Assembly (NCBI GenBank): GCA_964019695.1
Contig: OZ026525.1
Location: 92,847,779-92,911,778 of the forward strand
Source of the DNA: Loripinus fragilis
Taxonomy: Eukaryota; Mollusca; Bivalvia; Lucinida; Lucinidae
Direction of reading: 5' to 3'
Length of the DNA stretch: 64,000 nt
The position numbers and the translations under genes were made by a program. This document shows, one piece after another, positions 1 to 64,000 of the stretch (position 1 is its first letter; the number at the start of each line of letters is the position of its first letter). The notes beneath the pieces are model-generated. The model was not told the origin of the DNA and did not search any database. It was given only the letters and a program-made list of their open reading frames with translations.

Positions 1-97
1 AACTGAAAGCACCTTATTTTCATGGGATGGATGATTCTGAAAATATGACAAAAATGTAATATTCTTACCTCCGTGAATTTGGGATGTCGGGAACTAT

Positions 98-357
98 AAG
101 AAGTGTCTGCGAGGATGTTCCAAGTGTCTACGAGAATGTTCCAGCTGTGTGTGAGGATGTTTGAGCTGTCTGTGAGGAAGTTATAGCTGTCTGTGAGGAA
201 GATCTAGCTGTCTGTGAGGAAGTTCCAGGTATCTGTGAGGATGTTCCAGGTGTCTGTGAGGATGTTCCAGGTGTCTGTGAGGATGTTCCAGGTGTCTGTG
301 AGGATGTTCCAGCTGTCTGTGAGGATGTTGCTACAGTATGTGAGGACGTTCCTGTAT
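98..357. repeat. 21-bp minisatellite, about 12 units
   Basis: Head-to-tail units of 21 bp close to TGTCTGTGAGGATGTTCCAG run through this stretch and become more divergent at both ends. Because 21 is a multiple of three, one + frame reads a heptad of the type V-C-E-D-V-P-G/A through nearly the whole array, with a single in-frame TGA near position 161. No start codon or splice site clearly belongs to it, so I annotate a repeat, with a coding origin only a possibility. Confidence 0.9.
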
Positions 358-835
358 TTCCTATAAAGGGGTATTTGGTTTATCTGGCTACTGGTTGATG
401 GTATTCAATGGGTTGTTAGCTGGGATTATATATTGGGTTCTGTAGAATTTGTATTTATCTGTTTCGATGCCTTTCTTTTTAACTGTTTACCACATCTGTT
501 ACATTCATACTGAAAAAAAAATACTTATAATTGAAAATCCATTTTGGAGATTTTCTTTGATAAAGTGTCAATATAAAAGTTGTGAATATAAGCTAAATTT
601 TAGGTTCCAGCAAACTTTTAATACAATGTGTATGTATGTGTTTTTTGTATAAACCCTGGGTACACAAGAAGTCCCTGCAGGACTTGTGTACTTTGGTAAA
701 CAGTGAAGGCCCAGATGAAATGTGTGGCATTTCATCAGAGTCTGCATTATTTGTAGAATAAAAATGTTTCATATCCAAAATTTGTTAACATATTATAATT
801 AAAGCCATGGTGATTTTGGCCTTCCCATTAATGTT

Positions 836-999
836 TGATAATTTTACTCTTAATTCAATATTTTGGCCAAACACCTTTATCAAGAAAAAAACATGCACTT
901 CAATATGAACTACATAGTCACTGTTTCAACATTTTGAAGTCCGTGTTTTTCCTTGATAAAGGACTCTGGCTGTAATATTGAATAAGAGTAAAATTATCA
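836..999. mobile_element. Inverted-repeat (MITE-like) element
   Basis: The left arm begins TGATAATTTTACTCTTAATT and the right arm ends with its near-complement AATAAGAGTAAAATTATCA. Complementarity continues inward through the CCTTTATCAAG and CTTGATAAAGG blocks, giving arms of about 60 bp around a short centre. There is no coding capacity. The form is that of a non-autonomous fold-back or MITE-type DNA element; I cannot assign a superfamily. Confidence 0.7.
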
Positions 1000-1421
1000 T
1001 GTGTTTTACTTTGTTCCCTATCTAATATAAATGAATATCATTCATCTTTTTTGTGCCAATTTTTGTGTCATTTCAGTGTACTTCATCTTTTGCCTTATTC
1101 CATTTTCTACAAAAAACACACATCTAGGGTGTATTAAACTTAGTTTGGATTTGGGCCAAATTCTGATGAGATTTCATTGAAATACAATACATTCACTAAC
1201 CGCCTGCATACAATAAGGGAACAATTTCTGCCTGACAGTGAAATACCATAGGGTATTAAAAATCCTAAATGAATAAACATATTTTGAGCACCAAAAGCAA
1301 ATGTTTAAAATGATGCGAATGAATACTGTAGTCACAAGTTTAGAGAAACATTTTTGATTTTAATCAGCGTGTGAAAGGGCAAAAAACAAATAGTATACTT
1401 AGTAATACTTACTAAAATATT
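1000..1421. other. Gene-free stretch
   Basis: AT-rich sequence between two palindromic repeats. I see no long ORF, tandem repeat or RNA signature. Confidence 0.6.
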
Positions 1422-1505
1422 TTGATCCAGATCAGGACCCCAATTTTGTCACAACTGATCTGGGTCAAAACTGTTTTTAAGTTTATCAGCAAATGACAAA
1501 AGTTG
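1422..1505. repeat. Short palindromic dispersed repeat (GATCCAGATCAGG family)
   Basis: GATCCAGATCAGG is followed about 20 bp later by the inverted CTGATCTGGGTC, then a conserved tail CTGTTT...TTATCAGCAAATGACAAAAG. The same arrangement recurs near 2430, 13505, 26235 and 33955, so this is one copy of a dispersed hairpin-forming repeat. Confidence 0.7.
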
Positions 1506-1556
1506 CTGCTAAATTTGCTTGTTTGATTGGATTATTTTATTCCCAGTGAAAGAGGT

Positions 1557-1650
1557 TTCAGTTATGCCTCCATGGAACCAGTACGAAGTAGAGGATAAGG
1601 TGTCTTTCTCAAGGACACAATGCAGTGCCTTTGGTGAGACTGGAACCAAC
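1557..1650 (-). mobile_element. tRNA-derived SINE fragment
   Basis: The segment CTCAAGGACACAATGCAGTGCC followed by GGTGAGACTGGAACC matches the internal part of the fuller minus-strand SINE at 10363-10566. The tRNA-like head and the tail are not recognisable, so this is a truncated, diverged copy. Confidence 0.6.
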
Positions 1651-1779
1651 AATAAGTGATCCTGATAGAGCAAAACACGCTAACAGTAAGCCACAAGACT
1701 CCTCACTTGCTGCTACGTGTAGCATGGAATGAGTTTGAGTATTTTATAAGTGAAAACCTATTGTTATATCCTTATCCCA

Positions 1780-2360
1780 ATGCTTTTTTAAAAAAAGAAG
1801 GGGATATTGTTATCGCCTCCCTCCCTCCCTCCATCTGTTAATCCGTCCGCCTATCTGTTATGCTATCTCCTCCTAAAGTGTGTGAGTTACTCACACGAAT
1901 GGGGTGTGCAAATTTTTGCACCGCCCCCCTGGGGCCCTGGGGAGGGGTCAAAAGGTCAAATATAAAATTTCAGTAAAAAATCAATTTCAAAGATTTTTAA
2001 TCAAACTTTGTGTGTAATCTTACAAATAAAAGATATAAAACGTATCAAACAGGATTTTTGTTCTTAAGTCGGGGTCATGACCCAGGGGTCAGACTTGGGG
2101 GCAGCAGGGCTGACCAGGGGCGATTTTTTTTCTTTTAACATAGTCATGTTGCATATCAAATTGACGAGAATGATGATAAGAACAAAGTGCAAATTAAAAT
2201 TTTCACCCAAGTGTCAAAAAGGTGACCTTGGGTGAAATATCATTACATTTCAACTAGAGTCAATTTAAACATTTTTATACCAAACTTTGTGTGTGTTCTC
2301 ACAAATAAAAGATATGAAGCATATCAAACATGCCCAAGGGGTGGGACTAGGGGGAGCCCC
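1780..2360. repeat. Dispersed and tandem repeat region
   Basis: A CCTCCCTCCCTCC tract leads into two related segments. Each contains a TTTTTAATCAAACTTTGTGTG-like or ATTTTTATACCAAACTTTGTG block, then TCTTACAAATAAAAGATAT, about 310 bp apart (near 1995 and 2270). The intervening sequence has GGGGTC-rich blocks. It looks like a diverged two-copy tandem repeat. Non-coding. Confidence 0.55.
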
Positions 2361-2419
2361 ATGGAATTCACATTTAAAAACTCAAACCCTAGAAATATTA
2401 TATACTTTACTTACTTTCT

Positions 2420-2520
2420 TACTAAATGGTTTGGATCCATAATCAGGAAGGATGTTTGTCCTTCCTAATCTGGGTCTTCACTATTCGCAAAGGCTATCAA
2501 CTGATGACAAAAGTGGGAGC
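2420..2520. repeat. Short palindromic dispersed repeat (GATCCAGATCAGG family)
   Basis: GGATCCATAATCAGGAAGG pairs with CCTTCCTAATCTGGGTC and is followed by the family tail ATTCGCAAAGGCTATCAACTGATGACAAAAG. It supplies the last residues of the open frame that runs on from the YqaJ-type exon, so that C-terminal extension is repeat-derived rather than part of the protein. Confidence 0.75.
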
Positions 2521-2599
2521 TAATATGGAAGAGCGGGGGAGGTGGGTGGGTGTGGATCATATTTGAACTAACTACAAATTTACTATAATATTCTCTTAC

Positions 2600-3427
2600 C
2601 CATACTCCTGGTTCCCTTATACCGGGAAATTTTCCATGTCTCGGTACCACAATTTCAGGTAAAAGAGCTTTATAATAGAAAATTTTTAATTTTTCCACCA
2701 TTTCATTCATTAGGTCCTCGTCAAATGTAAGTCTCTCAACATGAAGTTCATATGGATTTTCCGTTCGAACAACAAAGTCTATCCAATCCATTTTACACAC
2801 ATACAAAAGATCAAGGCACTGATAATAATAGTTGTGCTTTTTCTTGACTGCTAACTTTTTTGATTTTGAGTCATAGTGTAAACAGAAGTTGTTGATCGAT
2901 TTGAGTTTGGCAGCCTGTGTGCGAGAAACCGGTTTATTATACAAAACATTTTTAATTTCAATCATTCCAACGTTTCCATTTTGGTCGGTTACTTTTCCAT
3001 CAGGGCTTCCTGCCAAAAAAGGGAAATCTTCACTAATTACAAGTCCCATTCTCTCCACTGTCACATTGTCGTTCTGTTCGTTTTTATAGCTAATATACTC
3101 TTTAATTGTTATATCTTCTTTTTCAATTCTGAGCCTAGTAAATTTATTGCCCTGAAAATCTGAATATAAAATGTTCTTAACCAATGGGGCCACTTTCAGT
3201 TTTGGGTTTCGTTTCATTACAGAGCCAAAGTTTGATGTAGTCAGTCTTTTTTTCCTTTCTTCCTTACATAATTTTGAATGAGATTGATCCTTTGTTTGTT
3301 GTTCTAGTTTGAATTTTTCCTTGCTTGCGATGTTTACACTTTTTTGGATAAATAATTCCATTCTTTTATTAATTTCTTCAGGTTCTAAATCTGCTCCAAC
3401 ATCTCTGGCGTTTGGTCCATATTCCAT
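2600..3427 (-). pseudogene. YqaJ-type exonuclease module of a transposon gene
   Basis: This is the C-terminal part of a Mutator-like transposase/nuclease gene. Seen directly: an R-L-T-T-S-N-F-G block at residues ~61-68 counted from the internal Met at 3427, G-L-V-I-S-E-D-F-P-F then S-P-D-G (141-144), E-I-K (157-159), and Y-Y-Q (201-203) followed by W-I-D-F-V-V-R. These are the acidic and lysine core motifs of the lambda-exonuclease/YqaJ fold, a metal-dependent 5'-3' DNA exonuclease family. The frame is continuous with the transposase exon upstream (4336-3524) except for an intervening TGA (3524-3526) and a TAA. I end it at 2600 because a strong donor, TATGG|GTAAGAG, follows; beyond it the open frame runs into a dispersed repeat. 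Its role in transposition is inferred. Confidence 0.8.
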
Positions 3428-3523
3428 TTTACCTTTTTTGTTGTTGATATCAGTGAACAGCTCTTATCTTCCTTTTCCATCTTTTGAGTTCGTTTTCTGG
3501 TTTGCATTTGGACTTATTGTTGG

Positions 3524-4673
3524 TCAATATATTGGTTTCTCTCTTTTGATATTCACTGTGGTAACTTTCTCCAGCAGCTGTTCCTGTTTTTTTCCCCATA
3601 CAATAGGTGACCATTTGGGCCCATTATTGAATCTTAATCCTCCAGCATAGCAGCGAGTATGCCAAGAACCCCTTGAGCAATGATAGAAAATTTTCCCACC
3701 ATCGAAATTTGTACGAATATGCATCCACCATTTAGCTAAGTTTGTAGTGTAATTCCCAATAAGCCTTGCTGATTTCTGGGCTACCCTATTCAAAATGATG
3801 CCAACATCTTTCAAAATTTTTGGATTCAATGTGCAACTTCCATAGAAACCTGTACGAGATTCTTCTTGTTCATGAATTGATGCACCCTCTGTCCAAAATT
3901 TAATTTGATCTCCAATAATGTAATCATCCAGTTCGTCAGTTTCCTTTTCTGTGTCCATTTCAATATTATTTGTTTTTTGGTTAGGTTTGGCTTTAAAAAA
4001 AACACTTGAACAGTTAGTATGATCACCAAATATATGATAAACCAAGTTTTTTATGTCTTTTTCTAGCGATTTGCAGGCTTTTTGGAGATCTTTTTCACTT
4101 GAATGCATTCTAATGGCGCAACGAACAGCACTTGTTATACGTATTCTAGATGCTTTCGTCAAATTCCCTTTGCCTTTATACGATGGATTTGCATCAACCA
4201 GTTTTTCTAGATGTCCACGAAGGCATTTACACACATGATTAGCACATTTACCCTTTTCGACATGTGCACCCCACACAGGAACTTCCTCTTGGATTTTGGC
4301 ATATGTTGAAGAATCCCCGTCAGCAATGAGAGTCATATATCTTATACCATACTCATTTGCTTTCAGGAATCCATGAGAGTCATATATCTTATACCATACT
4401 CATTTGCTTTCAGGAATCCTTCAACAATGATGTCAGCCTCCATTGCCTGACTAGACAAGTCCCAATTCTTGAAACAGTCATGCGCCTTTGCCTTGCAGGC
4501 CACTGATTCAGCTCTCTGACAGATGTAGCAATATTTGTTTCTAATGCCAATATGTAAGAGTTTTTTAGTTTCTGAGCCAATAATGACACCTACACCTCCC
4601 ATCGCATTGTATGAATGTTTATGGGTTCTTTTACTCCAGCCCCCGTCACATATCACTGTAATACTTGGTACAC
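3524..4673 (-). pseudogene. Mutator-like transposase core exon (broken)
   Basis: This is the second exon of the transposon gene. It opens at an acceptor (TTTATAG at 4680-4674) directly into G-V-P-S-I-T-V-I-C-D-G-G-W-S-K-R-T-H-K-H. It continues through K-L-L-H-I-G-I-R-N-K-Y-C, M-E-A-D-I-I-V-E-G-F, I-A-D-G-D-S-S, C-A-N-H-V-C-K-C-L-R and N-N-G-P-K-W-S-P. The order matches the metazoan Mutator-like transposase domain (PF20700 type). Acidic residues in C-D-G-G-W and A-D-G-D-S-S are candidate catalytic positions. A 47-bp tandem duplication (4326-4419) shifts the frame; one unit fewer restores R-Y-M-T-L-I-A-D-G-D-S-S. The exon then hits TGA (3524-3526), and a TAA follows in the same frame. The element copy is therefore inactive as assembled. 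Confidence 0.85.
4326..4419. repeat. Perfect 47-bp tandem duplication inside the transposase exon
   Basis: Two adjacent identical 47-bp units (4326-4372 and 4373-4419) begin ATGAGAGTCATATATCTTAT and end TTTCAGGAATCC. Forty-seven is not a multiple of three, so the duplication breaks the reading frame. The lack of any mismatch between units suggests a very recent event or an assembly artefact. Confidence 0.95.
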
Positions 4674-4786
4674 CTATAAAGTATAATTTCGTGACAGACA
4701 CCAACAAAATAGTAAGGCCATACACAGGTTTAGATCAACCCAATTTTTCAGCGTAAAATAGTAAATATCTTCTTACCCGTCATTTT

Positions 4787-4857
4787 AACATATGTTTTGG
4801 GCGCTCAAAAGAACCGTCTCATTGAGACGGTTCTTTTGAGTACCAACAAAATATGTT
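4787..4857. mobile_element. 71-bp palindromic mini-element
   Basis: The core at 4804-4840 is a perfect inverted repeat: 18-bp arms (CTCAAAAGAACCGTCTCA and its complement) around a single T. Outer arms AACATATGTTTTGG and CCAACAAAATATGTT extend the dyad. A second copy lies at 10661-10731 and a half copy near 43098. Transcribed, it would form a near-perfect hairpin. Confidence 0.85.
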
Positions 4858-5318
4858 TTGGTTGAGAAATACGAAAATTAAATTTTCGTTACGCATTCTT
4901 AACTAAAGTCTTGGCCATAGAAAACCTATGAGCCACAAACTGTGAAAACAGGTTTAATGACAAAGTAGTCAAAATTAAGCACTTCATCGTGGAAGTGTAA
5001 GACTTAGTTATCCTGCAAAACTCATGCAAATATGGTCTTTTGAAACTTTAAAGTGTCTAAACTTTAGCATGCAACGTCAGAAACGTCATGATATTACTAA
5101 TGATGTCAAAGTTTATTTCCTGATTTGTGAGTTTGCCAGGTGAATGAAAAACATGCTATTTCTTGCTAGGTTCCTTTTTATTATCCTTAGCATGTATGCA
5201 ATGGAAGTCCTGGAAAAATTGACGCTAATTAATTTTTGCCTACAGTTTTCATGACGTGAAAACGACTGACCATATGCGTATACTTTAAAAATTCTCCCAG
5301 TTGCTAAGATTAAAAATA

Positions 5319-5566
5319 GTAAATGAGTATGATCAGGAAATACCTCAATCACAAACTGCAGACAACCCCGTGGCACCGCGAGGAAGAGCTGCTCAACCAT
5401 CACGAGACACCAGGAAGACAAATTAAGCAAAGCAATCAGCTCTCTCTTCCCCGTCAAGATGATTGCAATACTAGAATGGACATAAAGTAACGTACAACAA
5501 AACATAGAACAATTACAGACTCCCACAATGGGAGTTACAATAAACAAAAAGTCAACAACAACAGAA
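5319..5566. repeat. Dispersed repeat, copy 1
   Basis: A ~250-bp segment from GAGTATGATCAGGAAATACC to AACAGAACCA is closely matched at 63299-63547. An open frame on the minus strand is conserved between the copies, but most differences change amino acids (for example Q/R and E/V), so a maintained protein is not supported. Both copies lead into an A/C-rich AACAACAGAACCA end. Confidence 0.8.
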
Positions 5567-5939
5567 CCAGTTGTTTTTCACAGGTCAAGGCGCAAATGCA
5601 TGTATGTAGGTTCTTATTACTTTGGAACTTAACATACTATTACCTTACACTGTACTATTTTAGGCCAAATGAAAAAAAATGCCTTTGTTTAGGGTCACCT
5701 GACTGTACCGAAATTTACTGTCTTTAAAAATGCATATTTTTTTCAGAAAAATAATAATTAAAACAATAGGGCAATAGTGACCCTAAATCGCTCACATGAA
5801 CTATGTGCATCATTCTTGTTCGGTGGAAGGTGATGATTTAAACCATTTGGTGGAGGGCAATCAAGCTGGTCTCTTCCGTAGGATAGGCTTTGAGCGCATA
5901 ACAAGACCCTACCCCCTCACCCTAACCACACAAAAACAT

Positions 5940-6915
5940 TTCGTACATACCAAATATTAAGGCTCTAGCCCTTGTGGTTTCAGACAAGTAGGTTTTTTCA
6001 TGTTTTCCCTCGATGGGCCTCTGCGAAACATGTGACCCCGAGCGGGCCCATTTTGTGCCCCAGGGTCATAATTTGAACATACTTGGAAGAGTTCAACAAG
6101 GTGATGTAACATAACAAATATCAAGGTTCTAGGCTTTCTGGTTTCAGAGAAGAAGATTTTTTTCTTGTTTTCCATATCTAATGCTATATAAAACATGTGA
6201 CCCCCGGGGCAGGACCATCTTTGACCCAAGGGTCATTATTTGAACAAACTTGGTAGAGGTTCACTTGGTGATGGTAATCTCTAATTCCAATGCTCTAGGC
6301 CTTGTGGTTTCAGACAATAAGATTTTTTCACATTTTCCCTATATAAGCCTATGTAAAACATGTGACACCTGGGGCAGGGTCATTTTTGGCCCTACGGCTA
6401 TAATTTTAACTAACTTGGTAGAGGTCCACTAGGTGATGCTAAATACCAAATATCAATAGTCTAGGCCTTCTGGTTTCAGACAAAAAAAAATCACATTTTC
6501 CCTATATAAGTGTATGTAAAACATTTGATCCCCAGACGGGGCCATTTTGCCCCACAGCTATAGTTTGAACAAACTTGCTAGAAGTCCACAGGATACATAC
6601 AAAATTTCAAGGCTCTAGGCCTTGTGGTTTCAAACAATTAGATTTTTTCACATTTTCCCTATATAAGCCTATGTTAAAGATGTGACCCCAGGGGCCGCGC
6701 CATTTTTGGCCCCAGGGATATAATTTGAACAAAGTTGGTAGAGGTCCACTAGGTCATGCTACATACCAAACATCAACGCTCTAGGCCTTCTGGTTTCACA
6801 CAAGAAGGTTTTTAAAATTTTCATCTCGAAAATCTATTTTCAGCCTCTGTGACCTAGATATGCAATGGACCAAAACCATTTGAACAATTTTGGTAGAGGG
6901 ACCACGGACAAAGAT
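5940..6915. repeat. Tandem repeat, ~165-bp period, about 6 copies
   Basis: The motif TTTGAACAAACTTGGTAGAGG recurs near 6073, 6241, 6408, 6566, 6728 and 6880. Between copies are CTAGGCCTTGTGGTTTCAGA, CACATTTTCCCTATATAAGC and GGGGCAGGGCCATTTTTGG-like blocks. The units are diverged and non-coding. The field lies in the transposase intron. Confidence 0.85.
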
Positions 6916-7019
6916 TAATCACAAAACCTCACCTTGTCACTTTGTGACAGGTGAGCTAAAAATATGTGTCCTAGCCTGCCTAAAATTTTCAGACCCAATA
7001 CCAGAAAGACACTTATTTT

Positions 7020-7790
7020 TTATTTGGCCTAATTAATTTGCACCTGGAAAAACTGCCCTGAGAGGCACATATACCCCCGGCTGATGTCTTTTCCGTCTAA
7101 ATCCCAATTCCCCCTGGCCCCAAAAAAGTAAAGAGCTGTAGCATGTTACCATGGACCTGAAGTAGTTGAGTGCAAATGGTACCAAATATGCATATTTAAG
7201 ATAAATGGTTGGCAAGATATCTATATAAGTCAGTAAAATAGAATAGCACTTTTTAAAGATGTCCTAGATTTTTACCTCTACCCCTACCCTGGGTCATAAA
7301 TCACAATGACTGACATCATAGAGAGAAATGCAGCCCAAAAAGTATCAGATATTAAAATTCAAATGATCCTATAAAAATCTTAAGATGTCCTTGAATTTGA
7401 TCTCTAACCCCACCCTGGGGAAAGGACCCAAGTGTTTGAAGATGTCAAGTAGAAGCCTGCCATAAATGATACCAAATATCTATATATGGATTTTTCTGAG
7501 ATGAAAAATAAAGGAGCTTTTTAAAGGTGTCCTTGATTTTTACCTTCAGTCCCACCCTGGTGCATGAGCCCTAAGGTCTGAAATGTCAAAGAGTAAGTTA
7601 GCAAGAAATAGTAACTGTTGCTCAATTATAAATGATTCTTTAAAAAAAATCCTAGATTTTTACCTTGAGCCCGCCCTGTGGCATGGACCCAAGTGTCTAA
7701 AGCTTTTGAGTGGAAGCCTGCCATGAATAGTACGAAATGTCCAAATATAAATGCTTTCTAATAAATGTCAATAAAATAACTGCATAAGTA
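7020..7790. repeat. Tandem repeat, ~130-bp period, about 5 to 6 copies
   Basis: CCTAGATTTTTACCT...CCCACCCTG blocks recur near 7263, 7390, 7530 and 7650. Each is followed by an AAGTGTCTGAA..GAAGCCTGCCATAAAT-like segment ending in TACCAAATAT. The units are old and diverged, and non-coding. Confidence 0.75.
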
Positions 7791-7799
7791 AGATTAGGG

Positions 7800-8660
7800 A
7801 TCAGATATATCATTATTTCCATAACCAAACAGAGTAGACTCTGATCAGGCAGCTCTTACAATAGATGCATGATCTTAATCTGGTCTGTTTGCATAAGTGT
7901 TAAAAGAGGCCTGTATGAGTTAAAGGTCAGTCAAAAAAATCACGAATCATCCAGAAAGCTTTCACTCATACTGTTATTTGAGTTGCCTTATATACATGTA
8001 ACATTAAAACACAGTGTGAGCTGGGTTGCCACACCACAAAAAGTTAAAATATTGACTTACTTTACTTTGTTTTGGTGAAATACAGCAGCTTATCATCTTA
8101 CCCTCTGCTTAGAAATGTGTGTCAGTATTATTTCTGACCAGTCATGCAATTTTATTTATACTTAATTCCAGATTTTTACCTCAGAAGCCCTTTAAATGCA
8201 CAAAATGGCCATAAAATTGATAAACTTTATGGTCAATTATTTTGTCTTTCTTATTTTTTCCTGCTATTGTGCTTATTTTTCCTGAAAGTTCAAGAGTTCA
8301 ACTTAATAATTAATATATAAAAGTATGTTGTGTGCATTCAAATTACCTTTGCTCTTAGTGCCTAAAAGTTTTGAACCTTTCTTTAAAAAATCAATTAACA
8401 GAGTGATTTTCATTAGGATACAATCGTCTTTTACAGTGATATAATGACCTGTTACAGTGATTCATTGCTAAAAATGCGTGTATCAGTGATCAGCAAACTT
8501 TCTATCAAAATAATTTTGAAAACTGATTCTTTTTCAGGTTTCATCATTTTCCAGAAATACAAATCTTACAAAAGCTATATTCTAATGAAAAAATTATGCA
8601 TATAAGTGATCAAAGAAAATCACTTGTCCAAGTAAGTGCCCTGACTGCATATGTATGCTG
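7800..8660. other. Gene-free stretch with a repeat relic
   Basis: At 7815-7905 a TAGACTCTGATCAGGCAGC segment and a downstream CTGGTCTGTTTGCATAAG recall the 56815-56880 hairpin repeat, in diverged form. The remainder is AT-rich with no ORF I trust. Confidence 0.5.
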
Positions 8661-8665
8661 GCTGT

Positions 8666-8878
8666 GGGAGCGCAGTGGCACAGTGGTAGAGTGCTTGACT
8701 CGAGACCGAGGGGCCGCAAGTTTGGGCCTCACTGGCGTCGCTGCATTGTGGTCTTTGAGTAAGACACATTTATCCTAGCTTAGTACTGGTTCAACCCAGG
8801 AAGACCCGTCCTTACATAACTGAAAGATTGTTGATGCGACATAAAGAATAAAATCAATCAATCTATCAATCAATTACA
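8666..8878 (+). mobile_element. tRNA-derived SINE
   Basis: The head GGGAGCGCAGTGGCACAGTG then GTAGAGTGCTTGACTCGAGA has an A-box-like block (TGGCACAGTGGTAGAG) and a degraded B-box region. A body with GTACTGGTTCAACCCAGGAAG follows, and then a 3' tail of TCAATCAATCTATCAATC. The opposite-strand copy at 10363-10566 confirms the consensus. It would be transcribed by RNA polymerase III and mobilised in trans by a LINE; both statements are from SINE biology, not seen here. Confidence 0.9.
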
Positions 8879-8879
8879 C

Positions 8880-9750
8880 TGGCTGCAGCTCTTAAAACAG
8901 GTGTTTTATCAATGCCTCCTATTGCATGTTTCATTAATATCTAATTGCTATCATGGCTCTGTTTTAAGAAACACCTTTCCAAAAGAGGCTACAATTTTCC
9001 AATAAAAGAACAAATATATTTTTGGGGGGCAAATTCATAAATCCTTTTTTCTTCAAGTTCGGATCACAAATTTTTTTCAAACTGCACCTACACTTGGTTA
9101 ATAAAAGAACATAATGTAATTTGATTGCAAATTTAGATTTTTAAAAAAACATAATGTTTCAGACTGTAGCCTGTCTAATAAAGACTGTCTACCAAAATGA
9201 ACTTATTTTTAAAAATTGTTATCTTTTATCCACGTCAGTTGGTTGTGAAAGATTGTAAATGATTGTAAATCTAAAAATTTATAACAAGCTCTTGAACCAG
9301 TTTGACCCTTATTCCGCCAATAGTTTTGCCTTGCAATGTAGTCTGCTCTTCATATCTGCTCCATTTAAATTGAATTATAGTCCTGAATAGAAAATAATAT
9401 AAGCCCTGATGAGACTCCTGCATCAGTCTGATCTAAGCTTGTATTCTTTACAATATATAGGTTAGGTACTGAACAAGTAAGCAGAGAAGAGGAGGCAAGG
9501 AAAAACTAATGTGACAGGCTGGCTAAGGCTTAAACGTCACATTACTGCAAGTAAATGTAAATTTTTCTCTTGTGACTGGCTCAGAAATTTACTGGTACTC
9601 TTTGTCTACTTATGAAATACTCAAAATACTTATAGAAATACCTGTATTCTGAGTGACCATTAAAAATGAGGGCAGGGGAGGGGGTCTCCCTTAATACCCT
9701 GCCAATAATAGAGGATTTTTTCATCCACAAATCAAACAAATGCATGACTC
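8880..9750. other. Gene-free intronic sequence
   Basis: AT-rich sequence between the SINE and exon 1 of the transposase gene. I see no tandem repeat or convincing ORF. Confidence 0.55.
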
Positions 9751-9768
9751 TTTAATCAATTGAACTAC

Positions 9769-10255
9769 CTTCATGAAAACTTCCTTTAGCAATTGCAATC
9801 TCCTTCTCTTCCTCTACTGCTTGTTTCAACTCATCTTGTAACACACCATTCCACCATACATTAATGCCATTTTCAATTTTATTGAATGTGCGCTGGTGCA
9901 TCCCTGGAGAATCAACTGTTGCAAGGAATTCATTTAAGTGGCTTTGTCCATTCCAAGTCGCGATTGCTCCCCAAACTGCACGGACATTAATATCAAAGTG
10001 GTGAGATTGTCTATTGATATAAAGTGTTGGGCTGGTTTTCATTTGTATCTCTCTGTGGCATCCGCAACAAATTGCACACAACACTGACGCTAAGCCATAG
10101 TTGTCAATTTCCGACTTCAGTTGAATAGGGCTCTGCCCTTGTAAAGCTAGTGTAATAGCTTTCTTGCAGGTTGCTGCATGTAACGAAATTTCTGACACAT
10201 GGTCTTGAAGTTTATTCAGATTTATTAACCTATAATCATAATCAGACAAGTGCAT
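9769..10255 (-). CDS. Mutator-like transposase gene, N-terminal exon
   Basis: The frame runs from ATG at 10255 (an in-frame TAA immediately precedes it) to the donor GAAG|GTAGTT at 9769/9768. It encodes about 162 residues: a helical start, then C-A-I-C-C-G-C-H-R-E (a likely zinc-binding cluster), F-D-I-N-V-R-A-V-W-G-A-I-A-T, H-L-N-E-F-L-A-T-V-D-S-P-G-M and W-W-N-G-V-L-Q-D-E-L. These are the blocks that precede the catalytic part in metazoan Mutator-like transposases. Spliced to 4673 it reads F-H-E-G-V-P-S-I-T-V without a gap. This exon is itself intact while the second exon is broken. A further 5' exon is possible but not needed. Confidence 0.85.
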
Positions 10256-10362
10256 TTAAATACCAGAAATAACATGGATAATTGAAAGCAAGATCTGTAA
10301 TGTGAGGAAAAAAATCACCCTTACAAAACTGAGACTGGCCATGTGATGAGAGTGGTTAAGTG

Positions 10363-10566
10363 GTTTTGTTTTTGTTTGATTTCATTCTTTACGTCCCATC
10401 AACAATCTTTCAGTTATAAAGGGACGGGTCTTCCTGGGTTGAACCAGTACTAAGCTAGGATTAATATTCTTGCTCAAGGACACAACGCAGTGACGCCGGT
10501 GAGGCTCGAACCCGCGGCCCTTCAGTCTCGAGTCAAGCACTCTACCACTGAGCCACTGCGCTCCCT
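10363..10566 (-). mobile_element. tRNA-derived SINE
   Basis: Reverse-complement copy of the 8666-8878 element with a better kept head: CAGTGGCTCAGTGGTAGAGT and, downstream, GGGTTCGAGCC, which are good A- and B-box matches. The tail side here reads TTTTGTTTTTGTTTGATTTC. Confidence 0.9.
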
Positions 10567-10660
10567 ATGGTTAAGTGGTATACTGGTGCAATGAATTTTG
10601 ACTATTTTGTCAGGGAGTGCACATGCTAATGAAGATATTATTTTCTCATTTTTCAACTAA

Positions 10661-10731
10661 AACATATGTTCTGGGTATTCAAAAGAACCGTCTCAATGAG
10701 ACGGTTCTTTTGAGCTCCCAAAATATATGTT
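10661..10731. mobile_element. 71-bp palindromic mini-element, second copy
   Basis: Core dyad TCAAAAGAACCGTCTCA, a central A, then the perfect complement; outer arms AACATATGTTCTGGG and CCAAAATATATGTT. It lies about 400 bp beyond the 5' end of the transposase exon 1, while the other copy lies just inside the intron next to exon 2. Confidence 0.85.
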
Positions 10732-10734
10732 AAA

Positions 10735-11205
10735 ATTGATGGGTAAGAGTAAAAAAAAGTCATTTATCTAGACCTATGATGGGTACCAAGAATCAAGCTA
10801 GAGGGTGGTCTCAGTGACATTTTTTTTAAAAAAATCTATGTCACTGACAATGCATTTCAAGCCATTTTAAAGCCCATTTTTCCATTCTATCATCTCAATT
10901 TTAAGTAAGGCTAGACACTCAAACACCTTGTTCTTAGCAATTAGTTTGGCATTTCCTTGTCATTCTCTTTGTGCTTTGGTAAGGTTGTGCTATTTTATTG
11001 TGGCATTCCCTAAAATGGCCAACCACATAACTTAACAACCTTAGCTGCTACCTCTTAGGCAGTGCAGATGATTGAATTTTATTGTAGAGCTTTCTGAACA
11101 TTTATTTTATACCTCAGCTCATGAAAAAACTTGATTTTATGATAGTTCTAATTTCTAGTTTAAACACATATTCCCTGAATTTGATCAAAACTCTAATTTA
11201 ATAAA
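10735..11205. other. Gene-free stretch
   Basis: AT-rich unique-looking sequence up to the satellite. Nothing supported. Confidence 0.5.
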
Positions 11206-11209
11206 ACAA

Positions 11210-12390
11210 ATTTGAAGAAAAAATGCTGAAAAAAAAGTCCACACCTAAGAAAAAATTGGGCATAGGTTCCCCTGTATTTTGTACTTTTTCATTCACCCCC
11301 ACCCATTAACAAAGGCTCAGCATGGCAGCAGCCTAGTGACTGGGGCTCTTTAATTTATTGAGTCTGGTCAGAGGACAGGGGGGAATTCGAAGAAAAAAAT
11401 GCTGGAAAAAAAAAAGTCCACACCTAAGAAAAAATTGGGCATAAGTTCCCCTGTATTTTGTACTTTTTCATTCACCCACACCCATTAACAAAGGCTCAGC
11501 ATGGCAGCAGCATAGGGACTGGGGCTCTTTAATTTATTGAGTCTGGTCAGAGGACAGGGGAGAATTTGAAGAAAAAAATGCTGGAAAAAACAACAGCTCA
11601 CACCTAAGAAAAAAATTGGGCATAGGTTCCCCTGTATTTTGTACTTTTTCATTCACCCCCTAGCCATTAACAAAGGCTCAGCACGGCAGCGGCCTAGGGA
11701 CTGGGGCTCTTCAATTTATCGAGTCTGGTCGGAGGACAGGGGAATTTTAAGTAAAAATGCTGGAAAAAAAACAATATTCGACACTTAATAAAAAATGGGC
11801 ATATGTTCCCCTGTATTTTGTACCTTTTCATTCATCCCCACCCATTAACAAAGGCTCAGCACGGCAGCAGCCTAGGGATTGGGGTTCTTTAATTTATCTA
11901 GTATGGTCGGAGGACATGGGGAAATTTGAAGAAAAAAGGCTGGAAAGACTGGGGAAAAAAGTCCACACCTAAGAAAAAATAGGGCATAGGTTCCCCTGTA
12001 TTTTGTACTTTTCATTCACCCCCTAGCCATTAACAACTTTAGGCTCACCACGGCAGCAGCCTAGGGACTGGGGCGCTTCAATTTATCGAGTCTGGTCAGA
12101 GGACAGGGGGGATTTTTAAGTGAAAAATGCTGAAAAAAAACAATAGTCCACACCTAAAAAAAATTGGGCATAGGTTCCCTTGTATTTTGTACCTTTTCAT
12201 TCACCCCCACCCATTAACAAAGGCTCAGCACGGCAGCAGCCTAGGGATTGGGGTTCTTTAATTTATCGAGTATGGTCGGAGGACAGGGGGTAATTTGAAG
12301 AAAAAGGCTGGGGAAAAAGTCCACACCTAAGAAAAAAATGGGCATAGGTTCCCCTGTATTTTGTACTTTTTCATTCACCCTCACCCATGG
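11210..12390. repeat. Satellite, ~181-bp monomer, 7 copies
   Basis: The anchor GTCCACACCTAAGAAAAAAT recurs near 11237, 11415, 11596, 11778 (diverged), 11961, 12146 and 12319. Each unit contains CCCCTGTATTTTGTACTTTTTC, CATTAACAAAGGCTCAGCA, GGGACTGGGGCTCTTTAATT and GTCTGGTCAGAGGACAGGGG. Units 3 and 5 share CCCTAGCCATTAAC, and units 4 and 6 share AATA(T/G)TC plus GGGATTGGGG, indicating a two-monomer higher-order repeat in the distal half. Confidence 0.95.
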
Positions 12391-13499
12391 ACATGTACAA
12401 GCCGGGGGGGGGGGGGGGGGGCACAGCTATTCCTTATTAGCTATGTGGCTAGACTACATGGGATTTGCAATGGAACCCTCAAAAGAATGAAAGTTGGGGA
12501 GGGGGGCACAACCTCCAGCCTCACAGCCTTGAGTCTGGGGATAAGTGCCCCCACCCCAAATTTCTGAGTTTTGTATGGGACTGAGAGGAATCCGAATCAC
12601 AGCAGTGTTTTATCCTCTGCGACCAGACTACATGAGATTTGAAAACCCATCATCTCCATGCCTGGATCACACTCACCACAGCCCTGTCTGTGCCCCCCCT
12701 TTTCTTTCAGTAGTAGCCTCAAGACCTGGACCAGGAATGCTTTTTATTTTAGTCACTTTTTGAAGTCAATCATTTGAGAGAGGGTCTCTGTTTCATTACC
12801 TTTTACACTGTATGTTAAGAAATTTCCTATTAATAGCCATTTTCACTTCTAAAAAATATCAACAACATGGCGGTAGTAAATAAAAAGCGCAGTGAATTGA
12901 GGGTAATCCATTATCATTAAGGTAATCCAATTTCCCAATTATGCATTACCGTATATACTCGCAATATCATTTAATACGCGATTTTTCGGGGTTTTACGGC
13001 AATCACTGCCGCTTAGGGGGGGGGGGGGGCACATGCCCCTTAGGCCCCCTTTCATCCGGCACTAATTATTGCCAATTTTGAGGAGAGCCCTCTTTTAAAA
13101 TTGAAATTCTTCTCCGGACTATGCCTGAGGGTCTGAATGGGGGGGGGGGTCTGGTATTCACTATTCATTAAAAGTTTTTGGTCCATTATTCATCTCATTA
13201 AGATTTTAAATTATTCATTAAAACAAGGCCGACTATAAATTATAATCTGATTATCACCCTGCCATTAGCCATTGTAGCCATTTGCTACTAAAAATGTTGA
13301 GTGGCTACAAATACATGTATTTATAAGTCATTGGCTAAAAGTACAGTCTAGGTGGTTCAAAAAATACCTATATCTGCGAAAAAGTGTATTTTATCCAGCT
13401 TTGGATTTTCCATTATTGCTTTTATTATTCCGTCACTCTTTGTTATTGGGCCATATTTAACTCTTTGAATGTTGGATTTTTTTCAACACCATCAGGGTG
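12391..13499. other. Gene-free region with poly-G tracts
   Basis: Long G runs occur at about 12403-12421, 13015-13029 and 13139-13149. From 13150 the sequence is rich in ATTCATT/ATTCACT words, which return at 13730-13865. I find no gene. Confidence 0.6.
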
Positions 13500-13592
13500 T
13501 CAAACAGTTTGGATCCAGATCAGGCCCGACATTCTGTCAGGTCTGATCTGGGTCCAAATTGTTTGCAAAGGTTATCAGGAGATGACAAAAGT
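13500..13592. repeat. Short palindromic dispersed repeat, best-preserved copy
   Basis: TTTGGATCCAGATCAGGCC and GGTCTGATCTGGGTCCAAA are nearly complementary around a ~15-bp centre. The tail TTGTTTGCAAAGGTTATCAG then AGATGACAAAAGT follows. This copy gives the clearest consensus for the family. Confidence 0.85.
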
Positions 13593-13599
13593 CACGGCT

Positions 13600-15200
13600 A
13601 GCTGGCAAAGAGTTAAATACAGAACAACTTCTGGCTAAAACCTTGGCTGAAGTAGCTCCAACTTTATCCATTTGGATAAAGTGTTGACTACAACAAATGC
13701 TGAGCCAGGGTAAGCCCAGGCTATTCATTTTTTTTTTTACTTCTATTCATTAAATAATAGGATTATTCATTATTTACGCCCTTATTATTCACTTTTCATT
13801 ATTTTATGGCTCATTATTCACTATTCATTATAAAATAGGCCATTATTCACTAATCATTATACCCCATCCAGACCCTCATGTAATGAGTGCCACTGACCGC
13901 AGTCAGGCCATTTCATTTTAGAAATTTAGAAATGGCCGGGGGAGGGCAGATAGCATGTGCACTCAGAGTTTAGTTTTTTTAGATGTTACAATGTTATTTC
14001 TGGTATCTTTTTACACCTACCTATAACCACTTGCATTTCCATTGAAAAATCTCTTCACGTTTCTTTTTCTAAGCTGTCCTGTTTCAGGTGACCTATATAG
14101 CTGGTAAAACTTTTTCAAATTACGTCTTTGAACTATCTTTACTTTTTTCCTTCCCTTCATTTTTTACGTTTAATGACAAGAACACAGGACGAACTTTCAT
14201 CTTTCAAATAACATGAGTATTCATGCCTATACCATTTCTCCCTAACTCTCAGTACTTTCCTCTTTGAACTATGCCTGCCTCCGCCCTGACCAAACTTCTT
14301 TAAATGCTTCTGCTTATTTGCTATACTGTGATACACAGATTACACACGATATTTCACAGAAAACACAATCTATACACATAAATTTTGGAGTTCTTGAATG
14401 TGAATAACATGTGCTGGAACTTATGGGCCCTCATATGTAAACAACTTTTATATTGGCAAAAAGTGGACATAAAAATATTGTTTATTGAGTCTAAAAGCAA
14501 ATTACAGGGTGATACTTACCAAAAATATATGCTCAGCAAGAAAATATTTTTTTGTAAAAAAATAAAAAAATGGCCAAAATACGTCATGAAAATAACCTTT
14601 GACATGTCCTTCTTCATTGACTGACGCCGAAATAATGGTGTAAATGGGAAATAGGCTAATGGATCAAAGTATCTTTATACGTACCCGTGTATTTCGAGGT
14701 CACATCTTGCTCGTAACATTGATGATCATCTGTTTGAATCACACGCAGCTTCATCAACGATGAAATTTACATTTCACGTTGAAACAGGAAGTCGTGAATG
14801 CCTGAAACAAAAAACATAACGCAAAAAATAGTTCTCGAACGAAAATGACATTTTCAATTCCTGCCGATCGAATATTAAAAAACCCTTGATATTTCAACAC
14901 AAAATCAATACATATATTTGAAAAAATGTTTTACAATAATGTAGAAAGCGTAGTAAAGACAAAAAAAGTTCTACACATATGTCCGCGTATGAAGACAATA
15001 TGTGTTCGGAGACGATGGATGTGTTTACAACCTTCACCGTGTAGGTTTATTGCCAAATTAAAGACTTAATCCAGTGACGATCTTAAGATATTTTAACGTA
15101 CAAAGAAGGCAGTTACATGCAAGTTTCTTATATTGCAAGTCGATTCTTCTTGGATGTGAAGAGTTGCTCACAATTCGAAGCAATTTCGGTTGGTCAGAAT
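13600..15200. other. Gene-free region
   Basis: The ATTCATT-rich block ends near 13865. Thereafter the sequence is AT-rich and unremarkable. No supported gene. Confidence 0.5.
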
Positions 15201-15211
15201 TATCTCTCTTT

Positions 15212-15246
15212 TCAAAGATGGCGGCGTCCATGAACAGCTGACAAGG
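15212..15246 (+). promoter_or_regulatory. Possible YY1-type promoter-proximal site
   Basis: The sequence TCAAAGATGGCGGCGTCCAT contains AAGATGGCGGC, the core of the metazoan YY1 motif that often sits just downstream of transcription starts. It is followed 20 bp later by ACAAG|GTAAAA, a plausible splice donor, as in a short 5' untranslated exon. The frame from this ATG closes after seven codons. Function is inferred; single motif matches occur by chance. Confidence 0.3.
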
Positions 15247-15855
15247 TAAAAAAAATTCGGGCTTTCAATACTCCTTCAGCTATTTATGATTTTAAGTGTC
15301 TGGCTGAGTACATAATAGTATTTTCTACTTATCTGCCTGATGGGAACGTTCTGTGTACACGCAATTCGTTCGTTCCCATCTGGCCCTGCAAAAAGTAAAA
15401 ATATCAAAAACGTGTTTTTTTTTCAACCACACACAGTTTGCACTACAAAACTGGAAGCACACATTCTGCCCGTTTAATCTCCAAACATATTTCTTTTAAT
15501 ATATAAAACCCCAGAAAGATCAGGCATCTTGTTTATTCAAAATAAATGTTAAAATCACTTGCCCCTATTCGTTTGTCCTATACCTGCTTAACTACCTTAA
15601 ACTTTTAAGAAAAGATGTGTTTCTTGCTGAATGCTGAACGTTAGTTATACTGTCTACGCCCATTGACATACAACATTTCCGATAAATGCACCACCATTAC
15701 GGAAAAAAATAACTAAAAGCTCGAGGCTTTTTTGGTCTGAAATGAATAGTTTTACTTGCTAAATAGTTCGATAATACCCTATCACCCACGGGATGAACTG
15801 AAACGGGAAGAAAAAGAACTTTTGTTTGTATTCTTTCTGTTTGACATCGGTACGA

Positions 15856-16003
15856 ATCGGCTTTTAATACACAGGTGAAATAACTGGAACAGCAGACGTT
15901 TTATCCAATCGTAGCGGTAACCTCAGAATCGGCTTTAAATACTCGGGTGCAATAACTGGAACAGCAGACATTTTATCCAATCGTACAGCGGTAACCACAG
16001 ACG
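15856..16003. repeat. Tandem duplication, ~73-bp unit, two copies
   Basis: AATCGGCTTTTAATACACAG...ACCTCAG is followed directly by AATCGGCTTTAAATACTCGG...ACCACAG. Both contain AATAACTGGAACAGCAGAC and TTTATCCAATCGTA. The copies differ by a few substitutions and a small indel. Confidence 0.85.
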
Positions 16004-16009
16004 CTCCAT

Positions 16010-17290
16010 TTGGAACTTTCATAGGTTATCGTGTTGCTTTACCGATCACGTTTGACTTGCGAAAAATGCTTTATAAGCACAGAAAAAACTGTGTTTTCTC
16101 ACCGCAAAATGAAATGTTATATATGGAGATCCTGACAGGCAGATTTGAGCACAGCCTGTAGACTATGGTTGGAAACCGATTACAATAGATGGCGGCATTT
16201 TACAATCGATTGTCGCAATCGGAAGCCCAAACCAACTGACTTTTGACTATAGTTGATCATCGGCCCATCACTAATGATCAATTTCAGGCTTTGAATCTGT
16301 TTCGAGAGGAATGGTAATTTTTTTTGTCTTTTAAATAATTGAACAAACTCTTGATAAAGAGGATTCACTTTATTTGGCTTGTAATGAGAAATGCGCATTT
16401 TTCATTTCTGAGCAACCTGAAAGATATAAATTGTGGTCATTATCCTCTTGCTGCAGATTTGCTGTTCTTTTGTTATGATATGAGAGTTCATGTTGACAAT
16501 AATCAAGATGTTCCTCGCTTCCTTTCCTATGATGTATAAGTTTCGCAACTTATACGTTACGCAAGAATGTGTTCAAATGAAATGTTGGTTATTTGTCACA
16601 TTTAAAGCTGCATACTCTGTAACTATGAACATTTTTCGAAAAATTTTCTTTTCTTTTTAAATCATTTGTAAAAGTAGAATTAAGCTGTGTTTTCACAATA
16701 AAAATGTTCAGTACAGCTGAAACTGCATGGAAAAGTGAATTATCTCATCAAATAGGTGTGTTTTTCTCTTGTTGGTAATTATTTGCGTCCCTCCAATAAT
16801 TCTAGACCGATGAATTTAAACATAAATGCAGTTGTTTTGATAGTGATTACTTGTTAAGATTTACGAAAATGGTAAAATGTTTACCTGAATTTGAGTATTT
16901 TTACTGTATTCTTAAAAAATGAAAACATTATTTTTAAAATTAGAAGATCAAAAGTTACAGACTATGCAGCTTTAAAATGTGTTCATGTCTTTCCTTGTGT
17001 CAACAACTATAAAAACTTTACTGCTATGCATATCCTATTCTTAATTATTCAGATACACTTTCATTTGCTTTACTGGCTTGCTTCAGTTTCTATAAAATGA
17101 CAAGCAATTCAAGTGAAGCTTTTTCACCTTTGTTAAGTATATTATTCAGAGAAGGAAGTTTGTTTGTAAAATAATCACTTTATTGGCTGTTCATTCTATA
17201 CTGTTTTCACCAAATCAAAGTGATAACCTAGTCTGGTACTAAGGCAATGTAACTTGTACTGCGATACACTGGGTTCCTGGGCCAGCCAAT
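16010..17290. other. Gene-free stretch
   Basis: AT-rich sequence up to the first minisatellite block. The short ORFs here show no recognisable motif. Confidence 0.5.
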
Positions 17291-17294
17291 GGGT

Positions 17295-18800
17295 GTTGTT
17301 ATGTGAAAAACACCACCTTACACAATGTAAGCGACAACAAAAAACATAACTATTTAGAACAAAATCGCCGCCTAAAGTCAGACAGTTACCCGTGAGTGAG
17401 AAACTACCATTCATAATGGTAGCAACAAAACGCAACAAAAAACACATTTACAACCTTAGAAAGGACAGTAGCAGTAGCCGCCAGAGTGTGAGGATGAAAC
17501 CACCATGCACAATGTTAGCAGCAAAACAAAATAACTGCTGCCTTAGAATGGAAGTAACTGTAGCCGCCGGGGCGTGAGGATGAAACCAGCATACACAGTG
17601 GTAGCAGCAAAGCAACAGAACTTTTGCTTTCGAACGGACAGTAACGGTAGCCGACGGGGCGTGAGGGTGAAACCAGCAGACACTTTGGTAGCAGGAAAGC
17701 AACAGAACTTTTGCCTTAGAGCCTACAGTGATGACAGCCGCCGGGGCATGATGATGTAACCAGCATACACGATGGTAGCAGCAAAGCAACATATTTTTTG
17801 CTTTAAAACGGACAGTAACGGTAGCGACGGGGCGTGAGGATGAAATTAGCAGGCACTATGGTAGCAGCAAAGCAACTTAACTTTTGCCTTAGAACGTACA
17901 GTAGTGGCAGCCGCGGGGCGTGAGCATGAAACCAACATACACAATGCTAGCACTAAAACAACATAGCCGCTGCCTTCGAACTGACAGTAACGGTGGCGGC
18001 CAGTGCATGAGGATGAAACCAGCATGCACAATGGTAGCAGCAAAACAAAAAAAAACTGCTGCCTTAGAATGAACAGTAACGGTAGCCACCGGGGCGTGAG
18101 GATGAAACCAGCATGCTAAATAGTAGCAGCAAAGCGGCAGAATGTTTGCTTTAAAACGGACAGTAACAGTATCCGCAGGATAACACGATTTTTTTTCTGT
18201 ATTTCCATGTGTTTTGGCGTCCGCTGACACCCTTCACAACGCCAAAAGTGATTCGGCTTTAGTGCACAATGTATGTAGTTTGAAACTTGCTCAGCAAAAG
18301 TAGATGTCCTTGGGCAGTTACATGGCATTTTCCATTTTTTGAATAACTGTCTCAAAAAGAATAAACTGATCCAAAATGAAAGAAGATACAAAGTTTGACT
18401 TTTTGCAACCTCCTATACCCAAACGAAAGTCACGTCAATGATTTTTGTTATTTAACCCTTGGGTAAGAATTTGATCGTTTTGTAGGCGTGACAATGGTAG
18501 CAGCGAAACAACATATTTTGTGCCTTAGAACGGACAGTTACGTTAGCCACCAGGGCGTGAAGATGAAACCAGCATACACAATGGTAGAAGCAAACAACAT
18601 ATCTGCTGCCTCAGCAGGGCGTGCGGATGAAAGCAGCATACACAAGGGTAGCAGCAAAACAACATCACTGCTGCTTTCGAACGGACAGTAACTGTAGCCA
18701 CCTTATGTGAAGGGGAAAACAGCATTCACTATATTTGCAGAAAAAAACACAAAACTATTAAGAACAAAATCGCCACCTTTGGGCAGAAAGTTACCATAGC
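17295..18800. repeat. Minisatellite superfamily block 1 (~87-bp monomer)
   Basis: Monomers carry GAACGGACAGTAACGGTAGC, then GGGGCGTGAGGATGAAACCA, GCATACACAATGGTAGCAGC and AAAGCAACA. The GATGAAACCAGC block recurs near 17580, 17669, 17754, 17841, 17928, 18013, 18100 and 18555. A non-repeat interruption lies at about 18175-18490. ORFs on both strands here are shadows of the repeat. Confidence 0.9.
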
Positions 18801-18804
18801 CACC

Positions 18805-19825
18805 AGAATTGGGTTCAATTTCATTTCAAAAGAAATGAATTATTTAACAATTACATTGGAATTTGTTTTATAAGAGCAAGGCTTTTGAAAGAAGTTGTTA
18901 ATAATACTCAATTACTTTGCCCAGTGTAATTAATTACGTTAAAATTACATTCACTGCCACTTAAGATGCTTTAACAGTTTTTATTATCTCAGAGATATTT
19001 TACACAAGTTAAAAATTCCTTAAAATCTGAGTAACCTTCTCATTCTAAATCTAACATGTCAATTAGGTTGATTTTCTTTCGAGATTTTCTTGTATTATTA
19101 TGTCAAGTGATGAAACTTAAAAGAAACGGTATTTTTGTAGCTGACGACTTTATCACACAAGAGAAAATACAGAAATTATATAATTATTGTATTGGCCATC
19201 AGTAACTTGCCTAAGTTCTCACTGCAGAAACAAGTTTAAGAATAAACATCGACCTGAAAAAAGTATTGCAACTGTATAGGACATTTTTGCAAAACTAGCT
19301 TAAATGCCAGATAATTTCTGTTTTCAAAGTGTTTAAAAATCTGTATGATCCCATGAAAAACATGAGTGTTGGCTTTCGAAGTGTGTTCTATAATACAACA
19401 AGGAATATCAGATAGTGACAACCTGCAATGTTACTCTCATGTGTTAAAACGCTGGCGTTGCATCGCAAGCGGTCACTAATTCGATCCCCACTAGAAAATC
19501 TAGTTTATTTTTTTTTCTTTTCTGTTTTTATTATACACTGAATGACTTTAACAACGCAAAAAAAAAGTTATTATTTTTTTAACCTCCACATTTTAGTCTT
19601 CTTTAACAAGTTAAATCGGCTGGAAACGACTCACTCTGCCTCTATCCATACCTAAAAACGGTGGTTTTATAGACAATGGCCACCACCAGCTACGCATCCG
19701 TAATTTACTATTTTTTGCACGTGGTGTCCCCACGAATCAATGAAGCAAAATATTTATCATTTCACAGATAGCTTTTAGGTATAGATATATAAAAACACAG
19801 TTGCTTTAGTTTTATAGCTTTATTA
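18805..19825. other. Gene-free stretch between minisatellite blocks
   Basis: AT-rich, with several TTAATTA/AATTAC words near 18840-18955 that are echoed near 21080-21180 on the far side of the Tc1 relic. A tRNA-like TTCGATCCCCA block occurs at 19480 without a usable head. Confidence 0.5.
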
Positions 19826-19828
19826 TTC

Positions 19829-20119
19829 GTGCCACGTTTGTCTGAACATAAACGACCCGGCGCAATTGGAATGTTAAAAGCTGGGGTGCGTGTTTCTGGC
19901 GTCGCCAGATATAATAATCGCCATCCGTCAGCTATACAGCACCTCAGAGATTGTTACCAGGCTACTAGGACAGTAAAAGGTCGACACAGGCCTGGCTATC
20001 TAAAAATGGCGACTGACATTAAGATGGAAGCTAACGTAGATTATATCGACGATATTTACATCGATGATATCCAACTGGCTACCAACACTGCCAGTCGAAT
20101 AGCAGGGCTCCAAGAGTAA
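19829..20119 (+). pseudogene. Tc1/mariner transposase relic (N-terminal DNA-binding part)
   Basis: The frame encodes a helix-turn-helix region of Tc1 type: R-P-G-A-I-G-M-L-K-A-G-V-R-V-S-G-V-A-R, then H-P-S-A-I-Q-H-L-R-D-C-Y-Q-A-T-R-T-V-K, then a basic R-H-R-P-G linker. This corresponds to the paired-like DNA-binding half that contacts the terminal inverted repeats. The frame ends after 96 residues, well before any DDE catalytic domain, and no terminal repeats are evident. It is a truncated, inactive remnant. Confidence 0.8.
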
Positions 20120-20124
20120 TTTGT

Positions 20125-20461
20125 TTCAGATCTTTAAAAAAACATTTTATTATGATAACTTTAAATCGTGTCCAATTTCAGGACAAATTTCAAATTGCAG
20201 CTTTAGAATCTAAGGGTATTGTCTTTTGATAGACTGCTGCTCTAAAATTATTTATCAGTTTGATATGAAATTTTAATCATGTTTTCTTGACATGTTGATG
20301 TTTATCTTTGACAAATCTCAGATAAAATTGATATATTGAAAAGTAGTTAATTTTATGAATTTCGATTTTTGCGTTTTAAAGACGTTCAGTGTATATTAAC
20401 AATGATAGGCCCCAGGTTCACTGAAATCTAATTTAATTTACTGAATCTCATATTACTTCTA

Positions 20462-20519
<58 letters not shown>

Positions 20520-21185
20520 GAATGGCAAATGAGCAGTTTAAGTGTTAAAAGTGGATATACTTGGTCATTTATTTTAGTACAATTTGAATCATCTTTAATG
20601 TGTGTTGATACTAGGTGTGGAAATTTAGCAAAATGCCTTTAACAGGTCAATTCCATACTCAACACTACTGTTCATGTAAAAAACTATTGTTGAGATTTTC
20701 AAACTTTCTATTTTTTGTATTGTTTTGGTGTCTTAACTATTAAAAGGTGATTGTCACAAAACCAATCTCTTATAAGCAAATGAACAAAGAATTTATAGTA
20801 TGATGCTTAAAAAGTATGCTTTCAAAATAGTAGAGGTAAATTTGTTCTATGCTATTTATGACTATACTAGCATGAATAGTTCAAATTCACTTTTGTTACA
20901 TGTTGCATTCAGCTTTTCATAATATGATATGAACATAGCAAATGATATGCATTTACAATAGCCAAGAATATTCCATGTAGTTTAAGTATCAGTGATAATC
21001 TTAGGTAATTGAAGTTCATAAATGATCAGAAAAGTGATTGAAAGCTAAATGTTAATAATTACACTCATTTTTGACCTTATAATTAATTACATCCAATCAC
21101 TATTATGAAATGAATGCATGAATTACAATTACACGCAATTAGTTAGAAAATGTTATTAAATTACAATTAATTACAAAAAGAATGT
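20125..21185. other. Gene-free stretch with (TTA)n
   Basis: AT-rich sequence. Apart from the trinucleotide tract at 20458-20519 and TTAATTA-rich words near 21070-21180, I see nothing. Confidence 0.5.
20458..20519. repeat. (TTA)n microsatellite
   Basis: About 20 uninterrupted ATT/TTA units. Confidence 0.98.
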
Positions 21186-21189
21186 TAAT

Positions 21190-22000
21190 TATCCCAACTC
21201 CAGTAGCCAATAGGGTTGTGAGAAGAAACTACCATACAGTAAAACTCAGAATGTTCAACAATAGAATAGCAACCTTAGAACGGACAGAAACCCGAACCCA
21301 CTGGGACATGAAGGAAACCAGCATACACCATTGTAGCAGTAAACTTCAGAAATATTGATAAAATATTTGGCACCTTAGGACGTACAGGTACCACAGCCAT
21401 CGAGGTAGGCGGGTAAACCGACATGCACAATGAAAGCTTTAAACTTCAGAAATATTTACAAAATAATTGGCACCTTAGGACATACAGAAACAGCAGCCAT
21501 CGAGGTAGGAACGAGAAATCAGCATGCACAATCGTAGCTGTAAACTTCAGAACTGTATACAAAAGAATTGGCACGTTAGGGCGTACAGAAACCGCAGCCA
21601 ATGGGGTACGACAAAAACCAGCATTCACAATGGTAGCAGTAAACTTCAGAACTATTTACAAAAGAATTGGCACCACAGAGCATACAGAAAACCCAGTCAA
21701 TGGGGTATGAGAGAGAAACCAGCATTCACAATGGTAGCAGTAGACTTCAGAACTATTTACAAAAGAAATGTCACCTTAGGACGTACAGAAACCACAATCA
21801 ATGGGGTATGAAGAAGAAGCCAGCATACACAATGGTAGTGGTATTAGCAACAGAACCGACGTCTTAGGGTGGACGGAAACTGCAGCTATCGGAGTTTGGA
21901 AGAGAATCTACTATACACAATGGTAACAACAAAATAACATAGCTATTAGCAACAGATTCAACGCCTTAGGATATCAGAAACCGCAGGCATCGAGCTGTGA
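21190..22000. repeat. Minisatellite superfamily block 2 (~100-bp monomer)
   Basis: Units of about 100 bp contain AACTTCAGAACTATTTACAA, AAGAATTGGCACCTTAGGAC, GTACAGAAACCGCAGCCA and GAAACCAGCATTCACAATGG (near 21423, 21524, 21625, 21728). The GGACAGAAACCGCAGC and CATACACAATGGTAGC parts are shared with block 1, so these are length variants of one family. Confidence 0.9.
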
Positions 22001-22001
22001 G

Positions 22002-22140
22002 TTTTGTTTGATATGATTATTACTGCCCCAGTCAACATTTTGTCAGTAGTGCCGGGACAGGTCTGGCCGGGTTGAACCAGTCTTAAAACAGGGATATTGT
22101 GTCTTGCTCAAAGATACAACGCAGTGCCACCGGTGATCAT
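22002..22140 (-). mobile_element. SINE fragment (body only)
   Basis: GGTTGAACCAGTCTTAAAAC and CTTGCTCAAAGATACAACGC match the body of the 10363-10566 SINE. The tRNA-like head is missing. It sits inside the minisatellite field. Confidence 0.7.
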
Positions 22141-22326
22141 TCAGGTATGAGGGAAAAAACTGATAGCAGCAATACACAGAAATATATTAAAAACAGAATC
22201 GCCACATTAGAATAGACAGAAACGTCGTGAGGGAGAATCAACCATACACAATCACAGAAATACTGACAACAATATCGCCTCATATTAGAACAGACAGATA
22301 CTGCAGCTACTGGTCGTAAGGGAGAA
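22141..22326. repeat. Minisatellite superfamily, short block
   Basis: Two to three monomers with ATCACAGAAATA, GAACAGACAGATACTGCAGC and TCGTAAGGGAGAA. The block stops abruptly at 22326, where the Penelope-like copy begins. Confidence 0.8.
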
Positions 22327-24238
22327 TATGTCGATGGGCATGGTTGTCATACAGCCCTACATTTCGGTGTCAAAGCTAAAGAAAAATCAAGACAAAGTTC
22401 CTACGTTGTACTGGTTACCTAAACTCCATAAAAACATATAAAGCAAGACTTATTGCTAATTCTAGTTCTTTTACGACAACAGAACTTTCTAAATTGTTAA
22501 ACATGTGTCTTACAGCTATTAAAAACATGTTATCAAGTATTGTGAAAAGGTATATGAGGGATCCGGTAAAAACCTATTTTAGTCTATTAAGAATTCTGAT
22601 GAAATTTTAGATAAACTTAAAGCTAGAGATTTCTATGAGACCAGTTTGTCTACTTATGACTTTTCTACTTTTTACACTACTTTACCTCATATTTTAATTA
22701 AAGATAAACTTATTAATCCTATTGTAAGAACCTTCCAGAGAGAAGGCTCTTATTACCTTGCATGTAACGACAGAAATGCATTTTTAACTTCAGAAAAAAA
22801 ACTAGAAATTATCACACATGGTCATGTCAAAATGTATATGATGCGCTGACCTTTTTGTTGGACAACATTTTTATTCGATTTGGCACCCAGCTGTAAAGAC
22901 AAGTAGTTGGGATTCCTATGGGCACTAATTGTGCTCCCCTGGTTGCAGATTTATTCCTGTTTTGTTATGAGAGGGACTTTATGATGCCTCTTTCTGATGA
23001 TAAGCAGACTGATGTCATTAACGTTTAACACTACTTCTAGATATTTGGACGATATTCTGAACATTAATTATGTTTTTTGACAATATGGTAAGCCAAATAT
23101 ACCCTTCAGAGAGCTCCAACTTAATAAAGCCAATAGCTCTGATACCAAAGCCGCATTTAAGATTATCATTTGTCAATTTATAATGATATTGTTTCTACAA
23201 AAAATTATGATAAACGACTTTGAATTTAAAATTGTCAATTTCCCATTTTTAGATGGCAATGTTCCTCGCTCTACATCCTATGGAGTCTATATCTCTCAAC
23301 TTATTCGTTTTGCTAGAGCATCTAGCTGTGTTGCTGTCTTCAACACTAGCAATAAATTGTTAACTCAGAAACGTTCTTAAACAAGGCTATCGGTATCATA
23401 AACTTTGCATTACCTTTTCTAAATTTTACAGAAGATACTATTATTTGATATCTAAATTAAAGTTGGACTTAAATTTCTCTTGCGCCAAGGACTTTCGGAA
23501 CCTGATTCTATGGTGACTTGGTGTATTTATTGAAGAAGATCATTGGCTCTAATAATTTTCCAGCGCAGTTCATTAAAATAATTTCTCATTATAAAAAGAT
23601 TGGCCATAATATTAATGTATTGCAACAAACTGCATGTTTGGTGGTCAACCCAATCACGGTTGGTCACATTGCTTTCCTCTTTAATTGCACGCCGGTGGGT
23701 TGGACTTCAGACTCTATGATGGTTCCAACTTAAAGACTTATCCATTGATGAGATGGTAGGGGCCTGATGCATTGGCTGTTTGTTGGGCCCACCAGGGTTT
23801 ACCTGTTGGATTTCTTTTGCTCCGGTATTCAGTTTTATTAACTGTTGGGTCCTTATCTTTGCTTTGTCTCCTTGTTATATCTTGATTTATATGTTTTAGG
23901 AGATGATGCATTGACAAGTTAGGGGACTTTCATGCAAACCAAACATCTATGTGTCTTGATCCACATCTGAAATTAGGATGAGGTTGGCGCCGTGAAAACG
24001 GTTTAAGCCATCCAGTAAAATACTTTACTGACCGTTCCAAGGCAGTACTTCTTTTGTGGATCTTTTATGTTTTTCTGTCTTGTGCTTGCTATGCCTTTGT
24101 GCGCGTCTGTTTATAGGTGCCATGTGGTCACCAGCTGGGAAAGGACTGACCTATTGGCTCTCGTGGGTGGTGTCTAACTGTAAGTTTGTTACTTTGCCAT
24201 TGGTATCTTAATGTATCGATTCCTGATCTTTGCACACA
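22327..24238 (+). pseudogene. Decayed Penelope-like retroelement, 5'-truncated copy 2
   Basis: This is the plus-strand relative of the element at 47697-51737. It begins within the reverse transcriptase (V-D-G-H-G-C-H region) and keeps recognisable motif A (S-T-Y-D-F-S-T-F-Y-T-T-L-P-H near 22650), motif B (G-I-P-M-G-T-N-C-A-P near 22910), and a shifted Y-L-D-D block near 23040. It ends with the C-terminal block L-Q-Q-T-A-C-L-V-V-N-P-I-T-V and a 3' UTR ending CCTGATCTTTGCA. Many frameshifts and stops, including TAA, show it is dead. The endonuclease and CxC regions are absent. It splits a minisatellite array. Confidence 0.9.
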
Positions 24239-24249
24239 TATTTACTTCT

Positions 24250-25565
24250 ATCATACAGGGTCGCGAGGCAGAATCTACAATACACAATCACAGAAATATT
24301 AATAACAGTATCCCCTCACATTATAGTGGTAAGACACTGCAGCTACAGGGTCGTGGTGGAAATCTATCTTACACATCACAGATATATTAACAACAGTTAC
24401 CCCTCACCTTATAATGGATAGAAACTGAAGCTACCAGGTCGCGAGGCAGAATCTACAATACACAATCACAGAAATATTAATAACAGTATCCCCTCACATT
24501 ATAGTGGTAAGACACTGCAGCTACAGGGTCGTGGTGGAAATCTATCTTACACATCACAAATATATTAACAACAGTTACCCCTCACCTTATAATGGATAGA
24601 AACTGCAACTACCGGGTCGTGAGGGAGAAACAACAATACACAATGATCACAGAAATATTAAAAAAAGAATCATCGCATTAGAACGGACAGAAACCAAAAC
24701 TACTGTGTCATAAGGGAGAAACTGCCATACACAATCACAGAAATATGAACAACAGTATCCCCTCACATTAAAATGGACATAAACTTCAGGTACCAGATCA
24801 TAAGGGAGAAACTACCATACACAATCACAGAAATATTAACAACAGTATCCCCTCACATTTTAATGGACAGCAACTGTAGCTGCCAGACCATAAGGGAGAA
24901 ACTACCAAACACTATTACAGAAATATTAACACTAGTATCACCTCACCTTAAAATGGACAGAAACTGCAGCTACCAGGTCGTGAGGGAGTAACTACAATAC
25001 ACTATTATCACAGAAATATTAAAAAGAGAATCACCGCATGAGAACGTACAGAAACCGCAGCTAAGGTAATAAGGGAGAACCTACCATTCACAATCACAGA
25101 AATATTACAAACAGGATCGCCACATTTTAAATGGACAGCTAACACTGCTACAGGGTCGTAAGAGAGAAACTACCATATATTGAAGAAAATATCACAACAT
25201 TTGGAGAGACAGAAATTGCAGCTACTGTGAGGGAAAAACTACTCCACACAATCACAGAAATATAACAACAGAATAGCTGCATTAGAACGGACTGAAACCG
25301 CAGCAACCGAATTTTGATCGGGAAACAACCATACGCAATCACAGAAATATTAAAGACAGAATCATCACATAAGAAGGACAGAAACCACAGCTACTGGGTC
25401 GTGAGCGAGAAATTAGCATACACAATGGTGGTAGCAATCCTACGCTAACAACAACAACAGAGTCGTAGCTGTAGAAGAGAACCTACCAATCATGGATACA
25501 GAAATATTTACAACAGATTCGCAACCTTAGGAATGACAGAAATCACAGTTACAGGGCGTGAGGGA
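24250..25565. repeat. Minisatellite superfamily block 3 (~87-bp monomer)
   Basis: Units contain CACAATCACAGAAATATTAA, CAACAGTATCCCCTCACATT, AATGGACAGAAACTGCAGCT and GTCGTGAGGGAGAAACTACC. The first two units are duplicated almost exactly as a ~177-bp pair (24255-24430 and 24430-24605), evidence of recent local expansion. The array resumes directly after the Penelope-like insertion. Confidence 0.9.
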
Positions 25566-25569
25566 GAAC

Positions 25570-25893
25570 CATTTGGTTTGGTTTGTTGCTTTAAATCCCA
25601 TGCAACAGCTATGGTAATGTTGGGACAGTTAGTTTACCTACCACACTTCTTACCTAGGCAAGCTTGAACAAGCGGTTAACCAAATACGTTGTGCAATACT
25701 TACGTTGTAACTGACAGCAGCTCTTCTTGAATGGTTCAGGGGAAGGAGGAGAGTGACCGTAGAACATATTTCATGATCAATCTGCATGAACGTATGAACA
25801 AGGCTGGAATGGAACTTGCGACCCCTGCATCTACAGCTAGATACACATCTGTAGTCAGACACGTTTCAGACTGCTCTATGTGGCCCAGTGAGG
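25570..25893 (-). mobile_element. tRNA-derived SINE of a second family
   Basis: Read on the minus strand: a head GGGCCACATAGAGCAGTCTG, a B-box-like GGGGTCGCAAGTTCCATTCC, a long body, and a tail of AACAAACCAAACCAAA. The head and body differ from the SINE at 8666. It interrupts the minisatellite field between blocks 3 and 4. Confidence 0.7.
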
Positions 25894-26165
25894 GATAATC
25901 GCCAAACACAATCACAGAAATATTAAAAACAGAATAAACACATTAAAATGGACAGACACTGCAGATACCGAGTTGTTAGGGAAAAACTATCATACACAAT
26001 TACAGAAACATAAAAACAGAATAAACACATGAAAATGGACAAACACTGCAGATACTGGGTTGTTAGGGAAAAACTATCATACACAATTACAAAAATAATA
26101 ACAACAGAATCACAATATTAGGAAGGACAGAAACTGCAGCTTTCGGGTCGAAGGTGAAACTACCT
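25894..26165. repeat. Minisatellite superfamily block 4
   Basis: Three monomers with AATCACAGAAATATTAAAAAC, AATGGACAGACACTGCAGAT and TTGTTAGGGAAAAACTATCA. The field ends here. Confidence 0.85.
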
Positions 26166-26221
26166 GATAGTTTGTCATCTGATATTTTTTTTAATTAAGA
26201 AATCATCCAGGATATCATCTG

Positions 26222-26330
26222 CGGTGTGAAACAGTTTTGACACAGATTCAGCCCCACTTTTATTCATTCCCGATCTGGGTCCAACCTGTTTGCAAAGGTT
26301 AACAACATATTACAAAATTTGCCCCCCATG
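26222..26330. repeat. Short palindromic dispersed repeat, diverged copy
   Basis: GATCTGGGTCCAACCTGTTTGCAAAGG matches the right half and tail of the 13500-13592 repeat in shorter segments; the left arm is diverged. Confidence 0.65.
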
Positions 26331-26639
26331 GCAATTAGTTAAGGATAACATCAACCATAAATATATTAATTGTAAGTTCGCCTGAGCCAAACTCTCAGGG
26401 TTGAGCTTATATTATACCAATGACTCTGGCAGTACAGAAGTAAAAACCAGAATTAATCTAAGCTTTCCATGCCACCTTATCACTTTAAGACTATAAACAA
26501 TATGAATTTACCAAACTAGCACATTATATTCCAAACAAAGGGGAATATTATAATAGACTTTGGATGTCTGACCCAATTAATTTGAACTACATGCTAAATG
26601 CAATAAATTAATAAATATGGACTTTTAATATGGCGCCAA

Positions 26640-27035
<396 letters not shown>

Positions 27036-27379
27036 ATAGGTGGCAAACGCCAACTCCACACTTCCGCTTAACCTTCTACTAACCGTTCAACGCTCTACCA
27101 AATGAACTACTGAACTCCACTGTTTGAATATATGTACGTCCGAATTCCTTGCTCTAAATGCATACATGCGTAAGTAAATGTATAACGTCGATGAACAGAT
27201 CATACAACATTTAGCATTCTTATCAATGTCTAAACATTTTAAGTATTGACCCCATTAATTCGACTTGATAAGACAATTAGTAGAACACCTTGTGACCTCG
27301 ATGTTTGACAAATGTCCCCATGGCAGCAAATTTGATGCTATTAAAACACCAATGAAGGCACAAAACCGTGATACAAATT

Positions 27380-27690
27380 TATGAAAAAAAAACAGGTAAC
27401 AATCCAACATTAGATCTTGCCAATATAAAAGCATATTGAGAGTTGGTGAAATTCTATCCATGTGTTCCAAGATATAGATCTGATATCAATCAAGTGCCAT
27501 AACTTCGTTACAAATTTTAGAAAATGATAGATAATTGACAAGTAACAATCTCAATCTTAATCGTGCAAATATCTAAGCATATACAAAGTTTGGCAAAATG
27601 GTGTCCATTTGTGCTAGGATATCGAATGCAAATGGAATTCTGACATCAATCAAATATCATTATAGCAAGTGTCCCTTCAGTAATATAGTT
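27380..27690. repeat. Two-copy tandem repeat, ~145 bp
   Basis: ACAGGTAACAATCCAACATT...CCATGTGTTCCAAGATATAG is followed by ACAAGTAACAATCTCAATCT...CCATTTGTGCTAGGATATCG. Each is linked to a GACATCAATCAA-like or GATATCAATCAAGTGCCATA segment. Old, diverged, non-coding. Confidence 0.65.
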
Positions 27691-28409
27691 TTCAAATATG
27701 TTACTGGAAGCTTGGAGGCATATAGGTATACGAAGTTAATTTAATTTACTTAGGTGCATCTTAGTGCTCATTTCCCTTCCACCATAGCCTCTTCTTCGGT
27801 TTGGCACTTTTAGAAGAAGAAGAAGAATAAGAAGAAGAAGAAGACTCATAAGGGACTTTAACAGACATGGGGTGCGCTGAAGCAGTAATAGGGAATTATA
27901 ATGGAAGGTGTTAGTTTTTATACCTTATCTTTTGAAATTATAAAAGAAGATTTCTTGTGCAAACAAATGTTTTACCTAAATATTTAACGATTATTCTGAT
28001 ATATTTTTTATGAATTTCCCTCTGCAAACTCTTCTTCCTTTTTGATGGTTTTTGATAGAACCCTAAGAATGATTGAATTATATAGTATAACAGGCTTTTT
28101 GAGATCAGCTCATTGGTAGATATTCAGTCATAGTTATTAAAGTATTCAATATATTTTCCCTGTGCAAATGGGACACTATGCTCAGTTCAATTGCAAACAA
28201 ATTGATATATTTTTCATACAATTAAATTTTAAATTTGATGTAGCCTTTTGAATTTTTCCTGATACAACCCTTTGACTTTTTTCAAATACTTTCAAAGCAT
28301 TACGGAGTTATAGTCTATTTTAGCAACTGTATCCAAGGTAACAACAGGTATTGACCACACATACACTTTAGTAATCGCGTGTCTGTAACTTAGCTTTTTT
28401 GAGCGTGAA

Positions 28410-28414
28410 AGACT

Positions 28415-28454
<40 letters not shown>

Positions 28455-28458
28455 TTCT
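28410..28458. repeat. (ATTT)n microsatellite
   Basis: About 11 TTTA units. Confidence 0.95.
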
Positions 28459-28799
28459 ATAAAGTTGCGCTTGATCAGGGTCACTGTTTGCATCAAGAAT
28501 ATTCTATTAAAATTTAAATAAAAAATAAAAATACCCCCCAACTTTTTTTACTTTTTTTTATGAGTTTGAATTTTTTTCCGTCTAGTTCTTTTTATTTCTA
28601 TAATCCTGTTACAGAAGGGTATCCAGCCATACATACAGTACATACATACATGAGCACCCTTAAACAATACTCTCCCTGACAGCCTGGATCCTGTCGTAGA
28701 TATATGTTTAGTTAAGAAAAAAATTCAGGAAGGGTTCTCCTTCGCTCAAAACGACTCCTAAACATATGTTGGTATATATATGCAGTAAAGATATCTACT

Positions 28800-29020
28800 G
28801 TAGTGCCAACCAAGAATGAGAGTGACATTGTGCCTTGTTTACAATTGTTAAGTAAAACATTAACTTGTACACTCCATCTGAGCTATTGTGAATCGATAGA
28901 TCACTCGCGTATTAATCCTATCCTGTGGATAGGATCAATACACAAGTGAAATATCAATTCTAAGTCCGATTACCCTGCAAACAAAACACGAGGTCACTGT
29001 AACTCCCGGCTGGCAGGACA
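28800..29020. mobile_element. Large palindromic (MITE-like) element, copy 1
   Basis: The outer arms GTAGTGCCAACCAAGAATGA and CCCGGCTGGCAGGAC are imperfectly complementary. The inner arms ATCGATAGATCAC...ATTAATCCTATCC and GGATAGGATCAATACACAAG pair well. The copy at 56900-57134 is better matched. No coding capacity. Confidence 0.8.
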
Positions 29021-29254
29021 ATATATAATAAAGATAAAAACAGTATGCACTGGCTTTCATTTTTATCCCTACTACATATTTAATATTTATACAGTAATAC
29101 AAACTAAAAAGAAACAAGACATTTTTGTATGGTATACTTTTCCTGGTCCTGAGGCTGTACTGGTTACTATAATGAATTACTAATACATGTATTTCAGAGT
29201 GTCATTTTTATTCTTGGTATATGAGGGTTGGTATGTATGCTTATATACCTATGC

Positions 29255-32200
29255 TTAATTATTAAGTAGTATTTCATATGGTTCCCAATTTTTATTAAAC
29301 TCTGTTAGTTCATTATTTGACAAAGCAATATCTTTAAGTATTTTGAACAATTGATAAAGCTTCTTCTTGTAAACTTCTAGGACCAAGTGACGTTCATTAC
29401 AGCGCGTTGTGTATATGTAGTATTTGGCATAGAGTATTATGATATTAAGTGGTTTTGTTATAGTATTTAATCTATCCGGACCAAAAATAAAAAATTCCTC
29501 CACAAAGTCACACTGTATTTCATAATTATTCAGCCATTGTAACAATTTCTTCAAAAAAGTTTGAATCCTCTCACAGGTCCAGAAGAGATGGGCAATTGTT
29601 TCTTTTTGGGAATGACAGTAATAGCACAATGAGTCTCTCTTTATTTTCATTTTAAAGAGAAGATTGTTTGTCACTAAAATATTATGATAAATAGTCGTCT
29701 GAAACCATTGTATAGCTGGATATTTTATTATATGAAGGGGGTAGTTGTAAATTTTCTTCCATTCTTGGTCTGTGAAATTAAATTTCTCATTCCATCTTTT
29801 TTTACTTGTCGGTTCATCATAGTTTTTATTCAGTTCATTATACATTGCTTGTGTCCCTGAATTTTGTTGCAGAAAAACTTTGATATGACTTGGTATGAAT
29901 GGATCATGTACTTTTTTGGTTAATCTTATTTGTGTATGTGATAGAAAGTGTTATAGTGAGTCTATAAATCCTTAATATTTTAAAATGCTCAACGGGCTGC
30001 CATCAATTTCAACTTCTTGATAGCTATAAAAGCTTTCATTCTGGTTCACCAGATCATTCACAAATCTAATACCTTTATCATACCATGTTTTATAAAAACA
30101 TATTTTCTATCTATTTTAATATTTCTGTTATAGAACAGAGGACTTTTTAAAATTTGTTCTTCACATATTTCTGTTTTATAATTTATATCAAGAAAAGACT
30201 TTAGTACATCTTTCCAAAACTGATTATTCAATGTGCTTAAAATATCCTGAATATATTCTACATTGCATGATGTCAACATTTCCAGATTTATGTGTATTTT
30301 TATTATTTCTTGCCATTTATTTTCATTTAAAAAAAGCCTTCTTATCCAAGTAGATTTTAATGCACTTACAAAGGCATTTAGGTTTATCATATTCAATCCT
30401 CCTTCTATATACTTCATTATCACAACTGTTTTTTTTTAATTTTTGGATTTTTATTCCATAAGAAATCGTACAGAGTTTTATTTATAGTTTCATATATTTC
30501 GACATCTGGATTTGGTAGAGATGTAAAAAGAAGATTAAATATTGGTATAACAAGAGTTTTAATTACAGGTGATAAACTTCGTTTATTCCACTGTTTTAGT
30601 ATCTTTTCCATTTGTGTTACTTTTGGTATATAATCATTTTCTATCATCTTATCTAAATCTGTATTGAAAAGAATCCCTAGTAAATTAAATTGGTTACTAC
30701 CCCATGAAAAGTTCCACTTTGTTTTTATTGACCTGGTACTAAATTTTTCTGAACCAATCCACACCAGTTGTGTCTTATCGAAGTTTATATTTAACCCTGA
30801 TATTTTTGAAAACCTTGAGAGCTCTTCAAGAGTCTGATTGAGAGATCTTTCTGTGCCATCTAGCGTTGCTGAAGTGTCATCTGAGTACTGTGATATTGTT
30901 AATTCAATATTATTGAAATTTATGCCTTTTATTGTTTTGTTTTTCCTTATCTTTGTTGCAAGGAATTCAGCACAAATCAAAAAAGGTATGGAGAGAGGGG
31001 GTCGCCTTGACGACATCCACGCTCTATGTTAAAAAAGAAGACATATGTCCAGATACAGATACTGCTAAGGATATATTTTTATAGCATACTTTTACCCATT
31101 TTCCGATCGAGTCCCCAAAATTTAGATGTTCAAGTGCTGTGTGTAAGAAATTCCATGATAGAGAGTCAAACGCTTTTTCAAAATCCATCAGCAGAAATAG
31201 TCCTGGAGTATTCTTTTCATCTGTAAATTTCATCATGTCATATATTATTCGTATATTTTCCACAATGGATCTACCCTTTATAAAACCTGTTTGATCTTTA
31301 TTTAATTCTATTGGCAATAGTACCTGATGCAAGTTTGTATACAGTATCAAGGAGAGTTAACGGTCTCCAGTTTTTTAAAAAAAATCTTTGGTTTATTGTC
31401 TTTAGGGATGTAAGTAATAATGCCTTGTTTTTGAGTTATGTATAGTTCTCCAATTGTGTAGCCATGATTCAAGGATCTCAGCACAAAAACTTCTAGCTGT
31501 TTCCATAAAAAACTTTTAAAAATCAGCAGAAAATCCACTTAAACCAGGGCTTTTACCATTTTTCATATTTTTAAGAGTACATGAAATTTCCTTTAGGGTT
31601 AAGAGTCCTTCTAATCTATTAGCTTAGTCATCAGTGATAGTTTTCATAGTTTGCCCTACATATTCATTCAGATTGATATCCTCCAACTCTGAGTCCCTAC
31701 TGGAGTACAAGTTTTTATAGAATTGCTCAGTTTCTTTTAATACTGCATTTTGCTCAATTAGGACAGTTCCTTCATCTTTCTGCAAGCTCTGCATTGTTTT
31801 TGAAATATAATTATGTTTTTCAAGCCCACAAAAGTATTTAGTTGGTCTTTCACCTTTATCTATATACTCTGCTCTTGATCTTATCAGGTTACCTTTTAAT
31901 TTTTCTTGTCTTATGTCATGTAGTTCTGTTTTTAATACGTCCAGTTCTCCAAAATTGTTTTCATTTAAATTGATTTCCAAATATGTGATTTTATTAATAA
32001 GATCTTTTTCTAAATTATTTCGTTGTTTATTTTTAAAACTTGCATAAGAAATTGACCGTCCTCTTAATTCCATTAGCAAAACATCTAAAAACAATTGATC
32101 ATTTATATTAAACTGTATTTCTGTGTTAGGAATATTATCTATTTCATAAATATTATACACTGGTAGGGCATTTTTTTTAACATCCAAAATTTTGTTGTTC

Positions 32201-32354
32201 ATAGTCTTTAAATATTCAAGATCAGTTAGCAGAGAGTTATTATGTTTTCAGTAGGACTTTCCATGAGAAATGTTAGTAAAGTTTAATTCTAATGTTACAA
32301 ATGAGTGGTCTGACCTATAGCTTGCTCCTATTTTACTATCTTTAATATATTGAG
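29255..32354 (-). pseudogene. L1-type LINE: endonuclease end, reverse transcriptase and zinc-knuckle parts
   Basis: Downstream part of a non-LTR retrotransposon ORF2, read on the minus strand. In order: S-D-H-S-F-V-T-L-E-L (end of the APE-type endonuclease, ~32300); Y-I-D-K-G-E-R-P-T-K-Y-F; Q-K-Q-G-I-I-T-Y-I-P-K; I-K-G-R-S-I-V-E-N-I-R-I-I-Y-D; D-F-E-K-A-F-D-S (RT motif A, ~31170); Q-Y-S-D-D-T (RT catalytic Y-x-D-D form, ~30895); and a C-terminal C-Y-Y-C...H-L-F-W-T-C zinc-binding motif (~29600). The pieces lie in at least three frames with stops between, so the element is dead. The motif set fits the L1/Tx1 superfamily; finer assignment needs phylogeny. Confidence 0.9.
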
Positions 32355-32358
32355 ACAT

Positions 32359-32624
32359 AAACCGGTTTAAGCCCTCCAGTTAAATATTTTACTGACCGTT
32401 CCAAGGCGGTACTTCTTTTGTGGATCTTTTATGTTTTTGTTCTGTCTTGTGTTTGCTATGTCTTTGTGCGCGTCTGTTTATATGTGCTTTGTGGTCACCT
32501 GCTGGGAAAGGGCTGACCTCTTGGCTCTCGTTTGTGGTGTCTACTGTGAGTTTGTCACTTTCCCATTGGTATCCTGGGTCAGGTGTGGTACTTGATTGTA
32601 TCGCTTCCTGATCTTTGCACCCTT
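32359..32624 (+). mobile_element. Penelope-like 3' end nested in the LINE
   Basis: This ~266-bp segment is the 3' UTR of the element at 47697-51737 (same blocks: CCAGT(T/A)AAATATTTTACTG, CCGTTCCAAGGCGGTACTTC, GGGTCAGGTGTGGTACTT, CCTGATCTTTGCA). It is inserted opposite to the LINE. ACAT occurs on both sides (32355-32358 and 32625-32628), a likely 4-bp target duplication. Removing the insert restores the LINE frame across L-T-S-E-S-M-S-Q-Y-I-K. Confidence 0.9.
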
Positions 32625-32625
32625 A

Positions 32626-33276
32626 CATACTCTCAGATGTGAGAAAAAAGTCTAATCTAGCCTGCTTAAGCGGGTTTCTTCTCCTCCATGTATAACGTTT
32701 AAGTTGTGGATTACTTTCACGAAAGGGGTCAATAATGTCATTAGTTTCCATGTAATCTAAAAGTAACTCTCTGGATTTGGGGTTATTTATATTTTTGTAA
32801 TTTGAACAATCAATGTATGGATCTAGTACGAGGTAAAAGTCTCCACATATGATATAATCACTATTTCCTATCTCTTTGAGATGCTTAATTATTTTTTGAA
32901 AAGGCTAGGGCTATCAGAGTTTGGACCATATATGTTGATTAAAGTGAATCTTTGTTGCTGAGCTGTTACACCAATCACAAGAAAGTTTCCTTCATTGTCT
33001 TTTATCTGCTTATTAATTTTATATTCTATCTTTTTTTCCAAATAATATTACAACTCCTCTTGCATTTGATCTATAGTTGTTAAAAAGGCACTCTCCTTTC
33101 CATAAATCCAATATTGATCTTTCCTCAGTATCAGTAAAATGTGTCTCTTGAAGACAATAAATGTCACAGTCAGTATTTCTTAATAAATCAAAAATATCTG
33201 TTCTTTTACTTATACCCCCAATACCTTGTGCATTGTATGACAGTATTTTCAACTCAGCCATTTTCATATTGCTCAC
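32626..33276 (-). pseudogene. L1-type LINE: apurinic endonuclease part
   Basis: The N-terminal part of ORF2 starts near the ATG at 33276 and reads K-I-L-S-Y-N-A-Q-G-I-G, then D-I-Y-C-L-Q-E-T-H-F-T: the metal-binding Asn and Glu motifs of the APE-type endonuclease that nicks target DNA. Further on it reads I-I-C-G-D-F-Y-L-V-L-D and R-L-D-F-F-L-T, with frame breaks. The nested Penelope-like fragment separates it from the S-D-H-S motif. No ORF1 was found upstream (above 33276), so the copy is 5'-truncated or lacks it. Confidence 0.9.
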
Positions 33277-33289
33277 AGATTAATTTATT

Positions 33290-33940
33290 ATTTATGTTCC
33301 ATTTAAGTTTTAACAGGACAGCCTCAGTGAACAAGGTAAAAGATAAGTACCATATACAAAAAACAAAAAAACAAAAACATCCTCAAACATCAGCAAACAA
33401 ATAGATAAGTAATCTTGGATTTTTGATTGTGAATTAATTACTGATAGATTCATTGATTAATAGATGGGTAGAAAAGCAGGGGTGTGGAATTTGCAAAATT
33501 CTTTACTGGCACGGGGGCAAGTAAATGGCCATAATATACTTGTCCAAAAACAAAATTTTACTTGTCCCAAAGAAGATTCAGATCAGCTAGCTTCTGAAGA
33601 GTCTGAAGGAGCCAGCTGATCAGGATCCACACTGGTCTCCATAAAGCATGGCATTGTACATTCATAAAATAATTAATTAAAACAGAAATACAGAATTGTA
33701 TTGACTCTATTTATACATGTACTAGCATATAGCAATTTTTAACTTGTCCTGAATGAAATGGGACCAGGTCAGCCATGTCGGGCATGGTATTTCCACACCC
33801 CTGATAGAAAAAGACGAACTTTGACAGAAGCCATTGTTGTAATACGTTAAATACCCCCCAACTTAATATAGAATGGACTTGCCCAAATGCCAAGAGTGGA
33901 AATTCTATCTATAAGATTCTTAACTTGCTATAGTGGCGAT
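33290..33940. other. Gene-free stretch with a dispersed-repeat flavour
   Basis: A CTTTACTGGCACGGGGGCAA...ACTTGTCCCA segment, and later ACTTGTCC...CCACACCCCTGATAG, bracket 33480-33805 and suggest an old mobile repeat. I cannot define its ends. Confidence 0.4.
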
Positions 33941-33944
33941 AAAT

Positions 33945-34030
33945 TTGGTACAAACAGTGTTGATCCAGATCAGGCCCAAAAAAGCGTCAAACTGATCTGG
34001 ATTCAAACTATTTGAGTGAGAAACGTTGAC
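33945..34030. repeat. Short palindromic dispersed repeat
   Basis: GTTGATCCAGATCAGGCCC and AACTGATCTGGATTCAAAC face each other as in the 13500-13592 copy. Confidence 0.75.
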
Positions 34031-34034
34031 GCGC

Positions 34035-36185
34035 TGAGTGAAGGCATGTGTGTTTTATAGTGTTAATCTTTGGTGGCTCCCATGTGGAGCTTATAAAGGG
34101 ATTTTAGCTGGCTAGCCTGAACCTCGCCTAATACGCATGGACCAGGACATATGTTTTGTGTTAGTGCGTGTATGTGTTTGACTTGCCTACTAGCGATCTT
34201 TAGAATTGGTTTACGGAGACCAATTACATTTCTCAGACTGGACCTAAATTACATCGTTGTCTTCAATTACACCAGCAGCAAGCTGGACCCAGGTCTGCTA
34301 AGCTTTTTTTTTTTTGAAAAAAAAAACGACACCTTCCTCGAACCTGGGCCTGCTTCCTGGGTTAAATCTGGAAGTAAGAAGCGTCAGTTACGTTGCGATG
34401 TACCAGTCCTAATTAAGTAGCCTGATTCCTGGGTTGAACAAGTACAGTACTAAGTAGCCTTGTTCCCTGGATATACAGTACCAGCTTCCTGGGATGTACA
34501 TGTATCAGTACCCTGTGCAGATCCAGAGGGAAAGGGGGTCGAGACCCTCCCTGGAAAATCACAAGTAATATGTGTTTCCATAGAAATTAGCAATTGGACT
34601 CCTCCCCCCTCTGAAAAGTTAGACCCCCCCCCCACCCCCAGGAAAATGTTGGACCAACTCTGGGTTCTTGGAAAAGTATGTTTTCTCTGTAATAAAACCA
34701 TTGGACCCCCTCTGTAAGCTGTAAAACAAGTAGAGGACTAAAAAAAAGCGGTCCAGACTGTTTTCAGGCCGCCAGGCCTGGACCCCCTCCCCCTGAAATT
34801 TATTCCTGGATCCGCGCATGAGTACTAAGATTGATCAATTCTCTATCAAGACTTTGAATTTACATTTGCAACGTCTGCCTCAAACCAGTTTCATAAAAGT
34901 GTTCCCAAACGACTGATTTCTCTGTATCTACCATCTGATATTGCCCATATCAAACTGAAATACACCGACGGAAATCTCCCGTATGCCACGTGCCACCAAG
35001 CAACCAAATAAAATGATAAATGCAGTACAAAAAATGTTGGTAGGTGGGTAACTGGAAGGCGACAATCAAAGTATAACTCATCGCTTAAAGCTTGCATTTA
35101 AATTCAAAGTATTCAATGAATAAAATACAGAAACAACTTACTTGCCAAATGTCGCGTGCATCAGTAAACAACTGTTTTCGCCATATCCGACCGTTTTGCT
35201 ACCGAATTATCAACATCGGATGTACACTGTGGTGTTGGTTTTTCTGTAATTAAAGGGAAGAAAATTGAAATGTTGTTTCAAAGGCCCATTTAAGAAGGAA
35301 AGGCAGATAACTAGATAGTCGGAAAATTATCCAGCATGCAAGGAGTTAATTGACTCGTTGTTCTAATAGAAAGGCTTCAATTTATTGCCAATTATATAAT
35401 GTGAAAATTGGCGACGCTTGGCGGAGTCTATTTGGTGTAAAAACTGCAAGAAGATGATCTAAAGAAGAGCCGACTTGCCAGTATCTACTACTCATTAGCT
35501 CATTTAAACTATGTACTTCGACGTCTGATCAGGGTCTCCACGGTTTCTTATAAAAGGTTCTATAAAAATCTGAACAAAAAATATAAATACCACCATACAA
35601 CCCTTGGTTCAAAAATGGACTGGTCCAACTTATAAGAGTGGGAAATTACATACAGTTTAAATGGGTAATATTTATATTTCTTATATTATAAATTATGAAA
35701 ATACGGCATTAATTTTGTAATATAAATAATAATAATTAGGCTGGCACCATTATTTCCAAGTATGTTATATCACAACCAGAATCTTGAAATTATTTTGACT
35801 TTTAAGAAACCAAATATTGCAGACCTAAATGAAACCCCACAGAACTCAGTCACCTGATTCGGGTCTTCAGTATAATTATCCTTATCAAATAAATTTACCA
35901 ATAAACCAACACGCCGTATTGGACCCCATGCTGTGTGGTTGCGTGAGGTGATTGGTGACATCCAAACAAAATGGACCCAGATCAGGCACGACAACGGGAT
36001 TTTTATTGGATCCAAACAGATGGTATATCGTATATCTAAAAAAAAGTAAAAATTTTAAAAAAAGATTGAAAGAAAAAAAAGACGCTTATAAAATAATGTC
36101 AATGCTGCGTGTGCATGCATATGCAGGCAAATGCTCTCATATAGTAGTAACATATTTTCGCATAAGAGATTAATTGATTTGGATC
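34035..36185. other. Gene-free region
   Basis: Contains C-rich and G-rich blocks near 34600-34800 (repeat-like, with no clear partner here) and another GATCAGGC palindrome relic near 35970. No gene supported. Confidence 0.5.
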
Positions 36186-36189
36186 TACG

Positions 36190-36715
36190 CGGTTTTCACT
36201 AGAGTGTACTGTTCCAGTTTTGCATTGATATTCTGGCTGCTCCAACATGAACTTTTATCATGGGCATTTGCGCATGTGCGATAAGCACCAACATATATCT
36301 ACAAATATTATCTATGTAGACCTGTAGACGTTGGATCTTTATTCCCTTTACAACTAAATTCGATATTCCACACTTCTTTCTCTGAAGATCTATATTGTCA
36401 TAGAAATAGAGCAGACTCTGATGTAATGGCACCCATGTTTTCACTGTCAAAGTATCCCATTGAATATCTCACTTTGGATACGTAAACATGTGCGTTAATG
36501 AGTGGCATTTGCGCATGTGCGATTAGTACCAGCTTATAGATCAATGGAATTGTCCATAAAGTGTGAAGGACGGCCCATTTTATATATAGAGGGATTTCAT
36601 AAAAAATATTACATTCCTTCTCTGGAGACCGAGTTTGTCCTAGAATACAGTATAGACCCTAGTGAAAAGTCGTTTGGGAAGTATTTTCTCTGAGTCTTCA
36701 CTGTTTGTCATAGTC
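36190..36715. repeat. Diverged two-copy repeat, ~265-bp period
   Basis: GGCATTTGCGCATGTGCGAT occurs at about 36260 and 36505. Each copy is followed, at similar spacing, by a TTC(T)TTCTCTG(A/G)AGA block and a TTTTC...TCTTCACTG-like or GTTTTCACTGTCA segment. Non-coding. Confidence 0.6.
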
Positions 36716-36719
36716 CCCG

Positions 36720-39700
36720 TTTGCTTCAAATTGATCTGAACAAAATCTTAACATTTTTGTTTCGCAACTATATAGGAGTCTAAAACGACTGTATCATTTT
36801 GACACACCAGCGCATGAAAAAGCTGCCACAACGATCATTCCTCGTCCGTTTGGACGTACTGTAACCCTTTGTTCATTTGATCAGTGTCTCCACTGTGATT
36901 TGGACAGTTTTAAACAGTTTTGATTAGCACTCCCATTTGTGGACAGCGGGAATGATCAGTTTACTTGTACGCGTCGCGAGAAAACCTGACTTTGTTACCT
37001 CCGAACAGTTAAGGTGCAGGACAGAATACGCATCTGCGCAGTCTGATCATCGCCTTTAGTTTTCGCTATAACAGCACAATATATTCTTAAAAGGGTATCC
37101 TTTGGAAGCAAAGACTGCATCAAAGAACTGAAACTAGAGTGTTCATATTTCCTGGGCCAGACTAGCTAGTTTCTGCCATTTAGGCGTCATCAGTGACCCT
37201 CTAATAGTTTCAAAGTTCCACAATGAAACCCTTGATCCCAAAAGGACAAGAAAATAATATCTACACCTGACCAGAGTCCAAAGAACGCGGCGTTTAGTCA
37301 GGGTACTCACTGTTCGCGCACACTATTGAATAAATTAAATATCCCGAGCGATGATCAGACTGCACAAGTTGTGTATACTTATCTACGCGTCAGCATGCAA
37401 GAAAGCGATTTTTTTCTTGCGACGTTAAACAAAGGGGGTCTTGCATCTGTGCCCACGCATGGATTTTCTTTAAACTTTGCATAATAATGACTCGTTATAT
37501 ACAAACTATGAAAATGTATATATTAAATTAGATTGTTAAGAATAAGGCTTAGGAAGCAACCCTGACGTACTCCACCTTTAAGGTGGCACCTGTCTCTAAA
37601 TTTCCATGTCCTAAATCTATAGTTTTGTTTATTTCTATAATTTATCATCCAGATTAAATCCAAAATACCATAGGCATTATATCAATACCAAAAAACCATT
37701 TGGATATATTATGATTTACGTTTTCTGAAGAAGTGATTATAAAATTTCAATATTTTTTTCAAAAATTTACAAAACATTCAACATTAAATTCCAAAGATAG
37801 ATATGTTCTAGGCTTTGTCAAGATATCATATTATCACAAAAACATGCCATATATATCCTACTGATCTGAGCCAAATTTCATGAAAATCCAAAACCGGTAA
37901 CTTTGTCATTTCCTACCTCTTATGGGAATAGGTCAGTTTTAGCAAAATTAATTATTTAGTTGAAATGAATCAATAACTCGACAGAAGGGGGTTGTTTTTA
38001 AATCTACTTCCACTTTTCTTAAAGAAAATAATGTTTAGACAATTTCAAATGATTCAATGGCCGGAAATGCCAAAGGTCATGGCCCAATGTCATGGCACTA
38101 AGGGGCCAAGACAACGTGTATCACTTTCTCAAGTCCTGCATGATATTGTTTAAGAAACATAATATCCTATCAATAAACGTGTGAAAACAAGAAGACCAAA
38201 TATTTCTATACATCCCAACTGAGGTAGAGTAACCACATTTTGGTGCCGTGACCAGGATTAAGTGTAACAGAGTCACATCAAAGGTATCATAGAACAGTGT
38301 TCTACATGAATAAGTGAGGTCCAGAAACGAAATTGTATGCCTGGAATATACATCCAGCCAAAGAATAAATGTTGCCATTTGATGGAAATCAGCATCAGTT
38401 TTACAAAACAGAATAAACAGAGAAGATTTAAGCATTAATTTAGCAATACCTTTGAAGCCAAGAGTTCTCTGTGACCAAAATGGTTAATTTTAACCAATAG
38501 GTTTGACAGGGGCTTATTCTTGTGAACCAGGTTTATTAATGAGGCTTAAAATTATAAAACCATCGATATAAGGTTCTTCTCCTGTATGAACTGACTTGTC
38601 ATAAGGTTTCTCTCCTGTATGAATTAAAATTCTTAATAATGTTACATATTAAGTGTAACATTGGTTAGATGTAGTTTTAACGTTCGCAACTAGATGTGGT
38701 AAGTCCAGTGTCACCAAATTGTATCGTTTTGAGTAATATTATTGTGTAAGCACTTCATTAAATAAGAATCATGACACTTAATACGAAAGAATATTGTTTT
38801 TTGTCTTTTTCCAATCAGTAATAGGGAAAACACTGAACATATCAACTTCTACCAATAAACGTACTAGTATGGTGATTCAAACTAAGCAAGTATTCAAGTA
38901 TGTTTTACACAGAAACATAATTATTGTATTTTTTACATTTTGATGAATTAGGGCCATGTGTTTACATCAAGTTGAAAAAATATGTTACCGGTCCTTGAAT
39001 TTCATGAAATTTTGTCTACATATTCTTAACATATATGGAAATTTTATAAGTTGAAATGGTATCTTGACAAAGACCGCAACGTGTGAAAATTTGAATTCCA
39101 AATTTGACTGAATACAAAATATACAGTTGAAAATTGGGGTACCATCTCATAAAAATGATTGCCCACCCGCTATCCTAATACATACAAAGCCATTTATAGT
39201 ATCAACCAACTTATCAATGATATAGTTATTTAATAAAGCATTTCTGCGCCCGTTACATGATATGTCAATTACTTTAGAAATGATTATAACTGGATACCCT
39301 AAGGTATTGTAGTGATATCATACATTACGTCATAAATTAGCAATGGAATTGCATAAAAACTCAAATGCACCATAAATATAAAAGTCATACCCCAGACAAT
39401 TAATAAACATAATATTATCAAATTCCAAGCGTGGGCAGACTCCCATGTTAATTTCCCATACCATGAAAGAGCCCCTTTATTATAAATAGTCGGCCCTGAT
39501 CTAGGTCTACGCTGTTTGCAATACAAGCAGTAACTCCACATGGTCTGGTTCGAATTGCCTATCGTTGATTTATTATTATTTTAATTTAATCAGGGTCTTT
39601 ACTGTTCGCTCTCAGATGTTTCCTCTAAAAGTTCAATAAAATTTAAAAACTGACACCAACAGCTGTAAAATTTAAAATGAACCCCTCCGATTGATTTATT

Positions 39701-40210
39701 TTTAAATATTTATACAATATTTCAAGAGGGTGACATATTTAGCTATTGATAAATGGGGAACGTTCATTCTGCTTAAATCTTACTGATCAGGGAGGGTGAA
39801 AATACAGCAGATCTCTCTACATACTTTATCAGCACCTAACATAGGTCAAGCGATGATCAGACTGTGTCTGTGTACTTGTAAGGTAGACTAATCAACGCGT
39901 TTTCTTTATTTGTTATGAAATGTATTAAAATTATAAATTATACTAAAATGCTTGTTTCATTTGATGCAAATTTGATGTACACTCTGATCAATGTTCGATG
40001 CACACGCACAGAAAATTTTGGCAGACTATTCTAATAGTAATGCTACAAATTTTCGATAATCTGTTTCACTATAAAACATTGTAACAGTCCAGTGGATTAA
40101 ACGCCTTAAGCTATGCATGGTTACTATGGTGACTCTGCCACTTGCTAAGGGATTAAAAATACAAGTAGTGTCCTGGCAGAATGAGATACGAACACTCGAT
40201 GTCCTCAATT
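36720..40210. other. Gene-free region
   Basis: Two AGCGATGATCAGACTG segments (near 37345 and 39850) are relics of a dispersed repeat. Otherwise AT-rich with no ORF or RNA I can support. Confidence 0.5.
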
Positions 40211-40216
40211 GTTCGA

Positions 40217-40218
40217 CA

Positions 40219-40249
<31 letters not shown>

Positions 40250-40252
40250 GAG
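40217..40252. repeat. (GAA)n microsatellite
   Basis: About ten AAG units. A shorter interrupted AAG tract is at 27812-27844. Confidence 0.95.
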
Positions 40253-41440
40253 AATTGTGCGTCATTACCGCGGGCTTTAAATTGAGACCTCTAAACATCA
40301 CTAAAGTGAACGTGTTGAAATTTTCTTGTTATAACGTTGGTACTACATTATGACCTTACAATACGTTAGACGCCCGTACAAAGCCTTCCAAATGTGGTCT
40401 TAGACAGGTATACGGTTCTCGCAAGGCTGATAACAGTTATTTTTTGCTAGAAGCAGGATGCACAACTGCGCATAGATCATAAGATGGTTTACTGTATAAT
40501 GGAGTAGAATAACACTTTTTCGTATAATTCGCTGACCATTAAAATGCCTCATTCCACGATTCCGCATTTCTTCCGCACATAATTCGCTAAACGTCATATT
40601 TTTCGCCACAATTCGTTAATCACTAGGCAATAGTGACCAACTTTATTTTATAGGTATAAGAATGTCTGGTAAATACCATCCCTCCCCTCTGTAAAATAAA
40701 TTAAATACTTATAAAAAAAATCTAAGACTCTTTACCCAGAGTCCCTCCTCCCCACTCACCTTGACGAAGCTTTCTGGTTCTGCGCATTTAACTTCTTTGG
40801 AAAGTGCTTGAGACTAATTTCCCAAGTTAAGGTCCAGACGAATGTTTTTTTTTTCTTTTTTGAGAAACACTGACAATCTGACAATTATAAGCTATGTAAT
40901 GTCTGCACTGTTGGATTAGTAACAACTCAAAATATAAAGATCAATTATTTAAATCTTACCTGGGACCGTTCCAAATATACACGGACAATTGACTATTCAA
41001 ATTTGATTATTAAGAAAGAAATATAAAACGCATGCTTCAAAAGAAATATGTTCTCCATAGATATATAACAATAAAGCTTTTGTTCCATACAAAGACAGGG
41101 ATAGGTTTCAAAATACCTCTTCCTTTGTAAATTAAACCCACGTCATGTAAAATGGTATGTAGCTTCTTTAGAACAATATTGTCAGAACCCAAGATACTGT
41201 ATTGAACTGATGTTGCAATTGGTGAATCTGACATGAAATATGTTAATGAACCACACTATATACAATGTACATACATATTCCTGCGAGGTAGGTGTGTGAA
41301 AATACCCATCATACCACAACAGTTACTCTATTTCCTGCGCCTCGTCTCATATATTTTTAATAAGCCTTAGCACGGTATCGTTTCATGATGTCCAAGTCTA
41401 CGATATAATCTATGTTATTATACCTCACATGAATTTCCCA

Positions 41441-41521
41441 GATTTTTAGACTATCACCTGCTGCTATAGCGACGACGAATACTATCACTCGTTTGCCATA
41501 GCAGCTGGCGATAGTCTTAAA
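41441..41521. repeat. 81-bp inverted repeat (hairpin)
   Basis: TTTTTAGACTATCACCTGCT...ATAGC pairs with GC.ATAGCAGCTGGCGATAG...TCTTAAA: about 25 bp of stem with few mismatches around a ~24-nt loop. There are no other copies in the window. Confidence 0.7.
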
Positions 41522-41529
41522 TATCAGTA

Positions 41530-44150
41530 TAGTCACAAGATGTGCAACGCCAATGCGCGTACGGTCGTCCACGTCAGTACGGTTCGTCCACATCAGGAGA
41601 CGTTCAAAAGCAATGGCGGACTGGAGTCATGATTTGGCGGTTTTTAACTCCCAATAACTTTGTTGTCTATGGACAGCAACTTATAGTGTGGGCGCTCGTT
41701 TTCTTAGTTAGGACAAGAGGAACACGTTGAGAACAAATTTGAGTGGGTTTGGCAAAGAATTCTACATGTATTTTGCAACAAAACCACATCTTGCACAGTA
41801 TCTCCTTTAAAAATGACGCTACTCGGTACTGATTTTGGCGTCATCAGCTTTAATGACGTAATTTGTAAAACAGAACGTCGTTGATCATAGTAGGGGATCC
41901 AGAGAATTAAAACAAATGGATAAAAAGTGGCCAGAAAGTAGTAAAAGTTTAGACGATATCCTGGTTTATTATGATGTTTTAGAAGTGTGAAAACGGATAC
42001 TGCACAAATTTTAAGTCTTTCAAAAGGTGTTTAATCATAGGGTAACCAAAGCTACCCTCACGCAGGCTTCACAGAAGACTATTCATTGCATTGCTTAAAA
42101 GAAAAGCACGTTTGACAACATAATGCACATTTTTAAACTATCTGCATATTTCCTTAAAAGCACTTAATTCAGTGCAGCAAACTGCTATAAAGATTAAAAT
42201 AATTAACGCATATGATAACTGTATATACGTTACTTACTTTCAAACATACTATACAATGATTACTTGACGTCAGAGAAGGTTGTTCGAGCGGACCCCCTGA
42301 ACCTCTTTTGGATCCGCCACTGCAGACTCATCAGTGCACTCACTTTTGGTACTGTAGCCAAGGCTCAGGAGAACCTGTGCAATGTGCATGCTCGCTAGAG
42401 CCTTACCTGCTAGCATATATGAGACCCTATTCGCCATTTGAATCAGCACGACAATTTGGTACTTATGGTACTTAAGGCATCAGGGGACAGTTTCGAAATT
42501 GGAGATGTACGAATTTTAATATATTCTAGTGTAGGGGTCTAAAATAGCATAGTTTGATCTAAAAAGATGATATATAAGCATATTTCAGCTAAAAAGCCTT
42601 CATGGATGTGCAGTTCTACAAGTTTGAATGAAATTCGAAACTAAAACTTCCTAACTTACAGCCCTGCTTGTGTTGACGGACATCGTGTCAGCTGCAGTTG
42701 ACAGTTGTTTCAAGTAAGCATTTAAATTGTCATGAATTCCGAGTGATTTTGCCAAAAAAGTTAATTGGTAAGTTCAGTTTCCCCTTGTGACTTTGAATAG
42801 TGTGTAATATTGATATATGAAAGTTAGTGATATGGCTGGTGACATGCAGGTAACTTTCGGTTTCCATATAAGTTGTGTTGGGGTCAGTGTATATTCTCTA
42901 TTGAAAAAGTGCTGATGGGGATATAACAAAGACTCCACTGGTACCTAGGCTTGGGCCATAGGGTATATATTTTTAATTTTCCAGACTTTGATTCTTGTGT
43001 GGAGTAAGACAAGGTAGGAAGTGAGTTGATGTGCTTATTTGTTGAGAAGTTATCGAGTTTTTTTAAAAAAAAGTATGCGTTAGCGGACCAAAATGTCCTC
43101 AAAAGAACCGTCATGTGATGCCAGATGCAATGTCGACTGACTAAGGCTCAGGCTTGGGGTAGGGTAACTACCAATATATGATGTAGTACGGATGTGCGTA
43201 CCGAATAGCCCCCTTTCTCAGCGCTGGCAGGTATACGATAAGCCCCCTTTTCGAAGAAAAGGTTAATGACTGACCCAGTTTTTCATTAATGATAAATGAA
43301 TGTTCTTGTTTTCTGACATCCCTGTTTGAATATAGATCAACTCATATTTTTGCTCAGATATTCAGCTCAGAAACCAAAATTGCAATATTTATTTGTACAC
43401 TTTGTTACAGACAACAAAGAGGGTATATAAAAATTAAAGAACAGTAGAATAGGTCTTTTTCAACGACCAAGTATATAATTGGGGTAGGTATAAAAAAAAC
43501 TGGCTCACACACCCATACCAAATTTACCCCAAAGTTACCCCCTGAGGACTCAGGCGAGCCTGTGTAAAAGTCAGAGCCATTCGTTGCTTGCATATATAGC
43601 GACAGATTGCCATTTGAGCCAGCATTTCAAACATTGTTTTTTTCGCAGTGTCAAGTGATTTTACTAGTGTATATAAGGCTTAAACAAATGTGCAAACCCA
43701 TCAGAACATTCGCTTCTCGCATCAACGGTACATAAATCGACATTTGATCAACCGAACGAGAATTGGTTTTTTGACCAAGGCTCTGACGAGCCCGAGCCTG
43801 TGCAATATGTAGTATCTTGCCAGGGTCATAGTTATTTTACAATGTGAAAACCGTCAAAATCTTGTGTGGTTAAAACGGCGATTTCGGTGTCTTTTAAGCG
43901 AGAAGCGATGCTCTTGCGAGCAGGTTCGCCTGAGCTTTCGCGACGGTACCCAAATAGTATAAGCTGACTAAAATGACAATTTGATTACCAGAAGCGAAGG
44001 CTCTGGTTAGACTGCACATCGGGTCTTTATGTTCTTTCTGGTTTTATTTATATCTTCACTGATTTTAATTTTAACTAAATAAAAAAATGTAACAAGCTCC
44101 TTGTACCCTCCTTAATGTAATTCACAAAAACAACTTATGCTAATTAGAGG
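41530..44150. other. Gene-free region with mobile-repeat relics
   Basis: AAGGCTCAGG(A/C)GA.CCTGTG blocks near 42360, 43545 and 43780 are relics of the 54469-54714 MITE family. A half copy of the 71-bp palindrome (CTCAAAAGAACCGTCA) lies at 43098. No gene supported. Confidence 0.55.
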
Positions 44151-44155
44151 ATCTT

Positions 44156-44289
44156 ACATGAGTGCTCATGTTTTATTGAATTTGTTAAAAGAGTTGAGGA
44201 AAAGAGATAAAAATGCGAGTCTTGCTGAGCATTTTATCTTTTTTTCGCAACGAGTTTAATAAATTCAATAATGCAAGAGCATGAATGTT
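44156..44289. mobile_element. 134-bp inverted-repeat element
   Basis: Arms ATTGAATTTGTTAAA...GTTG..GAAAAGAGATAAAAATGC and GCATTTTATCTTTTTTTCGC..AAC...TTTAA.AAATTCAAT are complementary over ~55 bp around the ~12-bp centre GAGTCTTGCTGA. The outer ACATGAGTGCTCATG and GAGCATGAATGT continue the dyad. Non-coding, MITE-like. Confidence 0.8.
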
Positions 44290-44294
44290 AGATT

Positions 44295-46920
44295 CGATTT
44301 ATCATATGACATTAAGAATACTTTGAAATCTCATTTCTGACGTAAAAAAGCTATAATTTTGTCATTATGTACGCAACGTTGTTATGGACGTCATAACGTT
44401 TCCCGAAAATCGATAAACCACCAGTGGTTTACAGATTTTATTGCATGGCGTTATTTCACTCCCAGACGCGACGTCATATGATAATTAATCTTCTATGGGG
44501 TTATCTGTGATTTCGCTAAAACACAAATTAGCCTTACCTTGCAAATTCTTAGTTAAACCTAGCATTCGAACACGCCGTTTAAGGGCTATCAATTACCCAT
44601 GGAATACTACTAGTCATCTTGTCTCTGGTGTATGGTTAGTTTTTGGCAGCATCTAAATAACCTGATAACCTGGAAAACGGATACTTTAGAAATAGAGAAA
44701 ACCTACAATATTTGAAAACATAATATTCGATTTTATTGAGTCTATTCATGAGAACTAATGGAAAGTGCAACAATTCACAAGCCCCATAGCACAGGCTTAA
44801 GCGGCATTCTGCTTTCCCTCAGAACCTAATATTCCTGAAGGACCAGAATATGAAAATATCAACACTATATCGATGCACGGGAGACGTTTTACCAACTCCT
44901 CACAGAAACATAACAGTTGTTGTTGCCTCTAATAATTTGGAAAAAACGAATCCTTCAGAAATAAAGGAAAAGGAATAAAAACAAAAGTCAAGTTTATTCC
45001 TTTGTAAAAGCTTGATCACTATGGACAATTGATTTTTTTAATCAGTGATTTGTTTAAACCTCTACCCAGAGTATGTAACAAGATAATCTGATAAATATTG
45101 CAATCGGTTTGGAAGAAAAATGGCAAACATTTTGTAAAAAAAAAATCATTGAAAGCACTGTAAAGTTCACAAAAAGGTATGGACGTCAAAACGTAACTCT
45201 AATTTGTGTTACTTGTCTCACTAATTAAAACTTTAAACAATGATTCGATAGCATATCGTTCAGACTAGATCTTTAATCTCAAGTTTGTCTAATCTCAATG
45301 CAACAGTAACACATCGAAAATGAAGCGTCTTCGAAAAGTTTAAATCGCCCCTTGCCTGTTTCAATAGGACCTTGTGGTGGCATTTATGACAACACAAATC
45401 ATGACATTCAACTGTCCTGTGAATAATTGATCAGTCTTAAATATGAATTAAATACATTTAACATATCACTCACCAATACCCAGAAAAGGTATATATATCA
45501 ACAGTGTAAAGTTACTTTGGTCTTAGGTAAACAATTGTTTATAAAGCACATTTTCTGGTAAATGTGTTAACAATGAATACGAAAAGAAAAATTATGATAG
45601 GATGTTACATAAATGATAAAAGTATTTAATGTTATGATGACACGAAAATGAAAATGCATGAACAACTGTAAAACATATGTGTAAGTTAAAAGCGATACTG
45701 ATTGGCAGATAGTGGCCCGATTTAACGTGCTTCCTGGGAAGGTGGCAACTTAACTGCCACCCCTTTGGTGTGAATTTGCACCTACTCTCATACTTAATAA
45801 GTATGTGGTGAAGCATTTTCCAATAACTAATCTTAAACATTTCTATCTGTTAGTGTTGTCGTTATTCTCTTGGTCAATGCAATCGAATATAACAAAGCTT
45901 TAAAAGCAGTCGCAATTTACACCAGGTATCTGGGGCAGTTAAGCTGTTATTAACTTGTGGAAAGATAATGCTTTTATAGTGCAGGCTAAGATTATTTCAA
46001 CACGAAAAATATGCAATCGGAATGTAGTTCGGGATCAGACTTTAATAAGCACGAAACCCCATTCACAAACACCAATTTTCTTAATCAGACTATTTGTACA
46101 GTAGCAGTCTTATTAGGAAATACCTGTTTGCATTCTTTTGTAAACAAGAAATTTCAACTGCAATGGATTAGTCTCAACCATCTGCATTGTAAATATATGT
46201 GCAAATTAGCACCTAAAGAATGACAGTTGAGCTGGCACATATATTGGTGTAATCTTACACTTATTTTCCTACTAAAACAGGGTGATGCCAGCATCTTTAC
46301 AATGATAAATGTTAACATAGTCAACCAATTTTTGTTGAATCACTACACTTTAAAAGAAAATAACATTATTTAGAGCAGTTTGTTTTAACTGCAGAATGAA
46401 TGAAATTGTGTCATTTTCCAAAATTCTCTTAGATTCTTATCATTGAAGCAAGCTAATGTTGCAATTGATTGATTTGTGAAACCATTGAGCTATTTCAGAC
46501 CATAACACCCAATCTTATTTCTTTTACTTCTAAGTTCTGTCCCTTATAAGTTATATGTCTACAGCAAAAACTGTTGCAAAGTTCGCTATTTTGCAGTTCC
46601 TCAATTCACATAAATTCCATATGATATAGATAAAATTACTTTGGGAATGTTGGGCTCATTGTGTTATTTGACAATTTGGGCCATATTGACTAGTGGACGT
46701 TTTGCTGTAAGAATTATTGTGTCTGGTCGTTATGCTAATCGTTTCTCAGACTGGCGCACTGATTTTGTATAAAATGACAATTTCATTAGGTCCCAAATGG
46801 GTTAAACTGCTTCCAGTTCTAAGGAAGTTGTTTTGATGTTGATTGACTTTTTATTATTTCTTCCTTTTTTGTTTTGTTTTGTCCTTCCATTTTTGTAAGG
46901 TTTTAGTCTACAATTCGTGT
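44295..46920. other. Gene-free region
   Basis: AT-rich sequence with no tandem structure or supported ORF. Confidence 0.5.
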
Positions 46921-46925
46921 TGGCT

Positions 46926-46926
46926 G

Positions 46927-46973
<47 letters not shown>
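46926..46973. repeat. (ATCA)n microsatellite
   Basis: About 12 AATC units. The tetranucleotide matches the tail of the 8666 SINE, so it may mark a SINE tail whose body is no longer recognisable. Confidence 0.95.
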
Positions 46974-46975
<2 letters not shown>

Positions 46976-46979
46976 TTTC

Positions 46980-47690
46980 AATCTGAAATTAAGGCCTCCA
47001 GTCCATTAAAATGATTAATTCAAATACAATTTTAAAGCAATGCCTTAAATAAATATCAACATCGAAGAGCAATCTAATCTTAAGTCTGAGGTTTGTTAGG
47101 AGCATGTAATATTTATGACTTTAAATGTGAGTCGGAAGAAATCAATCTCCGCTTTTAACCTTTTTAACATAGTCACAAAATATATGCCGCCATAGTACCA
47201 GCTGGAACCGCGTCTGGGGGAAGGGTCCCGTGTGGACCCAAAAAGTAATTGCAAAAATATTACATTATTTATATTATTTTTGCTTATTTGAAATCCCCAA
47301 GTTCTATAAATACACGAACCAAAATTAAAAATTGAAAATAGTGTAGACACAAATCAGATTGCTCCATACGGACAGATTGCAGAAAGGCTATCGAACTGAC
47401 AAGACTTACACGCTTAAATGCAGCCGTCCCCATCAGTATTCTCAGTGCTTTGATTGGAATAGTTAAGTTAAGCCTTATTTATCTCCCCATTGCTCTCGGT
47501 TGGAACATCATAAAACATATTTTTGAATAATTTAGATGTATGTCCATTCAAGTCACAAAAATTATTGCATAATCACAGTTTAAAAAATCGATTTTTTTTC
47601 ACAAATGACTTTTAGGGAGATCTCACGCCTTAACAGGACAACTCCTTTGCTCTGGGTATTATTCTCTTCAGCAGAATAATGGATAAATAC
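46980..47690. other. Gene-free stretch
   Basis: AT-rich; nothing supported between the ATCA tract and the retroelement 3' end. Confidence 0.5.
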
Positions 47691-47696
47691 CATAAT

Positions 47697-48217
47697 AAAA
47701 GTAAGTAAGGTTGCAAAGATCAGGAATCGATACAATTAAGTACCACACCTGACCCAGGATACCAATGGGAAAGTGACAAACTCACAGAAGACACCACAAA
47801 CGAGAGCCAAGAGGTCAGCCCTTTCCCAGCAGGTGACCACAAAGCACATATAAACAGACGCGCACAAAACATAGCAAACACAAGACAGAACAAAAACATA
47901 AAAGATCCACAAAAGAAGTACCGCCTTGGAACGGTCAGTAAAATATTTTACTGGAGGGCTTAAACCGGTTAAACGGCGCCAACCTCACCCTTAATTCAGA
48001 TGTGGATCAAGACACATAAATATTTGGTTTGCATGAAAGACCCCTAACTTATCAATGCATCATCTCCTAAAACATATCAATCAAGATATAACAAGGAGAT
48101 AAAGCAAGGATAAGGACTCAACAGTAAATTAAACTGAATACCGGAGCAAAAGAAATCCATCAGGTAAACCCCAGTTGGCCCGACAAACAGCCAAAGCATC
48201 AGGCCCCTACCATCTCA
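47697..48217 (-). other. 3' UTR of the Naiad-type element
   Basis: Follows TGATGA at the C-terminal end of the frame. It is shared with the copies at 22327-24238 and 32359-32624, so its sequence is conserved within the family. It includes a stem CCAGTAAAAT/ATTTTACTGA and a possible long stem TGGGAAAG...CTTTCCCA near 47765-47840. A selenocysteine insertion element would have to lie here; I could not match the SECIS quartet and apical A residues with confidence. Confidence 0.75.
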
Positions 48218-50467
48218 TCAATAGATAAGTCTTTCAGTCGGAACCATCATAGAGTCTGAAGTCCGACCCACCGGCGTGCAATTAAAGAGGAAAGCAAAGT
48301 TGCCAACCGTGATTGGGTTGACTACCAAGCATGCAGTCTGTTGCAATACATTAATGTTATAGCCAATCTTTTTATAATGGGAAATTATTTTAATGAACTG
48401 CGCTGAAAAAATATTAGAGCCAACAATCTTCTTCAACTTATACACCAAGTCACCATAGAAATCAGGTTCAGAAAGTCCTTGGCGCAAGAGAGATTTAAGT
48501 CATACTTGGAATTTAGAAATCAAATCATAGTATCGTCTATAAAATTTTGAAAATGTTTTGCGAAGTTTATGATACCGATAGCCCTGTTTAAGAAGTTTCT
48601 GAGTTAACAATTTATTGCGAGTGTTGAAGTCAGTAACATAGCTAGATGCTTTAGCAAAACGAATGAGTTGAGAGATATAGACTCCATAGGATGTAGAATG
48701 AGGAACATCACCATCTAAAAATGGGAAATTGACAATTTCAAAATCAAAGTCGTCACGTTTATCATAAATTTTGGTAGAAACAATATTATTAGAAATTGAC
48801 AAATGCAAGTCTAAAAATGCGGCTTCGGTATCAGAGGCATTGGCTTTATTAAGTTGGAGCTCTGAAGGGTATATTTGACTAACCATATTTTCAAAATAAA
48901 CATTATTAATATTTAAAATATCGTCTAAATATCTGGAAGTAGCGTTAAACGCATCAATAACATCAGCCTGCTTATCATCAGAAAGAGACATCATAAAGTC
49001 CCTTTCATAACAAAACAGGAATAAATCTGCAACCAGGGGAGCACAATTAGTGCCCATAGGAATCCCGACTACTTGTCTATAGAGCTTGGTGCCAAATCGA
49101 ATAAAAATGTTGTTCAACAAAAAGGTCAGCGCATCACATACATTTTGACACGACCATGCATGATATTTTTTAGGTTTTTCTGAAGTAAAAAATGCATTTC
49201 TGTCACTACATGCAAGGTAAGGAGAGCCTTCTCTCTGGAAGGTTCTTTCAATAAGATCAATAAGTTTATCTTTAATTAAATTATGAGGTAAAGTAGTGTA
49301 AAGAGTAGAAAAATCATAAGTAGACAAACTGGTCGCATTGAAATCTCTAGCTTTAAGTTTATCTAAAATTTCACCTGAATTTTTAATCGACCAAAATAGG
49401 TTTTTACCGGATCTCTCATATACTTTTTCACAATATTTGATAACATGTTTTTTAACAGCTGTAAGACACGAGGTTAACAATTTAGAAAGTTCTGTTGTCG
49501 TACAAGAACTAGAATTTGCAATAAATCTTGCTTTATAGGGTTTTTTATGGAGTTTAGGTAACCAGTACAACGTAGGAACTTTGTCTTGATTTTCTTTAGC
49601 TTTGACACCAAAATGTAGGGCTGTATGACAACCATGCCCATCAACAATCACTTTTTCACTTAAAGAAGGCTGCAGTTTATAGGCATTAGTGTCAACAAGC
49701 TCACGCTTAAGAGTATTAATATAATACAATCGTCAAACAACTACAACATTGTTAGCAGCTTTATCTGCTGGAACCAAAACATAGTTCATATGAAAATCCT
49801 GGATACCTCGTTTAAGATGACGAAAAGAAGATTTAGGTTTAGGGGGCAAAAGATGTGTATTACGAGAGTAAAATGAAATACGAGTATCAATAATTTTAAA
49901 AATGTTAATCTTCCATTCCTTCAAAGCATCAGGTTCAACATTTTCCCATTTGCACCAACGATTACTGAAGTAATTTAAAGAAGCAGCGATCTCTCTACGA
50001 CATTTAGAGAAATCAATATTAGAGGGAAATCTATATTTAGGACCTTTAGAAATGATATTGCGAATTCTAGCGTCAGGAATGACATTTAGATTACCTGTAA
50101 TAACATGCCCTGCAGAGGGATATAAATAATTTGAATTTTTTCAATCTCAGGAGGCAGGAGTATTGGAATCTATATCTAAATCATTTACAATTTTATTAAA
50201 GTTAAATATCGTAGACCTTATTGGTTTGTTATATTTATAACAAATGATAGGAGTTTCAGAATTATTAAAGTAATTTGGAATAGATGAAATCACTGAATTA
50301 TCCTTGAAGATACTATGTAAATCAATAAACTCAATACCTTTGTTAATGAATGGAATTTTGATAAAATGTCGTTTATGGTTGACTTCAGAATCGATATAAG
50401 GACTAAGGAAATGTTGAACATAACACCTTGTAAAGTGCTGCTTTATATAATTTGTTTGCTCTATCAT
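48218..50467 (-). CDS. Naiad-type element: CxC linker, reverse transcriptase and C-terminal block
   Basis: One frame interrupted only by TGA. The start coordinate is the first codon in this frame after a probable frameshift. From the N-terminus: H-F-I-K-I-P-F-I-N-K-G-I-E-F-I-D-L; then P-A-S-[TGA]-D-[TGA]-K, the CxC site; G-H-V-I-T-G-N-L; V-L-V-P-A-D-K-A-A-N-N-V-V-V-V-[TGA]; then RT motif A S-T-Y-D-F-S-T-L-Y-T-T-L-P-H (Asp ~49315), motif B G-I-P-M-G-T-N-C-A-P (~49060) and the catalytic Y-L-D-D (~48920). After a sixth TGA (48500-48502; GGA in the other copy) comes L-Q-Q-T-A-C-L-V-V-N-P-I-T-V. The enzyme would copy element RNA at a nicked target; its reverse transcriptase belongs to the group related to telomerase. 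Readthrough as selenocysteine is inferred. Confidence 0.9.
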
Positions 50468-51375
50468 AAAGTTTATTAGCCTCTAACTCTAAATTGCGTA
50501 AAACTGAGATAGGCAAGGAACTTAAAAATGAAAATAAGCCATGTCGACCATGATTAGTTAAAGCCAAAGAAAGATCCTTTAGAGAAGTATATAAGCGTTT
50601 TTCAGTACAAATTTTGCGCTTAATGTTGCCATTTTTACGTTTACCATGGGATCTACTTTTACGTTTTTTACATTCCAAAACAGAAAAAAACATCAAAATC
50701 TGGCATTTTAGAAATGTTGCCTTCATGGTATATATTATCATTAAAGCCTAAAAGAAAAGGTGATTGCAAAAATTTAATCCATTTAAGTTCAGTTTCATGT
50801 CTCTTAATATTTTTTAATCTAGTTGATGAATTAGGATCATATATAATTTTTTCAACAGGCTGAATTACAATTTTACTAGGTGAATGACCATTATTTTTGA
50901 AATGGCGATAAAGAAATGTGTCAAATTTTTTAGGCTTTTTCATTTTACGAAAGTGCTCACGAAACCTAGTCTTGAGGGATTGCCCAGTTTGTCCAACATA
51001 TTGCATTCCACAGTTAGTTTCAGTTCAAGTTATAACATAAATTAGATCCGATGAAGTTCAGTCCAAATCATTATTATTAATTATGGAGAATTTTCTACCA
51101 TTTACAGATGATGTAATGGTAGTTTTAGTACATAAATGTGCGCAACAGACACACCTCTTCGCATTGCACTTAGAAACATTATGATACATTCCGCGTCTTT
51201 TGAATGCATTAAATGGTTTAGTATACTTCCTGATAATAGGTGACCCAAGAGGAGATAACCTAATGGTAGGAAGCATATCCCGAAAATTGTTAACTGAACT
51301 AGGAATACGAACAGAGGACGCCGAATGTAAACTAATGGGAGATAAATGTAATTTTGTTATTTTCGTTCTTATCAT
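50403..51375 (-). CDS. Naiad-type element: zinc region, GIY-YIG endonuclease and basic linker
   Basis: The frame opens after TAA-TAA near 51435; the first ATG is at 51375. It reads K-C-N-A-K-R-C-V-C-C-A-H-L, then D-L-D-[TGA]-T-S-S-D-L-I-Y-V-I-T-[TGA]-T-E-T-N-C-G-M-Q-Y-V-G-Q-T. L-I-Y and Y-V-G are the GIY and YIG strands, and both TGA codons (51058-51060, 51025-51027) occupy conserved Cys positions. R-F-R-E-H (catalytic Arg), R-H-F-K-N-N-G-H (the His pair of the CCHH motif) and H-E-T-E-L-K-W-I (catalytic Glu) follow. One surplus base in an A7 run (50684-50690) then shifts the frame into a Lys/Arg-rich linker that includes N-H-G-R-H-G-L-F-S-F-L-S-S-L-P, and a second surplus base near 50410 leads into the RT frame. 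The enzyme nicks target DNA to prime reverse transcription. Confidence 0.88.
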
Positions 51376-51739
51376 TAAAAGTTGTGTGGGTAAGTACCAT
51401 CCCAAGACAAGCAATCAACACACCGGTTATTAAAATGACAAGCCAGTATAATATGAGTCCTTAAAAGCAAAGGAAGGTATAACAAATGCAAGCAATAATC
51501 CAAATGGCTAATACAAGTCCACAGATATATAGAAAGCAGAAGTTATACAACGGGGTATGAAAATCGGTCATCTAGTGATCTTAAATGCGGTACAAGACAT
51601 AGAGGATATCCAGGGACAGGAATAATGGAAGGAGATTGTACACACAATCCTGAGGATTGGGAAAATAAGAGCATTAAATGAAAGTGCGGGGAGACTTTTT
51701 AGGGCCACCACGCAGCACAGACAAAACAACTCTGATAAT

Positions 51740-51807
51740 CAAAGTAAGTAAGGTTGCAAAGATCAGGAATCGATACAATCAAGTACCACACCTGACACAG
51801 GATACCA
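51740..51807 (-). mobile_element. Solo 3'-end fragment of the Naiad-type element (tandem remnant)
   Basis: This 68-bp piece matches the last bases of the element 3' UTR (GCAAAGATCAGGAATCGATA, AGTACCACACCTGACACAGG, ATACCA). It lies head-to-tail immediately upstream of the element's 5' end. A fragment cut at the same point (GATACCA) occurs at 57604-57668. It is consistent with a severely 5'-truncated copy abutting the next one, the pseudo-LTR arrangement. Confidence 0.85.
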
Positions 51808-51809
51808 TG

Positions 51810-52150
51810 TCAACTTTTGAAGAAAATGATACGATCAGAATATCAAGATAGACAGGGATACCACAAATCTATATTTACAAATGACAAATCTATATTTACA
51901 AATGATTGGTTACATTTGGTCACATGCTCCCCCATGAACAGTTACATATTGTTGTTAGGTGGGCCTAACCCAAAAAGTAATAGATTGGAAAGGACCTGGA
52001 TTCTAATCCTTATCCTTTTATTTCTATCAAGAAACTGTTATAGTTTTCCCCAGATCTTATGGCCATCTTTACACTTACTTGTTTGTAAACATTAAAATCA
52101 AAATATTTGGATGGTATATTTAGAAATCAGGTGATATTTTGAAAACTATT
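51810..52150. other. Gene-free stretch
   Basis: Contains a direct repeat of AAATCTATATTTACAAATGA (51865-51905) and nothing else I can support. Confidence 0.5.
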
Positions 52151-52155
52151 TGTTG

Positions 52156-52247
52156 TCCGCATGGATAGCTCAGTTAGTAGAGTCGCCGTCAGCAGAAAAT
52201 TCATTTTTTTCCATTATACACAGGTTCAAATCCGACTACTGCATTCA
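52156..52247 (+). mobile_element. tRNA-like sequence (SINE head or tRNA pseudogene)
   Basis: TGGATAGCTCAGTTAGTAGAG is an excellent A-box/D-arm and CAGGTTCAAATCC a good B-box, 45 bp apart. The acceptor, anticodon and T stems do not pair well, so it is not a working tRNA gene. It is most likely the head of a tRNA-derived SINE of a different family from those above, or a tRNA pseudogene. Confidence 0.65.
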
Positions 52248-52254
52248 TTTCTTC

Positions 52255-52755
52255 TTCGCCATTTTTATTGTATACTTTTTACATGTATTCTTACATTATG
52301 TTTAGTCAACAGTTTTAACATGTATACAATGTGTCCCTTAAATGAGACATTAGCAATCTCGAAAACGCATATGCGTGATGCCAGAGAATGCATAAACTCA
52401 ATAGGATATGTACTTTTTGCTGTTATTAAAGCGATATTCAGCAACCGAAATGATTTTGATTTGATTATGAATTATGTTCAAACAATTGTATAAATAAATA
52501 AATAATAAAAAAAAGGTATAGTGACAGGGTTCGAACTCGAAACTTTGCATATGAACCTAAAACGGCTTGTGTGCCGTTTATAAAATATATACCTGTTTCA
52601 TCTTAGCACAAAGTATTATCCACTTCATGTATCGAACCAATTTTACAGATAAACTGATTACCTTATGGTAGAATGCCCTCTGTTTACGTGGCTATATATT
52701 CTTGAACTACGTGTGTCTGCTCGATTAGAATCACAGTTCAAAACTGAAAACAACT
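52255..52755. other. Gene-free stretch
   Basis: A GGGTTCGAACTCGAAAC block at 52527-52543 could be the reverse B-box of another decayed SINE, next to an A-rich AATAAATAAATAATAAAAAA tract. No gene. Confidence 0.45.
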
Positions 52756-52759
52756 ATAC

Positions 52760-53095
52760 GCATAGAAATTGTAGTCAAGGAAGTATTGATCATAAACACC
52801 GTCATTTGTTAAACCAGAGGAAAGGCGGGACACCGTCTGGCCAGAGCTTCGCGCGCACGCACGCACGCACGCAGCACGCACCCACACACACAGACATAAT
52901 ATGTAGACCCAGACCACCAGTAAGACTTCTAGCTTTACTCGAATAGTATACGTGTACATGTGGCATTTTTGAACACATGTTCGACATGTCCCGTTTTCTA
53001 AGTGGCGAACCCATATGGAATTTCGTTGGTGTACGCATTTCTTCTTATTTATACAAAAAAACAAGGTTAGTCATACACACAACTCGTGTTCGTTA
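52760..53095. mobile_element. Dispersed repeat carrying a (CA)n microsatellite, copy 2
   Basis: Homologous to 26640-27035 on both sides of the microsatellite: GAAATTGTAGTCAAGGAAGTA, GGGACACCGTCTGGCCAGAG, a short CGCACG/CACACA tract, AGACCCAGACCA, TACGTGTACATGTGGCATTT and ACTCGTGTT. Here the microsatellite is only ~40 bp and interrupted, against 127 bp in copy 1. Confidence 0.8.
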
Positions 53096-53147
53096 ATTAT
53101 ACCGTATATCCAGTAATGGGCATATAACATCGGGCCACTATTGTCCC

Positions 53148-53190
53148 GCAAGGGAAACGCCATCCGAATGGCGTTTCGCTGGCGGGCTTA
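53148..53190. repeat. Short hairpin
   Basis: CCCGCAAGGGAAACGCCAT and ATGGCGTTTCGCTGGCGGG pair at 17 of 19 positions around CCGA. In a eukaryotic context it is not a terminator; possibly a mobile-element end. Confidence 0.7.
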
Positions 53191-53194
53191 TAGT

Positions 53195-54003
53195 AATCTG
53201 AGGTTGGATGCTAGCGGGGATACGTCTTGTACATGGCACATATAATCTAACAGACTGTTATCAAAATAACTCTAATAAAAGGGTTTGAGAGTTATGGATT
53301 TAGTATTACATTTAAAATATCTCAAAGGGTATAAATGTTGGAGAGTGTTAATGGGGTCTACTGATTAGCGATCTATGGCCCTACAATTTAATGATTATCT
53401 AATTATGGCCCTTAAATTTAACGCTATAGCGATATTCTATTGAAAACACATGTAACCGACCGTCCCGGTAGCTCTGAATATACGAGACAAAACAGAAGAC
53501 TCTTAATCTATTTTATTGGTCGATCACAATGTTTTTTATCAATCTGTCTATCAATCGATCAATCTATCAATCACAATCAATCACAATCGGGTCTGAAAAT
53601 AAAATAAAACATACATTTACCCTAAATGTCCTAAATAATATTAAGTATCGAATGACCTGGTAATTTATGCAGTTAGGTCATTCTTGTCACACTGTTGCGG
53701 GCAAACAAGTTCATAATTCAGCAGCTTATTGGATGTTGCTTATTAATAGAAAGTACTGCTTAACATTAGAACACTATGAACCTGATTGTCTGCATCGGTG
53801 CAACGGCAAATTAAACATGTGTCTAGTCTACACAGTTATTATAAAGATGGCTAGCTATTTAAGTTAACCACAACTTAAATCTCTTTGATATATAAATAAT
53901 TAAATGAACATGTAATCAGCTCTTCTGCTTGATCATCATACTAAATATCAAATGCATAAATCCATTATTGCAGGTTTACGTCCCTTTCAACAATGTTTCC
54001 ACC
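53195..54003. other. Gene-free stretch
   Basis: A TCAATCGATCAATCTATCAATC tract at 53548-53590 resembles a decayed SINE tail. Otherwise unremarkable. Confidence 0.5.
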
Positions 54004-54008
54004 GCCTG

Positions 54009-54366
54009 CAGGGGCGTGCCTGCGTATACGCAAAGTACGCAGCTGCGTACTTTAATTTTTGAATGTCCAAAAAATAAAAACGTCTTCAATCGCGAAAAAT
54101 GCAATAAAAACATGCCTCAGCCGGGTTAGGTCTTTACATTACAAGTATACCGATTTTGTAATAATCCTGAACCAAAGCAATAGGATTTTGACTGTTTTTC
54201 ACTTTTGTTTTGGAAACAATAAAGTCAGTGTTTAGGTTCAGAAAATGCAGGAGAAGCCACCATTTAGTTCATATTTAGATTTTTTTTCCTAACGTATGGG
54301 AGGGGGACACCCCCCTCCCATGCCCACCCCCTGCGTACTTTGATTTTGCCCTCAGGAACGCCCCTG
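54009..54366. mobile_element. MITE with CAGGGGCGT termini
   Basis: The ends CAGGGGCGTGCCTG and CAGGAACGCCCCTG are inverted repeats, and GCCTG flanks the element on both sides (54004-54008, 54367-54371), a probable target duplication. It contains a perfect 22-bp palindrome around CGCAGCTGCG at ~54031-54052. The terminus resembles hAT-type non-autonomous elements, but the short flanking repeat does not settle this. Confidence 0.75.
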
Positions 54367-54468
54367 GCCTGTTTGTCCACCTACCTGTACGTAAGATAAT
54401 CCACTCGCTCGTGGATCATACAGGCGGAAACACATGGTGAAACTATAACTACTCCGATACATAACACA

Positions 54469-54714
54469 TTGAGCCGCAACATGAGATGTCCAACTAACAA
54501 TGTGGTATGTGCGATCAGCAAAGGCTCAGGCCAGCCTGCGCATAAGCGCAGTCTGGTTGGAGCCTTTGCTTGTCGCTTGAATATTCAATGACTCTTAGGC
54601 CACTGGCCAAACATCATTTGGGGTTTCTAAGCCTAAAAGGAGGCTGCACAGGCTCGTCTGAGTCTACACTTGTCAAAATGTCACATTGTTGGAAATCACG
54701 TGACCCGGTTCAAA
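54469..54714. mobile_element. GAGCC-ended MITE, copy A
   Basis: TTGAGCCGCAACATGAGATG..CAACTAACAATGTGG and TCACATTGTTGGAAATCACG..ACCCGGTTCAA are ~35-bp imperfect inverted termini. The interior has GCAAAGGCTCAGGCCAGCCT and GGCTGCACAGGCTCGTCTGA. Related copies are at 55347-55554 and 57170-57304. Confidence 0.85.
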
Positions 54715-55346
54715 TATCTGCGTAATTTGAAGATGATTCCTCATATCCTGTATCAACATTCGGGAAAGTCCGCCACAATTCGAGAGTCGAATCATAGCTC
54801 CGGTTTATGTAAGGAGAATTGTACCAAAAAGCTCCATTTTGTTAGCTGGAACTGGGTACAGCTCTATTAAAATCGATTATTCTGGTTATCAGAAAAGTTT
54901 AATCAGCAGAATAAATAAAGTTATAGATTTTATGTATTTTTTTTAATAAAATATCGCTATAGCGATATTTTATGAAAAAAAAACAACAACATGAAAACTT
55001 CATTTTATAACCATTTGTTTTGCTACAATCACACTTGAAACTGTGTCAACATGGTTTCTTTGACGTCAGCATCACGTTATATAACGTCAGCGTCACTTTA
55101 TCACCCGCGTTATCAAAGTAGATCCTCGATGTACATCCGTGGTCTGATTCTACGGGATTTCGCGGACTTGGCCGAGGTAGTTCCGATTGCTGGTATCAAA
55201 TTACTTTGAAACGATTGCCTAATCTCAGCTATTTTCATACCCCTCATACACATGTTTAGAATTACCAAGTTTCACTTATATACACGCGTGTCACATTTGC
55301 TTGGTCAGGATCATGTTGCGCTGTGTGTGCTTCTAATTCAATCAAA

Positions 55347-55554
55347 TGAGCCGCGACATGTGATTTCCAACAATGTGGTATTTTGACAATTGTTGACTCA
55401 GACGAGCCTGTGCAGCCTGCTTTTAAGTTTAGAAGCTCCAAATGATGTTCAGCCAGTAGCTTAACACTCATGGAATATGCAAGCTACTAGCAGATGCTCT
55501 GAGCCTTTGCTGGTCCAACATTCCACATTTTTGGATATCTCGTGTCTCGGCTCA
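55347..55554. mobile_element. GAGCC-ended MITE, copy B
   Basis: TGAGCCGCGACATGTGATTT..CCAACAATGTGG and CCAACATTCCACATTTTTGG..ATCTCGTGTCTCGGCTCA form the inverted termini. The interior has GACTCAGACGAGCCTGTGCA. Confidence 0.85.
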
Positions 55555-55555
55555 T

Positions 55556-55860
55556 ATCATTCTTATCAACTGTTATTTCATTCAATCAAATTTTATAGTA
55601 AAGTTTGAGTTCATTCATGACTGAATATCTGCTGCTACAGGGTTCATTTTTAATAGTAAAAAAGAAAGGGAAATAATTACCATTTCACGTTAAGTTTTAT
55701 GAGCTAAAGGAGTTTTAATCGTGAGAAGAAGAAAAGACTCGAAATTATCTCTGTATAACGATTGCATGGACTCCTAGTGTGTATTGTGTTATACAAAAGA
55801 ATCTTAAAGCGAAGAGGCAATACAACATTAGTTCACTGGCTTAAATATTGATAATATTAG
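55556..55860. other. Upstream flank of the repeat-rich exon
   Basis: No repeat recognised. If 55865 starts a real coding exon, its promoter or 5' UTR would lie here; I see no clear TATA box or initiator. Confidence 0.4.
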
Positions 55861-55864
55861 ACCT

Positions 55865-56603
55865 ATGGCTGAGAGTGCATCGATTCTACCAATACTTGAC
55901 GCCGACGCATATGAAGGTGAAGGTGAGCATGATGTCATATGCGCCAAAGGTGAGCATGATGTCATATTCAGCAAAGGTGAACATGATGTCATACGCAGCA
56001 AAGGTGAGCATGATGGCATATGCGGCAAAGATGAGCATGATTTAATACACAGCAAAGATGAGCATGGTTGCATATGCAGCAAAGGCGAGCATGATGTCAT
56101 ACGCAGCAAAGATGAGCATGATGTCATATGCGGCAAAGGTGAACATGATGTCATACGCAGCAAAGGTGAGCATGATGGCATATGCGGCAAAGATGAGCAT
56201 GATGTCATACACAGCAAATGTGAGCATGGTTGCATATGCGACAAAGGTGAGCATGATGTCATACGCAGCAAAGATGAGCATGATGTCATATGCGGCAAAG
56301 GTGAACATGATGTCATACGCAGCAAAGGTGAGCATGATGGCATATGCGGCAAAGGTGAACATGATGTCATACACAGCAAAGGTGAGCATGATGGCATATG
56401 CGGCAAAGATGAGCATGATGTCATACACAGCAAAGGTGAGCATGGTTGCATATGCGACAAAGGTGAGCATGATGTCATATACAGCAAAGTGAAACCGAAG
56501 AGAAATAGACCGGAAATGGCGGAAGTACATGGTCTTCCTGCAAGGCCATTTCGTCGAGCGAAATCTAAAGGTGCATCGAGGAAGAACTCGTTTACTCAAA
56601 CGG
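55865..56603 (+). CDS. Possible coding exon of 27-bp (9-residue) repeats
   Basis: From an ATG in a fair context (CCTATGGCTG) the frame reads a unique start M-A-E-S-A-S-I-L-P-I-L-D-A-D, then about 21 units of nine residues such as K-G-E-H-D-V-I-R-S, K-G-E-H-D-G-I-C-G and K-D-E-H-D-V-I-H-S. A unique basic tail follows (V-K-P-K-R-N-R-P-E-M-A-E-V-H-G-L), then a strong splice donor ACGG|GTAAGA at 56603/56604. The unique, non-repeat ends and the donor favour a real first exon. Against this, the 27-bp repeat is open in nearly all six frames, so ORF length proves nothing, and unit differences are mostly amino-acid changing. No known family recognised; function unknown. Confidence 0.5.
55912..56490. 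repeat. 27-bp minisatellite with higher-order structure
   Basis: Consensus AAAGGTGAGCATGATGTCAT then ACGCAGC. Units differ at a few fixed positions, and a six-unit (162-bp) pattern is repeated from about 56074 and again from about 56236, so recent expansion copied blocks rather than single units. Confidence 0.95.
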
Positions 56604-56817
56604 GTAAGATACAAGTGTATATAAAAATCAAGCGAACTACATGATATAAAATGTGTTAATTTTAATACAGTTTAAAAATCGGGTTTTGCTTTTGTAATTT
56701 AGTTCCAATAATCAAGCGAAATGTATTATGGAATGATACTGCACTTTGTTTTGTCTAGTTTTACTTTTTAGCGTTTTGAATAATAGGGACGCTTTTTAAC
56801 ATTTTTGCAGAGCAAAC

Positions 56818-56878
56818 CGGAATCAGGCAGCTCTTGTAAGAGCTGCCTGGTCAGGGCCTACTCTGTTTGCTTATGGAA
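56818..56878. repeat. Short palindromic dispersed repeat
   Basis: GGAATCAGGCAGCTCTT and AAGAGCTGCCTGGTC face each other, followed by CTACTCTGTTTGC, the tail seen in the GATCAGG palindrome family. A diverged copy lies near 7830. Confidence 0.65.
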
Positions 56879-56899
56879 ATATATTTTGACATGATTCTA

Positions 56900-57134
56900 C
56901 ACTACTGTCCTGTCAGCCAAGAGTGAAAGTGACGTCGTGTTTTGTTTACATTTGTAAAGTAAAACATTAACTTGTACACTTCACTTGAGCTAACGTTAAT
57001 CGATAGATCACTTGTGTATTAATCCTATGCTGCGGATAGGATTAATACACAAGTGACCTATCGATTCTTAGTCCTGATAACTTTATCAACAAAACATGAC
57101 GCCATTGTCACTCCTGGCTGGCATGATAGTAGTG
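56900..57134. mobile_element. Large palindromic (MITE-like) element, copy 2
   Basis: The outer arms CACTACTGTCCTGTCAGCCA..GAGTG and CACTCCTGGCTGGCATGATA..GTAGTG are inverted repeats. The inner arms AATCGATAG.TCACTTGTGT..ATTAATCCTAT and ATAGGATTAATACACAAGTG..CTATCGATT pair over ~30 bp around GCTGCGG. Almost the whole 235 bp can fold into one hairpin. Copy 1 is at 28800-29020. Confidence 0.88.
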
Positions 57135-57169
57135 AACATGACAATATATTTCTCTGTTCCATGTTCAAA

Positions 57170-57304
57170 TGGTGTCCAGTCAGTAGTGTAACACTTATTC
57201 ATTCGACTAGCAAAGACTGATCATACTGCGCGTATGTGCAGGCTGATCTGAGACTTTGCTGATCGCAGATACCGCATTGTTGGAAATCTCATATCGCGGC
57301 TCAA
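57170..57304. mobile_element. GAGCC-ended MITE, copy C (one end)
   Basis: The right terminus GCATTGTTGGAAATCTCATA..TCGCGGCTCAAA matches copies A and B, with AGCAAAGACTGATCATACTG inside. The left terminus is not recognisable. Confidence 0.65.
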
Positions 57305-57603
57305 ATATGGTCTTTATTTACAGAGAATAGAGAGATTGTAAAAAAGATGTTTTGTTTACCTGTTTACTACTTTAGACATGAGTTTCCCTTACATTGGCTT
57401 AAATACTATACTATATTCAGAACTTTCAACTATTAGACTAAACTAAAGCGCCTTAAAATGCCATCACTATAAATTAACGGGTTTAATTTTGAAGAAATCT
57501 GTGTTTCCAATTCCTATATGGTACACCATCTATATGGTACACGCTGCCATTTGACACCCATGAAACGATATTATGGGTCAGCACACGAGATTTAGTTACA
57601 AAG

Positions 57604-57668
57604 GAAGTAAGGGTACAAAGATCAGGAATCGATACAATCAAGTACCACACCTGACCCAGGATACCAAA
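57604..57668 (-). mobile_element. Isolated 3'-end fragment of the Naiad-type element
   Basis: TACAAAGATCAGGAATCGAT, AAGTACCACACCTGACCCAG, GATACCA: the same ~65-bp tail as at 51740-51807 and truncated at the same base. Confidence 0.85.
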
Positions 57669-57927
57669 GACAAATCGCATCTATGCAAATGTCTCATGTA
57701 GACACCCTTGTTGATGTATATAGCGATGTTAGAGGTATTGTGTTTGATTTGTGTCTTCATCTATATTCACACTTCCTGTATGCGAGCAGCAAAGGTTCTT
57801 GTGAGTTTGCGTGTATGTGCAGACATGTCTCGCCTTCGCTGCTCCCCGATACGATAAGTACTGTAATCTCGAGCAGCTTCACCGCCCGTATGTTGTTACA
57901 TGTATAAGTTAATGGGTAAAGAGCATG

Positions 57928-58078
57928 ATTCGTTTTGTTTGTTGGGCTTGAGTCTTTACGACCCAGTTAAAATGTTTAGCCCATGTCGGAACAGGTCTTC
58001 CTGGGCTAAACCAGTACTAAGCAGAGGATAAACTGACTTGCTCAAGGTAACAATCCAGTGCCTTGAAAGGCTCGACTG
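57928..58078 (-). mobile_element. SINE fragment (body and tail)
   Basis: GGAACAGGTCTTCCTGGGCT, AAACCAGTACTAAGCAGAGG and CTTGCTCAAGGTAACAATCC match the body of the 10363-10566 SINE. The tRNA-like head is missing beyond GGCTCGAC. Confidence 0.75.
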
Positions 58079-58126
58079 ACAAAGAGCATGTTGCATTGAA
58101 ATGCTTTTTGTACATTTTACATTCAG

Positions 58127-58253
58127 GATATGCCACAAAAGGACACTGGAAATAATAGTACTGGCGAAAGTCAGGACCTTGATGACCAGAACCAATTAGG
58201 TGAAGGGGCGTATCTCATCAACGACCAAATACTAGCCTTATTAACAGCAAACG
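58127..58253 (+). CDS. Candidate exon at the head of an exon-derived array
   Basis: TTTTACATTCAG| (acceptor with pyrimidines) opens a 127-nt segment reading D-M-P-Q-K-D-T-G-N-N-S-T-G-E-S-Q, then L-D-D-Q-N-Q-L-G-E-G-A-Y-L-I-N-D-Q-I-L-A, and closes at the donor AAACG|GTATGT. The second half, with the donor and following intron-like sequence, is repeated down to 60475; only this first unit has the unique N-terminal half and acceptor. Its entry phase (0) does not match the exit phase (1) of the 55865 exon, so a direct join is not possible. Unknown family. Confidence 0.4.
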
Positions 58254-60475
58254 GTATGTACTTTCTTATGTTTAATCAAAGCACTGAGAGTACAGTTCCT
58301 GGACATTGATTATGATTTACAAGACCCAAACCAGTTAGATGAAGGGGTGTATCTCATCAACGACCATATACTAGCCTTATTAACAGCAAACGGTATGTAC
58401 TTCCGTATGTTTAATCAAAGCACTGAGAGTACTAATACTGGACATTGATGATGCTTTACAAAACCAATTAGGTGAATGGGCGTATCTCACCAGCGACCAA
58501 ATACCAGCCTTATTTACAGCAAACGGTATGTACTTTCATATGTTTAATCAAGGCACTGAGAGTAACCACTTGATCGTTGATGAGATACGATCCTTCGCCT
58601 AATTGGTTGTGGTCTTGTTAAACACCAACAAGGTCCAAAAACGTACACCTTGTTAACAGCAAATGGTATGTACTTTCTCATGTTTTATCAAAGCACTGAG
58701 AGTTATAATTCTGAACCTTGATGGTGATTTGCAAGGGAGAAGGGGTGTATCTCATCAGCGACCAAATACTTACCTTATTAACAGCAAACGGTATGCACTT
58801 TCGTATGTTTAATCGAAGCAGTATTATTACTGGACATTGATGATGCTTTACAAAAGCAAAACCAATTAGCTGAAGGGGCGTATCTCATCAACGACCAAAT
58901 GCCAGCTTTATAAACAGCAAACGGTATGTTCTTTCTTATGTTTAGTCAAAGCACTAAGACTACAAATCCTGGACCTTGATGTTGATTTACAAGACCATAA
59001 CCACATGGATGAAGGGGCGTATCTCCCCAACGACAAATACGAACCTTATTAACAGCAAATGGCATGTACTTTCTCATCTTTAATCAAAGCACTGAGAGTA
59101 CTTATCCTGAATTTTGATGATAATTTACAAGACAATAACCGATTGGGTGAAGCGGCGTATCTCATCAACGACCAAATACTAGCCTTATTAACAGCATACA
59201 GTATGTACTTTCTTATGTTTAATCAAAGCACTGAGAGTACTACTTCTGGATATTGGTGATACTTTACTAGACCAGAACTAATTGAATGAATGGGCCTATC
59301 TCATCAACGACTAAATACCAGCCTTATTAACAGGAAACGGTCTGTACTTTCTTATGTTTAATCAAAGCACTGAGGCTACTTATCTTCGACCTTGATGATG
59401 ATTTTCAAGACCAAAACTACTTGAGTGAAGGGGCGTATCTCATCAACGACCAAAAGCTATCTTGATTAACAGCAAACGGTACGTACTTTCTTATGTTCTA
59501 TCAAAGCACTGAGAGTATTAATACTGGACATTGATGATGATTTACAAAACCAAAACCAATTAGGTGAAGGGCGTATCTCATCAACGACCAACTACCAGCC
59601 GTATTAATAAAAATGGTATGTACTTTCTTATGTTTAATCAAGGTACTGAGAGTACTAATACTGGACCATGATGATGATCTACAAGACCAAAACCGCTTGG
59701 TTGAAGGCGCGTATCTCATCAACGACCAAATACTAGCCTTATTAACAGCAAACGGTATGCACTTTCTTATCTTTAATCAAAGCACTGAGAGTAGTAAGCC
59801 TTGACCTTGATTTTCAAGACTATTTCCACTTGGGTGAAGGGGGCGTATCTAATCAACGACCAAATACTAGCCTTTTTAACATTAATCGGTATGCATTTCC
59901 ATATGTTTAATCAGAGCACTGAGAGTTCTCATCCTGGGCCTTGATGATGATTTATAAGACCAAAGTACGTGAGGGGGAGTATCTTACCAACGACCAAATA
60001 CTAGCCTGATTAACAGAAAAATGTATGTACCTTCTTATGTCTAATCAAAGCACTGAGAGTACTAATCCTGGGCATTAATGATGATTTACGAGACCAAAAC
60101 CATTTAGATGAGGGGCGTATCTCATCAACAACCAAATACTAGCCTTATTAACAGTAAACGGTATGTACTTTCTTATGTTCAATCAAAGATTTGCGAGTAC
60201 TAATTCTGGACATTGATCATGATTTACAAGACCAAAACCAATTAGATGAAGAGGCTGTACCTCACCAAAGACCGAATACTAGAATTATTAGCAGCAAAGT
60301 GTATGCACCTTCTTATGTTTAATCAAAGCACTGAGATTATTTATCCTGAACATTGATGATGATTTCAAGACCAGGACCAATTGGATGAAGGGGCGTATTT
60401 TATCAAAGACAAAATGCAAGCCTTAATAACAGCACAATGTATGTTCATTTTTATGTTTAAAAATGTTCCTGGCTA
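58170..60475. repeat. Tandem array, ~137-bp unit, about 17 copies
   Basis: Each unit has GATGATTTACAAGACCAAAA, CCAATTAGGTGAAGGGGCGT, ATCTCATCAACGACCAAATA, CTAGCCTTATTAACAGCAAA, CGGTATGTACTTTCTTATGT and TTAATCAAAGCACTGAGAGT. The splice-donor-like ACGGTATGT is kept in most units. Units are diverged, with scattered indels and stops. Confidence 0.93.
58570..58619 (-). repeat. Inverted 50-bp segment within the array
   Basis: TTGATCGTTGATGAGATACG...CTAATTGGTTGTGGTCTTGTT is the reverse complement of the normal unit part ACAAGACCAAAACCAATTAG...ATCTCATCAACGACCAA. It replaces that part in the fourth unit. Confidence 0.9.
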
Positions 60476-60479
60476 TTAA

Positions 60480-61218
60480 GGGGATATATCTTTCAAAAGC
60501 TGTTACTTGCATTAAATTTTTCCTGTATAAACAAAAATTGCTTTTTTGTAAAGGAGACGGATACCTTTGGCCACAATGTTGTATGAACAACTTACACATC
60601 TCACATAGATCACTTTACGCCCCAACATACAGCTTTTGAGCCATCCGCAACATTCTAATCAGTCTTTTTAGAGTTGCTTCCTGGTTTGATACCGTTAACA
60701 ATGCTGTGACACAGTGGATGAACTTTAGAGAAAACCATTTGCATGAACATGACCTACAATTATTCAACTACAATATTTAGAAGTATTTTGACCCAAATAT
60801 TATGTATTTCTGGTATTATTTATAATTTTTCAATTTTGACCTTGAAAAATTCATAAGCAAAAATTGAAAATTTATATTTTTCTACCAGAAAAATGTACAT
60901 TTTTGGCGAAAATACTTCTAAATATTGTAGTCGAATAATTGTAGGCCAAATTCATGCAAATGGTTTTCTCTAAAGTTCATCCAGGGTGTCAAGGCATTGT
61001 TAACGGTATCAAACCAGGAAGTAACTCTAAAAAGGCTGATTAGCATGCTGTGGATTGCTGAAAAGCTGTATGTTTGGGCGCAAAGTGATCTATGTGAGAT
61101 GAATAAGTTGTTCATACAACGGCGTGGCCAAAAGTATCTGTCTCCTTGACAAAAAAGCAATTCTTCTTTATACAGGAAAATTTTCATGCAAGTAAGAGCT
61201 TTTGAAAGATATATCCCC
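60480..61218. mobile_element. Fold-back element with ~338-bp inverted arms
   Basis: The left arm (60480-60815) starts GGGGATATATCTTTCAAAAG; the right arm (60881-61218) ends CTTTTGAAAGATATATCCCC. The arms are complementary throughout with modest divergence, around a ~65-bp AT-rich centre. Both arms carry a related short frame (W-F-D-T-V-N-N-A...M-N-F-R-E-N-H-L-H-E), intact as an 89-residue ORF only in the right arm. The element abuts the end of the 137-bp array. It could be a non-autonomous DNA element, or an inverted duplication of a gene fragment. Confidence 0.88.
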
Positions 61219-61224
61219 CTCAGG

Positions 61225-61650
61225 GCAGTAGTCAGGTGTTACGTATGTGACATGAGTTAGTTCCGCTCTGTTTTATATGTTGTATTTGAATCAGCGTTAA
61301 TACGAGATAACACAAGTAAACATTGCTAGCACCGCATGTTGCACCATCACTGCTTTGTAAGTTGCAAAAAGGGCAATACGTCAAATGTTAACAAGAAAAA
61401 AATAAAGCTGGTAAATCTTACCAAAGTCTTGTCATAAACAATGAAAAACAATGTTTTATTGAAATCCGTAAATGAATCAGTACGTGATTTTTTTTTTTGA
61501 ATTTAATAACATTGGCGAGAAGCTAAGGCTCAGACAAGCTTGTGCACCTGTGCAGTTTCGCCAGAACCGTCACTTATTTACTTCTTGCATACATAAACTA
61601 TGGATATAGGTACATGGAGGTCAAGACCAAAGATGATAAATCTAGATCTA
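61225..61650. other. Gene-free stretch
   Basis: A GCTAAGGCTCAGACAAGCTT...GTGCAG block at 61522-61552 is a relic of the GAGCC-ended MITE family interior. No gene. Confidence 0.5.
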
Positions 61651-61657
61651 ATTGATG

Positions 61658-61860
61658 ATGAGAGCAGTGGCTTAGTGGTAGAGTGCTTGACTCGAAATTG
61701 AAGAGTTGTTACTAAGAGCCTCACCAGAGGCACTGTGTTGTGTCTTGAGCAAGCCACTCAATTTTCTGCTTTGTACTGGTTCAATCCATAAAGAATCGTC
61801 CTGACATGAGTGAAAAATTGTTTATTGGTAATTTAAGAATCAACACAAACAAACAAACAA
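61658..61860 (+). mobile_element. tRNA-derived SINE
   Basis: GAGCAGTGGCTTAGTGGTAG..AGTGCTTGACTCGA is the same head as the 8666 SINE. The body TTGTACTGGTTCAATCCATA follows, and the tail is CAACACAAACAAACAAACAA, differing from the ATCA tail of the 8666 copy. Confidence 0.85.
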
Positions 61861-61864
61861 AGTA

Positions 61865-63295
61865 TGTATGTGTATGTTTTCAGAGTATCTTTACGTATAT
61901 GCGATTTGTTATGAGCTATTAAAAAACCTTTGTATTCTATTGACTCCTAATTGCGTGCTTGACAGTGAAAACCCTGATGCAATGCCTTGTTATGCAGTAT
62001 TTTATCAGGGTCTACACTGTTTGCTAAGCAGAAGCGATCTTCAGAGAGAGACCAATTTGTTTCTTAGCTGGAAATTATAACATGTGTCCCATCAATATAT
62101 ATACAAAAGGTCATCCATTTTTATTGTATCAAACCTTTAGTGCATAAAGGAATAAACTATTTGCCTAAGGCCTAATTAATTTCAAATGATGTCTGAAAAA
62201 AGCGCAAATGATATGCAGAATAGTGCGCAAATGAAGGAATCAAAGGGCGGAGGATATATACTGAGGTGCCCAAACGAAAAGCGCTGCTTCTCCTTTGTAA
62301 ATAAATAAAAAAAGTAGCAAACATTCATCCGCATAAAGATCTTGTTACAAGCAGAGTTCATTGAAAACGTGTTTGATGTTGTTCTTGATTTAGGGGTTGT
62401 CATTGCTTACAACACTCTGTCTCGAGGCTCAGTCACCCTATTATAACAAGCAGAATAAACTCTATGAGTGGTGTCCTGACCAGGCTTACATTAACTAGTG
62501 ACCCCACTTGAGAACTTCATAACTTAGAGTATCATCAGTACTAGCTGACATCCAGACAAAATGGTTGAGATCAATCCATTTATCATACCGATACAGATAC
62601 CCAAGTGAGGGGTTATAGCCCTATGGTGTATAGCTGTATAAATATGTAGACATATAATATACATTTATATGTAGTCAAATATTCTCTCTTTTTCTGAAGG
62701 ATTCGTTATTAGGCTGCTTGCAGCCTTATGATATCAGTTAATTATCTAAATTTCAACCAATCAGGAATAGGCAGAAATTTGAATATGTGAGTGTCTGTAA
62801 GAATAGGAAATTGCATTGGTTAATTTCCAGCCTGTCCTTACAGTTTTATTCTGGGTGATGACACTCACTGAAAACGAACTCAATAACTCAATTTCTAGGG
62901 ATACAGACTACTTTCGCACTTTCCTTCTCAAAAAATCGTAAACTAAACTGAAAGTGGACTTTCTCAGAAATTGTCAACGAAACTGAAAGTAGACTTCTAT
63001 ATTTAGTCAGATTCATTTATTGCAGGTCACTGTCATGAAAAATCAGTTTTTTTATAAAAAAAAATCTTATCACTATGTGTAAATCAATATTTTCATATCT
63101 GAATTTAAAATGTCGGCTGTACAAGGCTTTTGTTACATTTAAAGTGGTTGTTCTTTGGAAAATTAAGTAGTGATTTTGTATTTAAAAAAATAGTGCCCTG
63201 AATTGGTTTAAAATACTTACAATAACGTATGCCTTGTAACAGTATCAATTATACTTTCCCAAGTTGGATGACCCTGCGTAACAAAGAGCAATACA
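61865..63295. other. Gene-free region
   Basis: A TATTTTATCAGGGTCTACACTGTTTGC segment near 62000 is a relic of the GATCAGG palindrome family. At 62935-62995 a ~35-bp segment (AACTGAAAGTGGACTT / AACTGAAAGTAGACTT) is duplicated. No gene. Confidence 0.5.
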
Positions 63296-63298
63296 TAC

Positions 63299-63547
63299 AG
63301 TAAGTGAGTATGATCAGGAAATACCACAATCACAAACCGCAGACAACCCCGTGGCACCGCGAGGAAGAGCCGCACAACCATCACAAGCCACCAGGAAGAC
63401 GAATTAAGCAAAGCAACTAGCTCTCTCTTCCTCATCAAGATGATTGCACGACTGGAATGGAATAAAGTAACGTACAACAAAACTTAGAACAATTACAGAC
63501 TTCCACAATGGGAGTATCAATAAACAAAATTCAACAACAGCAGAACC
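63299..63547. repeat. Dispersed repeat, copy 2
   Basis: Closely similar to 5319-5566, from GAGTATGATCAGGAAATACC through CCGTGGCACCGCGAGGAAGA to AACAGCAGAACCA. Confidence 0.8.
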
Positions 63548-63592
63548 ATCGCCTTAGAACGGACAGCATCCTAAGCCACTGGGGGGCTTAAA
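63548..63592. repeat. Half monomer of the 17-26 kb minisatellite superfamily
   Basis: CGCCTTAGAACGGACAGCAT then AAGCCACTGGGGGGCT matches the CCTTAGAACGGACAGTAACGG..AGCC(A/G)CCGGGG part of those arrays, here as a single unit directly joined to the dispersed repeat. Confidence 0.7.
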
Positions 63593-63594
63593 TG

Positions 63595-64000
63595 CATTTT
63601 ACTTGTACCAAATCTTCGCCCTAGATTCCGCTGTTGTTGAAGTACAGAAATGTTCAGCTCGCATGGAAGCCTTCTAACTATTGCAATGTATCATCATGGA
63701 GAAAAACAAATAGGCCTTAAACAAATCCCACAATTAAAATGCAGCCAAATATCTTTTTTAAGCATATTTCTTGTTTCCCGATTATGCAATCTGATTATAT
63801 AGGCCAAAGCAAGCATTTACATCACTTGTAACCATTAACATGCTGGGAAAGGGCTCGTGAACGTAATCCCTGTCCTGTCCCATACTTTCATGGAAATTGA
63901 CCATGGAATAATTTCTACGATCATCCTCCTTCCGCTGATTAAAGAAGGGTTGCTAAAAGGTTTTGTCAGTTACAAGCAAAAATATGTGTACGAAATCTTT
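63595..64000. other. Gene-free end of the window
   Basis: No ORF or repeat recognised. Confidence 0.5.

Follow-up and report, generated by a model that had tools for sequence, protein, structure and literature searches.

Closest described systems

Naiad-type Penelope-like elements are endonuclease-first retrotransposons whose linker carries a C-x-C motif and that are not known to have a canonical hammerhead ribozyme. Members encoding several selenocysteines were reportedly described from clams and spiders by Craig, Yushenova, Rodriguez and Arkhipova in 2021 (Mol Biol Evol 38:5005). The element analysed here resembles these clam and spider elements in its N-terminal GIY-YIG domain, putative C-terminal reverse transcriptase (RT), C-x-C linker, terminal repeats, high copy number and several in-frame TGA codons; it has four candidate selenocysteine (Sec) sites and a putative SECIS over the end of its open reading frame (ORF). 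Canonical Penelope-like elements, such as the Anolis element of PMC11167929, likewise have an RT, a GIY-YIG domain and a pLTR, but their endonuclease is C-terminal, whereas here it precedes the RT. Overlap of a SECIS with coding sequence is shared with fowlpox GPX4, an enzyme gene; its SECIS lies inside the reading frame and one UGA is described (PMC6769590), whereas the element here has four UGAs, and in its candidate SECIS the 5' arm alone is coding.

Layout of the element

Within the window (the whole 64-kb stretch of DNA that was analysed), the element comprises the following features:

47692..51807, minus strand: Penelope-like element, endonuclease-first, damaged copy (terminal repeats, GIY-YIG, then an RT-like part)
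51735..51807, minus strand: 5' terminal repeat (pseudo-LTR), 96 per cent identical to 47692-47764 over 73 nt
47692..47764, minus strand: 3' terminal repeat (pseudo-LTR), matching the 5' repeat
50695..51375, minus strand: N-terminal ORF part, which contains the GIY-YIG endonuclease
50433..50687, minus strand: middle part of the ORF
48233..50428, minus strand: linker and RT part of the ORF

The element belongs to a young and numerous family of Naiad-type elements. Pseudo-LTRs are present, and the order of endonuclease and then a putative RT within one ORF is seen from the N-terminal Pfam match and a 1047-codon frame that continues through the RT-like part. The linker motif is present in the family as U-D-C (TGA...TGT, 50149-50141), with Sec counted as Cys; a U-x-U reading of the motif was rejected, since family members encode Cys at its second position. 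No hammerhead family appeared among Rfam matches up to E 5 in positions 46500-53000. An exact 14-nt word of the repeat is found two or more times on the same strand in nine of 30 loci, the flanks of which may be too short to include both repeats.

The GIY-YIG endonuclease named in a preliminary description of this DNA was recovered with Pfam PF01541 (E 1.1e-5) from the N-terminal piece with TGA read through, a match that was absent when two intact copies were scanned against Pfam at full length. The RT part has a YLDD box (48931) and a GIPMGTNCAP block in translation, and matches the RVT_1 profile weakly (12.2 bits, below the cut-off); it is a candidate RT of the Penelope/telomerase kind. PDB sequence searches returned chance matches only, and AlphaFold models of both protein parts were of no use (mean pLDDT ~32).

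The copy in the window is itself broken by two frameshifts, two further stops and a lost terminator. Both frameshifts, which had been noticed earlier and because of which the middle part of the ORF is out of frame, are absent from the other 29 loci. Loss of the terminator had been missed. A tandem TGA TGA at 48220-48215 was rejected as the terminator: the family terminator is TAA, and nothing but its loss from the window copy brings the tandem into phase.

Three further pieces of the element lie in the window, the longest with a hairpin of its own:

22329..24254, plus strand: decayed older member of this family, truncated at its 5' end (89.5 per cent identity; 12 small indels in the coding part)
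23708..23778, plus strand: SECIS-like hairpin of the older copy (Rfam RF00031, 23.0 bits)
32360..32631, plus strand: short 3'-end fragment (97.4 per cent over 272 nt)
57599..57667, minus strand: short terminal fragment (94 per cent over 68 nt)

As had been proposed, the older copy shows decay to TAA and TAG (one TAG and two TAA at ungapped codons); its fourth listed stop is the family terminator and does not represent decay.

Codons at the in-frame TGA sites

All six in-frame stops of the window copy are TGA, as first described; neither TAA nor TAG occurs across the 1050 codons. An estimate based on the six TGAs (0.25^6) is superseded by codon counts over a family sample (family A) of 40 copies, the window copy included. 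The search scored 40 candidates of 6508 and gave 41 matches at 97-100 per cent identity in the genome. The sites, with codon numbers of intact copies (protein of ~1047 residues), are as follows:

51058..51060, minus strand: Sec candidate 1, codon 106 (TGA in 34/34 readable copies)
51025..51027, minus strand: Sec candidate 2, codon 117 (TGA in 35/35 readable copies)
50147..50149, minus strand: Sec candidate 3, codon 410 (TGA in 39/40 copies)
49733..49735, minus strand: Sec candidate 4, codon 548 (TGA in 40/40 copies)
50141..50143, minus strand: TGA in the window copy, Cys in the family (Cys codon in 38/40 copies, TGA in 2/40)
48500..48502, minus strand: private TGA of the window copy, not a Sec site (Gly codon in 39/40 copies and in the old copy)
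48233..48235, minus strand: site of the family TAA terminator, lost in the window copy (TAA in 38/40 copies)

Four of the TGAs are thus features of the family, and two (50143 and 48502) are accidents. Codon 117 sits between the GIY-like and YIG-like motifs, and codon 410 is the first position of the linker motif. Of 30 copies, 16 have a frame that stays open between the first TGA site and the terminator, and exactly the four TGAs are present in 14 of these; among 22 copies whose start was mapped, ten contain the whole frame from the equivalent of 51375.

The genome also holds a second family (family B), which has a protein 67-70 per cent identical to that of family A and TGA at the same sites. 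The sole family-B copy readable at all four sites (L068) has TGA at each (4/4), two others (L067 and L069) have TGA at the two sites that each covers, and codon 410 is TGA in 4/4 family-B pieces. Codon 548 alternates in family B: among 12 pieces retrieved, it is TGA in seven, TGT in three, TTA in one and TAA in one. A search with a Cys-bearing relative gave 8123 candidates; of the best 150 matches, 145 contain a TGA, and in 138 of these one TGA is the only stop.

Outside this genome, three confirmed relatives in a collection of bacterial and archaeal genomes are RT fragments from symbiont-type assemblies; two of the three assemblies are titled after bivalve material, and the host is probably a bivalve. 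A whole-genome search of these three assemblies yielded a locus in a mussel-symbiont assembly (L012) with TGT (Cys) at the equivalent of 49735; queries with the endonuclease and linker found in them no relative covering 51060, 51027 or 50149. Scans of viral contigs gave no true relative, and one apparent viral match (L004) was a chance match of 14 residues. An in-frame TGA aligned with Cys is therefore seen at 49735, from the three TGT family-B pieces and L012, and the expected TGA/Cys alternation is borne out at this one of the four sites. The preliminary description had placed four TGAs at family Cys positions and had listed six in-frame TGAs, of which four, not six, are Sec candidates. The number four stands, but which four is set by the copies (51060, 51027, 50149 and 49735), and a Cys-bearing relative is found only for 49735.

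Selection on the coding sequence

Differences among 30 family A copies fall at codon positions 1/2/3 in the numbers 129/154/336. Downstream of the last TGA, distinct variants number 40/37/76 (third-position excess, P 2.2e-5), and the excess is found in 49732-48503 and absent in 48499-48236. Among the young copies, two coding segments lacked a third-position excess. When families A and B are compared, the third position is the most different in every segment compared, and downstream of codon 548 L068 differs at 116/64/226 positions. The coding sequence downstream of the TGAs is under protein-level selection.

A SECIS-like hairpin spanning the site of the family terminator

48188..48258, minus strand: SECIS-like hairpin, 5' arm coding in the family (RF00031, 24.5 bits)

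The proposed SECIS search was successful in part: both families have a hairpin in the same position where the frame ends on its 3' side, with scores that are all below the Rfam gathering score for RF00031 (35). The scores are 25.0 bits in 5/5 young copies tested (of 30 loci) and 26.5-27.5 bits in 4/4 family-B pieces. Over both strands of the 64-kb window, SECIS_1 is listed only twice, once per long copy. An AUGA core, an apical AAA, the GA quartet partner and a helix are present in both families; in both, the AUGA core and the 5' strand of helix II lie within conserved C-terminal codons, and the first two As of the apical AAA belong to the TAA terminator.

The motif with its mini-stem is expected by chance ~0.01 times per 128 kb of simulated sequence, under a criterion fixed after the structure had been seen, and a looser scan (nine pairs, no mini-stem) also matched an unrelated position of the window (45594) and, in two family-B pieces, coding sequence. 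Hairpin stability is not unusual (z -0.85 to +0.09). In helix II, comparison of the two families revealed no two-sided compensatory change, and three of ten pairs have unpaired cells. The identification of the hairpin as a probable SECIS is supported by motif, position and conservation, not by energy z-scores.

Selenocysteine recoding and its alternatives

The fixed TGAs, their retention in family B and the SECIS-like hairpin support the selenoprotein-type Naiad element of the preliminary description, and we consider selenocysteine recoding in this family very likely. Intact members would encode one protein of ~1047 residues, composed of a GIY-YIG endonuclease, a linker and a reverse transcriptase, in which UGA at codons 106, 117, 410 and 548 would be decoded as selenocysteine. 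Located at the 3' end of that RNA, 1.5 to 2.8 kb beyond these codons, the candidate SECIS hairpin would direct the decoding. The Sec residues most likely stand in place of cysteines, as is directly seen at codon 548 only.

Readthrough of UGA without selenocysteine, by Trp or Arg suppression or by reassignment in the host, would be compatible with SECIS scores below the gathering score. We consider it highly improbable, given that the repeated alternative sense codon at 49735 is TGT, not TGG or CGA, that the remaining Cys columns compared in families A and B use no TGA, and that both families retain the hairpin at a single position. Random decay of a dead copy, to which we give next to no weight as a general explanation, does account for 50143 and 48502, which are not TGA in nearly all other copies, and it agrees with the two frameshifts and lost terminator of the window copy; for the other four sites it is refuted by TGA in nearly every copy, by the 14 of 30 copies with no other interruption between the first TGA site and the terminator and by retention of the four TGAs in the diverged family. 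That the TGAs are true terminators delimiting separate protein pieces is scarcely credible: they do interrupt the frame at the endonuclease and again ahead of the RT core, but the first two are only 11 codons apart, a conserved Cys codon lies one codon away from the third, codon 548 is Cys in some family-B copies, and third codon positions are the most divergent between families in every segment compared.

Selenocysteine recoding thus remains by far the most probable reading: a Naiad-type family with four UGAs that would be read as selenocysteine via a 3' SECIS hairpin. In the animal, UGA would then be decoded as Sec, the hairpin would bind the SECIS machinery, and Sec would presumably be important for enzyme function.

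Implications

The element is a well-supported new example of a kind reportedly published already for clams, not a new discovery. Its SECIS-like hairpin has a 5' arm and an apical AAA that are common to the reading frame and the terminator, and every ribosome that finishes the frame would therefore melt it, so that further Sec insertion on that RNA would be off for a time. That such an arrangement acts as an intrinsic brake on synthesis of the complete transposition enzyme is rather improbable; if it did, decoding success would limit the element's own enzyme production. Read with the standard code, such elements would be taken for pseudogenes. With dozens of near-identical copies checked and thousands of candidate places, the family offers a copy-rich test case for a multi-selenocysteine mobile enzyme, in which one genome holds two diverged families that share their TGA sites, with a TGA-to-Cys conversion at one of these sites.

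Structure of the window element

The Penelope-like element in the window is damaged and lies among the following other features:

51807-47692, minus strand: Penelope-like element (window copy)
48258-48188: SECIS-like hairpin of the window copy (Rfam SECIS_1, 24.5 bits)
22329-24254: older copy of the element, 89.5 per cent identical to the window copy
23708-23778: SECIS-like hairpin of the older copy (Rfam SECIS_1, 23.0 bits)
29258-31356, minus strand: broken LINE-like element whose Pfam matches, RVT_1 and zf-RVT, fall in different open pieces
2468-4734 and 9755-10255, minus strand: Mutator-like transposase pieces and a YqaJ-like domain
55832-56641: repetitive frames from a short repeated unit, open on both strands

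Direct repeats of 73 nt that are 96 per cent alike flank the element on the minus strand. The preliminary description of the element as endonuclease-first stands: with TGA read through, the first part of the frame matches the GIY-YIG domain (PF01541, E 1.1e-5), and its last part contains both a YLDD box and an RT-like block (the RVT_1 match is weak, at 12.2 bits, below the cut-off). The frame is broken by two frameshifts; with both allowed, its 1050 codons include six TGAs and no TAA or TAG, as had been reported for 47697-51807. Decay has left the older copy with one TAG and two TAAs in ungapped codons; a fourth stop there, another TAA, is the family terminator. By eye, this copy is inserted in a degenerate long array of short gaaaccagcatacacaatggtagcag-like repeats (17200-26200).

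Four in-frame TGAs are features of the family

We searched the same genome (1.987 Gb, 685 contigs) for DNA copies and scored the best 40 of 6508 candidate places, which gave 41 matches of 97-100 per cent identity. The copies read (30 loci including the window copy, and 10 further places that are all 5'-truncated relative to the query) are the top-scoring ones and no random sample of the 6508 candidates. The tabulation of codons across copies that had been proposed earlier shows that, in these pooled best-scoring copies, TGA is nearly fixed at 51060 (34/34 readable copies), 51027 (35/35), 50149 (39/40, with GGA in one), and 49735 (40/40). The other two TGA sites of the window copy mostly hold sense codons: TGT in 38 of the 40 copies at 50143 (TGA in two), and GGA in 39 of 40 at 48502 (TGA in the window copy only). 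Neither frameshift occurs in the other 29 loci, and the TAA terminator, present in 38/40 copies, is lost in the window copy. Because of these pooled codon counts, the frameshifts confined to the window copy, and its lost terminator, we consider four of the TGAs to be family features and two to be damage. The preliminary reading of all six as selenoprotein-type is therefore retained for 51060, 51027, 50149, and 49735, but not for 50143 and 48502.

With TGA read through, 16 of the 30 copies have an open frame between the first TGA site and the TAA at 48235, and 14 of these carry exactly the four TGAs; the remaining two are L032, with one additional TGA, and L027, with a stray TGA and none at 50149. 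The start could be mapped in 22 of the 30 copies, 10 of which retain the whole 1047-codon frame (one begins with ATA, and L032 has its extra TGA). Stray stops elsewhere in the 30 copies, away from the terminator and the four sites, number 13 (six TAA, five TGA, and two TAG), including two TGAs of the window copy itself and two TAAs that are a single change common to two loci. Stray decay is therefore mixed, in contrast to the four sites.

Differences among the 30 copies number 129/154/336 at codon positions 1/2/3. For the downstream stretch that follows the last TGA (49732-48503), the counts of distinct variants are 40/37/76 (P = 2.2e-5 versus equal shares); no third-position excess was found among the distinct variants of the copies in 50428-50150 (10/12/10) or 48499-48236 (10/15/12). 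Read in that phase too, the 3' UTR yielded 13/9/10.

A second family with TGA and TGT at the same site

L012, a locus from a mussel-symbiont assembly, has TGT at site 49735. With L012 as the query in the element's own genome, the best 150 of 8123 candidates were scored, revealing a second family (family B; the window's is family A). A TGA lies inside the match in 145 of these 150 (138 with one TGA only, two with two TGAs, four with TGA and TAG, one with TGA and TAA), its position within the match having been read in the fetched rows and in L067-L069 only (138 of the 150 rows were unfetched); four further rows are stopless, and one has TAA only. The 12 pieces retrieved comprise the TAA row, each of the four stopless rows, and seven more; they are 74-77 per cent identical in DNA to the window copy in the matched stretch. 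At 49735, seven have TGA, three have TGT (L055-L057, read from the sequence letters where the automatic alignment slipped), one has TTA (the fourth stopless row), and one has TAA (L059). Among the longer family-B pieces, L067-L070, TGA occurs at 50149 in all four and at 49735 in three, with TGT in L070, which confirms the TGT of L056 (one and the same place); L068, the sole piece to reach 51060 and 51027, has TGA at both. The alternation of TGA and Cys codons that had been set out as a check is seen at 49735, as TGA versus TGT, in the family-B pieces and L012. One family-B copy, L070/L056, is a Sec/Cys mosaic: its codon is TGA at 50149 and TGT at 49735.

Not all of the longer pieces are undamaged: L068 has one stray TAA, and L067 one stray TGA and one stray TAA. 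Protein identity between the families is 67-70 per cent over aligned stretches (59-73 per cent per segment), and the third codon position is the most divergent (e.g. 116/64/226 after codon 548 in L068). Many Cys columns are TGT or TGC in both families, and TGA falls in Cys/Sec columns between families at the four sites only, bar one stray TGA in L067.

A SECIS-like hairpin overlapping the end of the frame

Among matches at E <=10 on both strands of the window, SECIS_1 is listed just twice, once in each long copy and at homologous positions; dividing the window E-value of 2.3 by 4227 families gives ~5e-4 for this single family. It recurs in 5/5 young copies tested out of the 30 loci (25.0 bits) and in 4/4 family-B pieces (26.5-27.5 bits). 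The SECIS search suggested earlier hence found a hairpin in both families, but every score falls below the Rfam gathering score of 35. In locus L028, two SECIS matches on one strand (1501-1571 and 5545-5615) are separated by ~4 kb, the spacing that tandem copies of the element would be expected to give.

The hairpin folds with AUGA, 12 nt, and AAA, with one mismatch in helix II; in family A it has a six-pair mini-stem, and this layout is Form 2. According to PMC3328465, no Form 1 SECIS had been identified in invertebrates. In simulated sequence, at least nine pairs plus a mini-stem of six, a criterion chosen after the structure was seen, gave a single hit in 12.8 Mb, or ~0.01 per 128 kb. Without the mini-stem requirement, matches are not rare (0.8 expected per 128 kb), and this looser scan also matched an unrelated place in the window (45594) and the coding part of L068 and L069, once each. 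Hairpin stability is ordinary (energy z -0.85 to +0.09). Between the families, helix II has five invariant pairs, two one-sided changes, three pairs with unpaired cells, and no two-sided changes; 86 per cent of its cells are paired, versus 30-58 per cent when slid. Across the 30 copies, the SECIS stretch differs in 6 of 2130 cells (0.28 per cent), versus 0.65-0.81 per cent in the compared coding and UTR stretches; three of the 10 further copies have one difference each, one of these in the mini-stem.

In intact family-A copies and 4/4 family-B pieces, the frame extends across the 5' strand of helix II as well as the AUGA core, and its terminating TAA contributes its As as the first ones of the apical AAA. 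The four TGAs lie 2811, 2778, 1899, and 1485 nt from the core in the three copies for which this distance was measured. Fowlpox GPX4 provides an earlier example of a SECIS lying within a reading frame (PMC6769590). Speculatively, such an overlap could act as a brake on decoding.

Relatives and known systems

Relatives occur in three records of the bacterial and archaeal collection. The titles of two name bivalve material (Bathymodiolus septemdierum, and a gill sample labelled Ctena, a lucinid clam); the third is a Thioglobus assembly whose title mentions none. The likeliest reading of these relatives is host DNA carried along in bacterial assemblies. We infer a bivalve host for the window, in keeping with the preliminary reading of a clam or relative. 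Penelope-like RT pieces were observed on contigs of symbiont-type assemblies (Thiodubiliella, Thiodiazotropha, and Thioglobus; L001, L002, L003, and L005-L012), where they are most likely contamination from the animal host.

Naiads that encode several selenocysteines were reportedly described from clams and spiders by Craig et al. in 2021 (cited in PMC11167929). That work may or may not also describe the overlap of SECIS and terminator and the TGA/TGT conversion; in view of it, we regard the element as one of an already known kind.
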